From: Rhizobiales bacterium TMED25
GTDB lineage: Bacteria; Pseudomonadota; Alphaproteobacteria; Rhizobiales; TMED25
DNA length: 64,000 nt
Assembly (NCBI GenBank): GCA_002168075.1
Contig: NHCE01000007.1
Coordinates: forward strand, 1 to 64,000
Direction: 5' to 3'
Positions within the stretch are counted from its first letter, which is position 1. Each line of letters starts with the position of its first letter. Positions 1-64,000 of the stretch are shown piece by piece. A program made the translations under genes and the position numbers. Below the pieces are notes generated by a model. The model ran no database searches. It was not told the DNA's origin and saw only the letters and a program-made list of their open reading frames with translations.

Positions 1-2
1 CA

Positions 3-320
3 CTAAAACTTGAGGAACTTATTACCACGTGCCCAAATATATATTCATCTATAAAACCAATAATGAAGCCTTCTGGTTGGGTGAACTTAGAACCCCCCAA
101 TAACGTCTCTAACGAATTTTTCGAAGATTGGGCATTATTATTTGAAAAATATCCAAGTAGATTTTATTTAGGTTCTGATTGGAAGGAAAATCATAGGTAT
201 TATGATATCACTTTAACAGAACATACTGACAATCTTAGACACTTAATAGGGAGTTTGAACAAGGAAACACAAGAATCTATTGCTTTTAATACAGCAAAAG
301 AGTTATTTAATGTGCATTAA
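3..320 (+). CDS. Amidohydrolase family protein, C-terminal part (runs in from left edge)
   Basis: The frame is open from the left edge and stops at 318-320, leaving about 105 residues of a longer gene. The text NIYSSIKP, then a W-x-x-LFEKYPSRFYLGSDW stretch with the conserved Asp of the barrel, and a final LNKETQESIAFNTAKELF segment match the end of PF04909-type TIM-barrel metal hydrolases, where the Asp binds the metal and the last helix carries an A-x-x-NA motif. The first ATG at 63 is internal. The substrate cannot be told. It ends just before a gene remnant (323-457), so it lies at a rearranged locus. Family call fairly sure, function unknown. Confidence 0.6.
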   Translation, partial: LKLEELITTCPNIYSSIKPIMKPSGWVNLEPPNNVSNEFFEDWALLFEKYPSRFYLGSDWKENHRYYDITLTEHTDNLRHLIGSLNKETQESIAFNTAKELFNVH

Positions 321-322
321 AA

Positions 323-457
323 AAAATTTATCAGGACTCTACTATAGCGCAGACTGCTAAAAATGAGCTGCTTGTCGATTTTGGTGATGGCAAATTGTCC
401 AAGCTCGAACCGACCGGTAACATCAAAATATACAAGGTAGATTACATTGGCTTGTAA
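323..457 (+). pseudogene. 3' remnant of an unknown gene (fragment X-a)
   Basis: The plus-strand frame ending at TAA 455-457 reads LLVDFGDGKLSKLEPTG and then NIKIYKVDYIGL before the stop. It has no start codon of its own with a ribosome site and looks more GC-rich than its flanks. The last ten residues match 8 of 10 in a second fragment at 5911-5943 ([10 protein letters not shown]), and the 3' flank also matches. I read it as the broken end of a protein gene that was cut when the neighbouring sequences were joined. I do not recognise the family. Confidence 0.45.
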
Positions 458-480
458 ATGTTTATTTATGCATTTGCGCC
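425..480 (+). repeat. Direct repeat of gene-X 3' end, copy matching 5911-5966
   Basis: Bases 425-480 align without gaps to 5911-5966 (offset 5486). The first nine bases and the stretch after the stop codon (TGTTTATTTATGCATTT) are the same. The middle codons differ mainly at positions that keep the protein similar. Similarity ends soon after 480. Confidence 0.65.
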
Positions 481-556
481 TTGCTATTAAACTGAGCTTA
501 CGCTTATAAATGTTGTATTTTCTTTATAAATTCTTTTCAATTATATGAAATTTTTT
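470..556 (+). repeat. Direct repeat, left copy, flanking the phn cassette
   Basis: Bases 470-556 match 4564-4650 at a constant offset of 4094 with about 13 mismatches by eye (about 85% identity), including an identical run of 29 bases (TATTTTCTTTATAAATTC and onward). It lies just downstream of the last phnE gene, in the 3' flank of fragment X-a. Confidence 0.75.
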
Positions 557-557
557 A

Positions 558-1877
558 CTATCCAATCAAATCGTTGCTTGATGAGCCTTTGATTAATCGC
601 TGACGCACTTTTCCTGATAACCAATCAGTGGTTGTGACGAGTATTATTATCAGTATAATGTAATATGCAACTTCTTCCCAGTTACTTTGCGTAATAATTG
701 CCTGAGTAAGCATCAAACCTATGCCACCGCCTACAATCGCGCCGATAACAGTTGCGCCACGAATATTTGACTCGAAGTAATATAAAATTTGACTAAGCAA
801 AACTGGAGTAATTTGGGGAATAACTCCGAAACGATAGCGTTGAATATTTTTCGCTCCAGTTGACTCTACTCCATCTATCTGTTTTTTATCTACGTTTTCT
901 ATAGCCTCTGAGAATAGCTTCCCAAATGTTCCTGTGTCAGTAACAACCATGGCTAAGGCACCTGTTAGTGGTCCGGGTCCGAAAGCTCTTGCTAAGATTA
1001 TCGTCCACAGCAAATGATCTAAGCCTCTCGTAAAATCGAATATACGACGAAAGAGTGACCTGATGGGAGCTAAGGGCGTAATATTTTTTGCCGCTAAAAA
1101 CGCAAGGGGAAATGCCATCAAGGCAGCTCCAAATGTTCCCAAAAAAGCCATTAGTATGGTTTCACCTATCGCCCAAGCAACATCGCTGTGTCTCCACATT
1201 TTATTGTACCAGAACTCCTCCAATATTTCAGCAAGCTCCCCACTATGCGCAAGTGAAACTAATTCGGATACACTTTTCCCATAGTATGGGCTGTCGAGAG
1301 TAAAGAAAAATAACTCCCAGCCATTAAAGTATCTAAATACTTCGGCTCGATTTCGAGTGATGCTGAGGCGACCCGCTTCCGTGGTAATAGCAATTCGATT
1401 TTTTGACTGATTGATCCATTTCGGTAATGGTCCATCGGGGAATTCAGCTTCAACCCCACGTGAACTTGGCTTGGCCCAAATTCTACCATAATTTGGCACC
1501 TCATAGACAACATCCTCTTCTCCAAAAAATATCAGATGACCTCCGCCAAGGTCTACTTTTGTAGTATTTCCTAATTCTACCCAGCTTGGCGCTGTTCCAT
1601 CTGGGAATCTCCCCTTTTTTTCACCTTCAACGGATACAGAAATACCACCGTTTCGGTTATCACGAGTAATATGCGTCTTATAGCTATACATATCCCCAAC
1701 TAAGGTTTTTGCGTTTTTTAGGGACCCTCGTTCACTCAGGCCCATGATATCGAAAGAAACCAAAACATAAGTGAGGTATGCAAAGACAGCTAATGGAATA
1801 CCAATTGCCCGAGCACGTTTAAAGTAAAAAAGCTCATTTACATTCGTTTTGAGAGTCTCTCTACCATTGATACTCAT
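558..1877 (-). CDS. phnE: Phosphonate ABC transporter permease PhnE (second, long form)
   Basis: Inner-membrane permease that, with its partner at 1874-2743, should form the channel of a phosphonate importer. After a first membrane segment (about residues 24-45) comes a soluble stretch of some 180 residues, then the usual binding-protein-dependent permease domain: membrane helices, a SEAIENVDKKQIDGVESTGA loop and the EAA-type loop ending GVIPQITPVL. The total of 439 residues is far above the 260-290 of a simple PhnE; the extra length is the periplasmic insertion. The start overlaps the stop of the upstream phnE by 4 bp, so the two are translationally coupled. Last gene of the phnCDEE unit; substrate range is inference from the family. 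Confidence 0.88.
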   Translation of the reverse strand: MSINGRETLKTNVNELFYFKRARAIGIPLAVFAYLTYVLVSFDIMGLSERGSLKNAKTLVGDMYSYKTHITRDNRNGGISVSVEGEKKGRFPDGTAPSWVELGNTTKVDLGGGHLIFFGEEDVVYEVPNYGRIWAKPSSRGVEAEFPDGPLPKWINQSKNRIAITTEAGRLSITRNRAEVFRYFNGWELFFFTLDSPYYGKSVSELVSLAHSGELAEILEEFWYNKMWRHSDVAWAIGETILMAFLGTFGAALMAFPLAFLAAKNITPLAPIRSLFRRIFDFTRGLDHLLWTIILARAFGPGPLTGALAMVVTDTGTFGKLFSEAIENVDKKQIDGVESTGAKNIQRYRFGVIPQITPVLLSQILYYFESNIRGATVIGAIVGGGIGLMLTQAIITQSNWEEVAYYIILIIILVTTTDWLSGKVRQRLIKGSSSNDLIG

Positions 1878-2743
1878 AGCAAGCCCACAGATTTGTTGCC
1901 GTGTGTCAAACGATCTCGCAATATGCCAGACAGCTGATCAACAATAACAATAGTTACAAATAAAAGTATGAAAATAGCTCCAGCCTCGTCATACCGACCT
2001 TTACCCCACGAAATTGCATTTTTTAGATCATACCCGATTCCGCCAGCGCCTACAAAACCTAGAATTGCAGAAATACGTATGTTGATTTCAAAACGTAATA
2101 GTCCATAACTGAAATAATTAGGAGATACTTGCGGGATAACGCCAAGTAGCATTTTTTGCATCCAGCTCGCACCCACTGAGGATAAACCATCAAGGGGTTT
2201 TAGTGACGCATTTTCGTTGACTTCTGAAAATAACTTTCCGAGCGCTCCAGTTGTATGAAAGGTAATAGCAATCATAGCAGGGACCGGGCCGCCACCAAGT
2301 ATAAAAATTAATATTAGCGCTATCACAAAATCAGGAATGGCTCTCATAATATCCAAGATACGTCTAAAAACTGGTATGAGCCGAGGCCACTTAGCCATGC
2401 CCTGAGTCGCGAGCATGGACAAAAATATAGCGAATACTGATGCGGCCAGAGTTGCCGCAGCTGCAATGTTAATCGTCTCTATTAGTGACGGAAAGAACTT
2501 TACGAAAAGGCCAGGAATTTTATCGGCTTTTTCACTAGCCTCTAAAATCACTTCCTTGGGAAAGTCAAAGATACTGGTGATTCCCGCCCAAAAACCACCA
2601 GCGTTCCTATCATCGACAACATTAAAGCCAGATATCATAAGAACGATAAAAATGCCAAGTAAAATAGCGCTGTACGTTCGACGCTTTTTTATAAGATTGA
2701 AATACTGTGTTTTGTATTTTTGAGTTGAAGGTATTTCAAGCAT
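1874..2743 (-). CDS. phnE: Phosphonate ABC transporter permease PhnE (first)
   Basis: A 289-residue permease with an N-terminal membrane helix (about residues 26-43), several further helices and the EAA-type coupling loop with GVIPQVSPNYFSYGLLRFE. The pattern SSVGA...GVIPQ is shared with the second PhnE (1877-558), so the pair likely forms a heterodimer. It follows phnD by 63 bp and overlaps the next gene by 4 bp. Length is normal for the family. The role, transport of phosphonates or similar organophosphorus compounds across the inner membrane, follows from family and operon. Confidence 0.9.
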   Translation of the reverse strand: MLEIPSTQKYKTQYFNLIKKRRTYSAILLGIFIVLMISGFNVVDDRNAGGFWAGITSIFDFPKEVILEASEKADKIPGLFVKFFPSLIETINIAAAATLAASVFAIFLSMLATQGMAKWPRLIPVFRRILDIMRAIPDFVIALILIFILGGGPVPAMIAITFHTTGALGKLFSEVNENASLKPLDGLSSVGASWMQKMLLGVIPQVSPNYFSYGLLRFEINIRISAILGFVGAGGIGYDLKNAISWGKGRYDEAGAIFILLFVTIVIVDQLSGILRDRLTHGNKSVGLL

Positions 2744-2806
2744 TATATTCCCAGAGAAATGTTAGGTAGGCCTATTCTGGTTAGACCTACCTATTACATT
2801 TACTTT

Positions 2807-3715
2807 TTAGTTAGATTTTAACTTACGAGCCTCTACGATGATTTCGTATGCCTCATGATCTATTGGCATTACTCCCAGTCTGTCACCGGCAAACACCCCG
2901 TATGCGCATTCTGGGTCCATTGATTTCAAACTCGCTGTGAGAGCTGTGATCTTAACCTTTACGTCTGATGGAAGATCTTTTCTTAGTACAACTGGCCCCT
3001 CTGGAATTGGCTTAGATTGCCAAATCTGCACCATGTCATTCATATCTACCAGACCTGCATCAACTGCTTTCCTTAATGCGCCAGCATTGAAACCGTCTTC
3101 CCATTCACCAAGCCCATCGGCCCAAGTTACACCCCCGTCAACATCGCCATTATTTACTGCAACAATAGTTTGCTCATGGCCACCAGTGAACTTAACTTCA
3201 CCAAAATAGTCCCCCGATTCCATTGTTGCACCAGTTGCTTGCGGTATTTCAATAGATGGTATTAAGTACCCTGACGTTGAGTTAGGATCACCAAAACCAA
3301 ATACTTTACCTTTCATATCATCAAGTGATTTTATACCACTATCCTTTCTGGCAAAACCAACTGAGTAATAACCGTAGCCACCGTCCATATTTACCGCAAC
3401 TACGATTGGTTCTACTGCATCTGGATTTGAAATATAGGTTTTAGCATAGCCTGACGCACCCAGCCAAGCCATATCAATAGTGCCCCCTAAAAGTCCTTGA
3501 ATGACTCCATCGTAATCTGCTGGAGCAAATATTTTTGCAGGGACGCCAAGCAAATCTTCAGCTTTTTGACGAAAACATTCATTATTTGTCATACGGTCTT
3601 GAGCGTTTTCACCTCCAAGAATCCCAATACGAAACTCAGATATTGAATGTCCACCTGCAAATGCAGCGGTCGATAGCATTGTAGTAGCAATAATTGCTGA
3701 TAGTAATTTTTTCAT
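2807..3715 (-). CDS. phnD: Phosphonate ABC transporter substrate-binding protein PhnD
   Basis: Periplasmic ligand-binding subunit. A Sec signal peptide is clear: MKK, a hydrophobic core, and a likely cut after AFA at residue 20. The mature part starts with FRIGILGGENAQDRM, and later carries the typical WLGASGYAK, FGFGDPNSTSGYLIP and GVTWADGLGEWE segments of PhnD/PtxB-type proteins. Total 302 residues is normal. Second gene of the operon, 54 bp after phnC; a good ribosome site (GAGGAG) precedes the ATG. Phosphite or other organophosphorus ligands cannot be excluded. Confidence 0.9.
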   Translation of the reverse strand: MKKLLSAIIATTMLSTAAFAGGHSISEFRIGILGGENAQDRMTNNECFRQKAEDLLGVPAKIFAPADYDGVIQGLLGGTIDMAWLGASGYAKTYISNPDAVEPIVVAVNMDGGYGYYSVGFARKDSGIKSLDDMKGKVFGFGDPNSTSGYLIPSIEIPQATGATMESGDYFGEVKFTGGHEQTIVAVNNGDVDGGVTWADGLGEWEDGFNAGALRKAVDAGLVDMNDMVQIWQSKPIPEGPVVLRKDLPSDVKVKITALTASLKSMDPECAYGVFAGDRLGVMPIDHEAYEIIVEARKLKSN

Positions 3716-3769
3716 AATTTATCTCCTCTAATTACCATTACCCACTGTATTTTAGTGGGTTGATTAAAA

Positions 3770-4567
3770 TTAAACTGAAACTGAACTTAGTTCTCCAATT
3801 TCAGTTGATGATGTTGCTGCCTCAGAAAAACTAGAGTCAGCACCATACACTTCGCGGGCTATATCTGTTGTTAGTTCAGAAGGTGTCCCGTCAAAAACTA
3901 CATTACCAGTTCGCATACCAATCAAACGATCACAGTATTTTCTTGCTGTATCTAATGTGTGAAGGTTCGTAATTATAGTTCGCCCATCTTCGTCATGTAT
4001 TCGACGAAGAGTTTCCATTACAATCTGAGCATTCATCGGATCTAGGGAGGCAATCGGCTCATCAGCTAAGATTATTTTTGGATCTTGCATCAACGCTCTT
4101 GCAATAGCAACCCTCTGTTGCTGCCCGCCAGAGAGAAGTTCGGCTCTTTTGGCGGCTTGCTCTTCGACTCCAAGGCGACCCAAAATTTCAATGGCGTTAT
4201 CGATATCAGATCTCGGATATAAATTGAAAAATGTAGTGAAAGTAGATCTTTTATTTAATGTACCATGAAGCACATTACTTACCACATCCATTCGAGGGAC
4301 TAAATTGAATTGTTGAAAAACCATTGCGCAATCCGATTGCCATCGTGATTTTTCTGCGCCTTTTAAATCGGATATTGGAATTCCTTCGTAGTAAATGCTC
4401 CCGGATGTTTCTGTTTCTAATCGGTTTATCATTCTTAAAAGGGTAGATTTTCCTGCTCCAGAAGCACCGATTATGCCTAGCATTATTGGTTTTTCAACCT
4501 CTATTGAAACCGAATTTACAGCAATATTGGATCCAAATTTTTTTGTCAGATTATTAATTTTAAGCAT
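3770..4567 (-). CDS. phnC: Phosphonate ABC transporter ATP-binding protein PhnC
   Basis: ATPase that powers the importer from the cytoplasmic face. Walker [10 protein letters not shown] at residues 34-42, signature LSGGQQQR at 145-152 and Walker B IILADEP at 165-171 are intact. The length of 265 is usual for PhnC. It is the first gene of phnC-phnD-phnE-phnE. Its ATG lies inside the right copy of the direct repeat 4564-4650. No clear Pho box (CTGTCAT repeats) was seen in the 180 bp upstream, so phosphate control is unproven. Confidence 0.9.
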
Positions 4568-4650
4568 TCGCGCCTCGTTATTACACTCAGCTTGCAGTTG
4601 TAGATGTTATATTTTCTTTATAAATTCTTTTCAATTATGTGAATTTTTTT
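4564..4650 (+). repeat. Direct repeat, right copy, flanking the phn cassette
   Basis: Second copy of the 470-556 sequence, same orientation, overlapping the phnC start codon and its upstream region. The two copies bracket the whole phnCDEE unit, so recombination between them would remove or amplify it. Confidence 0.75.
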
Positions 4651-4751
4651 TTATCAACAGAAAATTTTTTGCACGTTAAATGTACGAAGAGAGGCGCCCC
4701 TTAGAGCTATCATAGGAGTATAAATGGCTATAAACTATTGTTTTTATTATA

Positions 4752-5912
4752 TCATTCCCACTCGATTGTGCCTGGTGGTTTTGAAGTAATATCATAGACG
4801 ACACGATTAATACCTTTTACAGAATTTATGATCTTATTTGATAAAAGGGATAGGAAATCACTATCAAAATGATATATATCTGCGGTCATACCATCAACTG
4901 ATGTAACCGCTCTCAATGCACATACATATTCATACGTTCTTGCATCTCCCATGACACCAACTGACCTTGTTGGAAGCAGTACCGCGAATGCTTGCCAAAT
5001 CTCATCATAAAGCCCAGCTTTTTTTATTTCATTGATGTATATCTCATCAGCATTCCTCAGTATTTCAAGCTTTTCTTCTGTTATTTCACCAGGGCATCTG
5101 ATGGCAAGGCCTGGTCCTGGAAAAGGATGTCGTGCTATAAATGACTCTGGAAGACCGAGCTCTCTACCTAATATCCTTACTTCATCTTTAAATAACTGGC
5201 GTAGTGGTTCTATTAATTTTAAATTCATTTTCTCCGGTAAGCCCCCAACATTATGATGACTTTTTATCGTTACTGAGGGGCCACCCGTAAAACTGATACT
5301 TTCAATTACATCGGGATATAATGTTCCCTGCGCAAGAAATTCAACATTACCAATTTTTGAAGCCTCTTCATCAAAAACATCAATAAATACATTACCTATT
5401 ATCTTTCGTTTTTGCTCTGGATCGGTAACACCCTCTAATTTTCTTAGGAATATTTCTTTGGCATCAACATGAATGAGTGGAATATTATAATTCTCCTTAA
5501 ACATAGATACTACTTGCTCTGACTCATTCTTTCTCATCAAACCATTATCTATATATATACAGGTAAGCTGATCGCCCAGAATTTTGTGTAAAAGCACTGC
5601 CACAACTGAAGAATCTACCCCTCCAGAGAGCCCGCAGATCACCTTGCTGCTTTTAACTTTAGCCAATATATTTGATTTTTGAGTTTCAAAGAAGCTCGCC
5701 ATTGTCCAATCAAAGCTGACGCCGCATATATCTAAAAAGTTTTTGATTATATTTTTTCCATCTGGTGTGTGGTACACCTCGGGATGAAACTGTAGACCAT
5801 AATACTTGCGAGCTTCATCGGCGATAGCTGCATAAGGAGCACTATCCGTTCTTGCGATTACGCTAAATTTTTTTGGCAAAACAGTCAAAGTTGCTGCCTC
5901 TGAAAACACCAA
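4752..5912 (-). pseudogene. guaA: GMP synthase, 5'-truncated
   Basis: GuaA makes GMP from XMP, ATP and glutamine. This copy keeps the end of the glutamine amidotransferase domain (GLQFHPEV with the catalytic His and Glu), the ATP-pyrophosphatase domain ([11 protein letters not shown]) and the complete dimerisation domain ending PPGTIEWE. About 135-140 N-terminal residues, including the nucleophilic Cys, are missing. Homology begins near residue 7 (TLTVLPKKF); the preceding bases belong to another gene's end on the plus strand. The only start is a TTG at 5912 without a good ribosome site. It may be a pseudogene, or at most an ammonia-dependent synthase; a full copy is expected elsewhere in the genome. 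Confidence 0.8.
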
Positions 5913-5943
5913 AATATACCGAGTTGACTATATAGAACTGTAA
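5881..5943 (+). pseudogene. 3' remnant of the same unknown gene (fragment X-b)
   Basis: Reading the plus strand to the TAA at 5941-5943 gives ...[12 protein letters not shown], 8 of 10 final residues the same as fragment X-a (ending at 457). About the first 15 bases overlap the truncated guaA start, so the joining point of the two broken genes is near 5890-5900. The bases after the stop keep matching X-a up to about 5966. Confidence 0.45.
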
Positions 5944-6060
5944 GTGTTTATTTATGCATTTCCCCCATAGAGTGCGACATTCCAAAATACATCAAAGTTT
6001 TACTTGTCATTAACATCTTTCGATATATGATTGCAAATAGGTACACTAACTGTTCCATTT

Positions 6061-6080
6061 TGACTTCCACATGACTTCCA
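6061..6080 (+). repeat. Tandem 9-bp direct repeat TGACTTCCA, 11-bp period
   Basis: TGACTTCCA occurs at 6061-6069 and again at 6072-6080. The spacing is one helical turn and it lies about 100 bp left of the tRNA-Lys fragment. This is the arrangement expected of tyrosine-integrase arm-binding sites at an island end; that role is inference. Confidence 0.45.
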
Positions 6081-6107
6081 AAAATATCGGTAGTTAGGAA
6101 GTTTTGG

Positions 6108-6125
6108 TGTCCCAAATATGAGACA
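6108..6125. other. Imperfect 18-bp palindrome TGTCCCA...GAGACA
   Basis: The bases from 6108 to 6125 agree with their reverse complement at 14 of 18 positions. It sits between the TGACTTCCA repeats and the tRNA fragment, so it may be a protein site of the same integration region. Function unknown. Confidence 0.35.
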
Positions 6126-6175
6126 AAATGGCAGGAAAGCGTTGGTCATCAATCGATTGCAAAATATATCTTGTT

Positions 6176-6220
6176 CTCTTAATCAATTGGTCGTAGGTTC
6201 GAATCCTACCGGGCCCGCCA
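6176..6220 (+). other. 3' fragment of tRNA-Lys(CTT), probable island attachment site
   Basis: The sequence holds a tRNA anticodon loop CTCTTAA (anticodon CTT, Lys), the 3' side of the anticodon stem, a perfect T-arm (GTAGG-TTCGAAT-CCTAC), the acceptor 3' strand CGGGCCC, discriminator G and CCA. The 5' half of the tRNA is missing: the bases to the left do not pair with the anticodon stem and no GGGCCCG acceptor strand occurs. Such 3' tRNA pieces are left at the far end of islands inserted by tRNA-targeting integrases. With this orientation the island should lie to the left and the chromosome to the right. Confidence 0.75.
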
Positions 6221-6261
6221 ATATGCTAATATCTAAAAATAAAAGCAATGATCATAAAATA

Positions 6262-6474
6262 CTAATAACAAATATTTTCTGTATAACGTGATATTGATTT
6301 ATCTAAGGTTGATTGAATATTAGCATCCATCAAAGAAACTTTTATATTTTCTACATCTTTTTGAAATATTTTATTATCTGATTTATAATAATATTGGAAG
6401 AAACTCTCAATATCATAACTTAGCCCGGAATTCAGTCCATTTAGCAATATTTCTTTTATATATTCCTTACCCAT
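6262..6474 (-). CDS. Small hypothetical protein
   Basis: About 70 residues starting at the ATG at 6474, which has a GGGAG ribosome site about 8 bases upstream; an in-frame GTG at 6507 would give 81 residues without such a site. The protein is polar with no membrane segment and no motif I recognise. It lies between the tRNA-Lys fragment and two other minus-strand genes and could be chromosomal flank or accessory. Coding status moderately supported by the start signal. Confidence 0.4.
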   Translation of the reverse strand: MGKEYIKEILLNGLNSGLSYDIESFFQYYYKSDNKIFQKDVENIKVSLMDANIQSTLDKSISRYTENICY

Positions 6475-6571
6475 TTTTATTATCTCCCATAATAGATTAA
6501 GAATCACTGTAGATATGTTTTCAAGTTCTTATGAAAAATTTATTACAAAATATCCATATTCAATATTTTTT

Positions 6572-6952
6572 CTAAAAGCTTATAACTTTATAAATCAATA
6601 GATAAAAGTCTATTTTATTTATTTTTTCGAATGCGCTGATATTGATTGATAGTAAATATAGATAAATAAATAAGCTTAATAATGTAATCAAGTCGGAGTT
6701 TATATTCCGAATACTTTTCTCTTGATGGAAATAAGAGCCAACTCTTATAACTATTATTGATGATGTTAATAGCGCAGAAAGAAATTTTAGAATGCAGTAT
6801 AAGAAACTTATAATAATTAAAGCTATAAATAAATAGCGTACTTGAGCATTTTCAACACTTAATACATATTCTTCAATGACATAGATAAATAGGCTAATTA
6901 AGATTATATCTCGGATACTCGTAAAAGCTTGTTTTTTACTGAGTGGGGACAT
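6572..6952 (-). CDS. Hypothetical membrane protein
   Basis: A 126-residue protein with about four hydrophobic segments (near residues 14-30, 38-56, 58-74 and 87-105), so an inner-membrane protein. No known motif. It overlaps the preceding DUF4174 gene by 17 bp, which suggests coupled expression. Very AT-rich codon use, like its neighbours. Function unknown. Confidence 0.5.
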   Translation of the reverse strand: MSPLSKKQAFTSIRDIILISLFIYVIEEYVLSVENAQVRYLFIALIIISFLYCILKFLSALLTSSIIVIRVGSYFHQEKSIRNINSDLITLLSLFIYLYLLSINISAFEKINKIDFYLLIYKVISF

Positions 6953-7277
6953 AATTCTTTATCTCACTCTGTCGCATTGGCATGTTATCAATTATAGAAA
7001 ATAGGTTATCAAGTAGACTTATTTTTTTTGAGAATTTCTTTATTTGGCCATCTAATCCAATAAGATAAAATCCAAATCCATTTTTGTTAAATATATCAGC
7101 TAAATTCCAAGTTGAGTCAATGTTATAGATAGGTAAGAATATAATTTTCCTCTCATCAACCGCATCTTTGTTTTTAGAAATGAATTTCTCTGATTTTATA
7201 AGGTCTTTATTATTTTTATCTGAGTGATCATAATAATAAATCAGTAAGCGATATTTCCAGTGATATTGATCGAACAT
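6936..7277 (-). CDS. DUF4174 domain protein
   Basis: A 113-residue protein. It begins FDQYHWKYRLLIYY and ends with a IIDNMPMRQSEIKNY segment; a W-x-x-R-LL near the start and an I-D-x-MPMR-x-E motif near the end mark the DUF4174 family, which is common in Alphaproteobacteria and has a thioredoxin-like look. Here no CxxC pair is present. The usual N-terminal signal peptide is also missing, so this may be a cytoplasmic form or the true start may differ. Partner of the membrane protein it overlaps. Family recognised by motif only; biochemical role unknown. Confidence 0.6.
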   Translation of the reverse strand: MFDQYHWKYRLLIYYYDHSDKNNKDLIKSEKFISKNKDAVDERKIIFLPIYNIDSTWNLADIFNKNGFGFYLIGLDGQIKKFSKKISLLDNLFSIIDNMPMRQSEIKNYVPTQ

Positions 7278-7344
7278 TTAAAATTTAATATTACAAAAAT
7301 TACTAAAACTGCTATAAATATATCAGAATAGAAAGGATTTGAAT

Positions 7345-8319
7345 ATGATAAATGCAGCAATGATCGGATTGGGTTGGTGGGGAAAACATTCAATTGACTC
7401 TATTAAAATGAGTGAAAAAATTAAAATAACTGGAGCTTGCTCGAGGAATACTGAGAATCATAAAGATTTTTTGTCTGAAAATGGTTTACATCTCTATAAA
7501 ACATACCAAGAGGTTCTTAATGATAAATCAATAGACGCTGTTATATTAACAACACCGCACTCTATGCACGCCGAACAAATTATTGCTGCGGCTGAACATG
7601 ATAAGCATGTGTTTGCTGAAAAACCACTAACATTAACAAAAGCTGATGCCGTAAGATGTTTAGATGCTTTGAAGAAAAAAAATTTAAAACTTGGTATTGG
7701 GTTTAGTAGAAGATTTCAGCCAGCATATCTAGATTTGATGAATATGGTTAAGGATGGTGAAATTGGTCAGGTGCTTCATATAGAAGGTGAGCAATCTGGA
7801 CCAAGTGCATATAAATTAAAAGATGGCATGTGGAGGGCAAAAAAAGAAGAGAGTCCAGGGGGAGCGATGGCTGCTAGAGGAACTCACGTAATGGATGCAA
7901 TGATAAGTATAGCAGGTGAAGTTGACAGAATATCATGTATAAGCGAGAGAAGAGTTCTAGACTTTGATTTAGATGATACAACTTCAATGATGATGAAATT
8001 TAAAAGTGGTATTTCAGGATATCTGGGTACAATCTATGTAACAGCTGATATCTGGAGATTACATGTATATGGTTCAAAGGGTTATTTGTTAATGGATGCT
8101 GAAACTAGGCTAATAAAGAAAACACTAGATAATAAGGAATCTGTTAAAGATTATCCACCTACTAATATTGTTGGTTTAGCTCTTGAGGCATTTGCTGATG
8201 ATGTTGAGGGGAAAAAAGCATTTCCAGTTACAAGTGAAGAGGCAATCTATGGTGTAGCCGCTTTTGAGGCTATGGTGAAATCAGCTCAAAATGAATATGA
8301 GTGGGTTAAACTTGACTAA
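7345..8319 (+). CDS. Gfo/Idh/MocA family NAD(P)-dependent oxidoreductase
   Basis: Predicted sugar, inositol or related alcohol dehydrogenase. The N-terminal Rossmann fold shows MIGLGWWGKHS, and the catalytic AEKPL motif lies near residue 93, as in this family. The C-terminal alpha/beta domain follows. I chose the ATG at 7345 (324 aa) because AAAGGA lies 7 bases upstream; a TTG at 7339 is possible. Single gene, convergent with the metal-permease gene, the two stop codons being nearly adjacent. A second member of the family with the same GLGWWGK start is at 18719. Substrate unknown. Confidence 0.85.
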   Translation: MINAAMIGLGWWGKHSIDSIKMSEKIKITGACSRNTENHKDFLSENGLHLYKTYQEVLNDKSIDAVILTTPHSMHAEQIIAAAEHDKHVFAEKPLTLTKADAVRCLDALKKKNLKLGIGFSRRFQPAYLDLMNMVKDGEIGQVLHIEGEQSGPSAYKLKDGMWRAKKEESPGGAMAARGTHVMDAMISIAGEVDRISCISERRVLDFDLDDTTSMMMKFKSGISGYLGTIYVTADIWRLHVYGSKGYLLMDAETRLIKKTLDNKESVKDYPPTNIVGLALEAFADDVEGKKAFPVTSEEAIYGVAAFEAMVKSAQNEYEWVKLD

Positions 8320-8320
8320 T

Positions 8321-9247
8321 TTAGTTACCGGTTGAGCTGTGGCTTATGTTTGGGCCAAATGTACATGCCAATCCTAAAATAATGCCTGATACAACGGCAA
8401 TCATGCCAGCAGCACTAAGCGCATTTTCTGCACCGAACCATAGTGGCCCATAGCCAGCTAGTATGTAGCCTAGTATTGCTGATAACGTCGCAAAAGCAAC
8501 TGACCACCAGATCTGGTAAAGAAGTTTATTAGTCATCAATCTCGCAGCAGCTGGGGGGCAAATGAACATTGCGATAACAATAATTGAGCCAACCGAGTCA
8601 AATGCTGCAACAGCAGCTAAAGCCGTTATTAGCATTAATCCAAAGTTAATAGTAGATGTAGGTATACCCAAAGATCTAGCAAAACCGTTGTCAAAAGTTG
8701 CGATCTTAAGCCATCGCCAGAATATGAATATTAGAATAGATATAGAGAGACAAACAATGGCGATGCGCGGTAATTCGTCAGGCAGTGCTAAAATTGCAAC
8801 TGGATCGAATAGTGATTGCCAGCCCTCAGCTTTGAGCCATACTAGTGACTCTAAATTACCCATTAGTGCATGTTCAACGTCAAGGTGAACTTTACTAGTA
8901 TCTGTCTGTTCTAGGATTAGAACCCCACTTGCAAACATAGTCGTGAATACCACACCCATAGCTGCGCCTGGTTCAATATTTCCTAATCTTTTAATGGCTT
9001 CAATGAGAATTACCGCAATGATGGCCGCGCTGGTAGCTCCTATTAGCATTGGTACTGTTGCTACACTGCCTGTAATAAGAAATGCAATTACTACCCCCGG
9101 TAGAACAACATGGCTAATGGCATCACCCATTAGTGATTCTTGACGAAGAATTAAGAAGTTACCAGGTAGTGCGCATGCGATTGCGGAAAATATTCCAATC
9201 AATATAGGCGTCAAAGAAAATTGGATAAATTCAGTAATCATTATCAC
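8321..9247 (-). CDS. Zn/Mn-type metal ABC transporter permease (second)
   Basis: A 308-residue inner-membrane permease of the ABC-3 family (PF00950: ZnuB/MntB/TroCD/SitCD). It shows seven to eight hydrophobic helices, the FLILRQESLMGDAISHVVLPG region typical of the second membrane segment, and SIIVIAMFICPPAAARL near the fifth. It overlaps the upstream permease by 4 bp and is the last gene of the four-gene importer. The metal (Zn, Mn or Fe) cannot be decided from the permease. Confidence 0.87.
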   Translation of the reverse strand: MIMITEFIQFSLTPILIGIFSAIACALPGNFLILRQESLMGDAISHVVLPGVVIAFLITGSVATVPMLIGATSAAIIAVILIEAIKRLGNIEPGAAMGVVFTTMFASGVLILEQTDTSKVHLDVEHALMGNLESLVWLKAEGWQSLFDPVAILALPDELPRIAIVCLSISILIFIFWRWLKIATFDNGFARSLGIPTSTINFGLMLITALAAVAAFDSVGSIIVIAMFICPPAAARLMTNKLLYQIWWSVAFATLSAILGYILAGYGPLWFGAENALSAAGMIAVVSGIILGLACTFGPNISHSSTGN

Positions 9248-10455
9248 TCTCCAATAACACTATAAGAATTGATCTGAAGATCAAATTCAGCTATCTCTTC
9301 AGTAGTGAAGATATCTTCAATTGGCGTTATTCTATTATAATAGCTGCTAAGTTCCTGTTCTGGATATATTTTTCTGGCAATCTTCCATCTTCTTTCATCC
9401 ATAGATACTTTATCCATCAAATTTTTACCAGATTCAGTAATAATACCATCAGCACCCAAAAGCTTCTCTCTTGTAAGAAGTTTAAATGTATAATCGCTTG
9501 TAATTTGCTGCCCTGCAGCAAGCATTAACAACCCTTGTCTTCGATGAAGGTCTGCTTTGAATCGGTGGAATTGAATTATAGCTGAGAATATTCCACGTTC
9601 AGGAGCTAGTAAAAAAGAAAATATGAAAATTGTCGACGAGACAAGCACTATAATAGGTCCAGTCGGGAGAGCTGGCGCAGAGGCTGATAATACTGCTCCC
9701 ATAAAACCTGAAATTCCTCCAATACCGCCTGCTATCCAAATAACTCGGTATGACCGATTAGTCCAAAACCTTGCTGCAACAGGGGGAATGATAAGCATTG
9801 CAACAATAAGAATTAAACCTACTAACTTCATACCAATTACTGTTACTGCAAGAACTATTCCCATCATAATTAGATCAATTTGACGAATATTATATCCCAT
9901 TGCTGAAGCATAATCTTGATCAAAAGCAACTAAAGTTAAAGGTCTTCTCATTAACCAAGTAAAGAAAATACTAAGAAAGCCACCGATAGATATTATGATG
10001 GCATCCTGATATAGCATTCCAGCTGTTGACCCCAAGAGAAAACTCTCAAGCCCTGCTTGTCTTCCTGCACTCATCGTCTGAATAATGGTAAGAATAACAA
10101 TACCAAAACCAAAAAAAACACCAAGAACAGCACCGATAGCTGCGTCTTCAGGTAGTCTAGTTCGTCGAGAAATCCATTCAATTATGACCAGTCCAATAAA
10201 AGCTGTAATAGCTGACCCGGCAAGAAGACCAATGAGGTTTCGACCATCACCTCCGAGTAAAACCATAAAAATAAAGGCAAGCCCAACACCAGGTAATGTA
10301 GCATGAGCAATTGCATCTGAGACAAGCGCTCGTTTGCGCAAAAAAAGGAATGTCCCTGAAGATCCGGCTGCAAACCCAAGAAAAGTAGCTCCTAGAGTAA
10401 CAAGCGCAGCATTATAGCCTGCTTGAAGAAACAATGCTTCTAAAAAGGGTGTCAT
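9244..10455 (-). CDS. Zn/Mn-type metal ABC transporter permease with C-terminal extension
   Basis: ABC-3 family permease of 403 residues. The first ~290 residues carry the family core (FLRKRALVSDAIAHATLPG; GLILIVAMLIIPPVAARF). The last ~105 residues are soluble and charged, starting near HRRQGLLMLA and including LLTREKLLGADGIITESGKNLM; the helix pattern resembles the DtxR/MntR-like winged-helix tails seen on some TroC-type permeases. If so, the tail could sense metal or regulate transport. It overlaps both neighbours by 4 bp. The permease call is firm, the nature of the tail is inference. Confidence 0.85.
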   Translation of the reverse strand: MTPFLEALFLQAGYNAALVTLGATFLGFAAGSSGTFLFLRKRALVSDAIAHATLPGVGLAFIFMVLLGGDGRNLIGLLAGSAITAFIGLVIIEWISRRTRLPEDAAIGAVLGVFFGFGIVILTIIQTMSAGRQAGLESFLLGSTAGMLYQDAIIISIGGFLSIFFTWLMRRPLTLVAFDQDYASAMGYNIRQIDLIMMGIVLAVTVIGMKLVGLILIVAMLIIPPVAARFWTNRSYRVIWIAGGIGGISGFMGAVLSASAPALPTGPIIVLVSSTIFIFSFLLAPERGIFSAIIQFHRFKADLHRRQGLLMLAAGQQITSDYTFKLLTREKLLGADGIITESGKNLMDKVSMDERRWKIARKIYPEQELSSYYNRITPIEDIFTTEEIAEFDLQINSYSVIGE

Positions 10456-11189
10456 TGGGAACCTTTAGATTTAGATAATTCACTAAGGTAACTAGCAGAT
10501 AGCCTTCCCCCATAGGTTTCTTGTAAATTTTTAATAAATGTATCTTCGGTTTTCCCCTGCGCTATACCTTGAATATTGATCATAAAAACGTAGTCAAAGT
10601 AATCACTGACAGTGGATAAATCATGATGGACAGCAATAACAGATTTACCATGAGATTTTAGAAGTTTAAGTACGTCAATAATCGCTCGTTCTGTTGCAGC
10701 ATCAACACCTGCGAAGGGTTCGTCTAAAAGATAAAGATCTGCATTTTGTGCCAATGCGCGAGCGAGAAATACTCTCTGCTGTTGCCCACCGGATAGTTGC
10801 CCTATTTGTCTCTTTGAAAAATCTGCCATTCCAACACGATCAAGACACTCCTTTGCATACACAGAAAGCTGGGAAGAGAATCTCCCTAGAAGACCAACCT
10901 CACGGTAGAGGCCCATCTTTACGACATCGATTACATTAGTTGGAAAATCCCAGTCAACACTGACACGCTGGGGAACATATGCAATTTTTTCACGGATTTT
11001 TTCAATTGGCTGTCCAAAAACTAATATACTACCTGACAGTTTTGGAACAACACCAATAACAGCTTTAAGTATTGAAGATTTTCCAGCTCCATTTGGTCCA
11101 ATAATTGCTGACATAGATTCTATTGGAAACTCAGCATCCACAGATGTTACAGCAGGTTTTTTTCCATAGGAAATATTTAAGTCACACAA
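10452..11189 (-). CDS. Zn/Mn-type metal ABC transporter ATP-binding protein
   Basis: ATPase of the metal importer. Walker A GPNGAGKSS, signature LSGGQQQR and Walker B LYLLDEPFAGVD are all present. With the TTG at 11189 the protein has 245 residues but starts inside the first beta strand. The frame continues upstream as ILKKNTIIKSALTL, which looks like genuine family sequence, and no ATG, GTG or TTG is found there. An ATT at 11234 lies 8 bases after AAGAGGG and may be the real start (260 aa). It sits between the binding-protein gene (99-bp gap) and the permeases (4-bp overlap). Confidence 0.85.
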   Translation of the reverse strand: MCDLNISYGKKPAVTSVDAEFPIESMSAIIGPNGAGKSSILKAVIGVVPKLSGSILVFGQPIEKIREKIAYVPQRVSVDWDFPTNVIDVVKMGLYREVGLLGRFSSQLSVYAKECLDRVGMADFSKRQIGQLSGGQQQRVFLARALAQNADLYLLDEPFAGVDAATERAIIDVLKLLKSHGKSVIAVHHDLSTVSDYFDYVFMINIQGIAQGKTEDTFIKNLQETYGGRLSASYLSELSKSKGSQ

Positions 11190-11288
11190 AGTGAGAGCTG
11201 ACTTTATTATGGTATTTTTTTTTAGTATAGAAATTTGTATTACCCTCTTAAAATATTTGTTTATTAGATGAATACATATTCACAATCA

Positions 11289-12254
11289 CTAGAGATTATT
11301 TAGCATTCCTTTTTCCGGTGCATTACCGCCAAGAGCACGGGAAATAGAGGTAGCGTTTGAGTCAATCATCCCAATATAGGTACCCTTATAAGTATTAGGT
11401 TCACCCATTGCGTCAGAGAAGAGTTCTCCTCCTATAATCACCTCGTGACCGGCAGCTTGGGCACCTTCAACTAGTGCACGAATATTACGATCGCTCACTG
11501 AAGTTTCAATAAAAACAGCCTTCACATTGCGTTCTATTAGCATATCCACTAGTATTGAAATACGCTGAAGTCCAGCCTCAGATTCGGTAGATATCCCCTG
11601 AATTCCAATTACTTCAAAACCATATGCATTACCAAAGTAATTAAAGGCGTCGTGAGAAGTAAGCAAAATACGATTTTCTGCTGGCACCGATGAAAGAACT
11701 TTATTTGCATATCTTACAAGTTCACTTACTTTATCTAGATAGTTATTAGTATTAGCTCTGAACTCGTCTGCAGCTGATGGATTCACATTTATCAATGCGT
11801 CACGAACATTAAGCACAACACGTGACCATAAATTAGGGTTCATCCAGAGATGTGGGTCATAACGTCCTTCATAATCCTCTGAGCCAATTAGTAAGTTTCC
11901 TGGAATCTTTTCTGCGACGGCTACTACATTATTATCTAGACCAAGCTCAAGTAGAAATTCTTCCATCTGTGCTTCAAGGTAGAGACCATTCCATAAAACC
12001 AAGTCAGCATTTGCCATTGCTATAATATCAGTACGAGTCTGACGATAGGCATGTGGGTCTATACCAGCTCCCATTAGAACCTTTAGTTCTACCAAATCGC
12101 CTCCAACATTCGATACTGCGTCTGCGATCATACCCGTGGTTGCCACAACAGCAACTTTATCATTTGCTTCCGAATTGTTCACAATTGAAAAAAAGCTAAA
12201 ATTGAATACACAAAAAGCTATTAGTAAAGTTTTTGTAATTTTTAGGATAGTCAT
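11289..12254 (-). CDS. Zn/Mn-type metal ABC transporter substrate-binding protein (TroA/ZnuA family)
   Basis: Periplasmic metal-binding protein of 321 residues with a signal peptide (hydrophobic core about residues 8-25, cut near SEA at 30). The cluster A-1 fold is seen in GIDPHAYRQT, YDPHLWMNP, LLTSHDAFNYFG and GGELFSDAMG, giving probable ligands His68, His135, His201 and Asp281. Three His plus Asp is the TroA/ZnuA pattern; MntA/PsaA proteins have Glu at the third site. There is no His-rich loop as in many ZnuA. It is first in a four-gene operon with a Fur-superfamily-like palindrome 142 bp upstream. Zn or Mn both remain possible. Confidence 0.87.
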   Translation of the reverse strand: MTILKITKTLLIAFCVFNFSFFSIVNNSEANDKVAVVATTGMIADAVSNVGGDLVELKVLMGAGIDPHAYRQTRTDIIAMANADLVLWNGLYLEAQMEEFLLELGLDNNVVAVAEKIPGNLLIGSEDYEGRYDPHLWMNPNLWSRVVLNVRDALINVNPSAADEFRANTNNYLDKVSELVRYANKVLSSVPAENRILLTSHDAFNYFGNAYGFEVIGIQGISTESEAGLQRISILVDMLIERNVKAVFIETSVSDRNIRALVEGAQAAGHEVIIGGELFSDAMGEPNTYKGTYIGMIDSNATSISRALGGNAPEKGMLNNL

Positions 12255-12395
12255 TTATAAAGGTACATTCTTTTTATTAATTTTTATAAGTTTAAATTAG
12301 CTTTTAGTATCTCTATTAATCATTCTGGAAATATTTTAATATTGTCTATATTCAAGCACTATCATTTAAGCTAATGATGTATCAAAACATTATAA

Positions 12396-12416
12396 TGCAA
12401 ATGAGAATGATTTGCA
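12396..12416 (-). promoter_or_regulatory. Fur-superfamily-like operator (TGCAAAT-N7-ATTTGCA)
   Basis: Perfect inverted repeat with 7-bp arms, TGCAAAT at 12396-12402 and ATTTGCA at 12410-12416, spacer GAGAATG. It lies upstream of the metal-importer operon. Alphaproteobacterial Mur and related Fur-family sites contain TGCAAAT/ATTTGCA arms, so metal-dependent repression is likely; the exact regulator is inference. Confidence 0.6.
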
Positions 12417-12507
12417 ATAGCAATTAAAAAATATATATAAGTAGTACAAATTACTAAAAAATAGATGGATAGTTATTTGCTATTGAAATTTAGCCAATCT
12501 TATGGGG

Positions 12508-13674
12508 TTAAGCATTTTCGTTGGAAACCCAATCTCTGATATTATCACCAAATGCTTCAAATCCGTTTTCAGTAACAATTACTGTATCCTCAAGTTTAAT
12601 AAACCCAATACCATCGTACTTGAGGTCGGTTTCTATTGATAGAACCATTCCTGACTCTAAAGCCTTATCTTTGTATGGAGCAGGGTAGGGGATTATACCC
12701 TTATCATATATATGGGGTGCTTCATGTTGTATCATTCCCATACCATGCGCAACAAATTTAAAATCTAAATTTTTATCACAACAGCTAATTTCTTTATAGG
12801 CCTCTTCTAGTAAATCTTGCCCTGTGATACCTTGATGTATTACTTTTCTTGGTGCATCATTAATGGATCTTACCTGCGATAGTAAATCAATCATTGTATC
12901 TGTTGGCTCACCAATGACAGCCATTCTGCATAAGTCACCCAAATACCCATCAATATTTGCACCAGAGTCCAGCGATAGGATATCTCCTTTATTCCAAAAT
13001 AATTTATCAGATGGCGTCCTATTATAAGAATTTCCAGCTGCAACAAGGCAATATTCAAAATTCATACCAAAATTTGTTTCTTCCTCTTTTAGCGCTTGTG
13101 CAATAGATTTAGTATCAGTACCAGGCTTAGTTCCTTTCATAACTTTTTCCATTGAAGTTGTTATAAAATTAGAACTATTTCTTAAAAGATTTAATTCAAA
13201 TTCTGTTTTTACCGCTCGTAGCTCTTGCATTAAGACTAGGACATCAACAAATTCTGCATCTGGTAAATTTTCTTTAAGCGCCATATAAGTATCTGTCGGC
13301 GTATTACAAAATTCTATTCCAATCTTTTTATCTGAATACCCAAGTTTTTTAATCTTTTTTGCAGCCTCTTCGCCAGCTTGTTTTGTGTTCCATTGAATAT
13401 TTTGAATATTATTTATCCAAAGTGGTTCTACTTCTTGCTGCTGAGACTCAAGCATATGTCCAATATAAAATGCATCTTCTGGCTTAAATTTCGGATATCC
13501 AAGTGTAGGAAGGTATCTACTAATACCAATTGCATCTTTTTGAGCAAAGAAAAAAAATTTATATCCACCTAGTAAATATTGAGCTGTATTCTTATCATTG
13601 ATAAGTAAAAAATCAATTCCTTCAGCGTCAAGTAATCTATCAAGTTTATCTATGTTGAAAGGAATTTGCATCAA
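12508..13674 (-). CDS. M24 family metallohydrolase (Xaa-Pro peptidase/creatinase fold), copy 1
   Basis: Two-domain protein of 388 residues: an N-terminal creatinase-like domain (to about 155) and a C-terminal pita-bread catalytic domain. Metal ligands are visible: Asp236 and Asp247 (LSLDSGANIDGYLGDL), His310 (VAHGMGM), Glu348 (SIETD) and Glu362 (KLEDT). The position three before Pro221, His in aminopeptidase P, appears to be Asn218, so it may hydrolyse a C-N bond in a small molecule and not a peptide. It follows the flavin monooxygenase by 8 bp and ends the unit starting at 17304. Substrate unknown. Confidence 0.82.
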   Translation of the reverse strand: MMQIPFNIDKLDRLLDAEGIDFLLINDKNTAQYLLGGYKFFFFAQKDAIGISRYLPTLGYPKFKPEDAFYIGHMLESQQQEVEPLWINNIQNIQWNTKQAGEEAAKKIKKLGYSDKKIGIEFCNTPTDTYMALKENLPDAEFVDVLVLMQELRAVKTEFELNLLRNSSNFITTSMEKVMKGTKPGTDTKSIAQALKEEETNFGMNFEYCLVAAGNSYNRTPSDKLFWNKGDILSLDSGANIDGYLGDLCRMAVIGEPTDTMIDLLSQVRSINDAPRKVIHQGITGQDLLEEAYKEISCCDKNLDFKFVAHGMGMIQHEAPHIYDKGIIPYPAPYKDKALESGMVLSIETDLKYDGIGFIKLEDTVIVTENGFEAFGDNIRDWVSNENA

Positions 13675-13682
13675 TTTTTTCC

Positions 13683-14882
13683 TTATAATGTTGGACTTTG
13701 AAAATCATTTTTTAATCGATTTTTCCCCCATTGTGAAAATTGCATATCTTGATTAAAGTGAATATGAGTTGAGCAAGCTTGTACATCCATCAAAGCTTTG
13801 GTAATGGGCGATGAGTTATATATTCCATTAGCACCAGATACTTGCTGCATAATAGAAATTGCTTCTAGCACTATTTGAACTGAGTAAGCAGCATTTCTTT
13901 TATATTTTAGTTTATTTTGCGTAGATATTTCATTATCAAGATTCATTAGATTTTCTACCTCAATACAATCGCTTCTTAATATTAGCCTTGCAGCGTCAAT
14001 TCTAGATGAAATTTCACCAAGTCTATTATGTATTGAGGGTATATCTGACATTTTTATATTTGAAGTGCTGGTTGATCTACTCTCAATCCAATCAAACAAT
14101 AAATCAAGGCATAATTGTGCGCCCCCAATAGAGCATCCAGCTAACCCGTGCCCACCAATTGATGCTGTGGGTATCTGATACATAAGATTTTTGTTTTCTT
14201 TTATACCCTTGAAAAAATGCCCTTCACGATTGACCGAGAATGACTGAATTTTATAGTCAGGAACAAAAAGTTCTTCAATCTTTACTGAACAACTTCCAGT
14301 CTGCTTCATACCATAAGTATCCCAGTCATTCAGTACTTCATAGTCATCTTTATGAAGAACACATTGGCACCAGTCTTTTTTACCATTTTCATCAAGCATA
14401 AAAGCAAAGAAGGACCAGTCTGATATCTCAATGCCTGAGCAGAAGTTCCATAAACCTGATAGCATTATTCCATTAGGTACTTTTCTTGCCTGACCTTGCT
14501 GATAGATATTTCCAGCAGCAATCAGCATATCTGGATTTTTCGACCATATCTCTTCTTGAATTTCTGGATCAAACACAGCAAGTGTTCTATGATGTGATGC
14601 CATATTAGCTACAATCCAACCTGTTGAGCAGTCACCCCTTGAAATTATCTCTGGGATATCCAACCAAGCTTGAAAATCTAACTCCATACCTCCCCATTTT
14701 TTTGGTTGGAAGTATCTAAAAAGACCTTCTTTATGAATCAAATCGACAATATCTTGGGATATAGAAGTTCCTTTATTAAAGGCTTTAAGTTGCCTTAATT
14801 CTGGAATAACGGACAGAGCTCTATTATTAGCAATGTCATTTGTTAATGATGTAAATTTTGAGTCTTTTATTTTTTTTAGCAT
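13683..14882 (-). CDS. Flavin-dependent monooxygenase, acyl-CoA dehydrogenase fold
   Basis: A 399-residue protein of the acyl-CoA dehydrogenase-like group D flavin monooxygenases (relatives: HsaA, HpaH/C2 hydroxylase, DszC). Typical segments are PKKWGGMELDFQAWLDIPEIISRGDCSTGWI in the N-terminal helical part, GLWNFCSGIEISDW in the beta domain and the C-terminal helices. The CoA-dehydrogenase catalytic Glu region is not conserved, which favours oxygenation with reduced flavin from a partner reductase; no reductase gene is adjacent. It lies 8 bp before the M24 gene and 41 bp after the amidohydrolase gene. Ring hydroxylation is a likely reaction, substrate unknown. Confidence 0.75.
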   Translation of the reverse strand: MLKKIKDSKFTSLTNDIANNRALSVIPELRQLKAFNKGTSISQDIVDLIHKEGLFRYFQPKKWGGMELDFQAWLDIPEIISRGDCSTGWIVANMASHHRTLAVFDPEIQEEIWSKNPDMLIAAGNIYQQGQARKVPNGIMLSGLWNFCSGIEISDWSFFAFMLDENGKKDWCQCVLHKDDYEVLNDWDTYGMKQTGSCSVKIEELFVPDYKIQSFSVNREGHFFKGIKENKNLMYQIPTASIGGHGLAGCSIGGAQLCLDLLFDWIESRSTSTSNIKMSDIPSIHNRLGEISSRIDAARLILRSDCIEVENLMNLDNEISTQNKLKYKRNAAYSVQIVLEAISIMQQVSGANGIYNSSPITKALMDVQACSTHIHFNQDMQFSQWGKNRLKNDFQSPTL

Positions 14883-14923
14883 GATATTTATTTCTGAAAT
14901 ATTATTCCTTAGATTTAAATTAA

Positions 14924-16009
14924 TTATTTAAAGTCTGATTCAGATAGATTGAGTAGTTTTAATGCATTAAGTCCACAAATTTTTTCTCTATCTTCTTCAG
15001 TGATACTCTCAACTTGATATACATGCTCAACGGGATCATGTTCTGCCATATCTGCTGGGTAGTCAGTTCCAATTGCAACGTGATCAGCGCCGTATTTTTT
15101 AATAAGGAACTCGAGTTGGTCAACAGCAAATACGAGTGTATCAAAATAGAATTGTTTTAAATATGTTGTTGGCTTTTCATATATTTTCTGTCTAGCATCT
15201 ATTCTAGCCCCATAAGCATGATCCATTCTTGCTGCATAACTTGCTGGGAAAGCTCCACCATGTGATAGATAAAACTTAATTTTTGGATATCTTGCCATAA
15301 CACCATCAAAAATGAGATAATGAACTGCAACCGTGGTATCAAGCGGATTTCCAATTACATTTAGCATATAATGCTCGCCAAACCGATCACTGTAAAAAGA
15401 GGAGGGGTGGATAAATATTAATATATCCAGTTCTTCACACCTTTTCCAGAATGGTTCCAAACGAGGGGCTGATAATTCTTCATTTCCAACTCTGGCTCCG
15501 ATTTGAATACCTTTGAAACCAAGTTTGAAACATCTTTCGAGCTCTTTAATTGCAAGATCTGTATTTTGTAGTGGCACAGTTCCCAATCCAGTTAATCTCT
15601 TTGGATTTGTTTTAACAGTATTAGCAATATTATTATTAATAATCTCAGCAGACTCAGCACATAAATTTTTATCTACCATATAAAAAAATTGTTGAGGTGA
15701 ACACGACAGAGCAGATACATCTAAGAGTGATTTATCCATTTGAGCTAATCTTATATCAATATCTGTAAATGGTATTTCACGGTCTTCAGATTGTTTTTTA
15801 TTAGTATTCATAGTTAATTCACTTGCAACACCAACAGATGGATGAAAATCTTTTGGAAGATGAGGTTTCACAAGAATATCCGCATCTGGGGTTCTTACAT
15901 GATTATGCAAGTCTACTGTTAGTGTTTTTGGACGATTTGATACACCGTTTACATGTTCTCGACCAGCGGTTGGACCATAAGGCCTCATTTCAATATCGTG
16001 TTGCTTCAT
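14924..16009 (-). CDS. Amidohydrolase, ACMSD-like (PF04909)
   Basis: A 361-residue TIM-barrel metalloenzyme resembling aminocarboxymuconate-semialdehyde decarboxylase and gamma-resorcylate decarboxylase. Metal-site text is visible in order: VDLHNHV (residues 32-38, first two His), FIHPSS (about 203-208), LSHGGAF and AIGTDYP with the final Asp. It likely decarboxylates or hydrolyses a ring-derived acid. It starts after a 10-bp-stem hairpin that separates it from the alpha/beta hydrolase, and precedes the flavin monooxygenase. Placed in a probable aromatic-type pathway; exact reaction open. Confidence 0.78.
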   Translation of the reverse strand: MKQHDIEMRPYGPTAGREHVNGVSNRPKTLTVDLHNHVRTPDADILVKPHLPKDFHPSVGVASELTMNTNKKQSEDREIPFTDIDIRLAQMDKSLLDVSALSCSPQQFFYMVDKNLCAESAEIINNNIANTVKTNPKRLTGLGTVPLQNTDLAIKELERCFKLGFKGIQIGARVGNEELSAPRLEPFWKRCEELDILIFIHPSSFYSDRFGEHYMLNVIGNPLDTTVAVHYLIFDGVMARYPKIKFYLSHGGAFPASYAARMDHAYGARIDARQKIYEKPTTYLKQFYFDTLVFAVDQLEFLIKKYGADHVAIGTDYPADMAEHDPVEHVYQVESITEEDREKICGLNALKLLNLSESDFK

Positions 16010-16051
16010 TTTTTCATTCTCTTCTAAAGATTTAGCTATTATAAAAATTCA

Positions 16052-16085
16052 CATACCCGAACGAAATAAGAAGCATTCGGGTATG
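16052..16085 (-). terminator. Strong intercistronic hairpin (terminator or processing site)
   Basis: CATACCCGAA (16052-16061) and TTCGGGTATG (16076-16085) form a perfect 10-bp stem with a 14-base loop. On the minus strand it is followed by GTGAATTTTTAT, a short T run. It lies between the alpha/beta hydrolase stop and the amidohydrolase start, so it may end or reduce transcription within the unit. Confidence 0.6.
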
Positions 16086-16092
16086 TATTAAA

Positions 16093-17304
16093 TTACTCCC
16101 ACCAATTACGTGCGTCTTTATTTTCGCCTTGCTTGGCATTTGGCCCACTTCCATTTGTACGAAGATACATTTTTTTATTATGACCTGCTGTAATCTTACC
16201 ATTAAAGACATCAACTAGCCAATCCATGCACATCATATGGCAATCATGCCTATCTTGTCCGGTACCTTTAAACATAACGGCTTGGTGATATGTATCCTCA
16301 TAAACCCAAAGCTCTTTTGGTGCAGTTACTTTATCATAGAAATTATATACAAGTTCAACTGGGCTTCTTGAGTCGTATTCGCCGACTGTTAGTAGTATTG
16401 GACATTTAATATCTTTTTCTCTACCTTCGACTGTCATTTGAGCTACAATCTTATCTAGTTCTTCTTCACTACTTGCTCCTGTAAGATATCCAAATAGTTG
16501 TTTATATCTTGGCGAAAAAGTATCCAGAATATAATATTTATCAAGATATGATGCCCAAGGTCCAACAACACCTTTTATCCTTGGATCACCGGAGGCCGCT
16601 ACTTCTAAACCCCAATGAGAACCCATGGATACTGCAAAGATTCCAATTTTATCTTTATCTACTTCAGGTCTTGTTTCGAGCCAATCTACAATCTTTAAGA
16701 CTGCTCTTTCATAATTCCCGTGAGTTAATTTCTGATTACGTATATTACTCATACCCTGCCCAGGTCCATCAATCACGAGAAGGTGCATCCCTCTTGCATG
16801 AGCTTCAACAACTTTTGGATCTGGCCACATTTCTTTAGTCATATCACAGCCTGGTATGAAAATCATAGTTGGCGCAACGTCAACACCGGGGCATAAGAAA
16901 AAGTTACATTGTAATTGCATATCTTCAAAAGGTATTTCAACTCTCTCAATGGTGTATGGGGCAAGTTCAATAACTTTTTCAAAATTGGCAATACATCTGC
17001 CATGAAGGTATATTTTTTCATCATTAGTCTCTAGAACTGGATGCTGAGCTGCTGCAAACTTTGCAGAAGCCCTGTAGTATAGGTCAAATGCAGTTGACTT
17101 ATGACCGGCCTGCTCTTCTTCCAGAGCAACCTTTTCTAGTCTCTGTGCCTGCTTACCTAAATGCTTTGAAATTTGTCCATGACTTTTTACTGAAGCTGGA
17201 AGTTCTCTACCTTCTTCATCCCAATGAAATACGCGACCGGTTTCCTTCACTATCCAATCATAAATCCATTGGTGTCCATCTCTATTTAATCTTGGTGTAC
17301 GCAT
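16093..17304 (-). CDS. Alpha/beta hydrolase (FrsA/DHPON hydrolase-like)
   Basis: A 403-residue hydrolase with a helical N-terminal cap region and a C-terminal alpha/beta fold. The probable triad is Ser226 in FAVSMGSHWG, Asp311 in VGEYDSRSP and His340 in DTYHQAV; the elbow is A-x-S-x-G where most members have G-x-S-x-G. The layout matches 2,6-dihydroxypseudooxynicotine hydrolase and FrsA relatives, which cleave C-C bonds in ketones. First gene of the minus-strand unit running to 12508. A role as C-C hydrolase is inference. Confidence 0.78.
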   Translation of the reverse strand: MRTPRLNRDGHQWIYDWIVKETGRVFHWDEEGRELPASVKSHGQISKHLGKQAQRLEKVALEEEQAGHKSTAFDLYYRASAKFAAAQHPVLETNDEKIYLHGRCIANFEKVIELAPYTIERVEIPFEDMQLQCNFFLCPGVDVAPTMIFIPGCDMTKEMWPDPKVVEAHARGMHLLVIDGPGQGMSNIRNQKLTHGNYERAVLKIVDWLETRPEVDKDKIGIFAVSMGSHWGLEVAASGDPRIKGVVGPWASYLDKYYILDTFSPRYKQLFGYLTGASSEEELDKIVAQMTVEGREKDIKCPILLTVGEYDSRSPVELVYNFYDKVTAPKELWVYEDTYHQAVMFKGTGQDRHDCHMMCMDWLVDVFNGKITAGHNKKMYLRTNGSGPNAKQGENKDARNWWE

Positions 17305-17454
17305 TCTATATCCTCCATTATTTGATTTTTAGTTATGAAATTCAATTATTAATTTACTCGATATAATTTATAGGATAAATAATACACATTTGAAATACAA
17401 AAATCGAACATTCAAGTTTAGCCTATTCACTATATTAAATTAAGTCATAAATAA

Positions 17455-18672
17455 ATGGTTTTGTCACTAAAATTTCCCTCTTTGATTAGTAAAGACTTTC
17501 AAAAGTATACTGCTGGTAATTTTTTTGCCATGAATGGTATCTGGATAAATCGAGTAATAATAGGTTGGCTTGGCTGGGAACTAACTAATTTGGCTTCATG
17601 GGTTGGATTTCTATCATTTCTTTTATTTGCACCCACCATAATTGCTGGACCAATTTTTGGTGTTATTATTGATAGAATTGATATCAAAAAATTTGCTATA
17701 TATACTCAATCAATTATTTCCATTACAGTTTTTATACTATGGTTCCTCTATTTTTTTGGTTATTTAAATATTTACAATTTATCTGCGATAGCACTTAATA
17801 TTGGCGTATTCACAAGTGCCGATAGAGCTACCAGGATGTCATTAGTTCCAAGAATTGTTGATAGAGATACGCTTGCTAATGCAATAGCTGTTCACGGAAT
17901 TAATTTTAATTCGGCTAGATTAATGGGGCCTGCATTAGCAGGTATTCTCATCAAGGTTATTGGATTTAAAGCAACAATCTTTATTAATTTTCTATTTCTA
18001 ATTATCATGCCATTAACACTCTATATTATAACAGTAAAAGATAGAGATGCCTCTAACCAAAAAAAGAAAAATCTCTTCTCTGAATTTCTTGATGGAGTTA
18101 GGTTTGTTTTGAACCATACAGTTATATTTGAGGCTTGTGCAATTACCGCTGTATTCTCTTTTTTTGCACGGGGGACTGTTGAAATATTCCCAGCGATAGC
18201 AGGTGGAGTATTTGAAGTTGGTGCTGGAGGATTAGGTCAAATGATGGCAACGGCTGGAGCTGGAGCACTGGTTGCTGCTATATTTATTGCTATGAGAAGA
18301 TCTAAGGATCAAGAAAAGGGTATTCCCCTGAGAGTTTATTTTTCATCTTTTATGGGCTTGGTCGCCATAATAATCTTAGCAATATCTAATAGTTGGTTAA
18401 TTGCTTTATCTTCAATTTTTATCATCGGCTACAGTATGACTGTCAATGGGATTGATCTACAAGCGGTTGTTCAGCTTGAATTAAATGACTCATACAGAGG
18501 TAGGGTGATGAGTTTATGGGTTGTTTTAGTTATTGGCTTAGCAGCAATAAGTGCTATCCTAATGGGAATTTTTGGTGATTTGATTGGTATAAGAAATATA
18601 CTAGTAATCTCATCTCTTTTGGGTATAACATCCTTGATAGCATTATTATTGCTACTAAAGAAGAAGATTTGA
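17455..18672 (+). CDS. MFS transporter (MFS_3/DHA3 type)
   Basis: A 405-residue integral membrane protein with about 12 hydrophobic helices. The loop between helices 2 and 3 reads GVIIDRIDIKKFAIYTQ, the usual G-x-x-x-D-R pattern, and ADRATRMSLVPRIVDRDTLANA is characteristic of the MFS_3 group (PF05977; EntS- and MefA-like exporters). It stands divergent from the alpha/beta hydrolase and is followed 46 bp later by an oxidoreductase gene on the same strand, so the two may be co-transcribed. Export or uptake of a small organic compound is likely. Confidence 0.83.
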   Translation: MVLSLKFPSLISKDFQKYTAGNFFAMNGIWINRVIIGWLGWELTNLASWVGFLSFLLFAPTIIAGPIFGVIIDRIDIKKFAIYTQSIISITVFILWFLYFFGYLNIYNLSAIALNIGVFTSADRATRMSLVPRIVDRDTLANAIAVHGINFNSARLMGPALAGILIKVIGFKATIFINFLFLIIMPLTLYIITVKDRDASNQKKKNLFSEFLDGVRFVLNHTVIFEACAITAVFSFFARGTVEIFPAIAGGVFEVGAGGLGQMMATAGAGALVAAIFIAMRRSKDQEKGIPLRVYFSSFMGLVAIIILAISNSWLIALSSIFIIGYSMTVNGIDLQAVVQLELNDSYRGRVMSLWVVLVIGLAAISAILMGIFGDLIGIRNILVISSLLGITSLIALLLLLKKKI

Positions 18673-18718
18673 CTGCTATAATGCAAAAGTCTATTAAATC
18701 AAAGATTGTAAAGCTAAT

Positions 18719-19708
18719 ATGAAAACTGCTGTAATTGGACTCGGGTGGTGGGGAAAAGTAATAGTTAAAAACCTCAGCAAAAGTAAAAAAATTAACATCA
18801 TTTGTGGCGTTGATAAAGATATTACACACCTCCAAGATTTTGCCAATGAATACAAGATTGAACTAAGAACTGATTATGAATCAATTCTATCTGATAGTAA
18901 TATTGAAGCTGTAATATTAGCAACTCCTAATACATTGCATCATATTCACATAATAGAGGCTGCAAAGGCCGGTAAACAAATCTTTTGTGAAAAACCGCTT
19001 TCCTTGAGCGCCAGCGATGCAAGAGAAGCAATCGATTTTTGTAAAAAAGAAGGTCTTATTCTGGGGCTAGGGCATGAAAGACGATATGAATCGGCAATGA
19101 AAAGTCTTTTTAAACATGTCGAAGATGGTGATATTGGAAATGTGCTTCACGTTGAAACTAATTTTAGTCATGATTTATTCAAAGTACTTGAAAAAGATAA
19201 TTGGAGATTTAACCCAATTGATGCCCCAGGCGGCGGATTTACGGCAAGGGGTATTCATCTTACTGACTTCATGGTGCATATGTTTGGTAGAGCAAAAAAA
19301 GTATATTCAACAATGACGAGTATTGCATATGAAAAGCCGCGTATTGATACTATGTCTGCAAATATAGAATTCTATTGTGGTATTACTGGTATTGTCTCCG
19401 TTTCAATTGCTACACCTTTCTATGGAAGGTATACAGTTTTTGGAGATACTGGTTGGATTGAAGCCAGAGAAGTAAATAATTTTGAGCATGATGATCCAGG
19501 TGAACTTGTTTTATCAAAAAAAGGGGAAGACAGGTTGGTCACATTACACTCTCACACAAATACTGTATTAGAGAATTTTGAAGCTTGGTATGACGCAATC
19601 TATGACGGCCCAGCTTATCCTATTACACCGGAGGAAATGCTTGCAAATATTGAGATATTTGAGGCTATCGTCAAATCAGGTGAGAGTGGAAAAGTTATAG
19701 ATATATAG
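18719..19708 (+). CDS. Gfo/Idh/MocA family NAD(P)-dependent oxidoreductase, second copy
   Basis: A 329-residue dehydrogenase. The Rossmann start is VIGLGWWGKVI and the catalytic Lys motif FCEKPLSLS lies near residue 93. GGGFTARGIHLTDFMVHMFG in the C-terminal domain is typical. It is a paralogue of the gene at 7345-8319, sharing GLGWWGK and a similar length. It follows the MFS gene, so it may act on the transported compound. Substrate unknown. Confidence 0.85.
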   Translation: MKTAVIGLGWWGKVIVKNLSKSKKINIICGVDKDITHLQDFANEYKIELRTDYESILSDSNIEAVILATPNTLHHIHIIEAAKAGKQIFCEKPLSLSASDAREAIDFCKKEGLILGLGHERRYESAMKSLFKHVEDGDIGNVLHVETNFSHDLFKVLEKDNWRFNPIDAPGGGFTARGIHLTDFMVHMFGRAKKVYSTMTSIAYEKPRIDTMSANIEFYCGITGIVSVSIATPFYGRYTVFGDTGWIEAREVNNFEHDDPGELVLSKKGEDRLVTLHSHTNTVLENFEAWYDAIYDGPAYPITPEEMLANIEIFEAIVKSGESGKVIDI

Positions 19709-19754
19709 CAGTAAAAATAATCATTATATCTTCAGTCTATATTATCTTTTACTG
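19709..19754. terminator. Possible bidirectional hairpin between convergent genes
   Basis: CAGTAAAA (19709-19716) pairs with TTTTACTG (19747-19754), with ATAAT/ATTAT able to pair inside. It lies between the convergent oxidoreductase and cupin genes. No strong T tract, so termination is only plausible. Confidence 0.3.
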
Positions 19755-19760
19755 ATCTTA

Positions 19761-20321
19761 TTATACTTTTATCTCTGCGCGTTTATTTGCTTCATTGAAT
19801 GTTTTATGAGATTGCTCGACCTCATACTGTTGCTCTTCTAAAGTATCAGGTTCCCATGAGCTTTTGTCCGCTTCAAAAAAGTCGCCTCCATATATATGTA
19901 AGGCACATGTGAATTTATTGGTTGGATTTATAACTGAATGTATAATATCACTGCCAAGAGGCACGGCGTCGAATGTCTCGAGAGACTTTGCACCAGCTGC
20001 TTCAATTTTTCCATTTTCTTTATTATCCAGTCTTCTCCAAAATATATTATCTTCTCTACCGGAGTATACCCCGATAGCTGCCCACATATTATGATTATGA
20101 GGCATTATTGACATGTTAGGTGTCCAAACTACGTTTAAAATTGAAAACTTATCAGACTGATAAATTTTTTGAATTCCACCTTGGGTCGGTTCTCCAAACT
20201 GGTCAAATAATTGATTTGGACTTTCAATGGCTTTTGATAATATATCCATCACAGCTTTGTGATTATTTTTTTGTCCAATCCTATTATCACAATCTTCAAT
20301 AAATCTATTTAAATCAAACAT
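19761..20321 (-). CDS. Cysteine dioxygenase-family cupin protein
   Basis: A 186-residue single-domain cupin. Iron ligands appear as MPHNHNMW (His75 and His77) and a further His in IIHSV (128) or LHIYGGDF (142). The G-x-Y-x-G-R-E-D-N segment after the first motif fits the cysteine/3-mercaptopropionate dioxygenase family, which oxidises small thiols to sulfinates. It is alone on its strand between two plus-strand genes. Thiol substrate and physiological role are not certain. Confidence 0.72.
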   Translation of the reverse strand: MFDLNRFIEDCDNRIGQKNNHKAVMDILSKAIESPNQLFDQFGEPTQGGIQKIYQSDKFSILNVVWTPNMSIMPHNHNMWAAIGVYSGREDNIFWRRLDNKENGKIEAAGAKSLETFDAVPLGSDIIHSVINPTNKFTCALHIYGGDFFEADKSSWEPDTLEEQQYEVEQSHKTFNEANKRAEIKV

Positions 20322-20431
20322 AATTGCGGTCTCTTTTTATTCAAAATAATTAAATAATATATAGATATAGTATACTATAAACAATATAATTGTTAATAGT
20401 ATATTATGAATAATCATATTGCATAGAAAAG

Positions 20432-21601
20432 ATGAAAAGTAAAAAACCTAGAATATTAAATAAAATATACGCCCTAGATGATCTTGAATATTATGCTCGG
20501 AAACATTTACCGAGACCTGTTTTTGGTTATGTTTCAGGTGGTGCTGAAAGAAATGATACACTCAAAGGTAACTTTGATGATTTATCAAAATATAAGTTTA
20601 TTCCGAATATTCTCAGAAATGTCTCTGGCCGAACAATTAAAAAGTCAATATTTGGGCAGGAATGGAATGCCCCCTTCGGTATTTCTCCAATGGGTGTTAG
20701 TGCTTTGGCAGCATATAGGGGTGATTTAGTTTTGGCTGAAGGGGCTAGAAATATGAATATTCCTATGATGATAAGTGGTTCTTCGTTGATCCCTATGGAG
20801 GAAATTATCAAGGTTGCTCCTGAGACATGGTTTCAAGCCTATCTACCAGGGGAGCATGATAAAGTAGAAAAATTAGTTATGCGCGTCAAAAATGCTGGCT
20901 TTAAAACTCTTATTTTAACCGTAGATGTATCCGTATTAGCTGGCAGAGAAAATAACTTGAGAAATGGTTTCTCAACTCCGCTGCGACCATCTTTGAAATT
21001 ATTATATAATGGGATGGTGAGGCCAAATTGGTCTATAAATACATTTCTAAAAACTTTATTTTTGCATGGAATGCCGCATTTTGAAAATTTTTTAGCTGAA
21101 AGGGGTGAACCGGTATTCTCTGCTTCTGTTAACCGAGATTTTGGGATGCGATCAAATTTAAACTGGGCGCATCTTGAGCAAATAAGAAATATTTGGGATG
21201 GTAACTTAATTGTGAAGGGTATCCTAAATAAGGATGACGCGATAAAAGCATCTTCGCTGGGAGCTGATGCAATAATTATTTCAAATCATGGTGGTCGGCA
21301 ATTAGATTCAGCAATTTCCTCAATAAGGGCGCTTGAGAATATAAGGCCTCATATAAACCAAGATTGTAAATTATTTGTAGATAGCGGTTTTCGAAGAGGT
21401 ACGGATGTTATAAAAGCACTCTCACTTGGAGCAGATTTTGTTTTTATTGGTAGGCCATTCTTATATGCAGCATCAATTGCAGGATTGGCCGGGGTTGAAC
21501 ACGCAATTAATTTACTGATGGAAGAGATTGACAGAGACATTGCTTTGATTGGTGTCAATAGCTTAGAGGAATTAAATAAAGAATTGATTCATATCGATTG
21601 A
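20432..21601 (+). CDS. FMN-dependent alpha-hydroxy acid oxidase/dehydrogenase
   Basis: A 389-residue member of the LldD/glycolate oxidase/mandelate dehydrogenase family. It has FGYVSGGAERNDT near the N-terminus, Lys262 in IVKGIL contacting FMN, and the catalytic base His286 in SNHGGRQLD. It oxidises L-2-hydroxy acids to 2-oxo acids. The region between the barrel strands 4 and 5 is long, as in membrane-associated dehydrogenases. Its stop abuts the stop of the convergent gene at 21602 with no intervening base. Lactate is one candidate, others fit equally well. Confidence 0.85.
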   Translation: MKSKKPRILNKIYALDDLEYYARKHLPRPVFGYVSGGAERNDTLKGNFDDLSKYKFIPNILRNVSGRTIKKSIFGQEWNAPFGISPMGVSALAAYRGDLVLAEGARNMNIPMMISGSSLIPMEEIIKVAPETWFQAYLPGEHDKVEKLVMRVKNAGFKTLILTVDVSVLAGRENNLRNGFSTPLRPSLKLLYNGMVRPNWSINTFLKTLFLHGMPHFENFLAERGEPVFSASVNRDFGMRSNLNWAHLEQIRNIWDGNLIVKGILNKDDAIKASSLGADAIIISNHGGRQLDSAISSIRALENIRPHINQDCKLFVDSGFRRGTDVIKALSLGADFVFIGRPFLYAASIAGLAGVEHAINLLMEEIDRDIALIGVNSLEELNKELIHID

Positions 21602-22567
21602 TTATTTTTTTATAATTCCAGTTGCAATCAAATCTTTCTTCATTTCATATTTCATTTCGTCACTCATTGGAATCACGGGAGGTCTTGTCTTTCCACCTTT
21701 CATACCAATTAATTCTTGCCAGTATTTCATTTCAGCAATTGGCATTCTTCCGCTATTCCAGTATCCCATTATCCATTTTGCATGCAATTCTCTCAGCGGT
21801 TGTAATGTCTTTGCAATTGCTGTTGCTTTATTTATATCTCCCTCTTGGGCGGCTTTTGTATATTGATTTAGTGGAAGCCACTCCTTAGTTTGGTATAGGT
21901 GTGGATTATAATTAACAAGCCATTGAAGTCCCAGCTGTGTCATACTGGTTAACCAAGGCGCTTCATCAGCAACTGATATCACTAATTCTTTACCAACAGC
22001 ATCAATTATAGCGTGTGTTGATGCTGGTGAGCCATCAGCTTGTTTAAAACCGCAAATATTATCAAGTTTTGATAGCCTTCTTGCGAGTTTTGCAGATATG
22101 GGATGACAATTTTGAGGTACATTAAATAAAATTATTCCTATATCAACATTTGCACATATATACTCATAAAACTGATATACAGTCTCATCATCTCTTGCGG
22201 CAACATATGGCGTCAGGACAATAATGAAATCATATCCGATATCTTGGGCATGTTTTGCTAGAGAGACAACCTGTTTGACTGATTGATGATGGCAGCCAGC
22301 AATCATAGGAATTTTGCCTCTAGCTTGATCTAGCATTACCTCATGAGCATACATTCTTTCATCATCTGGCATTGACCAAAATTCAGCTATATTACCAGAG
22401 CAATAATGACCATCAACTTTTATATTATTGATTATATGATCCATATTGGATCTATTTGATTTTTCGTCAAATTTATCGTTTTGGTCCCAAGCATATGGCA
22501 TTGCTGTCCAAATACCTCTCAATATTTCTCTTGCAGCTTCTTTTGCTTCCGCTTTATTATATTTCAT
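21602..22567 (-). CDS. DapA-superfamily aldolase/lyase
   Basis: A 321-residue (beta/alpha)8 protein of the dihydrodipicolinate synthase/N-acetylneuraminate lyase superfamily. The Schiff-base Lys is Lys175 in ICGFKQADGS. Two family hallmarks differ: the Y-N-x-P tyrosine is Phe148 (LFNVPQNC), and the G-T-T-G-E loop reads SGNIAEFWSM. It is therefore not a standard DapA, and a retro-aldol, decarboxylating or hydrolytic reaction on a 2-oxo acid is more likely. It lies 19 bp after the beta-hydroxyacid dehydrogenase gene, probably in one transcript with it. Confidence 0.78.
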   Translation of the reverse strand: MKYNKAEAKEAAREILRGIWTAMPYAWDQNDKFDEKSNRSNMDHIINNIKVDGHYCSGNIAEFWSMPDDERMYAHEVMLDQARGKIPMIAGCHHQSVKQVVSLAKHAQDIGYDFIIVLTPYVAARDDETVYQFYEYICANVDIGIILFNVPQNCHPISAKLARRLSKLDNICGFKQADGSPASTHAIIDAVGKELVISVADEAPWLTSMTQLGLQWLVNYNPHLYQTKEWLPLNQYTKAAQEGDINKATAIAKTLQPLRELHAKWIMGYWNSGRMPIAEMKYWQELIGMKGGKTRPPVIPMSDEMKYEMKKDLIATGIIKK

Positions 22568-22586
22568 CTCTCAATACTCACTAAAG

Positions 22587-23507
22587 CTATTTTCCGAAGG
22601 GAACATCGTCAATACCTTCTCTTTCCTTAAGACCTGCCATACCTCTTAAAATTTCATAAAACGAAACAGTATCTTTTTCACTATATCCTTTTTCAAACGC
22701 TGCTTGATAACATTGAGATATCGCCGAGGTTACTAACATTGGAGAACCGAGTATTTGGCCTTGCTCAAGCATTAATCTATTATCTTTCAGAGATGTTTTT
22801 ATTTGGCCCTGTTTTGAATAGTCAGCATTTATCATTTTAGGCCCTTTATCTATCATTGTTTTTGATGAAGCAGCTCTATCTTTTAGAACTTCAAGCAGAT
22901 TATTTTGCTCTAATCCAGCTTTATCACCAAGAACAAGACCTTCAGCAAGTGCAAGCCTATTTCCAGCAAGTATAAGGTTAATAACTAATTTAGTCCTAGC
23001 TCCTGATCCAACAGGTCCCATATAATAGGCTGCTCTACTAAAACCCGAAAAGTAACTTTGGCATGCGTCAAAATCTTCTTTTTTACCTCCGGATATAATA
23101 ATTAAATCACCAGCTTGAGCCATAACACTCGTACCGCTTACAGCTGAGTCTAGAAATTTAATTCCTTTTTTTTCAAGTTCAGCGGAAAGACTTATTGAGT
23201 CTTCTGGGCGTGAGGTCGTCGTATCACATACATAGAGATTTTTACTATTTGCTCCCTCTGATATACCATTAGGGCCAATTGCTGCCTCTCTTGCTATAGA
23301 ACTATTCGGAAGTGACATAATAACACAGTCCACATCTTTTGCCGCATCAGCAGGTGTATTGACGGCTGTTCCACCATGTGCACGAAGATCATCCATTCTT
23401 TTGGGATCAACATCAAATCCTTGGATAATAAATTGAGATTTTTTCATATTTGAGATAAAGGCTTGTCCCATCAGGCCCATACCAACAATACCAATTTTCT
23501 TTGCCAT
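22587..23507 (-). CDS. NAD(P)-dependent beta-hydroxyacid dehydrogenase
   Basis: A 306-residue protein of the 3-hydroxyisobutyrate/tartronate semialdehyde reductase family. The N-terminal GIVGMGLMGQAF is the dinucleotide motif, VSGTSVMAQAG the substrate loop and Lys173 in SGARTKLVINL the catalytic Lys. It probably reduces or oxidises a short 3-hydroxy acid. It lies 28 bp after the quinone-oxidoreductase-like gene and 19 bp before the DapA-like gene, so the three likely form an operon. Confidence 0.83.
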   Translation of the reverse strand: MAKKIGIVGMGLMGQAFISNMKKSQFIIQGFDVDPKRMDDLRAHGGTAVNTPADAAKDVDCVIMSLPNSSIAREAAIGPNGISEGANSKNLYVCDTTTSRPEDSISLSAELEKKGIKFLDSAVSGTSVMAQAGDLIIISGGKKEDFDACQSYFSGFSRAAYYMGPVGSGARTKLVINLILAGNRLALAEGLVLGDKAGLEQNNLLEVLKDRAASSKTMIDKGPKMINADYSKQGQIKTSLKDNRLMLEQGQILGSPMLVTSAISQCYQAAFEKGYSEKDTVSFYEILRGMAGLKEREGIDDVPFGK

Positions 23508-23535
23508 TTTTCTTCCTTTCTTAATTAAATTATAT

Positions 23536-24519
23536 TTATAGTTTTATTATTATTTTTCCAACTTGTTTATTATTCATCATATATTTTCGACCGTTATCTA
23601 TATCATCAAAATCAAAAACTTTGTCAATAATTGGTTTGTAATTATCTTTTCCTAAATATGGTAATATTTTTCTCTTAAAACCATTTATCGTAGATTTAAT
23701 ATCCTCTTTCTGTATGAAAGCATTAGATATTCCATGAACACTTATACGTTTCGCATGGATCTTTCTGAGATCAAGAGAAGTTTCAAAAACACCATCCATA
23801 TAACCAACATTTACAATAATTCCTTTGTATTTAAGAGTGTTGAGGGATGCATTAAATACTGAACCACCTAAACAGTTTATTGCTAAATCAATCCCATTTT
23901 TAGAGTATTTTATGATTTCTTCTTCAAGTTGTTGTGTGGGTGTAATGATGCCATAGTCCATCCCAATATTCTTCAATTGGCTAATTTTTTTTGGAGAGGT
24001 TGAGGTTCCGATGATACGTGCTTTTAAAATATTACCAATCATTAGAGCTGAAATACCAATTGCAGAAGATATAGCTGTGATCAGCATTACCTGACCCTTT
24101 GACAATTTTCCATATGTTACAACTGCATCGTATGCAGCAAGGTAACTTACTGGAATAGCAGCGGCTTCTTCCCAAGAATATCCATCTGGAATATCCATAA
24201 GCTGATATTCTTTGAGCAGGGCATATTCAGTAAAAGACCCTGATGAAGTACCGAGGACTCGTCCCATAATTTTGTCCCCAATTTTATACCTCTTTATATC
24301 CTTGCCAGTTGAAATAATCTCACCAGCAGCCTCAGTTCCAGCTGGTTTTTCTCTATCCCCATGCATTATTCCACCCACAATAAAACCACCACGATTTAAT
24401 CCTGCGGCTTTTACCTTTATTAAAACCTCATCATCTTTTGGGGAAGGTTTAGATATATTTTTTAGAGTAAGAGTAGTAACTCCATCAATAATTTCTATAA
24501 AATAGGCTTTCAAATTCAT
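23536..24519 (-). CDS. Medium-chain dehydrogenase, quinone oxidoreductase (zeta-crystallin) type
   Basis: A 327-residue NAD(P)H-dependent reductase. GLNRGGFIVGG, AGTEAAGEI and the AAAIPVSYLAAYDAVVTYG segment are typical of zinc-free quinone oxidoreductases; the zinc-binding Cys and His residues are absent. The usual AxxGxxG nucleotide loop appears as AISSAIGISA. First gene of the minus-strand trio ending at 21602. It may reduce an enone or quinone intermediate. Confidence 0.78.
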   Translation of the reverse strand: MNLKAYFIEIIDGVTTLTLKNISKPSPKDDEVLIKVKAAGLNRGGFIVGGIMHGDREKPAGTEAAGEIISTGKDIKRYKIGDKIMGRVLGTSSGSFTEYALLKEYQLMDIPDGYSWEEAAAIPVSYLAAYDAVVTYGKLSKGQVMLITAISSAIGISALMIGNILKARIIGTSTSPKKISQLKNIGMDYGIITPTQQLEEEIIKYSKNGIDLAINCLGGSVFNASLNTLKYKGIIVNVGYMDGVFETSLDLRKIHAKRISVHGISNAFIQKEDIKSTINGFKRKILPYLGKDNYKPIIDKVFDFDDIDNGRKYMMNNKQVGKIIIKL

Positions 24520-24580
24520 ATTCCTATAATTTTTTACTTTTTTACTATATAATTAAATTTTAATTTTAGATAGGTGGATT

Positions 24581-25426
24581 ATGCCAAATAAAAATATTGA
24601 TGGAGTAAATATTGAATTCGAAATCATCGGTAATGGCAAACCAATACTAGCTCTTATGCCTGGTGCCCGCAGGGGGTATCTTGAGATGAAAAGTTTGGCA
24701 GAAAAAATTGCAGAGAATAATATAAGAGTCTTATTACATGATAGGCGAAATACAGGTAAGTCGGATCTTCTAATTGATGATATAGAAACCGAAGAAATAA
24801 CTTGGTCTAGAGAATTAAATAAATTACTTAAGTCATTGGATGAACAATATATATTCATATCAGGATCTTCTTCTGGTGCTAGGACATCATTAATGTATGC
24901 ACTAGAGTTTCCAAGTGATTTAATAGGTATGATAATCATGAGAGTAACCGGTGGTGAATTTGCCGCAAAGAGACTCCCAGTTAATTATTATGAGGTATTT
25001 ATTGAAGCCGCAAAGTCTGGAGGAATGGAAGCAGTTTGTGAAACGAAAAGATTTATGGAATATATTAAGACAAACCCTGCAGTGAAAAAACAGCTTATTG
25101 GGATGGATACAAAAGAATTTATAAAGATACAATCCAGCTTATTATCGAAATTTCTAGCAGGTGCAGAATTACCTGTAATGGGTATAACTGAGATGGAATT
25201 AAATTCAATTAAAACACCTTCATTGGTGATCCCAGGAAATGATAATACTCATAATTCAAAAAGTGGAATTATTGCTCATAATATGTTGGGTAACAGCTCA
25301 CTGCATCAACTACCAATAGATGACGTTGATGTAGATTTGATACCTTGGGAAGATTGGCTGCCCTATGAAGATGAAATTGCAGATGAAATGTCAGATTTTA
25401 TAAATAAAATTATGAAAGGTATCTAA
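24581..25426 (+). CDS. Alpha/beta hydrolase
   Basis: A 281-residue soluble hydrolase. The oxyanion region is ALMPGARRGYLEM, followed by LLHDRRNTGKSD, and the nucleophile elbow is ISGSSSGART with Ser97. The late Asp and His of the triad are less clear: VIPGNDNTHN holds a likely Asp, while the last His (around SSLHQLP) is tentative. It is a single plus-strand gene, divergent from the reductase gene and convergent with the M24 gene. Ester or C-C bond hydrolysis possible. Confidence 0.75.
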   Translation: MPNKNIDGVNIEFEIIGNGKPILALMPGARRGYLEMKSLAEKIAENNIRVLLHDRRNTGKSDLLIDDIETEEITWSRELNKLLKSLDEQYIFISGSSSGARTSLMYALEFPSDLIGMIIMRVTGGEFAAKRLPVNYYEVFIEAAKSGGMEAVCETKRFMEYIKTNPAVKKQLIGMDTKEFIKIQSSLLSKFLAGAELPVMGITEMELNSIKTPSLVIPGNDNTHNSKSGIIAHNMLGNSSLHQLPIDDVDVDLIPWEDWLPYEDEIADEMSDFINKIMKGI

Positions 25427-25445
25427 ATTCATAATTATTTATAAT

Positions 25446-26687
25446 CTAATGTATAATACATAATTTTCGATCTTGTTTTGTAAGTAATTCATACCCATTT
25501 TTCTTAACAACTATCGTCTGCTCTATTTGAGTGCCTCCAAGGCCAAATATTTGGCAAGGGTTTTCTATACATAAAACAGTATTTTCCTCTAATGGAATAT
25601 CAGTTGTGTCTGGTAAATATCTACTTACAACCTTATTCTTATTTCCGAGAACGTATGGTAACTCTCTCATTTCAAGCCCTATTGCATGTCCAGCAAAAGT
25701 ACCACAATGACCCGGTAGTCCATTATCTTTTGTACCATTGAGCATTGCATGTTGAATTTCTGAGGGCATTACCCCCTCTTTTATTACTGATAAAGCAGCA
25801 TTGAAACCAGCTAATGTAGCATCCCATATTTTGACTTGTTCTTTTGTTGGCTCGCCCATTACTCCACCCCATCCGGTATCAGCTTGATAGTTATTAAGGG
25901 ATAATCCTGCATCGAATTTCCACATATCACCAGCTTTGATAACTTTTTCTGTTGGCGGAAAAATTCCAACAGATCGACGCCCAGAGCCAAAATGAAACCA
26001 TAGCCACTTTCCAAGACCGTTACCAACATGTTTTGCGTATACTTTTGCAATATCTGTCTCTTTCATCCCGATTTTAATTTCACTGCATGCAGCAATCGAG
26101 GCTTCTTCATTGAGTTTAGCTGCTAACTTCATTGCCTTTATTTCATCTTCAGTTTTAACTGCTCTAATCAATCTAAATAAATCAGCTGAATCTACTATTT
26201 CACAATTTGGTAACTGATCAGCAAGTTCTAATTTAGATTTATAGGTAATTTTATCTTCATCTAGAGCTACTCTCAATCTATTACCTCTAGACTTATCATT
26301 TATAGATTGTACAAGTGCTTTAATACTATTTGCCGATCTTTTGTTGTCATTATTTTGCATATTCAAATAATTAGTTTCTTCATTTGATAATGATGAGATT
26401 TCATTTGTTTGGATTAAAGCGCTCTTTCCACCATATGTATATATATCTTCTACCCATGTCCCTGAACCTGATACATAGGTCATTTCTTGACTTGGAACAA
26501 TTAAGGAAGTTTTTATATTCGGGTCTCTAAAATATATAACAAACATATCTACTGAGTAAGCGTATACTTTTGGAGCCCAACTTACTGTATCACTGAGGTA
26601 GGTAACATTTTCAGGAGTTGATGCAATTAAAACATCAACCTCAAATCTATCCATATATTCATTAGCTCTTTTTAGATTAAAATACAT
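25446..26687 (-). CDS. M24 family metallohydrolase, copy 2
   Basis: A 413-residue two-domain protein related to copy 1 at 12508-13674 but clearly different in sequence. Metal ligands are Asp259 (KFDAG), Asp270 (YQADTG), His334 (GHAIGLEMRELP), Glu375 (CIENPC) and Glu389 (QIEQT). The aminopeptidase P His expected shortly before the PTEK segment is not there (GIFPPTEK), so a non-peptide C-N substrate is plausible. It lies 34 bp after the TPP enzyme gene and is likely co-transcribed with it. Confidence 0.82.
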   Translation of the reverse strand: MYFNLKRANEYMDRFEVDVLIASTPENVTYLSDTVSWAPKVYAYSVDMFVIYFRDPNIKTSLIVPSQEMTYVSGSGTWVEDIYTYGGKSALIQTNEISSLSNEETNYLNMQNNDNKRSANSIKALVQSINDKSRGNRLRVALDEDKITYKSKLELADQLPNCEIVDSADLFRLIRAVKTEDEIKAMKLAAKLNEEASIAACSEIKIGMKETDIAKVYAKHVGNGLGKWLWFHFGSGRRSVGIFPPTEKVIKAGDMWKFDAGLSLNNYQADTGWGGVMGEPTKEQVKIWDATLAGFNAALSVIKEGVMPSEIQHAMLNGTKDNGLPGHCGTFAGHAIGLEMRELPYVLGNKNKVVSRYLPDTTDIPLEENTVLCIENPCQIFGLGGTQIEQTIVVKKNGYELLTKQDRKLCIIH

Positions 26688-26721
26688 ATCTTATTTCTAA
26701 AATTCTTTTACGATAAATTCT

Positions 26722-28389
26722 CTATTTTGACCAAGCAGTCGGTGCAAGAGCATCTACATCACCTTCAATTTCTATAATGGAGGGTTTTTTACTATCAATA
26801 GCTTGCTTAATTGCATCTTTTATATCATCAGGATTTGTAACTTTAATACCAAAAGCACCCATATTATTTGCTAGTTCTGCGAAACTTACTTTGTTGAAAT
26901 ACCACATTTCAGTCCATCTATCAGATGGTTTACCATCATATGCATTCATAAAAATATCATATTCTTGATTGAGTGCATTATTATTATTCACTATGGTAAT
27001 TGTTGGTATATCCGATCTTATAGCTGTTTCGAGTTCAGTGAAGTGATACCATAGACCTCCATCACCGGTTAGGCAGAAGACATTTTTTTCAGGGAAGGCA
27101 CATTTAGCACCCATAGCAGCAGGAAATCCCCAACCAAGAGATCCAGCACATCTTATAAACTCCCATTTCTTATTGATCCAAAGATTCTGTACAGTCCACA
27201 TTGCTGTATGCCCAGTATCAGAAACAACAATAGAGTCATCAGGTAATGACTCAGAAATTTCCTTCATCATTCTCTCCGGTCTTATGGGGATACTGTTTGA
27301 ATTTCTTTGCTTCTCTATATCATTTTTCCATTCTGTAACTAAGTCTTGTGTTCTCTTTAGCCATGGATCTATTACTAAAGCCGATATATTTTCTTTCAAT
27401 AGAAGTTGAAGGGTGGATTTTGCATCACCTAATAGACTTACATCATTTGGATAGTTTCTGCCAAGATCCGATGGATCTATACCAATTTGAATAACTCGAA
27501 TATTACTATCTGGTATTTTCCAAAAATGTGTAACCTGTCCTCCTGTACTTGAGCCAATATAGATTACAAGATCTGCCTCTGATACAATTTTGTTTGTACA
27601 TGATCTTGAGTAAGATCCAGGAACACCTACGTATAGTTCGTAGTCTTCTGGAACAAGATTATATGCTGCAACTGAAGTCGCAATAGGAATACCGAACTCT
27701 TTTGATAACTGAATAGCCTCATCACCGGCTCCAGATATTCTTGCTCCTCCTCCCAAGATTATAAGAGGTTTTTTTGAAGTTTTAATATGAGCAATAGCAG
27801 CTTTTATATCTGTTTCTGGAGGCAAAATTCTATGAGAAGGTGACTCAGTATAACGATCTTCAACAATTACATCTAGATCTGCATAATCATCCTCTATTTG
27901 GCCATTATTTCCAGCTAATTGAAGATTTACTGGACCAGGATTACCTGAGGTTGCTTCACGAAAGGCTTGGCGCATAAGATCAGGCAACCTTTCAACTTGA
28001 TCAACTTGAAAATTTGCTTTTGTTAGGGCTTCAAATACAGGAAAGTCGTCATTTTCTTGGTAGGCACCCTTATGCTTTTCCATCGATTTTCTTCCACCAG
28101 AGATTGAAATAACAGGACTGTTACCTAAAAGAGCATCCCTTAATCCTGCGGCTAAGTTTGCTGCACCAACTGCCTGTCCAGCACAAATACCAGGCTTACC
28201 AGATGCTCTTGCATATCCATCAGCCATATAGGCTGCTGATTTTTCAGCATGAGCCAGTACACGTTTTATTTTCATATTATCCATTTCAGCTAATGGTCTA
28301 CTTAATATTGTTGGCACATAAAACACAGCTTTCGTTCCTGCCTTCTCTAAAAATTCTGCGATAAACCGGCCACCTGACATTTTTGGCAT
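26722..28389 (-). CDS. Thiamine pyrophosphate-dependent enzyme, acetolactate synthase-like
   Basis: A 555-residue three-domain TPP enzyme. The activating Glu is Glu49 in LAHAEKSAAYMADGYAR, and the cofactor motif is LTGDGGLWYHF followed by VNNN in the C-terminal domain. Members of the family decarboxylate 2-oxo acids or transfer the acyl unit (acetolactate synthase, benzoylformate decarboxylase, oxalyl-CoA decarboxylase). No small regulatory subunit gene is near, so branched-chain biosynthesis is unlikely. It is divergent from a CaiB-type CoA-transferase; oxalyl-CoA or another 2-oxo substrate is possible but not shown. Confidence 0.82.
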   Translation of the reverse strand: MPKMSGGRFIAEFLEKAGTKAVFYVPTILSRPLAEMDNMKIKRVLAHAEKSAAYMADGYARASGKPGICAGQAVGAANLAAGLRDALLGNSPVISISGGRKSMEKHKGAYQENDDFPVFEALTKANFQVDQVERLPDLMRQAFREATSGNPGPVNLQLAGNNGQIEDDYADLDVIVEDRYTESPSHRILPPETDIKAAIAHIKTSKKPLIILGGGARISGAGDEAIQLSKEFGIPIATSVAAYNLVPEDYELYVGVPGSYSRSCTNKIVSEADLVIYIGSSTGGQVTHFWKIPDSNIRVIQIGIDPSDLGRNYPNDVSLLGDAKSTLQLLLKENISALVIDPWLKRTQDLVTEWKNDIEKQRNSNSIPIRPERMMKEISESLPDDSIVVSDTGHTAMWTVQNLWINKKWEFIRCAGSLGWGFPAAMGAKCAFPEKNVFCLTGDGGLWYHFTELETAIRSDIPTITIVNNNNALNQEYDIFMNAYDGKPSDRWTEMWYFNKVSFAELANNMGAFGIKVTNPDDIKDAIKQAIDSKKPSIIEIEGDVDALAPTAWSK

Positions 28390-28474
28390 TTCAATTCCCT
28401 TAATTTTAAGTTATTAGTAAATACGAACTATATTATAATATACCTTAAATTTTTTATTTAAAAAATAAAAGATA

Positions 28475-29686
28475 ATGAACAATAAAACTGAAAAATTAGA
28501 AGCATTAAAAGGATTGAGAGTTTTAGAATGCGCCACAGTCATTGCTGCTCCATTATGCGGTAGGCTGTTAGCAGATTTTGGTGCAGAAGTGTTACACATT
28601 GAGATGCCAATGAAAGGTGATCACCTTAGAAATTTTGGCTTTGAAGTTGATGGGATCAATCCCTGGTGGAAAACATATGCAAGAAATAAAAAACTAATTA
28701 CATTAGATATATCGAAAGAAGAGGGAAGAGATATACTCTATCAATTACTTGAAGACACAGATATATTTATTGAAAATTTTCGGCCGGGGAGGCTAGAAGA
28801 ATGGGGAATAAATATCGATGAATTGCAAAGTAAGTATCCGAAATTGATTATAGTAAGAGTTAGTGGTTATGGACAAACAGGCCCATATGCAAATCAACCT
28901 GGTTTTGGTACTCTAATGGAAGCGATGAGTGGTTTTGCTGAAATGACTGGTGAAAATGATGGTCCTCCAACTTTACCGCAGTTTGCGCTAGCAGATACTT
29001 TTGCTGGTTTTTATGCTGCGTTATCAGCAATGTTTGCAATATATAATCGAGACATCGTTAAGACAAAAAAAGGTCAAGTAATAGATGTGAGTATTTGGGA
29101 AAGTTTATTCTCGGTTCTTGGTCCCAATGCAATGGTTTATGATCTAACAGGACAGATACCAAAGCGAATGGGTAATAAGGCTCCTACGAGTGCACCGAGA
29201 AATACCTATAAAACAAAAGATAATAGATGGATTGCATTAGCTGGTGCAACTCAGACTACAGCAGAACGATTATTCAAAGTTATTGGTAGACCAGATCTGA
29301 TTGACCACCCAAAATTTTTAAATAATTCGGAGAGAGTTGTTAATGTTGACGAGCTTGATGAATATATTTCTGAATGGATTAGCAAGCATTCACTTCAAGA
29401 AGTGACATCAGTATTACAAAAAGAGGCTGTACCTATGGGACCAGTATTCAATATAGAAGATATTATGAATAACATTCATGCACAAGCAAGAGAGATGATA
29501 ATTAATATTTCGGATAACGGAAAAAATTTAAATACAGAAAATGTATTCCCAAAAATGTCAAAGACACCAGGTAAAATAAAGCACTTGGGTAAAAATATAG
29601 GGCATGATAATGAAGAAATTTTTAGGAATTGGCTCGGCATAAAAACATCTGAAATTACTCAATTAAAAAAAGATGGTATTATATAA
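28475..29686 (+). CDS. CaiB/BaiF family (class III) CoA-transferase
   Basis: A 403-residue enzyme that moves CoA from an acyl-CoA donor to a carboxylic acid. The N-terminal GLRVLECATVIAAPLCGRLL and LADFGAEVLHIE are typical, NFRPGRLEEWGI follows, and the nucleophilic Asp is Asp174 in ALADTFAGFY. It starts a plus-strand pair with the CoA-lyase gene 19 bp downstream, which suggests activation of an acid and then cleavage of its CoA ester. Acid unknown. Confidence 0.87.
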   Translation: MNNKTEKLEALKGLRVLECATVIAAPLCGRLLADFGAEVLHIEMPMKGDHLRNFGFEVDGINPWWKTYARNKKLITLDISKEEGRDILYQLLEDTDIFIENFRPGRLEEWGINIDELQSKYPKLIIVRVSGYGQTGPYANQPGFGTLMEAMSGFAEMTGENDGPPTLPQFALADTFAGFYAALSAMFAIYNRDIVKTKKGQVIDVSIWESLFSVLGPNAMVYDLTGQIPKRMGNKAPTSAPRNTYKTKDNRWIALAGATQTTAERLFKVIGRPDLIDHPKFLNNSERVVNVDELDEYISEWISKHSLQEVTSVLQKEAVPMGPVFNIEDIMNNIHAQAREMIINISDNGKNLNTENVFPKMSKTPGKIKHLGKNIGHDNEEIFRNWLGIKTSEITQLKKDGII

Positions 29687-29705
29687 AAAGGAAAGGAAAT
29701 AATTC

Positions 29706-30563
29706 ATGAATAATAAACCTCTAATAACTTTATACACACCCGGCAATAAGCCAGATTTAATCGAGAAAGCTTCGCGTTTTGAACCTGATGGGATAATTAT
29801 TGATTTTGAAGATGCTGTCCCATTAAATATGAAAAGTGAAGTACGAAATAATATCTCTCAAAACATAATTCCTAATTTAAATATAACAACTTTAGTTAGA
29901 GTAAATAGTGAGAAGGAATTTCTAGAAGATGATTTAAGAGCGGTCGTAAATAAAAATATTTACGGTATTGCGCTTCCAATGGCCGAGTCTGTAAGCCAAG
30001 TCAAGTTTGTGGATCAAATACTTACGGACCAAGAAAAGAAAGTTGGTCTAGAAATAAATTCTATAAAACTATTATTACTTATTGAGACTGCTTTGGGTGT
30101 GATCAAATGCTATGATATTTGTAGTGCTGCTGAGAGAGTTGAGTCGATAGTGTTTGGTAGTGCACAGGATGGTGATCTGCAAAGAGATTTAAGATCCGAT
30201 TGGTCAATTGAAGGATTTGAATTGAACTATTCAAGATCAAGATCGTTAGTTGAAGCAAGAGCTGCAAAACTTCCATATATATTGGATGGAGCATATGGTG
30301 GAATTAATGACCTTGATGGATTAAAGTCAGAATGCGAATTAAGTAAAAGAATTGGGTATGATGGTAGAACTCTAATCCACCCGAGTCATATCAAGATTGC
30401 AAGAGAAGCATACGAGCCAAACCCAAAGGAGATTGAACTATATTCAAGAATGGTAATAGCATTTGAAGAAGCTGTTAAAAATGGACAGGCAGCAATTACA
30501 TTTGAAAATAAACTCGTTGATTATGCTATGTATAAGAAAGCAAAAGCTTTCCTTGATTTGTAA
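29706..30563 (+). CDS. HpcH/HpaI-family CoA ester lyase (CitE/malyl-CoA lyase-like)
   Basis: A 285-residue TIM-barrel lyase. The GIIIDFEDAVP segment (residues 29-38), LVRVNSE, LLIETALGV and GRTLIHPSHI are all hallmarks of CitE-like and malyl/citramalyl-CoA lyases that split beta-hydroxyacyl-CoA esters with Mg2+. A clear ribosome site (AAAGGAAAGG) lies before the ATG. Paired with the CoA-transferase, it may produce acetyl-CoA or propionyl-CoA plus an oxo acid. A dedicated hydratase is not present beside it. Confidence 0.85.
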   Translation: MNNKPLITLYTPGNKPDLIEKASRFEPDGIIIDFEDAVPLNMKSEVRNNISQNIIPNLNITTLVRVNSEKEFLEDDLRAVVNKNIYGIALPMAESVSQVKFVDQILTDQEKKVGLEINSIKLLLLIETALGVIKCYDICSAAERVESIVFGSAQDGDLQRDLRSDWSIEGFELNYSRSRSLVEARAAKLPYILDGAYGGINDLDGLKSECELSKRIGYDGRTLIHPSHIKIAREAYEPNPKEIELYSRMVIAFEEAVKNGQAAITFENKLVDYAMYKKAKAFLDL

Positions 30564-30576
30564 GTTATGTGATCAT

Positions 30577-30608
30577 AAAAAAAACCCAGCAATAAAACTG
30601 GGTTTTTT
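30577..30608. terminator. Bidirectional intrinsic terminator
   Basis: CCCAG (30585-30589) and CTGGG (30598-30602) form the stem with an 8-base loop; A and T tracts on both sides extend it and give T runs on either strand. It serves the plus-strand CoA-lyase gene and the convergent minus-strand ABC transporter unit. Confidence 0.85.
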
Positions 30609-30633
30609 ATTTTTTCTAAATATGTTAAATAAG

Positions 30634-31491
30634 TTAGCTTGCCATTGTCCATTTACTTTTTCTTTTAGCGCTAACTTCCTCCATCCTAGAGTGTCTTCTC
30701 CAGTAAATTACTTTATAGTCCATATACTCCATAAGAGTAAAGAGACTTAAGCCCATCAAAGACATAACTATAAGAGCGGCAAAACTACCATCCATATTTA
30801 ACCTGAAAGCAAATCGTTGCATCAAAATTCCAACCCCTTCTGAGGCTGAGAAAAACTGAGCTACAACAGTACCAATCAAGGCACCTGTCATTGCAAGTTT
30901 TAATCCAGCAATAATTATTGGTGTCGCGGTTGGGATTTGACATTTCCAAAAGAATTGTCTTTTAGTTGCACCTAGTGACCTAAACAACTCTGTAGCATCC
31001 TTATCAATGTGCAACAATCCAGTTAATGTGTTAATAAATGGAGGGAAAAAGCAAACAAGAGCAGCAAGAGCTATCTTAGAACTATATCCAAAACCAAACC
31101 ATGCAATAATAAATGGTGTTACTGCAATACCTGGTGTTACATTAAATACCACTGCATATGGAGCCCAATATCTTCTAAATACAGGACTAATTGCAGCAGA
31201 TATTGCCAAACCCATACCAATGCTGACACCAATGATGAAGCCCATGATAGCTTCGTACATTGTAATTATATAATGCCAATATATTGATCCGGTAACAAAA
31301 AACATTTCGTAGAGTCTATATGCAATAGATGTAGGAGCTGGCATTATAAGTTCATTTACATGACCTAGTCTTGATCCGAGTTCCCATCCACCGAAGAGGA
31401 CAATAAACACAGTTAAATGCATTGCAAGTTTTTTAAGTGGTGAGAGTTCCTTAACTCCGGCTAGTACGCCGTCTGATCCGATATCACTCAT
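30634..31491 (-). CDS. ABC transporter permease, SsuC/TauC/NitT type (second)
   Basis: A 285-residue inner-membrane permease of the nitrate/sulfonate/taurine group. It has five to six helices and the coupling loop ATELFRSLGATKRQFFWKCQIPTATP. It overlaps the first permease gene by 4 bp and is last in the three-gene unit. The two permeases probably form a heterodimer. Substrate cannot be told; in related systems it is a sulfonate, pyrimidine precursor, riboflavin-like or aromatic compound. Confidence 0.85.
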   Translation of the reverse strand: MSDIGSDGVLAGVKELSPLKKLAMHLTVFIVLFGGWELGSRLGHVNELIMPAPTSIAYRLYEMFFVTGSIYWHYIITMYEAIMGFIIGVSIGMGLAISAAISPVFRRYWAPYAVVFNVTPGIAVTPFIIAWFGFGYSSKIALAALVCFFPPFINTLTGLLHIDKDATELFRSLGATKRQFFWKCQIPTATPIIIAGLKLAMTGALIGTVVAQFFSASEGVGILMQRFAFRLNMDGSFAALIVMSLMGLSLFTLMEYMDYKVIYWRRHSRMEEVSAKRKSKWTMAS

Positions 31492-32363
31492 ACGCTTACC
31501 TCCTTGTGAAATTTAATTTTTCTCTTAGCACTTTTCTTTGTCATAAGATCATCACTTAACCAGTATAGAACTCTTTTATCTATAATTTCCATGGTTCTAA
31601 ATAGTAAGAAACCATATAAGGTAATAGATAATAAACCAGCAAAGGCAGATGGCATATTAAGAGACATTGTATATCTAGCCATTAAAATACCCATACCTGC
31701 TTGTGCGGATATAAATTCTGCAACCAGAGCTCCACCGAAGGCGGATCCAACAGCAAGCTTCAATCCAGCATTCATAGTTGGAAGTGCAGTTGGAATCATA
31801 AGTCTCCAGAATACTTGTCTCCGTGTTGCACCGAGTGATCTAAATAGCTCATACGATTCTTCTTCAACACCCAACAAACCTGTAATCGTGTTTACAAAAG
31901 GTGCAAAGAAACAAACTAGAGCAGCTAGTGCAACTTTTGAACTCATACCAAATCCAAACCATGTAACGAATATTGGACCGAGTGCAATCCTTGGAGTAGC
32001 TTCAACAATAATGATGTAAGGCTTTAAGAACTGTCTGAATGTATCACTTAGAACAGCTGCGACAGCTAGTCCAATTCCAATCACACAACCTATAAAACAT
32101 CCAACCATAGCCTCTTGAAACGTTACCCAAAGGTGATACCATACGTTTCCTTGTGTTACATAGATTTTCCATATTGAGGCTACAACATCCGTAGGCCTTG
32201 GTAAGAGAAGTGGATTACTAAAACCCGTTCTGTTTGCCATTTCCCATATGAACATTAATACAAAGAATATTATTGTATGCCGAACGACAGCACCACCGGT
32301 ACTGCCTTTATAATCTGCTGCAAGTTCAATATTACTGACTTGTGCTTCTTGATCCATACTCAT
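31488..32363 (-). CDS. ABC transporter permease, SsuC/TauC/NitT type (first)
   Basis: A 291-residue permease with the EAA-type loop YELFRSLGATRRQVFWRLMIPTALP, nearly parallel to that of its partner (AT/SLGAT-x-RQ). A helix near residues 29-45 begins the membrane part. It overlaps the ATPase gene upstream and the second permease downstream by 4 bp each, so the unit is tightly coupled. It is likely half of the import channel. Confidence 0.86.
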   Translation of the reverse strand: MSMDQEAQVSNIELAADYKGSTGGAVVRHTIIFFVLMFIWEMANRTGFSNPLLLPRPTDVVASIWKIYVTQGNVWYHLWVTFQEAMVGCFIGCVIGIGLAVAAVLSDTFRQFLKPYIIIVEATPRIALGPIFVTWFGFGMSSKVALAALVCFFAPFVNTITGLLGVEEESYELFRSLGATRRQVFWRLMIPTALPTMNAGLKLAVGSAFGGALVAEFISAQAGMGILMARYTMSLNMPSAFAGLLSITLYGFLLFRTMEIIDKRVLYWLSDDLMTKKSAKRKIKFHKEVSV

Positions 32364-33133
32364 AGCGGTTGTTCCTCTAAATGACTGGCAAGAACATCTC
32401 TGACTTCCTGAACATATTTTTGGAATTCTGGAGTTGTTTCCATATCAATAGATCGAGGTTTTGGAAGATCAATTTCGATTTGGGCTGCAATTCTACCTGG
32501 TCTAGGTGTCATTACAAATACCTGATCACCAAGGAATATTGCTTCTGTAATATTGTGAGTAACAAATACAGTTGTTATATTTGGGTCATCAACAATCCTA
32601 AGTAACTCAACATTTAATCTCTCACGAGTAAATTCATCTAGTGCTCCAAATGGTTCATCTAGAAGCATTATATCTGCTCCAGTTTGTAGCAGTCTTGCTA
32701 AAGCAACACGTTGTTGCATACCCCCTGAGAGCTGCCTTGGAAATGAAAACTCAAAGTCTTGAAGACCAACCAATTGAAGATGATCCCATGCTTTCTTTTT
32801 TGCCTCTGGAGATACAGTTCCCCTAATTTCATCTGGTAAAAGAACATTTTCAACTGCAGTACGCCAATCTAGTAGCACTGCTTTTTGGAACATCATGCCG
32901 ATGTCACTTCGAGGTCCAACAACCTCAGAGTTTCTTACCAGTAAATCTCCATCTGTTTTTTCAATCAGACCCGATATTAGTCTTAATAGTGTTGATTTAC
33001 CACATCCACTTGGCCCTACTAAAGATATGAATGAACCACGGGGTATAGTAAAATTGGCGTCTTCTACAGCTATCACAGTTTCTGTGAATTGCTTTCTAAG
33101 ACCGCCTCCTTGAATGACTATGTCATCAGCCAT
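32360..33133 (-). CDS. ABC transporter ATP-binding protein, SsuB/TauB/NrtD type
   Basis: A 257-residue ATPase with Walker A GPSGCGKST, signature LSGGMQQR and Walker B IMLLDEPFGALD, then the H-loop VFVTHNITEA. FGALDEFTRE is typical of the sulfonate/nitrate group. First gene of the ATPase-permease-permease unit. No periplasmic binding-protein gene is found next to it or anywhere in the unit, so the binding protein must be encoded elsewhere. Confidence 0.87.
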   Translation of the reverse strand: MADDIVIQGGGLRKQFTETVIAVEDANFTIPRGSFISLVGPSGCGKSTLLRLISGLIEKTDGDLLVRNSEVVGPRSDIGMMFQKAVLLDWRTAVENVLLPDEIRGTVSPEAKKKAWDHLQLVGLQDFEFSFPRQLSGGMQQRVALARLLQTGADIMLLDEPFGALDEFTRERLNVELLRIVDDPNITTVFVTHNITEAIFLGDQVFVMTPRPGRIAAQIEIDLPKPRSIDMETTPEFQKYVQEVRDVLASHLEEQPL

Positions 33134-33425
33134 AATGAATTTCCTCCCATTATAATATGCAGGTTCTGCATTGATTGGTTATTGTGTCTATTTCAAATAT
33201 AGAAATATTTAAAGTTACTTTTTAGCAATATTTTAATTAAAGTGAAAGGAAAATTTACATATTAGTCAAAAAAAATTGATTAATGCATTTGAATGGTTTG
33301 ATTTAAAAAAAAAAATTGTATTATCTGTGTATAACTTTTTTTTTAAAATTATTTTAATTTGTAAACATTTGCAAAAAATTTTGTACAAAAATTACATAGT
33401 TAAAAATTATTGTCGGGAGAAATAG
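33134..33425. promoter_or_regulatory. Divergent intergenic region, very AT-rich
   Basis: About 290 bp between the ABC ATPase gene (minus) and the carboxymuconolactone decarboxylase-like gene (plus). It must hold both promoters. Long A and T runs are present; I see no clear operator palindrome. Confidence 0.4.
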
Positions 33426-33995
33426 ATGAGATTAGAAAATCTGGAATATGAAAATATGAATAGAGAGCAAAAAAAAATACATGATGAAATTTCAGCTGGG
33501 CCGAGAGGTAGTGTCAGAGGACCACTTGCTGTTTGGATGCATAGACCCGGACTAGCTGACAAAGCTCAGTCACTTGGAGCATATTGCCGATATAATTCAT
33601 CCTTGGAACCAATTTTATCAGAATTTGCTATTTGTTTAATAGCAAGAATATGGGGGGCTGGTTATGAATGGAAAGTACATAGTAAAATAGCAATAGAAGC
33701 TGGGGTTAGCAAATCGATTATAGATGAAATTGAAGTTGGTGCCAAACCATCTAATCTCACTAGAGAACAAAAGGTAATATATGATTTTACGATGCTATTA
33801 CATAAAGATAAAAAAGTTAGTGATAAAATTTACCAGGATAGTGCCAATGTTCTTGGATCAGACAGGCTGGTAGATTTGGTTGGTTTGCTTGGTTACTACA
33901 CAATTATTTCTATGACAATAAATGTTTTTGGAGTTCAGCACACAGAATTATCTAGTCCATACATGCAAGATTTGGAGAATGATATTGAAATATAA
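33426..33995 (+). CDS. Carboxymuconolactone decarboxylase family protein
   Basis: A 189-residue helical protein of the CMD/AhpD-like family. The core motif is SEFAICLIARIWGAGYEWKVHSKIA with Glu, Trp and His at the usual places; the two AhpD cysteines are absent, so a peroxidase role is unlikely. A good ribosome site (CGGGAG) precedes the ATG. The aldo/keto reductase gene overlaps its end by 17 bp. Often found in ring-cleavage pathways; the real substrate is not known. Confidence 0.77.
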   Translation: MRLENLEYENMNREQKKIHDEISAGPRGSVRGPLAVWMHRPGLADKAQSLGAYCRYNSSLEPILSEFAICLIARIWGAGYEWKVHSKIAIEAGVSKSIIDEIEVGAKPSNLTREQKVIYDFTMLLHKDKKVSDKIYQDSANVLGSDRLVDLVGLLGYYTIISMTINVFGVQHTELSSPYMQDLENDIEI

Positions 33996-34989
33996 TAATT
34001 TTGGAAAGACTGGTTTAAAAGTCTCAGAAATTGGGTTCGGTGGAGCTGCAATTGGTTACACTTCTGGAGAAGATGAAGATCAAGCTTGTATCACTTGTGT
34101 AAAGAAAGCAATTGATTTTGGAATTAATTTTTTTGATACATCTCCTGTATATGGCCGTTCAGAAATTAATTTAGGTAGGGCAATAAATGAAAAAAGGGAT
34201 AAAATAATAGTAGCTTCAAAAGTCAGAATTTCTGACATCAGCGACTTAGAAAAAATGAAAACTGTAATATCAACTTCAGTCGAGAAAAGCTTAGTAAGAT
34301 TAAAAACGGATTATATTGATATATTGCAGATTCATCATCAGGTTGGCGACACAAGAGGGAAATATCAATTTAGAAATAATCCCCCAGAATTTGCTCCTAG
34401 ATTAGATTTTCATGATTGCATTGATTTTGTGCATAATGTGGATCATCTAATTCAGTCAGGAAAAATCCGATTTATTGGACTCACCGGATGGGATGGCGAT
34501 TACAAAACTCTTAAAATGTTATTAGAATCTGGAAAGTTTTCTTCAATCCAAATACTATATAATGTCTTAAATCAAACAGCGAATGGTAAACATATTATTT
34601 CGAATTCTGACTGTAATCAGGGTAGTGGGAATGGAAGTGGAAGCATTCTTGACCTTGCTCATGCAAATAATATTGCTGTGCTGGGGATTCGTTCTCTTGC
34701 TAATGGTGCGATTGTAGATAATTTAAATCGTAAATTAAATCAACAAGATAAAGTGAGTATTGATCACAGGCAAGCAAAAGAGTTAAAAGCTATACTGCGA
34801 AGAGAGGATTTAAGTTTATCGCAATTAGCATTGTTATTTTGTCTTAAAAATAAAAAAATCTCATCGGTTATAACTGGTTTAAAAACAATTAACGAACTTG
34901 AAGAGATTATAAATATCAGAAGTTTGGATGATTTAACAATACAAAACTTGAATACCATAGCATCATGGTATGATAACATTTCCGTGTAA
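33979..34989 (+). CDS. Aldo/keto reductase
   Basis: A 336-residue NAD(P)H-dependent reductase. The start at 33979 is preferred because GGAG lies just upstream and the protein then begins with the family start LKYNNFGKTGLKVSEIGFG; an upstream ATG at 33922 lies inside the previous gene. Catalytic residues are seen as Asp53 and Tyr58 in FFDTSPVYG, a Lys in IVASKVR, and His in LQIHH. The 17-bp overlap with the previous gene suggests coupling. L-galactose/fucose dehydrogenase-like relatives exist, but the substrate is open. Confidence 0.82.
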   Translation: MILKYNNFGKTGLKVSEIGFGGAAIGYTSGEDEDQACITCVKKAIDFGINFFDTSPVYGRSEINLGRAINEKRDKIIVASKVRISDISDLEKMKTVISTSVEKSLVRLKTDYIDILQIHHQVGDTRGKYQFRNNPPEFAPRLDFHDCIDFVHNVDHLIQSGKIRFIGLTGWDGDYKTLKMLLESGKFSSIQILYNVLNQTANGKHIISNSDCNQGSGNGSGSILDLAHANNIAVLGIRSLANGAIVDNLNRKLNQQDKVSIDHRQAKELKAILRREDLSLSQLALLFCLKNKKISSVITGLKTINELEEIINIRSLDDLTIQNLNTIASWYDNISV

Positions 34990-35074
34990 TGGAAGAAAAT
35001 AATATTCTAATCATCCATTACCTATGTTATAGATGTATAACTTAGAATATATAAAAATATAAGAGTGAGATTTT

Positions 35075-35347
35075 ATGGCTAAAGAGGAATTACTTGAGTT
35101 AGAAGGTGTAGTGACAGATGTCCTTCCAGATGCGCGTTTCAGAGTTATGTTAGATAATGAACACGAGATTGTCGCTTACACGGCGGGAAAAATGAAAAAA
35201 CATAGAATAAGGACTTTAATTGGTGACAAAGTTACTGTTGAAATGACGCCTTATGACCTTGATAAAGGCAGAATAATATTTAGACATAAAGATGAGAAGG
35301 CTCCAGCTACTAGATCACAAGCAAGAAAGAACTTTCGTAGAAGATAA
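35075..35347 (+). CDS. infA: Translation initiation factor IF-1
   Basis: IF-1 blocks the ribosomal A site during initiation. The OB fold runs from [18 protein letters not shown] to [11 protein letters not shown], nearly identical to alphaproteobacterial IF-1. A basic tail of about 18 residues follows ([11 protein letters not shown] at the end), making 90 residues where 72 is typical. It is the only core gene inside the 26-kb catabolic region. Ribosome site before the ATG is weak (GAGTGAG). Confidence 0.95.
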
Positions 35348-35410
35348 TCACTCTGCATAATTTAGTCATGGCGACTGTTCTTAAAAATGAAACAAGGAAA
35401 TAAATGAAAA

Positions 35411-36319
35411 ATGTATGATGGTCCCATTATTGATACTCACCATCATATTTGGATTGTAAAAAACTATCCTTGGCTCACAGCAGCACCTTCTCCTAAAATC
35501 TTTGGTTCAAGTTATGAATTATTACGACACGATTATTTAGTAAATGACCTTATCAAAGACTTTGGTGGGAATAATATTGTAAAGTCAGTTCATGAGCAGG
35601 CCCATTATAATCCTCCCGATCATATAGGAGAAACTAAATGGTTGCAAAGCATTGCAGACCAAAATAGCTATCCAAACGGAATAGTAGGTTATGCTGATAT
35701 TAGTGCATCTGATATCGCTTGTGTTCTTGATGGTCACATTAAATACCCAAATTTTAGAGGTATAAGACAAGTTGTTGCTTGGCATCCATCGAAGCCTGAA
35801 TGGCAGATTGTTGATAGACCAGACTATTGTCTCTCAAAGAAATTTCACCTTGGTCTAGAACAACTCGAAATTCGTGGTTTACATTTTGAACTACAAGGTT
35901 TTCCTAATCAATTTAATTTCTTTTCGAAATTAATAACGAGCCATCAAAGCTTACGGTTCTGTTTGGTGCATGGAGGATTGCTAGTCGGTGATGACGAGGT
36001 TAATTTTGATGAATGGCGAAGAGGTATAGAAATGCTATCACAATTCAAAAACCTTTATGTTAAATGTTCTGGATTAAATGTGTTGAATTGGACTAACAAT
36101 CCGAGATCTTTAGAAGCAATTACAAGACAATATAATGCAATAATTGATATGTTTGGCGCTGAGAGATGTTTTTTTGGGAGTAATTTTCCAGTAGAAAAAA
36201 TAAAAATTAGCTACGATACTGTTATTAAATTATGCAAATTGGCCCTCATTGAACGAACAGAGTCAGAGGTTCGAGCATTTTTTCATGATAGCGCCGACGA
36301 TTTTTATAGATTAACTTAG
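35411..36319 (+). CDS. Amidohydrolase, 2-pyrone-4,6-dicarboxylate lactonase-like
   Basis: A 302-residue PF04909 hydrolase. It begins with IIDTHHHIW (His10 and His12 as metal ligands), holds RGIRQVVAWHPSKPEW, CLVHGG and FGSNFPVEK with the later active-site residues. Family members hydrolyse lactones or related ring products. The best-placed ribosome site (AGGA at 35395-35398) is only 5 bases from an ATG at 35404 that opens a four-codon frame (MKNV) overlapping this start, so translation may depend on re-initiation. It is convergent with the EamA gene. Confidence 0.8.
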   Translation: MYDGPIIDTHHHIWIVKNYPWLTAAPSPKIFGSSYELLRHDYLVNDLIKDFGGNNIVKSVHEQAHYNPPDHIGETKWLQSIADQNSYPNGIVGYADISASDIACVLDGHIKYPNFRGIRQVVAWHPSKPEWQIVDRPDYCLSKKFHLGLEQLEIRGLHFELQGFPNQFNFFSKLITSHQSLRFCLVHGGLLVGDDEVNFDEWRRGIEMLSQFKNLYVKCSGLNVLNWTNNPRSLEAITRQYNAIIDMFGAERCFFGSNFPVEKIKISYDTVIKLCKLALIERTESEVRAFFHDSADDFYRLT

Positions 36320-36346
36320 ACAAAGAAATTACTCTCGTCATTTTTT

Positions 36347-37240
36347 TTACAAAATATTTTTCTTTTCATAGTTAGCCAAGATAACAGCTACTACAATACA
36401 TAAAAAACCAAATAATATTTTTGAAGATATTGGCTCATGCAGGATGATTGCACCTAAAATTATTGACCACAGCGGATTAAATCCAACAGTCATCGATACA
36501 CCTGTTGGACTCGACATTATAATCGCCTGCTGAAAAATATATTGCATAAGAGCGACACCTGGAATTGCTAAAATTAATAATACCATCCATCCATGCGCAT
36601 CAAAGGACAGCGATCCACTCAGCGGGTTTCCAAAAAATAACGCTAAGAATAGCATCATTGAGGAACCTATCAGCATTGGCCATACTGCAAATGTATAAGT
36701 ACCATATTTTATTATTAAATTTCTAGATTTAACTAGATATAACGAGTTGAAAAAAGCTGCAGTAAACATCAGAAAATCACCCATTAGAGCATTTGGAGCT
36801 TCATCGCCAATTTTATCACTTAATGTCACAGATATACCGGCAATTGCTATGAACATTGCTAAAACTTTAAATAGGTTTGTTCGCTCAGTACCCAATATCA
36901 AACCGAGAATAAGCGTAATTATTGGCTGAGCTGTAAATACAATAGCACCCCTAGCTGCGGTTGTATGTTCCAATCCAGCAGCAAATGCGATAGGAAAAGC
37001 AACATAAAAAGAAAAAGATAAAAATAATATAGCTTTCCAATCTGCTATCTCTAGGGGTTTTAGCTTTTTAATTATGGCAAATATGAGAAATAATACAATT
37101 CCTCCAATAAAATATCTAGCACCCGGCAATGAGAATGCATCACTCTCTGGCATAAGATATCTTGTTAGGACTACAGTCATTCCTCCAAGCGATGCTGATG
37201 TTGATGCAAGTATTGCACCTAAATAATTTCTACTTATCAT
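36347..37240 (-). CDS. EamA (DMT) family transporter
   Basis: A 297-residue inner-membrane protein with ten hydrophobic helices in two similar halves; GLEHTTAARGAIVFTAQPIITLILGLILGTE closes the first EamA repeat and PTGVSMTVGFNPLWSIILGAIILHE the second. Members export amino acids, metabolites or drugs. It lies 41 bp after the FAD-dehydrogenase gene on the same strand and may share its transcript. Substrate unknown. Confidence 0.83.
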   Translation of the reverse strand: MISRNYLGAILASTSASLGGMTVVLTRYLMPESDAFSLPGARYFIGGIVLFLIFAIIKKLKPLEIADWKAILFLSFSFYVAFPIAFAAGLEHTTAARGAIVFTAQPIITLILGLILGTERTNLFKVLAMFIAIAGISVTLSDKIGDEAPNALMGDFLMFTAAFFNSLYLVKSRNLIIKYGTYTFAVWPMLIGSSMMLFLALFFGNPLSGSLSFDAHGWMVLLILAIPGVALMQYIFQQAIIMSSPTGVSMTVGFNPLWSIILGAIILHEPISSKILFGFLCIVVAVILANYEKKNIL

Positions 37241-37281
37241 ATTTTATTCAATAATTCGTGTTTGTAGATAATTTCTTAAAA

Positions 37282-38712
37282 TTATAAAACTTTACCTGGA
37301 TTGATGATATTTTTTGGGTCTAATAATGATTTGATATCTTTCATTATTTGTAATTCAACTTTATCTTTATATTTTAGCATTTGTTTCTTTTTAATTATAC
37401 CAACCCCATGTTCTGCTGCAAAACTACCTCCAAAACTATTTACTGATCCGTATACTATTTCACGAATATCTGAGGTTTTTTCTTCAAATAGTTTCTCAGG
37501 ATAGTTTTCAGGCGGACATACATTATAGTGGATATTACCATCACCAATATGCCCATAGGGGACCGGTCTAACATTTGGAATAAATTCTCTTAATTTATTT
37601 CCGGTAGTTTCAATAAATTCAGGGACTGATGAAATTGGAACGGATACATCGTGTTTTATTTCTCCGCCAAGTTTTGGCTGATGCTCAACAATTGCTTTTC
37701 TTATTTTCCAGATATTATTTGTTTGGGAGATGGAGTTTGCTATCACTGCATCATTTACACTGCCCACCTCAATGGCTTTTTGAAGGGCTCGCTGCATTAT
37801 ATCATGGGCGTTATCATTATTTTTTGTATCAGAAAACTCAACTATCACATTCCATTGCTCTCTTTTACTGAGCGGTTCAGTGATATTATCCCCAAACTCT
37901 TTTGCTATATGAAGTCCAATATCAGGGATTAACTCATACGAAGTTAAAAGATCTCCGGCAAATTCTTTCAGCGTCTCGAGAAGCTTAACGGTTGACTCTA
38001 AATCTTTCAAAGATGCAAATCCTGTAACCTTATTCTCAATTTTTGGAAATAGTCGCAAACTTGCTGCAGTAATTATTCCAAGCGTTCCCTCAGCCCCCAT
38101 GAAAATATGCTTTATAGCATATCCCGTATTATCTTTTCTTAATCTTTTTAGGCTGTTAACAACCCTACCATCTGCGAGAACTACTTCTATCCCTAAAACC
38201 AAATCTCTCATATTACCATATTTTAAAACTGATATTCCACCTGCATTTGTTGATATATTACCTCCGATGGTGCAAGAGCCTTCTGACCCAATGCTAAGAG
38301 GGAAATGCCTTGAGACATTCTTTGCTGCCTCATGAATTTCGCTTAATATGCACCCTGATTGGACTGTAATAGTGTAATCATTTGGATTTGTTTCTATGAT
38401 TTTATTCATCTTTCTCAAGCTTAGAATAATTTCACCATCTGGAATGCCAGCAGCAACAGAACCGGTATTTCCGCCTTGTGGTACCAGTGCAATATTTTCA
38501 GTTGAGCATAATTTGGCTATTTTAGATATCTGCTCGGTATTTCTTGGAGTGATCATTAAAGGTGAGTTACCATGAAAATTACCAACCCAATCGATTAAAT
38601 AAGGTCCGATGGTATTCTGATCGGTAATAATATCTTTTTTATCAATGATCTTTTGGAGTTTACTGATAAAAGGTCCTACTTGCTTTTTTGATAGCTGCAT
38701 TTTTTTATTCAA
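37282..38712 (-). CDS. FAD-binding 2-hydroxyacid dehydrogenase (GlcD/D-lactate dehydrogenase family)
   Basis: A 476-residue flavoprotein. The FAD-binding PCMH domain shows PQGGNTGSVAAG and GSEGSCTIGGNISTNAGG; the C-terminal FAD-oxidase domain shows PVPYGHIGDGNIHYN with the metal-binding His residues, and SFAAEHGVG near the end. It oxidises D-2-hydroxy acids (D-lactate, glycolate or D-2-hydroxyglutarate). With the FMN enzyme at 20432 the region covers both hydroxyacid stereotypes. It starts just left of tRNA-Thr. Confidence 0.86.
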   Translation of the reverse strand: MNKKMQLSKKQVGPFISKLQKIIDKKDIITDQNTIGPYLIDWVGNFHGNSPLMITPRNTEQISKIAKLCSTENIALVPQGGNTGSVAAGIPDGEIILSLRKMNKIIETNPNDYTITVQSGCILSEIHEAAKNVSRHFPLSIGSEGSCTIGGNISTNAGGISVLKYGNMRDLVLGIEVVLADGRVVNSLKRLRKDNTGYAIKHIFMGAEGTLGIITAASLRLFPKIENKVTGFASLKDLESTVKLLETLKEFAGDLLTSYELIPDIGLHIAKEFGDNITEPLSKREQWNVIVEFSDTKNNDNAHDIMQRALQKAIEVGSVNDAVIANSISQTNNIWKIRKAIVEHQPKLGGEIKHDVSVPISSVPEFIETTGNKLREFIPNVRPVPYGHIGDGNIHYNVCPPENYPEKLFEEKTSDIREIVYGSVNSFGGSFAAEHGVGIIKKKQMLKYKDKVELQIMKDIKSLLDPKNIINPGKVL

Positions 38713-38724
38713 TTGAATTTTTTA

Positions 38725-38800
38725 TGGTGCCGGCTGAGAGATTTGAACTCCCGACCTACTGATTACAAATCAGCCGCTCTACCAACTGAGCTAAGCCGGC
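38725..38800 (-). tRNA. tRNA-Thr(TGT)
   Basis: The minus strand folds as a full cloverleaf: acceptor GCCGGCT pairing with AGCCGGC, D-arm with TAGCTCAGTTGGTAGAGC, anticodon loop TTTGTAA (anticodon TGT at 38765-38767), T-arm with GTTCAAAT, discriminator A and encoded CCA. Confidence 0.95.
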
Positions 38801-38880
38801 ACATAGTTGAAAATTATTTTAATATTTAAATCAAAAAAATAAATATTGAAAGTAAATTATTGAATAATAGTCGGATTAAT

Positions 38881-38907
38881 AATAAAAAGTCTATCTCAAT
38901 TTTGAGA
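38881..38907 (-). terminator. Intrinsic terminator of rlmB
   Basis: TCTCA (38894-38898) pairs with TGAGA (38903-38907) around a 4-base loop; on the minus strand a run including CTTTTTATT follows. It lies 23 bp past the rlmB stop. The stem is short, so moderate confidence. Confidence 0.45.
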
Positions 38908-38929
38908 GGACTCAAAAAATTAGTCTAGT

Positions 38930-39655
38930 TTAATAATTTTCTGTAATTTTATTTAGAGTGACTCCAATTGCTACAGATACATTAAGACTTTTAATCTTTC
39001 CAATTGTGTTTAACTTATAGATTTCATGACACTTACTTTTTGTGAGGTTTCGGATACCCCTACCTTCATCACCGAAAATCAATACAAATTTATCATTCTT
39101 TCCAAAATTCATATCATCTATACTTGATGCTGCATCACTATCAAATCCAATTAACCAAAAATTATTTTTCTTCAAAGTTTCCAGCATATTTGATAAATTT
39201 TTAGCAGATACTATATTTACGTATTCAAGCCCCCCAGAGGATGATTTGGCAATAAGGCCTTCGTCGAGCTGCTCAAATCTATGTGTTGTTATTATTGTTG
39301 AAAAACCAAAAGCTACAGCTGTTCTAATGATTGCACCTATGTTCCGTGGGTCAGAAATATTATCTAGCATTATTATATTTTCTATATTGTCTAGCATGTT
39401 GCTGTCAAAAGTGATTAATTTTTTTGGACCACATAATAACATTATTCCTTGGTGTACAGCTCCTTGCGGAAGTTCTCTCGATAGTTCTTTTGTTGTTATT
39501 ATTTCGTAATTGAATTTTTCAAGATTGAGATCTTCCAGTAGAATGATTTTTTGTCTTGCATTTTCTGTTAAGAATATTTTTTTAATACTCCTTTCGGAGT
39601 TGGCTAGAGCGTGAATGGTAGCATGAAAACCATATAATTTTATAAAATTTGTCAT
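38930..39655 (-). CDS. rlmB: 23S rRNA (guanosine-2'-O-)-methyltransferase, TrmH/SpoU family
   Basis: A 241-residue SAM-dependent 2'-O-ribose methyltransferase, most likely for G2251 of 23S rRNA. SpoU motifs are LDNISDPRNIGAIIRTAVAFG, FVLIFGDEGRGI and LNVSVAIGV at the C-terminus, forming the trefoil knot. The N-terminal part (YGFHATIHAL) is the RNA-binding domain. It stands divergent from tRNA-Tyr, the usual alphaproteobacterial place of this gene. The assignment to RlmB rather than another SpoU enzyme rests on this context. Confidence 0.85.
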   Translation of the reverse strand: MTNFIKLYGFHATIHALANSERSIKKIFLTENARQKIILLEDLNLEKFNYEIITTKELSRELPQGAVHQGIMLLCGPKKLITFDSNMLDNIENIIMLDNISDPRNIGAIIRTAVAFGFSTIITTHRFEQLDEGLIAKSSSGGLEYVNIVSAKNLSNMLETLKKNNFWLIGFDSDAASSIDDMNFGKNDKFVLIFGDEGRGIRNLTKSKCHEIYKLNTIGKIKSLNVSVAIGVTLNKITENY

Positions 39656-39755
39656 AAGAAATGATTACCTCTAGATTTTTATATATCTTTGGTGTAAACG
39701 TGTATAGTAATTATTAAGGTTTTGATCTTGCATCACCTTATGGGCAACTATTTAC

Positions 39756-39840
39756 GGAGGGGTGCCCGAGTGGTTAAAGGGGACGGGCTGTAAACCCGTT
39801 GGCTTAGCCTACGTTGGTTCAAATCCAACTCCCTCCACCA
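39756..39840 (+). tRNA. tRNA-Tyr(GTA)
   Basis: 85-nt class II tRNA. Acceptor GGAGGGG pairs with TCCCTCC, D-arm TGCCCGAGTGGTTAAAGGGG, anticodon loop CTGTAAA (GTA), a long variable arm, T-arm GTTGG-TTCAAAT-CCAAC and encoded CCA. Confidence 0.96.
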
Positions 39841-39858
39841 TTTTTGTTTATGGATCAT

Positions 39859-39932
39859 GCGGGTGTAGCTCAAAGGTAGAGCAGCAGCCTTCCAAGCTGA
39901 GGACGAGGGTTCGATTCCCTTCACCCGCTCCA
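39859..39932 (+). tRNA. tRNA-Gly(TCC)
   Basis: 74-nt cloverleaf 18 bp after tRNA-Tyr. Acceptor GCGGGTG pairs with CACCCGC, anticodon loop CTTCCAA (TCC), T-arm with GGTTCGATTCC, encoded CCA. Co-transcribed with tRNA-Tyr and probably tuf. Confidence 0.96.
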
Positions 39933-39977
39933 ATAATAAAAATAATTACTTTATGTGATTTTTTTGTAGATTTTTTA

Positions 39978-40011
39978 AAATATTCAATTATATATGTAAA
40001 TATTCAATTAT
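39978..40011 (+). repeat. Two copies of AAATATTCAATTAT upstream of tuf
   Basis: The 14-mer occurs at 39978-39991 and 39998-40011, a period of 20 bp (two helical turns). It lies 20 bp before a TATAAT box (40032-40037) ahead of tuf. It may be an activator-binding or UP-like element; role inferred. Confidence 0.35.
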
Positions 40012-40067
40012 TTGTAACAAAAAATCATATATATAATGATTAAAAAACTATTAGGTTAGGAACTAAC

Positions 40068-41258
40068 ATGGCTAAAGAAAAGTTTGATCGCAGTAAACCA
40101 CATTGTAATATTGGAACAATTGGTCACGTTGATCATGGGAAAACAACATTAACGGCTGCAATTACAAAAGTATTATCAGAATCCGGTGGAGCAGAATTCT
40201 CTGCCTATGATGCAATTGATAAAGCCCCAGAGGAAAAAGCAAGGGGCATTACAATATCAACTGCCCATGTAGAATACACCACAGATGCTCGTCACTATGC
40301 ACACGTAGACTGTCCCGGTCATGCTGACTATGTCAAAAATATGATAACTGGTGCTGCACAAATGGATGGAGCCATATTGGTTGTTAATGCTGCAGATGGT
40401 CCAATGCCACAAACTCGAGAGCACATTCTGCTGGCAAGACAAGTTGGTGTTCCAGCGCTTGTAGTCTATTTAAACAAAGTTGATCAAGTGGATGACGACG
40501 AATTACTAGATTTGGTTGAAATGGAAGTAAGAGAACTTTTGAGTTCTTATGAATTCCCTGGTGATGATATTCCTATCATAAAGGGCTCAGCACTTGCAGC
40601 CTTAGAATCAAAAAATGATGAAATTGGAAAGAATTCTATAATGGAGCTGATGGCAGCGGTAGACTCATACATACCTCAGCCTGACAGACCAAAAGATCAG
40701 CCATTCCTAATGCCAATTGAAGATGTATTTTCAATCTCTGGAAGAGGTACAGTTGTTACAGGAAGAGTTGAGCGTGGGATTATAAATGTAGGTGAAGAAA
40801 TAGAAATTGTTGGTATCAAAGATACTACAAAAACAACCTGTACAGGAGTTGAGATGTTTAGAAAGCTTCTAGACCAAGGTGAAGCCGGCGATAATGTTGG
40901 CGTTTTACTGAGAGGTACAAAAAGAGAAGAAGTTGAAAGAGGTCAAGTCCTTGCTAAGCCAGGATCGATTACTCCACACGCAAAATTTAAAGCAAATGCA
41001 TATATTCTTACAAAAGATGAGGGTGGAAGGCATACACCATTCTTTAAAAATTATAGACCTCAGTTCTATTTCCGTACAACAGATGTGACAGGAATTGTAA
41101 ATCTTCCAGAAGGTACTGAAATGGTAATGCCTGGAGATAACATAGAAATGGATGTCGAACTAATTAACCCAATCGGAATGGAAGAAAATTTAAGATTTGC
41201 TATTCGAGAAGGTGGAAGAACCGTCGGTGCAGGTGTTGTATCGAAAATAACTAAATAG
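40068..41258 (+). CDS. tuf: Elongation factor Tu
   Basis: GTPase of 396 residues that brings aminoacyl-tRNA to the ribosome. The P-loop is GHVDHGKTT (residues 19-27), followed by [12 protein letters not shown] and NKVD. Domains 2 and 3 are complete, ending [13 protein letters not shown]. It lies between tRNA-Gly and tRNA-Trp, the first of the two tuf positions found in many Alphaproteobacteria. The second position, between fusA and rpsJ, is empty here, so this may be the only copy. Confidence 0.98.
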
Positions 41259-41295
41259 GGAATAAAGACTGGCACTCCAGCCATCTAAATTATAC

Positions 41296-41371
41296 AGGAG
41301 TGTAGCTCAACTGGCAGAGCGTCGGTCTCCAAAACCGAAGGTTGGGGGTTCGACTCCCTCCACTCCTGCCA
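41296..41371 (+). tRNA. tRNA-Trp(CCA)
   Basis: 76-nt cloverleaf between tuf and secE. Acceptor AGGAGTG pairs with CACTCCT, D-arm TAGCTCAACTGGCAGAGC, anticodon loop CTCCAAA (CCA), T-arm GGGGGTTCGACTCCCTC, encoded CCA. Confidence 0.96.
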
Positions 41372-41416
41372 GAAAGATGCATGAATAAGTAATTTTAAAA
41401 AGAGTTCTATTATAAA

Positions 41417-41605
41417 ATGAAACCTATTAGATATTTACAAGAAATAAAGTCTGAGATCACAAAGGTGACATGGCCAACGAGACGTGAAACAACAGTTACA
41501 TCTCTTATGGTACTTATCTTTGTTTTTGTGGCTGCAATCTTCTTCTTAATATCAGATAGAATTTTAAGCTGGATTGTTGCTTTAATTTTAGGTATTGGGG
41601 GCTAA
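41417..41605 (+). CDS. secE: Protein translocase subunit SecE
   Basis: A 62-residue essential SecYEG subunit. The amphipathic part EIKSEITKVTWPTRRETTVTS is followed by one membrane helix (about residues 33-57). This is the short single-helix form. It follows tRNA-Trp by 45 bp and precedes nusG by 5 bp. Confidence 0.95.
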   Translation: MKPIRYLQEIKSEITKVTWPTRRETTVTSLMVLIFVFVAAIFFLISDRILSWIVALILGIGG

Positions 41606-41610
41606 AATTT

Positions 41611-42141
41611 ATGTCGCATAATTGGTATATTGTACATGCATACTCTAACTTTGAAAAACAAGTCGCAGCATCTATCAAAGAGCAAGCCATATTGCATGGT
41701 ATAGAGGATCATTTTAGCGAAATATTAGTCCCTACTGAAGACGTTGTTCAAGTTCGGAAAGGACGCAAAGTACAATCAGAGAGAAAATTTTTTCCAGGAT
41801 ATGTGCTCGTTAAAATGGAAATGAATGACGAGTCATATCATTTGGTAAAAAAAACAAACAAGGTCACAGGGTTTCTAGGCTCTCAAAGTAGGCCAATCCC
41901 AATCACCAAAGACGAAGTTTCAAGAATAATGACACAAGTTGAAGAGGGTGTTGATGGTCCAATTTCATCTATGACTTTTGAAATTGGTGAACAAGTAAGA
42001 GTCGCAGATGGACCTTTCGCATCTTTTAGTGGAATGGTAGAAGAGGTTGATGTTGAAAGATCTAGACTAAAAGTAGCAGTATCAATTTTTGGTCGACCAA
42101 CACCAGTTGAGTTAGAGTATAATCAGGTTGAAAAATTATAA
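41611..42141 (+). CDS. nusG: Transcription termination/antitermination protein NusG
   Basis: A 176-residue elongation factor that binds RNA polymerase and links it to ribosome or Rho. The NGN domain starts NWYIVHAYSNFEKQVA and contains RKFFPGYVLVKMEM; the KOW domain is GEQVRVADGPFASFSGMVEEV. Normal length. It lies 5 bp after secE. Confidence 0.97.
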   Translation: MSHNWYIVHAYSNFEKQVAASIKEQAILHGIEDHFSEILVPTEDVVQVRKGRKVQSERKFFPGYVLVKMEMNDESYHLVKKTNKVTGFLGSQSRPIPITKDEVSRIMTQVEEGVDGPISSMTFEIGEQVRVADGPFASFSGMVEEVDVERSRLKVAVSIFGRPTPVELEYNQVEKL

Positions 42142-42151
42142 TAAATTGATT

Positions 42152-42177
42152 TTACACTTAATCTATGTAATGTGTAA
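42152..42177 (+). terminator. Weak hairpin between nusG and rplK
   Basis: TTACAC (42152-42157) and GTGTAA (42172-42177) can pair around a 14-base loop, followed by TTTTATT. It may be a weak attenuator or part of the rplKA leader. Confidence 0.25.
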
Positions 42178-42202
42178 TTTTATTGAAATATAGGAATAGA
42201 AA

Positions 42203-42631
42203 ATGGCAAAGAAAATTAGTGGTTATTTAAAACTTCAAGTACCAGCAGGGAAAGCAGCTCCAGCTCCACCAATCGGGCCTGCACTAGGTCAAAGAGGCCT
42301 GAATATTATGGAATTCTGTAAAGCATTTAATGCGGCAACACAAGATTTTGAACCCGAAATGCCAATACCTACTCTGATTACCATATACGCAGACAAGTCA
42401 TTTTCTTTTACAACAAAAACACCACCAGCGTCATTTCTTTTGCGAAAAGCGGCCAATTTGCCAAAAGGAGGCTCAACCCCAGGGAGAGAAATTGCAGGAC
42501 AGGTTACAAAGAATCAAATTATTGAAATCGCTGAACAAAAAATGAAAGACTTGAATGCAAATACTATTGAACAAGCTTCAAAAATTATAGAAGGTTCAGC
42601 CCGTTCAATGGGCTTGGAAGTAAAGGATTGA
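42203..42631 (+). CDS. rplK: 50S ribosomal protein L11
   Basis: A 142-residue protein of the GTPase centre. [26 protein letters not shown] is the N-terminal domain start and the C-terminal RNA-binding domain follows. Normal length, AGGAA ribosome site upstream. First of rplK-rplA. Confidence 0.97.
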
Positions 42632-42641
42632 GGATAATAAA

Positions 42642-43337
42642 ATGGTAAAATTAGGAAAAAGATTTAAAGAAATATCCGAAAGTGTAGATTCTCTAAAAAT
42701 ATATGAGATTGATGAGGCGATTAAATTAGTTAAAAATAATGCGAAGGCGAAATTTAATGAGACCATTGAAATTGTTTTCAATTTAGGGGTTGACCCTAAA
42801 CAAGCTGATCAAATGGTGAGGGGCGTCGTTAAGTTACCTGAGGGTACAGGAAAAGAAGTAAGAGTTGCAGTGTTTGCGCGGGATGTTAAAGCAAAAGAGG
42901 CAAAAGATGCTGGGGCGGATATAGTAGGAGATGATGATCTAGCGGAGACTGTAAAAACTGGTAAATTTGAATTCGATAGAGTTATATCAACGCCAGATAT
43001 GATGGCAGTAGTCGGGCAACTTGGAAAAATATTAGGGCCAAGAGGTTTAATGCCAAATCCAAAACTCGGAACCGTTACTGATGATGTTGAAACAGCTATT
43101 AAAAATATAAAAGGTGGTTCGGTCGAATATAGAGTTGAGAAGGCTGGAATAATTCATGCTGGTATAGGCAAAGCTGATTTCACAAATGGGGCTATCAAAA
43201 ATAATATAAAAGCAATATGGGATGCAATTTTATCAGCTAAACCATCAGGGGCAAAGGGGTCCTACATCAAAGGGGTAACACTAACATCTACAATGGGAGC
43301 TGGAGTGAAAGTTGATCCAGATTCCGTTATTAATTGA
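42642..43337 (+). CDS. rplA: 50S ribosomal protein L1
   Basis: A 231-residue L1-stalk protein and usually the autogenous repressor of rpl[15 protein letters not shown] and [16 protein letters not shown] are the family signatures. It lies 10 bp after rplK. Confidence 0.97.
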
Positions 43338-43360
43338 GTAACAAAAAAAATAAAATAATT

Positions 43361-43530
43361 AGACTTTACATTTAGGTCTAAAAAGCATAAACATATCATA
43401 CTTATGCTTGACCTGTCCAAGATTATAGGTGCGAAAGCTTAATTTCCTATATGAGACATTCGGGTTAATTCAAAATTTTTTTTTGAATTCCGACGCAGTT
43501 AGTAAAATTACTAAAGGGCAGGTAACATTG
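43361..43530 (+). ncRNA. L10 ribosomal protein leader (rplJL mRNA leader)
   Basis: The 230-bp rplA-rplJ gap contains several paired elements: a hairpin AAGCATAA (43383-43390) with TTATGCTT (43402-43409), a long-range helix ACCTGTCC (43411-43418) with GGGCAGGT (43516-43523), the kinked region AGGTGCGAAAGC, and a hairpin AATTCAAAA (43467-43475) with TTTTGAATT (43481-43489). This agrees with the L10 leader that binds L10-(L12)4 to repress rplJL translation. Exact ends are estimated. Confidence 0.8.
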
Positions 43531-43568
43531 GAGTTAAGCTCAAATGGAAACTGTAGAAGGAGAGAGCT

Positions 43569-44087
43569 GTGGATAGACAAGGAAAGCAAAATTTTGTAGC
43601 AAACTTAAAAGGTGTGTTTAGCAACTCATCTGTTGTAGTTGTTGCTCAAAATACTGGTCTTACCGTATCAGCAATGAACGATCTACGCAGTGAAATGCGT
43701 GAAGCGGGGGGGCATGTAAAGGTTGTAAAAAATAAATTAACCAAAATAGCTCTTGAAGGAACACCATTAGCAAGTATTGATGAATTCTTGAGTGGACCAT
43801 CAATGATTGTGTATTCGGATGATCCTGTAACTGCACCTAAAATAGCTATAAAGTTTGCTAAAGAAAACGAAAACTTTGTTGTGCTAGGTGGAGCTCTGCC
43901 CGAAAAGAAGATCGACCTTGGAGACGTAAAACAGTTAGCTAGCTTACCATCATTGGATGAATTAAGATCCAAAATTCTTGGATTAATAATGTCTCCTGCT
44001 GGAAACGTAGCTAGTTTACTAAATAAACCAAGTAGTAACATAGCCCAAGTTGTAAAAGCTTATTCAGATAAAAGTGAAGCAGCTTAA
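43569..44087 (+). CDS. rplJ: 50S ribosomal protein L10
   Basis: A 172-residue stalk base protein that carries the L7/L12 dimers and regulates its own operon via the leader upstream. It starts at a GTG (43569) after AAGGAGAGAG. VVVVAQNTGLTVSAMNDLR and VKVVKNKLTKIAL are typical. Normal length. Confidence 0.97.
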   Translation: MDRQGKQNFVANLKGVFSNSSVVVVAQNTGLTVSAMNDLRSEMREAGGHVKVVKNKLTKIALEGTPLASIDEFLSGPSMIVYSDDPVTAPKIAIKFAKENENFVVLGGALPEKKIDLGDVKQLASLPSLDELRSKILGLIMSPAGNVASLLNKPSSNIAQVVKAYSDKSEAA

Positions 44088-44128
44088 TTTTTTATTAACT
44101 AACGAAATAGATTTAAGGACAAAATAAA

Positions 44129-44512
44129 ATGGCAGACTTAGATAAAATTGCAGAGAGTTTATCAAATTTAACAATACTTGAAGCATCTGAATTAACAAAG
44201 ATTCTTGAAGAAAAATGGGGTGTTTCAGCAGCAGCTCAAGTTGCTGTTGCAGCCGCACCAGCTGGTGGCGACGCTGGAGGTTCAGCCGCCGCGGAAGAAA
44301 AAACTGAATTTGATGTCGTCCTAGCAAGCATGGGAGACCAGAAGATTAATGTTATTAAAGAGGTAAGAGCAATTACTGGATTAGGCTTAAAAGAAGCTAA
44401 AGATCTTGTCGAAGCAGCTCCAAAACCTGTAAAAGAAGGTGTATCAAAAGATGAAGCAGATAAGATCAAAGCTCAATTGGAAGGAGCCGGTGCTACCGCT
44501 GAAGTTAAATAG
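44129..44512 (+). CDS. rplL: 50S ribosomal protein L7/L12
   Basis: A 127-residue stalk protein that recruits translation GTPases. The N-terminal dimer domain is followed by an Ala-rich hinge (about residues 36-53) and the C-terminal domain [18 protein letters not shown] with [13 protein letters not shown]. It lies 41 bp after rplJ. Confidence 0.97.
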
Positions 44513-44582
44513 TAGATAAACCTTACAGCATTTGTCTGTATATCAAACGAAACTACTTTTAACTTTTAAACGGGAACATGGC

Positions 44583-47500
44583 ATGTCTGAAACACTTATT
44601 GGACGAAAAAGAATAAGAAAATCATTTGGTAAAATTCGTGAAGTAGCGGAGATGCCAAATCTAATTGAAGTACAAAAATCATCCTATGATTACTTTTTGC
44701 AGGCTCATGAGCCAGATGCAGGAAGAGATAACACAGGTTTACAATCTGTGTTTTCATCTGTATTTCCAATAAAAGATTTCAATGAAACTTCTATACTTGA
44801 ATTTGTAAAATATGACTTTGACCCACCTAAATATGATGTAGATGAATGTCAGCAGCGAGGTTTAACCTACGCAGCCCCTCTTCGCGGGACATTGAGGCTT
44901 ATTGTATTTGATGTCGATGAAGAAACAGAAGCAAAATCAATTAAAGATATAAAAGAACAAGAAGTTTACATGGGCGATATACCGTTGATGACTGACAATG
45001 GTACATTTATTTTCAATGGAACTGAAAGAGTTGTTGTCAGTCAAATGCATCGAAGTCCAGGCGTATTTTTTGATCACGATAAAGGAAAATCACATTCTAG
45101 TGGAAAAATATTATATGCTGCAAGAATTATTCCATATAGGGGTTCGTGGCTTGATTTTGAATTTGACGCTAAGGATTTAGTTTATGCACGTATAGATAGA
45201 AAAAGGAAAATTCCCGTATCCACAATCTTATATGCACTTGGATATGATGCAGAAGAAATATTAGCTCATTTTTATGACTCATATTTTATTGAAAAAAATA
45301 AATCTGGGTGGGTTTGTGAATTCAAAGAAGAGCAATTTAAAGGCATTAAACTGAATACTGATTTGATAAACGCAGAAACAGGAGAGGTTGCTATAGACTC
45401 GGGTACAAAAGTAACTCCGCGTTTGATAAAAAAAGTAAAAGAAGCAGGGCTCAAGAAAGTGCTGTATTCCGAAGAAAGCATAATTGGTTTATACGTAGCT
45501 GAAGATATAGTCAATATGAAAAGCGGAATCATATACGCAGAAGCTGGTGACGAGGTAACAACTACATTACTCGCATTATTGGATCAAAATAAGATTACAA
45601 AAATAAATATCCTTGATATTGATCACGTAAATACGGGAGCCTTCATAAGGGATACACTAAAAGTAGATAAAAATGAAAATAAGCAGCAGGCATTGCTAGA
45701 TATTTATAGGTTAATGAGGCCAGGAGAACCACCAACCGATGAAACAGCAGGTGGCCTCTTTGATAGTTTGTTCTTTGATCCTGACCGATATGATTTATCG
45801 GCCGTTGGTAGAGTAAAATTAAATATGAGACTTGAACTTGAGGCAGCTGATGATCACTGCGTCTTGAGGAAAGAGGATATTCTTGCAGTTGTCAAACACC
45901 TTGTTGAGTTAAGAGATGGAAAAGGTGAAGTTGATGATATTGATCACTTAGGTAATAGGCGAGTAAGATCCGTTGGTGAATTGGTTGAAAATCAATATCG
46001 AATAGGTCTACTGAGAATGGAAAGAGCTATTCGGGAGAGACTTAGTTCAGTAGATATTGACACAGTGATGCCTAATGATTTAATTAACGCTAAGCCGATC
46101 ACAGCTGCTTTAAGGGAGTTTTTTGGCTCTTCCCAGCTATCACAATTTATGGACCAGACAAATCCATTGTCACTAATCACTCACATAAGGCGTGTTTCAG
46201 CACTTGGTCCTGGCGGATTAACAAGAGAGAGGGCTGGATTTGAAGTGAGAGATGTTCATCCAACTCATTATGGACGAATATGTCCAATAGAAACACCAGA
46301 GGGTCCAAATATTGGTCTAATAAACTCACTAGCAACATTTGCAAGGGTAAATAAATATGGATTTATTGAAAGTCCTTATAGAAAAGTTGTAAATAATAAA
46401 GTTACAGATGAGGTTATATACTTATCAGCGATTGAGGAAACTAAATATAATATTGCTCAAGCAAATGCAGTATTAGATCAAAAGTCAAAATTTACAGAAG
46501 AGTTGATTAACTGCCGAGTTGCTGGTGATGTCCAATTAGTTCCTTCTGATAAAGTTGATTTCATGGATGTATCACCAAAGCAATTGGTATCAGCTGCTGC
46601 TGCTTTAATACCCTTCCTGGAAAATGATGATGCTAACCGAGCCCTAATGGGGTCAAACATGCAAAGACAAGCTGTTCCCCTCATGAAAACTGAGGCACCT
46701 TTTGTGGGAACTGGAATGGAAGCAGTTGTTGCAAGAGACTCGGGGGCCGCTGTTACAGCACGAAGGTCAGGAATTATTGATCAGGTTGATTCGAACCGTA
46801 TAGTTATAAGAGCAACTGATGAGAAGGATGCTTCAAAGTCTGCCGTTGATATTTATAATCTTGCAAAGTTTCAAAGATCTAATCAAAATACGTGTATTAA
46901 CCAGAGACCTCTTGTGAAAATGGGTGAAACAGTAATTGCTGGTGATATCATTGCTGACGGTCCATCTACAGATTTAGGTGATTTGGCGCTCGGAAAAAAT
47001 GTTTTAGTAGCATACATGCCATGGAATGGTTACAATTATGAGGACTCTATTTTAATATCAGAAAGAGTAGTTAGGGAAGACACATTTACTTCTATTCATC
47101 TTGAGGAATTTGAAGTAATGGCGAGAGATACAAAACTTGGTCCTGAAGATATTACAAGAGATATACCAAATGTTGGTGAAGAAGCTCTTAAGAATTTAGA
47201 TGAAGCAGGTATAGTTTATATCGGTGCTGAAGTTAAATCTGGTGACATTCTTGTTGGTAAAATAACTCCAAAAGGTGAAAGTCCAATGACACCAGAAGAA
47301 AAGCTACTAAGAGCAATATTTGGTGAAAAAGCAACTGATGTAAGGGATACTTCACTCCGTCTTCCTCCTGGTGTTACAGGAACTGTTGTCGAAGTTAGAG
47401 TTTTTAACAGGCATGGTATCGAGAAAGATGAAAGAGCTTTAGCAATTGAAAGAGATGAAATTGTAAGGTTATCAAAGGATAGAGATGATGAGTTTAATAT

Positions 47501-48716
47501 CCTTGATAGAAATGTTATGGCTAAGCTTCGCGGTACAATGTTAGGATGTGATATTGCAAAATTATCTTCTGGTTTAAAGAAAGGTACAAAAATTACATCT
47601 GAAAATATTGATAAAGTTGATAAAAAAGACTGGTGGAATTTTGTACTTTCTGATGATAAAAAAATGGCAGAGATAGAAGCAATGAAATTACAATATGATG
47701 CTTCAAAGGAACTAATTGAGAATCGCTTCGTTGATAAAGTTGATAAACTCCAGCGTGGCGATGACATGCTTCCGGGTGTAATGAAGATGATCAAAGTTTT
47801 TGTTGCTGTCAAAAGGAAGCTTCAACCTGGCGATAAAATGGCAGGAAGACATGGTAATAAGGGGGTTGTATCTAGGATTATGCCTCAAGAAGATATGCCA
47901 TATCTTGAAGACGGTTCGCCGGTTGATGTGGTATTAAACCCATTAGGTGTTCCGAGTAGAATGAATGTTGGACAAATTTTGGAAACGCATTTAGGTTGGG
48001 CTTGCAGGGGATTAGGCAAACTCATCGGTGACTCAATCGATCTAATCAAAGAAAATGATAATGATGAAAAAGAATTAAGAAAAACACTTCAGGATATTTA
48101 TGGAAAAAATGATACCCTAGACTCTCTAAACAAGGAAAACCTTATCGAACTTGCTTCAAATTTAAGAAAAGGTGTTGCAATAGCAACCCCTGTTTTTGAT
48201 GGAGCCAGAGAGCCTGATATTAATGATTTACTTGAGAAGGCAGGTCTTGATAAATCTGGGCAAGTCCAACTCTTCGATGGAAGGACTGGTGAGCCGTTCG
48301 ATAGAAAAGTAACAGTGGGGTATAAGTATATACTTAAATTGCACCATCTTGTTGACGATAAAATTCATGCAAGATCTATAGGTCCATATAGTTTAGTTAC
48401 CCAACAGCCTCTCGGTGGAAAGGCACAATTTGGTGGGCAGAGGTTTGGTGAGATGGAAGTTTGGGCACTAGAAGCATACGGTGCTGCATATACATTACAA
48501 GAGATGTTAACAGTCAAATCTGATGATGTAGCCGGAAGAACAAAAGTATATGAAGCAATTGTTAGAGGCGATGATGCTTTTGAAGCAGGTATTCCTGAGT
48601 CTTTCAACGTTTTGGTAAAAGAAATCAGATCGCTTGGACTTAATATAGAGCTGAAATCATCAGACCTCCCTGCGGATACAACTGCTACCAGCCTAACAGA
48701 TATGAGTAATGAATAG
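44583..48716 (+). CDS. rpoB: DNA-directed RNA polymerase subunit beta
   Basis: Catalytic beta subunit, 1377 residues from the ATG at 44583. This start gives the usual [16 protein letters not shown]; an ATG at 44532 upstream adds 17 unrelated residues. The rifampicin region [18 protein letters not shown] is conserved, but the next residues are LITHIRR where E. coli and most others have EITHKRR. The C-terminal [19 protein letters not shown] is normal. It follows rplL by 70 bp and precedes rpoC by 8 bp. Confidence 0.98.
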
Positions 48717-48724
48717 GAATTAAT

Positions 48725-51700
48725 ATGAATCAAGATTTAACAAATGTATTTAACCCAAATTTTTCTCAGTCACAAATTTTTGACTCGATCAAGATAACCA
48801 TTGCCTCACCTGAAAAAATCTCCTCTTGGTCATTTGGAGAAATAAAAAAACCAGAAACAATAAATTACAGAACATTCAAACCTGAGAGAGACGGTCTTTT
48901 CTGCTCAAGAATTTTTGGTCCAATAAAGGATTATGAATGCCTCTGCGGTAAGTATAAGCGCATGAAATATAGAGGTGTCATATGTGAAAAATGTGGGGTT
49001 GAAGTAACGCTTTCAAAAGTTAGACGAGACACAATGGGACATATTGAACTGGCAGCTCCAGTTGCTCATATCTGGTTTCTTAAATCTCTTCCCTCAAGAA
49101 TTGGGCTTCTTTTAGATATGAAACTAAAAGATTTGGAAAGGGTTTTATATTTTGAAAATTTTATTGTCATAGAACCTGGCCTCTCACCATTGAAAGAACT
49201 TCAATTACTTACAGAAGATGAAGTATTACAATACAAAGATGAGTATGGTGATGATGCTTTCACAGTTGGGATTGGAGCTGAAGCGATTCGTGATTTATTA
49301 ACTAATATCGATTTAGAAAAGCTTGCAGAAAGCCTGAGAGTTGAAATAGACGAATCTACGTCAGAATTGAAGCCGATCAAACTTGCAAAAAGATTAAAAG
49401 TTGTAGAAGCTTTTTTAAACTCAGGAAATAAACCAGAATGGATGATCATGACAATCGTCCCTGTTATCCCACCTGAACTAAGACCGCTTGTACCTCTTGA
49501 TGGAGGTAGGTTTGCAACATCAGATTTGAATGACCTCTACAGAAGGGTTATAAATAGAAATAATCGCTTGAAGCGTTTAATAGAGTTAAAAGCTCCCGAG
49601 ATTATTATAAGAAATGAGAAAAGAATGCTTCAGGAGTCAGTTGATGCATTATTTGATAATGGTAGGCGTGGAAGAATAATTACAGGAGCAAACAAAAGAC
49701 CGTTAAAATCTCTAGCGGATATGTTAAAGGGTAAACAAGGAAGATTTAGGCAAAATCTGCTCGGTAAAAGAGTTGATTATTCAGGAAGATCAGTTATTGT
49801 TACTGGTCCAACACTCAAATTACATCAATGCGGTCTTCCAAAAAGAATGGTGCTTGAATTATTTAAGCCCTTTATTTACTCAAAATTGGAAGCTAAAGGA
49901 CTTTCAACTACAGTTAAGCAAGCTAAAAGACTAGTTGAAAAAGAAAGACCTGAAGTATGGGATATACTTGATGAAGTAATAAGAGAGCATCCAGTCCTAT
50001 TAAATAGAGCTCCCACTCTTCACAGGCTTGGAATTCAAGCATTTGAACCTACATTAGTTGAAGGAAAAGCGATTCATTTACACCCACTAGTTTGTTCAGC
50101 ATTTAATGCAGATTTTGATGGCGATCAGATGGCAGTTCACGTACCTTTATCTTTGGAGGCTCAACTTGAAGCTCGGGTACTAATGATGTCAACCAATAAT
50201 ATTCTCCATCCAGCAGACGGCTCTCCAATTATTGTGCCAAGTCAAGACATGGTTCTCGGTCTCTATTACTTATCCTTAGTAAAAGAAAATGAGCCAGGCG
50301 AGGGTATGATCTTTGGAAATATGAATGAAATACATTATGCCTTAGAGGCAAGGACAATAACTCTTCATTCAAAAATTAAAGGTCGATTCGTAACAAAAGA
50401 TGAAGATGGTAATATTATAAAAGAAATACATGAAACAACACCCGGAAGATTACTTATCGGTGAATTGTTACCAAAATATCATAATATAAAATATTCCCTT
50501 TGTAATAAAGTGATGACAAAGAAAGATATATCGAAAATGATTAATGAAGTCTATCGTCACTCAGGACAGAAAGATACAGTTATTTTTTGTGATAAAATTA
50601 TGGCTCTCGGATTCCATCACGGGTGCAGAGCAGGAATATCATTTGGTAAAGACGACATGGTTATACCTGAAACCAAAATTAATTTCATAGATGAGACAAA
50701 TCTTCTAGTTAAGGAATATGAAAATCAATACAATGATGGTTTAATAACCCAAGGTGAAAAATATAATAAAGTTGTTGATGCGTGGGCCAAGTGCACAGAT
50801 AAAGTTGCCGATGAAATGATGTCAAAAATACAAATAATAGAGGTTGATGAAACTAGTAAAAAACAAAAAGATCAAAACTCAATTTATATGATGGCACATT
50901 CTGGTGCCCGAGGATCACCCGCACAGATGAAACAACTCGCAGGTATGCGTGGTCTGATGGCTAAACCTTCAGGTGAAATTATTGAAACTCCTATTACATC
51001 TAATTTCAAAGAAGGTCTATCTGTTCTAGAATATTTTAATTCAACCCACGGAGCAAGAAAAGGGCTTGCAGATACTGCACTCAAAACTGCAAATTCTGGT
51101 TATCTTACAAGAAGATTAGTGGATGTAGCTCAAGACTGTATTATCCTTGAGAGAGACTGTGGTACTTCTAATGGGATAACAATCAGAACTGTAATGGATG
51201 GCGGTGAAGTGATCGTTCCAATCGGGCAAAGGTTACTTGGGCGTTTTCTTGCCGAAGATATAATTGATCCAGTATCTGGAAAAACTTTATTTGATAAATC
51301 AAATATGATTGACGAGTCTTTAGCTAGAGAAATTGAAGAAAAAAATCTGGATGCGGTAAAAGTCAGATCAGTTTTGACTTGTGACTCAAAAATTGGTACG
51401 TGCGGGAAATGCTATGGACGTGACTTAGCAAGAGGAACTCCAGTGAATGTTGGAGAGGCAGTAGGAGTCCTAGCAGCTCAATCAATTGGTGAGCCAGGTA
51501 CACAATTAACTATGAGAACATTCCATATTGGAGGTACTGCTCAGGTTGTTGATCAGTCATTTATAGAAAGTTCACATGATGGAAAGGTCTCTATACAAAA
51601 CCCATCAATGGCAACTGACTCAAATAAAAAAATTGTTGTTACAGGAAGATCTCTTGTAATATTGATATCTGATGAGAATGGAATTGAAAAATCACAAAAT

Positions 51701-52978
51701 AAAGTTCCTTATGGAGCTCAATTATTCTGTAAGGAAGGTGATGTCATCAAACGCGGTCAACGACTTGCTTCATGGGATCCTTATACAAGACCAATTCTGG
51801 CTGACGTGGCTGGAAAGGTAGATTTTGGAGATCTTGTAGATGGGATATCAATTGATGAAAGACTCGACGAGTCAACTGGAATTTCACAAAGAGTAGTTAT
51901 AGATTGGAGGGGTTCCTCAAGAGGTAATGATCTTCAGCCATCGGTTATCCTCAGCTCAGCTGGTTTAAAACCAAAAACAAAGAATGAAGAGCAATCAGAT
52001 AATCGAAGATACTCTCTTCCTGTTAATGCTATTTTATCTGTAGAAAAAGATATTGAAGTTTCGGCTGGTGACGTTTTGGCAAGAGTGCCAACTGATAGTG
52101 CAAAAACAAAAGATATTACAGGTGGTCTTCCAAGAGTCGCTGAGTTATTTGAAGCTCGAAGACCGAAAGATCATGCGATAATAGCGGAAGTTACTGGAGT
52201 TGTTGAATTTGGAACAGATTTTAAAAATAAGAGAAAAATCAGAATTATACCTGCTGATGAAAATGAGCAATTAGCTGAATATATGGTTCCAAAGAATGTC
52301 CATCTGGAAGTTCAAGATGGAGATACTATTGAAAAAGGGGAATTCATTTTAGACGGTAATCCAGCTCCTCATGATATTTTGGCAATCAAGGGCGTAGAGG
52401 AACTTGCTTCCTATCTAACAACTGAGATTCAGGATGTATATAGATTACAGGGTGTCACAATTAATGATAAGCATATTGAAGTTATTGTTAGCCAAATGCT
52501 AAAGAAAGTTGAAGTTGTAGATCCTGGTAATTCTAGTCTACTCCCGGGTGAACAATTAGATAAAATTGATGTACTAGAACTTAATGGGCAGCTTCAAGAT
52601 GCTGGCAAAAAATTAATAGTAGCGCGTCCAATTCTGCTTGGTATTACAAAAGCTGCTCTTCAAACAAGAAGCTTCATTTCAGCAGCTTCATTTCAAGAAA
52701 CAACTAGAGTTTTGACAGAGGCATCTATGAATGGAAAGTCAGATTTATTACAAGGACTCAAAGAGAATGTCATTGTTGGAAGATTGATTCCTGCGGGGAC
52801 AGGCAGCGCGATAAGTAAATTAAGACAGGTATCTGTTCATAGGGATCACCTAATTTTGCAAGAGAAAGAGAAAGCCGAGCAATTGCTTAAAGATAATACT
52901 CCTGACGAAATAGCTCCTGAAGTCATAGAAGATGATCCAGGTGCTGTAATTGTTGAAGATGCAACTCTTGAAAAGTGA
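48725..52978 (+). CDS. rpoC: DNA-directed RNA polymerase subunit beta'
   Basis: The 1417-residue catalytic subunit. The N-terminal zinc site uses Cys72, Cys74, Cys87 and Cys90 (ECLCG and ICEKCG), the active site NADFDGD lies at about residues 460-466, and a second zinc-type cluster CGTSNG...[13 protein letters not shown] follows. [16 protein letters not shown] is the trigger-loop region. C-terminal tail is acidic. Complete, normal length. Confidence 0.98.
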
Positions 52979-53032
52979 TATTTTTGAAAGATTTTTTTAG
53001 AAAAATTGTTACTTTTACTTTGATAATAATAC

Positions 53033-53061
53033 TTGACGAGTTGTTTCTGAAGAAGTATTGT
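53033..53061 (+). promoter_or_regulatory. Sigma-70-like promoter of the str operon
   Basis: TTGACG (53033-53038) and TATTGT (53056-53061) are separated by 17 bases, close to the sigma-70 consensus. It is upstream of rpsL, so rpsL-rpsG-fusA can be transcribed apart from rpoBC. Confidence 0.6.
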
Positions 53062-53074
53062 CCGAACATCTAGT

Positions 53075-53110
53075 TCAATAGGCTGTATGGTTAGCCTTAA
53101 ACGCTATTGA
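53075..53110 (+). promoter_or_regulatory. Structured 5' leader of the str operon
   Basis: An outer inverted repeat TCAATAG (53075-53081) / CTATTGA (53104-53110) encloses AGGCT (53080-53084) / AGCCT (53093-53097). It begins about 14 bp after the -10 box and ends 46 bp before rpsL. It may be an autoregulatory leader; no T tract follows. Confidence 0.45.
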
Positions 53111-53155
53111 TAAAATAAAAAAGAAGAATGATTAAGCGAAAGGATCTTGGTTTAA

Positions 53156-53527
53156 ATGCCTACTATTAATCAGTTATTGCGAAAACCTAGAAAGCCACAG
53201 GTAAAGAGAAATAAAGTTCCAGCAATGGAAGCCTGCCCACAAAAAAGGGGGGTTTGTACAAGAGTTTATACAACAACTCCAAAAAAACCAAATTCAGCTC
53301 TCAGAAAAGTAGCAAGGGTAAGACTTTCAAACGGTTTTGAGGTTACAAGTTACATACCAGGTGAGGGGCACAATCTTCAAGAACACTCAGTCGTGTTAAT
53401 TAGGGGCGGAAGGGTCAAAGATTTGCCGGGTGTTCGATACCATGTCGTAAGAGGTGTATTAGATACGCAAGGTGTTCAAGATCGTAAGCAAAGGCGTTCA
53501 AAATATGGCGCTAAAAAGCCTAAATAG
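53156..53527 (+). CDS. rpsL: 30S ribosomal protein S12
   Basis: A 123-residue decoding-centre protein. [18 protein letters not shown] and [18 protein letters not shown] hold the usual streptomycin-related residues with wild-type identity. First gene of the str operon, with a GAAAGGA ribosome site. Confidence 0.98.
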
Positions 53528-54007
<480 letters not shown>

Positions 54008-54026
54008 AAGGGAATATAGGAATAAA

Positions 54027-56102
54027 ATGGCAAGAAATAACGCGATAGAAGATTATAGAAATATAGGTATCATGGCCCACATTGATGCGGGAAAAACTAC
54101 GACAACTGAACGCATATTATATTATACTGGTAAAAGTCATAAAATTGGTGAGGTTCATGATGGTGCCGCGACCATGGACTGGATGGAGCAAGAGCAGGAA
54201 AGGGGTATAACTATAACCTCCGCCGCAACTACGACTTATTGGAATGATAAAAGAATTAATATTATAGATACCCCAGGTCATGTCGATTTCACAATCGAAG
54301 TTGAACGATCATTAAGAGTCCTAGACGGAGCAATTGCTTTACTTGATGCAAATGCTGGTGTTGAACCACAAACAGAAACCGTTTGGAGACAAGCAAATAA
54401 ATATAATGTTCCAAGAATGATTTTTGTAAATAAAATGGATAAAATTGGGGCGGACTTTGCAAGATCTGTAGAAATGGTCTCCGAGAGATTGGGAGCAAAT
54501 CCTCTTGTATTACAGCTACCAATTGGTTCAGAGTCGAATTTAAAAGGTGTCGTAGATCTCATTGAGATGAGAGGAATCATATGGGAAGATGAGAGTTTGG
54601 GGGCGAAATTTAATTATCAGGAAGTTCCTGCGGATATGCTTGATGAGGCAAAAAAATATAGAGAAATGCTTATAGAGACAGTTGTAGAATTAGATGAAGT
54701 TGTGATGGAAAAATATCTCGAAGGTGATGATATAGATATACCAACGATTAAACGGCTTATACGAAAAGGGACCTGTGATAACACATTTTACCCCGTTTTT
54801 TGTGGCTCAGCTTTTAAAAATAAAGGAGTGCAACCACTTTTAGATGGTGTAATTGATTATTTACCATCACCTGTTGATGTAGAGAGAATTAAAGGAATAG
54901 AATTAAAAACTGAGACAGATATTCTTGTCACACCAGCTGATAATGAAAAAGTTTCAATCCTTGCATTTAAAGTTGCAAATGACCCATTTGTGGGCTCACT
55001 TACTTTTTGTAGAATTTACTCTGGTAAATTAGAAAGTGGGTCACAACTTTTGAATTCTGTTAAAGATAAGAAAGAGAGGGTTGGTAGGATGTTATTAATG
55101 CATTCAAATTCCCGAGAAGACATCAAAGAAGCATATGCAGGCGATATTGTTGCATTGGCTGGTTTAAAATTGACAACCACTGGTGATACGTTATGTGATC
55201 CTTCATATCCTGTTGTTCTAGAAAGAATGGAATTTCCTGAACCAGTTATTGAAATTGCTGTTGAGCCAAAGACAAAAGGTGATCAAGAAAAAATGGGAGC
55301 AGCACTTGCAAGGCTAGCCCAAGAAGATCCCTCGTTTAGAGTGGCATCAGATGATGAATCTGGGCAAACAATAATCAAAGGTATGGGCGAATTACACCTT
55401 GACATACTTGTCGATCGAATGAAGAGAGAGTTTAAGGTAGAGGCTAATATTGGCGCGCCACAAGTCGCGTATCGGGAAACAATAACCAAGCCATCAGATG
55501 TAGATTATACCCATAAAAAACAATCTGGTGGTGCTGGGCAATTTGCTAGAGTTAAAATGACAATAAGCCCAGGGGAGCCAGGTACAGGATTTGTCTTCGA
55601 GAATAAAGTTGTCGGTGGTAACATACCAAGAGAATATATTCCAGGTGTCGAAAAAGGTATAGCATCAGTTTTGGACAATGGTATCCTTGCTGGGTTTCCT
55701 CTATTAGATATACATGTAATACTTCACGATGGTGCATATCATGATGTTGACTCTTCTGTTATGGCATTTGAGATTGCTGGAAGGGCTGCTTTTCGTGAAG
55801 GTGCACAATCTGCCTCACCAAAGTTATTAGAGCCAATCATGGATGTCGAGGTTGTTACACCGGAGGAATATATGGGTGATGTAATTGGTGATCTTAATTC
55901 GCGTAGAGGTCAAATATCAGGTACAGAATCTAGATCAAATTCTACTGTTATTAAATCTCAAGTTCCATTAGCAAATATGTTTGGCTATGTTAGCCATCTG
56001 AGATCAATGAGCCAAGGTCGGGCTCAATTTACTATGCAATTTGATCACTATGAACAAGTACCGCAAGCGGTTTCTGATCAAGTAATAGCAAAATACGCAT
56101 AA
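54027..56102 (+). CDS. fusA: Elongation factor G
   Basis: Translocase GTPase of 691 residues from the ATG at 54027; an upstream frame from 53913 overlaps rpsG and is not used. The P-loop is [14 protein letters not shown] (residues 17-30), then [15 protein letters not shown] and NKMDK. Domain IV and V are complete. It lies 19 bp after rpsG. Confidence 0.98.
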
Positions 56103-56120
56103 AACATTACAGGATAAAAA

Positions 56121-56429
56121 ATGCAGGGACAAAATATTAGAATACGATTAAAGGCTTATGATCATCGCTTGTTAGATAGTGCAACTACTGAAATTGTTAG
56201 TACTGCAAAAAGAACTGGGGCAAATATTAGGGGACCAATTCCTCTGCCTAGAAGGATTGAAAAGTTTACTGTTCTTCGTGGACCGCATATCGATAAAAAA
56301 AGTCGCGAGCAATTTGAAATAAGAACATATAAAAGGCTATTAGATATTGTCGATCCAACACCACAAACAGTAGATGCACTAATGAAGCTAGATCTCTCCG
56401 CTGGTGTTAATGTTGAAATAAAATTATAG
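56121..56429 (+). CDS. rpsJ: 30S ribosomal protein S10
   Basis: A 102-residue protein, also Nus[15 protein letters not shown] and [14 protein letters not shown] are typical. It follows fusA directly by 18 bp; the tuf gene common at this place is absent. Confidence 0.98.
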
Positions 56430-56444
56430 AATATAGGGATTGTT

Positions 56445-57341
56445 ATGAGAGTTGGTTTAATAGCAGAAAAACTTGGGATGATGAGAATATTCTCAGAGAA
56501 GGGGCAGCATATACCTGTTACCGTTTTAGCTATATCTAATTGTCAAGTTGTTTCGCACAAAACGAGAGAAATTGATGGTTACTCTGCAATACAAATTGGA
56601 GCTGGAAATCCAAAAGTAAAAAATGTTACAAAACCAATGAGAGGGCATTTTTCAAAAGCGAAGGTTGAGCCAAAATCAAAGTTAGTTGAATTCAGGGTTG
56701 ATGAGGATAAATTCATACAGATTGGTCTGTTTATGAAAGCAGATCACTTTTTACCAGGACAAAAAGTGGATGTAACAGGTACAAGTATAGGTAAGGGATT
56801 TGCCGGAGCTATGAAAAGACATAATTTTGCAGGTTTAAGAGCTTCGCATGGTGTTTCAGTAAGTCATAGAAGTCATGGATCAACAGGCCAGTGTCAGGAT
56901 CCAGGTAAGGTTTTTAAAGGAAAGAAAATGGCAGGTCACATGGGTGCTGCTCGTGTAACCATCCAAAATTTAGTGATACATTCAGTTGATAATGATAAAG
57001 GTCTTATATTCGTGCAAGGAGCAGTTCCAGGGCATAAGGGTAGCTGGATTACCATCAAAGATGCAGTGAAAAAACAGTCTGACCTAGAATTACCAATACC
57101 TGGCAGTTTCATTGGCGCAGATGATGCATCAGTTGATTCTGAGAATGCAGATGCAGATATTATTACCGCTGAAGCAAATCAAAATAATGAAAGCAAAGAT
57201 ATAAATGTTGAGATTTTGAACGAAGTTCAAGATCAAGAGGCTAATAACGATACACAATTAGATCCAATAGATGGCAAAGAAACAACTTCCGACTCACAAG
57301 AGGATGAAGAGTTACCAGAAAATGATGGTGAAAAGAAATGA
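56445..57341 (+). CDS. rplC: 50S ribosomal protein L3 with long acidic tail
   Basis: A 298-residue protein, against 205-250 in most bacteria. The core is normal ([39 protein letters not shown]). After about residue 222 (LPIPGSF) follow some 75 residues very rich in Asp, Glu, Asn and Gln and without hydrophobic pattern, so probably disordered. Alphaproteobacterial L3 often has a short acidic tail; this one is long. It overlaps rplD by 4 bp. Confidence 0.96.
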
Positions 57342-57961
57342 AGGTAAACGTAATTGATATGGCCTCAAAGGTGTCTGGTACTATTACTATTAAAGATGAA
57401 ATATTCTGTCTTGAGCCACGCAAGGATATACTGCATAGGACTGTTTTGTACCAACTGGCAAAAAAGAGGTCGGGCACGCATAAAGTTAAAAATAGATCTG
57501 AAATTACAGCTACAACAAAAAAAATGTATAAGCAAAAAGGTACTGGAGGTGCACGTCATGGATCAAAGAAAGTGCCACAATTCAGAGGCGGTGGAAGAGC
57601 TTTTGGTCCAACTCCAAGGGATCATTCAATAAAACTTACAAAGAAATTTAGGAAACTTGCATTAAGACATGCACTATCAACAAAGCAACAAGAGGGGAAT
57701 CTGGTGATATTAAGTGAGGCAAAGTTAGATAAACCAAAAACATCAGATTTAGTGAAAAACCTTCAAAAGTTAGAAGTTACCTCTGCTCTATTTATAGAGG
57801 CTAGCGAATTTGATAAAAACTTTGAGCTTGCTTCGATGAACATTCCTAAAATTGATATATTGCCAGTTCAAGGTATGAATGTATACGATATGCTAAAAAG
57901 AGATAAGCTTTTTATAACGAAGGCGGCATTGAAGGAAATCGAGGGGCGATTATATGAATGA
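57338..57961 (+). CDS. rplD: 50S ribosomal protein L4
   Basis: A 207-residue protein of the exit tunnel and often the S10-operon regulator. [26 protein letters not shown] is the tunnel loop. It overlaps rplC by 4 bp and rplW by 8 bp. Confidence 0.97.
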
Positions 57962-58253
57962 AATTGATATATATGATGTTATTAGAAATCCGGTAATAAC
58001 TGAGAAAGCGACACTGATATCAGATAATGGCCAAGTAATTTTTGACGTTTCAAAAACAGCTACAAAGGCCCAAATTAAAGAAGCAATAGAGACTTTATTT
58101 AAAGTTAAAGTTAAGTCAGTTAATACGCTTATCAGAAAAGGAAAAGTAAAAAGGTTTAAGGGTAGGTTTGGCAAAAGAGCAGATATAAAGAAGGCAATTG
58201 TCTCACTTGAAGAGGGGCAAAGCTTTGATTTTACAACAGGTATAAGTGGATAA
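57954..58253 (+). CDS. rplW: 50S ribosomal protein L23
   Basis: A 99-residue protein at the tunnel exit, docking site for trigger factor and [17 protein letters not shown] and [15 protein letters not shown] are typical. It overlaps rplD by 8 bp. Confidence 0.97.
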
Positions 58254-58259
58254 TTAAAT

Positions 58260-59099
58260 ATGGCTTTAAAATCATATAAACCAAATACTCCAGGGCAAAG
58301 AGGTCTAGTACTGGTGTCTAGAACGCAACTTTGGAATGGTAAGCCTGAGAAGTCTTTGACTATTGGTCTTACAAAATCTGGTGGACGTAATAATAAAGGT
58401 AGAGTGACTGCGAGAAGACGGGGTGGTGGTCATAAACGTTTATATAGGATTATTGATTTTAAGAGAGGGCATTTTGACGTGCCTGCAAAAGTTGAAAGAA
58501 TTGAGTACGACCCAAACAGATCTGGCTTCATAGCACTATTGGCTTATGAGGACGGAACTAGAGCATATATCCTTGCACCGCAAAGAATGTCTGTTGGTGA
58601 CACAATTATGTCTGGTCCAAACGCAGATATTAAACCCGGTAATGCTCTTCCACTTGCTAATATACCTGTTGGGACTATCATACATAATGTTGAGCTTAAA
58701 CCAGGTAAAGGTGGTCAAATTGCAAGATCAGCTGGCACATATGTGCAATTAGTTGGAAGAGATCAATCATATTCTATCCTTAGGTTAAATTCTGGTGAAC
58801 AAAGAATGACTCGTTCAGAATGTATGGCCACAATTGGTGCAGTATCAAATCCAGATAATAAAAATATTAAATTAGCTAAAGCAGGTAGATCAAGATGGCT
58901 TGGTAAAAGACCTTCAGTGAGGGGTGTGGCCATGAATCCTATTGACCATCCTCACGGTGGGGGTGAAGGCAAAACCTCGGGTGGTAGGCATCCTGTTACC
59001 CCATGGGGCAAGCCAACAAAAGGTAAAAAAACAAGAATTAAAAATAAATCCTCTGATAGATTGATTATCAGAAGTAGGCATCTTAAAAAGAAAAGGTAA
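58260..59099 (+). CDS. rplB: 50S ribosomal protein L2
   Basis: A 279-residue protein next to the peptidyl transferase centre. [14 protein letters not shown] starts it and [16 protein letters not shown] carries the conserved His. Ends in a basic tail. It lies 6 bp after rplW. Confidence 0.98.
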
Positions 59100-59108
59100 T
59101 TAAGTAAC

Positions 59109-59387
59109 ATGGCACGTTCAGTTTGGAAGGGACCGTTTGTTGACGGTTATTTATTAAAGAAAGCCGATAAAGCACGAGCATCTGGAAGAAACGATGTAAT
59201 TAAAATTTGGTCAAGAAGATCAACTATTCTTCCACAGTTTGTCGGATTAACATTCGGTGTACATAATGGCCAAAAGCATATACCAGTTCTTGTTACTGAA
59301 GAAATGGTTGGCAGAAAGTTTGGAGAATTTTCCCCAACAAGAACATATTATGGTCATCTAGCAGATAAGAAGTCTAAAAGGAAATAA
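59109..59387 (+). CDS. rpsS: 30S ribosomal protein S19
   Basis: A 92-residue protein of the 30S head. [16 protein letters not shown] and [20 protein letters not shown] are typical. It lies 9 bp after rplB. Confidence 0.98.
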
Positions 59388-59389
59388 TA

Positions 59390-59761
59390 ATGGCATTAAA
59401 AGCACCTGAGGGATCAGCGCAAGCAATAACAAAAAATTTAAAAGTTAGTTCACAAAAGCTTAACCTTGTAGCATCAATGATACGCGGAAAGAAAGTAGAT
59501 AAGGCAATAAATGATCTCCAATTTTCAAGGAAGAGAATTGCGCAGGATGTATTAAAAACACTAAAATCTGCAATCGCAAATGCAGAGAATAATCATAACC
59601 TAGATATTGATGAATTATATGTAAATGAGGCATATGTCGGTAAAAATCTAGTACTAAAAAGATGGAAACCAAGGGCTAGAGGTCGTGTTGGTAGGATTCA
59701 CAAACCGTTTAGTCAATTAACAGTTGTCGTAAAACAATTGGAAAATGAGGAAAGCAAATAA
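59390..59761 (+). CDS. rplV: 50S ribosomal protein L22
   Basis: A 123-residue tunnel protein. [20 protein letters not shown] and the beta-hairpin [13 protein letters not shown] are present. Its stop overlaps the rpsC start by 1 bp. Confidence 0.97.
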
Positions 59762-60468
59762 TGGGACAAAAAGTATCACCAGTAGCATTGAGGTTGGGAA
59801 TTAATAGAACTTGGGACTCACGTTGGTTCGCTGAAAAAAATGAATACCCGAAACTCTTGATGGAAGACCGTAAGATCAGATCACTGGTTAATGGTTTAAA
59901 ATCCGCTGCTGCAATATCAAAAATCGTTATTGAACGTCCGCATAAGAAGTGTGCAGTTACCATATATTCTGCAAGACCTGGTATATTAATTGGTAAAAAA
60001 GGCTCTGATATTGAACTGATAAAAACAAAAATACAGAAAATTACAAATACAGAGGTTGCCATTAATATACTTGAAGTCAGGAAGCCTGAGATTGATGCCA
60101 CTCTTGTTGCAGAGTCGATAGCACAACAACTTGAGAGAAGAGTTGCATTTAGACGTGCTATGAAGCGTTCAGTGCAGACAGCACTAAGGATGGGAGCTGG
60201 AGGAATTAGAATAAATTGTGGTGGTAGGCTTGGTGGAGCTGAAATAGCAAGGACTGAATGGTATAGAGAGGGTAGGGTGCCGTTACACACTTTAAGAGCA
60301 AATGTTGATTATGGTTTTGCTACTGCACAAACAACATATGGAGCTATTGGTATAAAAGTCTGGATTTTTAAAGGTGAAATTCTAGAGCATGATCCAATGG
60401 CACAAGAAAAAAGTATTACAGGAAGTCAAGATACAAATCGTTCATCAGCAAGACCCGAACAAAGTTAG
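59761..60468 (+). CDS. rpsC: 30S ribosomal protein S3
   Basis: A 235-residue protein of the mRNA entry site. [20 protein letters not shown] starts it, the KH domain shows [12 protein letters not shown], and [22 protein letters not shown] follows. Normal length with a short polar tail. Confidence 0.97.
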
Positions 60469-60477
60469 GATTGAATA

Positions 60478-60897
60478 ATGTTACAGCCAAAAAAAACAAA
60501 GTTCAGAAAAATGCATAAAGGAAGAATTAGTGGAAATGCAAAGGGTGGTTTTGCACTAAATTTTGGTTCTTATGGTCTAAAATCATTGGAGCCTTCGAGA
60601 GTTACAGCAAGACAAATAGAAGCTGCACGTAGGGCAATGACACGGCATATGAAAAGAGCTGGAAGGGTTTGGATTAGGATATTTCCCGATGTTCCTGTGT
60701 CAAAAAAACCAACAGAAGTTCGAATGGGTAAAGGTAAGGGTTCCGTTGAATACTGGGCTGCAAAGGTTAAGCCAGGCAGAGTAATGTTTGAGATTGATGG
60801 TGTGTCAATTGAGGTAGCAAGAGAAGCCTTGTCGTTAGCAGCTGCAAAATTGCCAGTAAAATGCAAAATTGTATCACGAATAACAGACTTAAATTAG
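60478..60897 (+). CDS. rplP: 50S ribosomal protein L16
   Basis: A 139-residue protein near the A site. [16 protein letters not shown] starts it and [19 protein letters not shown] is conserved. It lies 9 bp after rpsC. Confidence 0.98.
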
Positions 60898-60909
60898 GAA
60901 TATAAAATA

Positions 60910-61113
60910 ATGAAAGCACTGGAAATAAGAGAGCTAACGTTGGATCAAATAAACGACTCCCTCATAAGATATAAAAAAGAACAATTGAACCTCAGGTTTC
61001 AAAGAACAAGTGGACAACTTGAAAATACCGCGAGGGTCAGAGAAGTTAGAAGGACAATTGCAAAGTTAAAAACAATATATAGTGAAAAAAGTAAACTAGA
61101 GGAGAAAAAATAA
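60910..61113 (+). CDS. rpmC: 50S ribosomal protein L29
   Basis: A 67-residue helical hairpin protein near the tunnel exit. [20 protein letters not shown] is the family signature. Its stop overlaps rpsQ by 1 bp. Confidence 0.96.
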
Positions 61114-61337
61114 TGCCAAAGAGAATACTCTCAGGTGTTGTGGAAAATAATACTCTTGATAAAACCATTGTCGTACGTGTTGAGAGAAGATTTATAGATC
61201 CATTATTAAAAAAAACAGTTAGAAGATCAAAAAGATATCATGCACATGATGAAAATAATAAGCATGAGATTGGAGATGAGGTTAGAATTCAAGAGTCAAA
61301 ACCATACTCTAAATTAAAAAAATGGATAGTATTATAA
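61113..61337 (+). CDS. rpsQ: 30S ribosomal protein S17
   Basis: A 74-residue OB-fold 16S rRNA-binding protein. [20 protein letters not shown] and [13 protein letters not shown] are typical. It is 22 bp upstream of rplN. Confidence 0.97.
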
Positions 61338-61359
61338 GGTTTAGAAGGAAAATTTACAA

Positions 61360-61728
61360 ATGATCCAAATGCAATCAAATCTAAGTGTGGCTGATAACTC
61401 TGGGGCTAAACGTGTTCAGTGTATAAAGGTATTGGGTGGTTCAAAAAGAAAGACTGCGCAAATTGGTGATACTATAGTTGTAACAGTAAAGGAAGCAATC
61501 CCAAGGGGTCGGGTAAAAAAGGGGGATGTTTTAAAAGCTGTAATAGTAAGGACTGCCAAAGGTATTTTAAGGAATGATGGCACAGCCATTCGGTTTGATG
61601 GTAATGCGGCTGTTCTCATTAATAACCAGGGTGAGCCAATAGGTACACGAATATTTGGACCCATAACAAGAGAATTAAGAGCAAAGAATCATATGAAAAT
61701 AATTTCACTAGCTCCGGAGGTACTTTAG
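61360..61728 (+). CDS. rplN: 50S ribosomal protein L14
   Basis: A 122-residue intersubunit protein. [20 protein letters not shown] and [20 protein letters not shown] are highly conserved. Ribosome site GAAGGAAA. Confidence 0.98.
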
Positions 61729-61730
61729 TA

Positions 61731-62051
61731 ATGGCTGCTAAGATAAAAAAAGGTGACAATGTAATCGTCCTTGTGGGCAAGGATAAAGGAAAAACTGGCA
61801 CTGTATTAACTGTTTTTCCAACAGAAAATAAACTCGTAGTTCAAGGCGTCAGTATAAAAAAGAAGCACCAGAAGCAAACTCAAACTTCAGAGGGTGGTAT
61901 TATTGAAAAAGAAGGTAAAATACATGCATCAAATGTTGCTATTATTGATCCAAAAGACTCAAAGGCTTCAAAGGTTGGATTCAAGTTTCTAAAAGATGGG
62001 GTAAAAGTTAGATACCTCAAAAAATCAGAGGAGATATTAGATGACAAATAA
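61731..62051 (+). CDS. rplX: 50S ribosomal protein L24
   Basis: A 106-residue assembly-initiator protein with an N-terminal KOW motif ([17 protein letters not shown]). Its end overlaps rplE by 11 bp. Confidence 0.97.
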
Positions 62052-62595
62052 ATATATCCCCCACATGAAATTACAATATCAAGAACAAATCGTTAAGGAA
62101 TTAAAAGAAAAATTTAATTATACGAATGATATGCAAATACCAAAGCTCGATAAAATTGTACTAAATATGGGACTTGGAGATGCTGTTGCAGAGTCAAAAA
62201 AAGCTGATGTTGCCATAGAAGCGCTTGGTTTGATAGCAGGGCAGAAGCCAGTATTTACGAAAGCTAAAAAATCAATAGCTAATTTCAAACTTCGTGAAGG
62301 AATGGTTATTGGAGCAAAAGTTACACTAAGAAAGTCAAGGATGTATGATTTTGTTGATAGGTTAATTACAATTGCTCTGCCTCGAGTAAGAGATTTTAGA
62401 GGAATAAGTGCAAAAAGTTTTGATGGTAATGGAAATTATGCAATGGGAATGAAAGAGCACATTGTATTTCCAGAGATTAATTATGATAAAGTTGATGTAA
62501 TCAGAGGAATGGATATCATTATTTGTACCACTGCTAATACTAATGAAGAAGCAAAAGCATTATTAACAGGATTTAATTTTCCATTTAGGAATTAA
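62041..62595 (+). CDS. rplE: 50S ribosomal protein L5
   Basis: A 184-residue protein binding 5S r[41 protein letters not shown] and [18 protein letters not shown] are typical. The start lies within the last codons of rplX. Confidence 0.98.
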
Positions 62596-62611
62596 TTATA
62601 TAGGAGTTTAG

Positions 62612-62917
62612 ATGTCAAAAGTAAGCATAATAGAGAGAAATGAAAAAAGATTGAAATTGAGCAGAAAACATGCTGAAAAGAGATCTAAATTGAAAGAAAT
62701 TTCAAAAAATAAATCATTGTCATTGGAGGAAAGATTTCAGGCTACTGTTAAACTTGCGAAGTTACCAAGAAACTCTGCTCCAATAAGACATAGAAATAGA
62801 TGCGCAATAACTGGTAGACCGAGAGGCTACTATAGGAAACTTGGTGTTTCAAGAATAGCTGTTAGAGACTTAACTGCTGAAGGTCAAATACCAGGTATGA
62901 TTAAATCAAGTTGGTGA
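62612..62917 (+). CDS. rpsN: 30S ribosomal protein S14 (zinc-free form)
   Basis: A 101-residue S14 of the long form without the CxxC zinc site. [26 protein letters not shown] is the conserved C-terminal half. Found in spc operons of Proteobacteria. Confidence 0.97.
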
Positions 62918-62926
62918 GGTATTAAC

Positions 62927-63322
62927 ATGATGACAGATCCATTAGCGGATATGCTAACAAGAATAAGGAATGCCCTTCTTCGAAATAAGACATCGGTCCT
63001 TACTCCTGCCTCAAAGCTAAGAGAGAATGTATTACTAGTTTTGCAGGATGAGGGATATATTCGTGGCTATACAAGAATTGAAGTTGAAGGACATTTCCCT
63101 ATGTTTGAAATTGAGTTAAAATACCACGAGGGAGATCCTGTTATTAAAAAGCTTGAAAGAGTATCTAAACCTGGCCGCCGAGTATACTCATCAGTAACTG
63201 AGTTACCGCGAGTTTTTAATGGTTTAGGTGTGTCCATATTATCAACTTCAAAAGGTGTCATGTCAGACGTTAACGCAAGAGAAGCAAATGTAGGGGGTGA
63301 AATACTTTGTAAAGTATTTTAA
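62927..63322 (+). CDS. rpsH: 30S ribosomal protein S8
   Basis: A 131-residue 16S rRNA-binding protein and usual spc-operon repressor. [16 protein letters not shown] starts it, and [23 protein letters not shown] ends it. It lies 9 bp after rpsN. Confidence 0.98.
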
Positions 63323-63333
63323 AAGAGGTCAAT

Positions 63334-63867
63334 ATGTCAAGAATTGGAAAAAAGAGTATCATAATACCAGATAACGTAACAGCTAATATTAATAACGGTG
63401 TTCTAACAGTAGTTGGTCCGAAGGGTCAACTATCAGCAGATCTTTTCGCTGATATTGATGTGCAAATTGAGAGTTCCGAAATTAATATTATTCCAAAAAA
63501 TTTAGATAAAAAAACCCGTTCATTTTGGGGGTTGACAAGAACAATCGTAAGTAACTTAGTTTCTGGAGTTACGGAAGGGTATTATAAAACACTTGAAATT
63601 CAAGGTGTTGGATACAGAGCACAATTACAGGGTAAAACACTGCAATTATCCCTAGGTTTTAGCCATGAGGTTAATTATGCTGTGCCAGATGGAATTGAAA
63701 TTAAATGTACCCGACCAACAGAGATTATAATTGAGGGTATCGATAAACAAAGAGTTGGTCAAACTGCTGCTGAAATCAGAAGATTCAGACCTCCTGAACC
63801 ATACAAGGGTAAGGGAATTAGATATAAAGATGAATATGTTTTCAGAAAAGAAGGTAAAAAGAAGTAG
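63334..63867 (+). CDS. rplF: 50S ribosomal protein L6
   Basis: A 177-residue protein near the factor-binding site with two similar domains. MSRIGKKSIIIPDNV starts it, LEIQGVGYRAQLQG lies in the middle and PEPYKGKGIRYKDEYV near the end. Ribosome site AGAGG. Confidence 0.98.
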   Translation: MSRIGKKSIIIPDNVTANINNGVLTVVGPKGQLSADLFADIDVQIESSEINIIPKNLDKKTRSFWGLTRTIVSNLVSGVTEGYYKTLEIQGVGYRAQLQGKTLQLSLGFSHEVNYAVPDGIEIKCTRPTEIIIEGIDKQRVGQTAAEIRRFRPPEPYKGKGIRYKDEYVFRKEGKKK

Positions 63868-63876
63868 AGTTAAAAA

Positions 63877-64000
63877 ATGGTTCAATTAAATACTAAAATA
63901 AAAAGAAAGCTAAGAGTTAGACGCTCATTAAAGAGTAATAATAATCAGAGACCAAGGTTGAGCGTATTTAGATCATCAAAAAATATCTATGCCCAAATCA
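63877..64000 (+). CDS. rplR: 50S ribosomal protein L18 (cut by window end)
   Basis: The first 41 codons of L18, which binds 5S r[21 protein letters not shown] is followed by [17 protein letters not shown], the family signature. The ATG at 63877 has only a weak ribosome site. The gene continues past the right edge. Confidence 0.93.

Follow-up and report, generated by a model that had tools for sequence, protein, structure and literature searches.

A candidate lineage-specific catabolic locus of four enzyme genes in the OCS116 clade of Alphaproteobacteria

The window studied here is the whole stretch of 64,000 nucleotides at positions 1 to 64,000 of contig NHCE01000007.1 (assembly GCA_002168075.1, Rhizobiales bacterium TMED25), and its host is an OCS116-clade alphaproteobacterium with a genome of 1.42 Mb. 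Four open reading frames lie one behind the other on the minus strand, all of them intact and with the coordinates that a sequence-only reading had given them, and a further series of genes starts divergently on the other side of a short intergenic region:

12508..13674, minus strand: M24 metalloenzyme (Creatinase_N + M24), prolidase/aminopeptidase-P-like, 388 aa
13683..14882, minus strand: FMO, oxygenase component of a group D two-component flavin monooxygenase (HPAH C2/HsaA type), 399 aa
14924..16009, minus strand: ACMSD-like PF04909 metalloenzyme, probable decarboxylase, 361 aa
16093..17304, minus strand: ABH, alpha/beta hydrolase with a helical N-terminal region, of the DHPON hydrolase/Ayg1/AntI/FrsA fold group, 403 aa
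17305..17454, no strand: divergent intergenic region of 150 bp, presumed promoter region for both directions
17455..18672, plus strand: MFS transporter (MFS_3/TIGR00900), exporter-type family, EntS-like
18719..19708, plus strand: GFO/IDH/MocA dehydrogenase
19761..20321, minus strand: cupin, kin to thiol dioxygenases (mercaptosuccinate dioxygenase, cysteine dioxygenase), no Pfam match
20432..21601, plus strand: FMN-dependent alpha-hydroxyacid dehydrogenase
21602..22567, minus strand: DHDPS-family aldolase/lyase
22587..23507, minus strand: 3-hydroxyisobutyrate-dehydrogenase-family enzyme
23536..24519, minus strand: quinone oxidoreductase/alcohol-dehydrogenase-like protein, assigned by eye, 21% to an annotated Haloarcula NADPH:quinone reductase

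The short gaps of the earlier description were confirmed (83 bp between ABH and ACMSD-like, 41 bp between ACMSD-like and FMO, 8 bp between FMO and M24), as were the divergent transporter and dehydrogenase at 17455-18672 and 18719-19708. The M24 gene starts with TTG, with an ATG directly after. A promoter and terminator scan found no more consensus promoters in 17305..17454 than in shuffled sequences. Because the OCS116 orthologues are under strong purifying selection across the clade (same-genus ABH dN is about 0.03, 0.07 for L032, with synonymous sites near saturation), the four genes are not chance open reading frames. Genes of catabolic type continue beyond 12508-19708, as far as about 36.3 kb.

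The enzyme types proposed from the sequence alone also stand at the level of families, with the DHPON hydrolase structure 2jbw and ACMSD as best PDB matches for the first two proteins, PF04909 for the second, an HPAH/HsaA-type monooxygenase and an M24 + Creatinase_N protein. Identity to characterised enzymes is low (about 26-37%), and several of the names call for correction. ABH has a candidate triad made of the nucleophile Ser226 (SMGS), the acid Asp311 (EYDSR) and His340 (YHQA). Its best PDB sequence match is 2jbw, from the nicotine pyridine pathway, at 26% identity, and 2jbw is also the top Foldseek match of its predicted model (mean pLDDT 63; E 4.2e-16, TMq 0.59), followed by Wdyg1p, Ayg1p, FrsA and AntI; acyl-peptidase structures are among the matches as well. 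DHPON hydrolase, the Yg1 proteins and AntI all cleave C-C bonds (PMC6122326, PMC11165489). With respect to the DHPON hydrolase triad Ser217-Asp300-His329, the serine and aspartate of ABH align with 2jbw, and His340 is in the expected place, beyond the 2jbw alignment shown. The offset from Ser217 and Asp300 puts the position of the tautomerisation residue Glu248 on a Trp, with a neighbouring Glu opposite Phe263. The description "DHPON-hydrolase-like" is thus sound for the fold, but we do not believe that ABH is DHPON hydrolase proper, since a much closer relative of that enzyme (38% identity; 137 bits against the 2jbw fragment vs 65 for ABH) is encoded in the same genome, at about 394 kb of C1 (L085), where it adjoins a PF04199 cyclase. 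The other genes of the nicotine pyridine pathway are absent from the window locus.

The ACMSD-like protein shares 37% identity over 277 residues with ACMSD of the kynurenine pathway. Its HxH motif gives H35 and H37 as metal ligands and alignment to 2wm1 adds H201 and D316, while H250 and R261 stand for the catalytic His228 and the intersubunit Arg239; all six are kept in all homologues checked, and they correspond to the zinc ligands, catalytic His and Arg whose roles have been described in ACMSD (PMC11650718). On the other hand, the Trp191/194 of ACMSD is replaced by Asn (N217 in the window protein) in 9/9 homologues checked, and Trp194 is required for full ACMS decarboxylation (PMC11650718). 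"ACMSD-like" is therefore right as to the zinc ligands, the catalytic His and the gatekeeper Arg, and ACMSD proper can be rejected. No 3-HAO match was found in the genome, by a search that says little because it was silent on every control as well.

The FMO resembles the oxygenase components HPAH C2 and HsaA over nearly their full length and keeps the equivalents of HPAH His120, Ser171 and His396. Ser171 acts at the flavin N5 and His120 at the substrate phenolate (PMC10696468). The protein differs from both in scoring far below their curated cut-offs (HsaA 202.9 bits vs 450) and in lacking two HPAH substrate-binding residues, Arg263 (Ala or Pro there) and Ser146 (Ala), so that neither HsaA nor HPAH proper is an acceptable name. 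Two-component monooxygenases of this type require a flavin reductase. There is none within the four-gene unit, nor any ring-cleavage dioxygenase, and among the genes scanned from 12.5 to 23.5 kb no linked flavin reductase, hydroxyquinol dioxygenase or maleylacetate reductase was seen; the two PF01613 proteins of the genome, possible candidates, are unlinked and on other contigs. The group D assignment holds in family and in active site; a partner reductase would have to come from elsewhere in the genome.

For the fourth protein, "creatinase-fold" is correct for the fold, but a creatinase it is not: all five M24 metal ligands are present (D236, D247, H310, E348, E362), and the proline dipeptidase 3q6d (E 1.4e-24) is a better match than the creatinase 1chm (E 5.6e-07), so that prolidase/aminopeptidase P fits better.

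Since M24 is a peptidase family, one could imagine a module that cleaves amides or esters, for instance in peptides or acylated phenols, with ABH as an esterase or amidase, the ACMSD-like protein as a hydrolase and the FMO acting late. The FrsA and acyl-peptidase structures among the ABH matches, and the hydrolases that PF04909 includes (the meta-cleavage-compound hydrolases 5vn5/6e6i are among the matches of the ACMSD-like protein), would agree with this. We nevertheless think it improbable, because the best sequence and fold matches of ABH are C-C hydrolases, and because the ACMSD-like protein has His250 and Arg261 and matches decarboxylases first, ACMSD best of all.

The transporter raises the further idea that the locus serves not for feeding but for a small biosynthesis or detoxification with export: it matches TIGR00900/EntS-type exporter families, and Wdyg1p, Ayg1p and AntI, whose folds are near that of ABH, work in polyketide pigment biosynthesis. 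This seems to us very unlikely. No synthase or ligase is present at the locus, the neighbouring dehydrogenases, aldolase and amidohydrolases, like the contexts of the relatives, look catabolic, and the genes are retained clade-wide in streamlined genomes. Several of the enzyme families recur in the 1.42 Mb of this genome, with 20 GFO/MocA matches (18 over the cut-off), nine for PF04909 and nine for M24. The cupin at 19761..20321 was placed near thiol dioxygenases by profile search; its AlphaFold model is uninformative (mean pLDDT 47).

The order ABH, ACMSD-like, FMO, M24 recurs with near-identical gaps in 10/10 same-genus loci readable throughout. An extra FMN-dependent dehydrogenase follows M24 in L030 and L032; the present genome has no close orthologue of it (best 37%). 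In the sister genus, by contrast, a divergent insertion of 4.9 kb with Mo-hydroxylase and TauD genes separates ABH-ACMSD from FMO-M24, and because it splits the four genes we reject a single conserved operon as a generalisation. Nor can synteny within OCS116 prove a shared pathway: collinearity with the sister genus extends over nearly all of the stretch between about 7 and 64 kb, ribosomal-protein genes included, and synteny is for this reason weak evidence alone. These two observations, together with the scattering of the nearest homologues outside OCS116, argue for neighbours without a shared pathway, i.e. two functions (ABH-ACMSD and FMO-M24) adjacent through a stable gene order. We consider this unlikely, though it is the strongest of the rival readings; it is opposed by the short and near-constant gaps in all same-genus loci, by the replacement of the adjoining metal ABC operon with a non-orthologous one while the four genes stayed, and by the recurrence of partial sets in unrelated organisms.

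The insertion also bears on the proposal of an N-heterocycle pathway like the nicotine pyridine pathway, in which a Mo-hydroxylase would act first, a DHPON-type enzyme would then remove a side chain, and hydroxylation of the ring would precede decarboxylation by the ACMSD-like enzyme. In its favour, the sister-genus cluster contains Mo-hydroxylase and TauD genes, and the best structural match of ABH is DHPON hydrolase. Yet no Mo-hydroxylase stands at this position in the window's own genus, ABH is just 26% identical to DHPON hydrolase with the closer relative elsewhere in the genome, and Mo-hydroxylases are not confined to N-heterocycles, their substrates also including aldehydes and other compounds. 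A dedicated pathway of this kind is in our opinion improbable; of the N-heterocycle or aromatic breakdown that the earlier note named, what stands is a degradation-type locus with four genes co-located in OCS116, for which N-heterocycles would be one possible substrate class.

The sequence-only reading would have fallen if the genes occurred independently in relatives, which they do outside OCS116 and do not inside it. The complete set was not found outside the clade. Close ABH orthologues there (68-72% identity) have other partners, usually PF04199 cyclases, an SDR and a histidinol-dehydrogenase-like gene, and mostly no FMO, ACMSD-like or M24 homologue flanks them. Partial sets do occur. In an alphaproteobacterial family unrelated to the host (L072), relatives of FMO, PF04909 and ABH share a stretch of 8.5 kb. 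In Haloarcula (L112) a relative of ABH is accompanied by a QOR, a cyclase, an Xaa-Pro peptidase and three amidohydrolases, and in Novosphingobium a relative of the ACMSD-like protein has an MFS gene, a VOC protein and two genes of the fumarylacetoacetate-hydrolase family as company. A close parallel is the gamma-resorcylate (gra/tsd) operon on a Rhizobium acidisoli plasmid (L113), where an FMO relative directly adjoins the PF04909-type gamma-resorcylate decarboxylase with an MFS gene nearby, as in the window. Identity is only 29.5% (FMO) and 25% (decarboxylase), however, and the flavin reductase, dioxygenase and maleylacetate reductase linked to that operon were not seen among the window genes scanned from 12.5 to 23.5 kb, whereas the window has ABH and M24 in addition.

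Taken together, we favour, with roughly even confidence, a lineage-specific OCS116 catabolic locus, one of several paralogous modules, acting on a (hetero)aromatic or related cyclic acid. The partial sets in unrelated organisms and the Mo-hydroxylase inserted in the sister genus speak for it. Against it stand the absence of a ring-cleavage dioxygenase and a flavin reductase from the four-gene unit, the collinear background, the split of the unit in the sister genus, the other partners of close ABH orthologues outside OCS116, the exporter-type family of the transporter and the low identities to characterised enzymes. As far as sequence allows us to judge, the catalytic residues suit enzymes that decarboxylate, hydroxylate phenols and cleave by hydrolysis. 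From enzyme families and conserved active-site residues we infer the substrate class, a shared pathway and an order of reactions. The ACMSD-like zinc enzyme would decarboxylate its substrate, with the water on the metal activated by His250 and the carboxylate group held in place by Arg261; the FMO would then hydroxylate a phenolate through its Ser171 and His120 equivalents, with reduced flavin from a reductase encoded elsewhere, the two forming a pair like that of the gamma-resorcylate operon. ABH, like DHPON hydrolase, may hydrolyse a C-C bond beside a carbonyl in a retro-Claisen type reaction with its Ser-His-Asp triad, and the M24 enzyme may cut an amide or similar bond, so that the substrate is released or trimmed. 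Processing of the fragments could fall to the DHDPS-type lyase together with the dehydrogenases of the GFO/MocA, alpha-hydroxyacid and hydroxyisobutyrate types.

As far as we have found, the novelty lies in the combination: every enzyme comes from a known family, and the combination and its substrate are undescribed. In agreement with the earlier note, the open-licence literature offered no pathway with exactly this set, and nothing specific on the gene set or on OCS116 catabolism; the search terms were partly narrow, which makes this weak evidence of absence. The many oxidative and hydrolytic paralogues recall the catabolic expansions for recalcitrant DOM in SAR202 (PMC5395668), also a marine oligotroph, but one of another phylum with other enzyme families, among which group C monooxygenases dominate.

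OCS116 are uncultured ocean oligotrophs tied by field studies to recalcitrant dissolved organic matter (PMC7575717, PMC8957919). We found no paper in the open-licence literature that names OCS116 genes for the use of this matter, and the locus supplies concrete candidate enzymes. A bolder version, which we hold to be rather improbable, is that some common (hetero)aromatic of the sea would be degraded along an aerobic route not yet described and fixed across this clade, in which an ACMSD-subfamily decarboxylase carrying Asn for Trp, a hydroxylase of group D and a C-C hydrolase of the DHPON/AntI type would replace the usual ring-cleaving dioxygenase. Should the pathway prove false, the 1.42-Mb genome would still be rich in paralogous hydrolase, decarboxylase and dehydrogenase modules; should it be true, a clade-wide and strongly conserved gene set would be connected with one class of aromatic compounds in the sea.

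We think that this locus is most likely a catabolic module for (hetero)aromatic compounds that brings together decarboxylation, phenol hydroxylation and hydrolytic C-C cleavage; its substrate and the order of its reactions are what we infer. It is built on four genes:

16093-17304, minus strand, alpha/beta hydrolase of the DHPON-hydrolase fold group (ABH)
14924-16009, minus strand, ACMSD-like PF04909 metalloenzyme
13683-14882, minus strand, group D flavin monooxygenase (FMO)
12508-13674, minus strand, M24 metalloenzyme

All four ORFs are intact where the sequence-only reading had placed them (gaps of 83, 41 and 8 bp), and its family assignments are backed by Pfam, NCBIfam and PDB searches. The divergent transporter and dehydrogenase that it had added are indeed present, as MFS and GFO/MocA genes diverging from a 150-bp spacer. 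These four ORFs are real genes under constraint: the orthologue comparison indicates strong purifying selection, with dN 0.029 and dS 1.84 between ABH and its counterpart in a same-genus locus (L024), synonymous sites being saturated against other orthologues.

The ACMSD-like enzyme retains the zinc ligands, catalytic His and intersubunit Arg, with Asn at the Trp194 position in every homologue checked; the FMO retains the flavin-stabilising Ser and phenolate His, and not the Arg263 and Ser146 positions; all five M24 metal ligands are present. The flavin reductase serving the FMO must act in trans, and the host genome has two candidates, on contigs C6 and C9, the former within another module with GFO-, HIBDH- and M24-like genes. 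As for ABH, it aligns with DHPON hydrolase at the nucleophile and acid positions, and a model of moderate confidence matches this enzyme (2jbw) first, then Wdyg1p, Ayg1p, FrsA and AntI. DHPON hydrolase breaks a C-C bond via an acyl-enzyme (PMC6122326) and AntI trims polyketides (PMC11165489); because FrsA, also matched, is an exception, we consider C-C cleavage by ABH likely, and no firmer. The closest DHPON-hydrolase relative in the host genome is in fact another gene, at about 394 kb on contig C1 (L085:8014-10183; 38% over 241 aa), adjoining a PF04199 cyclase and a better candidate than ABH for that activity.

The ACMSD-like/FMO pair resembles the decarboxylase/hydroxylase pair of the gamma-resorcylate (gra) operon, and ABH the hydrolase of the nicotine pathway. 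Membership in either pathway was rejected on features that were tested. As far as the searched literature reaches, the combination is new; the component enzymes are already known.

The gene order, with near-constant gaps, is kept in 10 of 10 same-genus loci readable through the unit (one truncated inside M24), followed, where the flank suffices, by MFS, GFO, cupin, FMN dehydrogenase, DHDPS-family, HIBDH-family and QOR genes in the same arrangement. This conservation is weak evidence alone, because from ~7 to 64 kb the window is collinear with the sister genus for nearly every gene, ribosomal genes included. However, several genomes have exchanged the neighbouring metal ABC operon but retained the four genes. 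At this position L024, L028, L032 and G012 carry, in place of the window's operon (8321-12254: binding protein, ATPase, two permeases), a non-orthologous metal ABC operon (binding protein 25-29% identity).

In the sister-genus locus L030, a divergent three-subunit molybdenum hydroxylase and a TauD-family dioxygenase gene (L030:12446-17172, opposite strand) lie between ACMSD and FMO, so FMO and ABH cannot share one transcript there; in L031 the same insertion begins, then the contig ends. L030 and L032 carry an additional FMN-dependent dehydrogenase after M24, of which the host genome has no close orthologue. The L032 ABH (10001-11209) shares just 90% identity with the window copy, against 96% for the ABH of L023, even though L032 is the nearer of the two to the window at most of the neighbouring genes; this may reflect recombination at the level of the gene, or faster change.

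Among 60 relatives, a close ABH orthologue is confined to the host's family, one further genome of the order having a homologue at 44%, and across 289 genomes sampled from the class, none but the host has all four genes together at the thresholds used. Partial sets do recur independently outside OCS116. An unrelated alphaproteobacterial family (L072) has a PF04909 amidohydrolase, an FMO (29%) and an ABH relative (42%) inside 8.5 kb; in Rhizobium an FMO relative adjoins a gamma-resorcylate decarboxylase gene; and in a haloarchaeon an ABH relative (36%) is accompanied by three amidohydrolases, a quinone reductase, a cyclase and an Xaa-Pro peptidase, of which the last failed to match the M24 of the window at E 1e-5. 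ABH orthologues of 68-72% identity in other alphaproteobacteria mostly adjoin three PF04199 cyclases, an SDR and a histidinol-dehydrogenase-like gene, with a TRAP transporter where the flank extends to it. Relatives of M24 (42%) occur on Rhizobium and Sinorhizobium plasmids (L109, L110), in a conserved set of Tm-1-like ATP-binding protein, phosphoenolpyruvate-hydrolase-family protein, cupin and Xaa-Pro peptidase.

Near the module, the 186-aa cupin (19761-20321) has no match in Pfam or NCBIfam, but a weak profile match (E 2.6e-06) to mercaptosuccinate and cysteine dioxygenases. It carries an HNH motif at 75-77, and its H128 and H142 are conserved. A second catabolic stretch (24581-36319) encodes an alpha/beta hydrolase, an M24 enzyme, a TPP enzyme, CaiB-like, CitE-like and CMD-like proteins, an ABC transporter, an AKR and a 302-aa PF04909 protein; its M24 and TPP-enzyme pair is seen again on C1 at about 396-399 kb (L085).

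The host, whose genome measures 1.42 Mb (completeness about 98%), is a marine alphaproteobacterium of the OCS116 clade; the window covers the first 64 kb of a contig of 161.5 kb. This genome has nine PF04909, nine M24 and 20 GFO/MocA matches (18 above the family cut-off), and reuses the same enzyme families at several loci (L075-L077, L085, L086, L091), a repetition alike in kind to the paralogue expansions of SAR202 (PMC5395668). OCS116 is listed among the lineages that may consume recalcitrant DOM (PMC7575717; PMC8957919).
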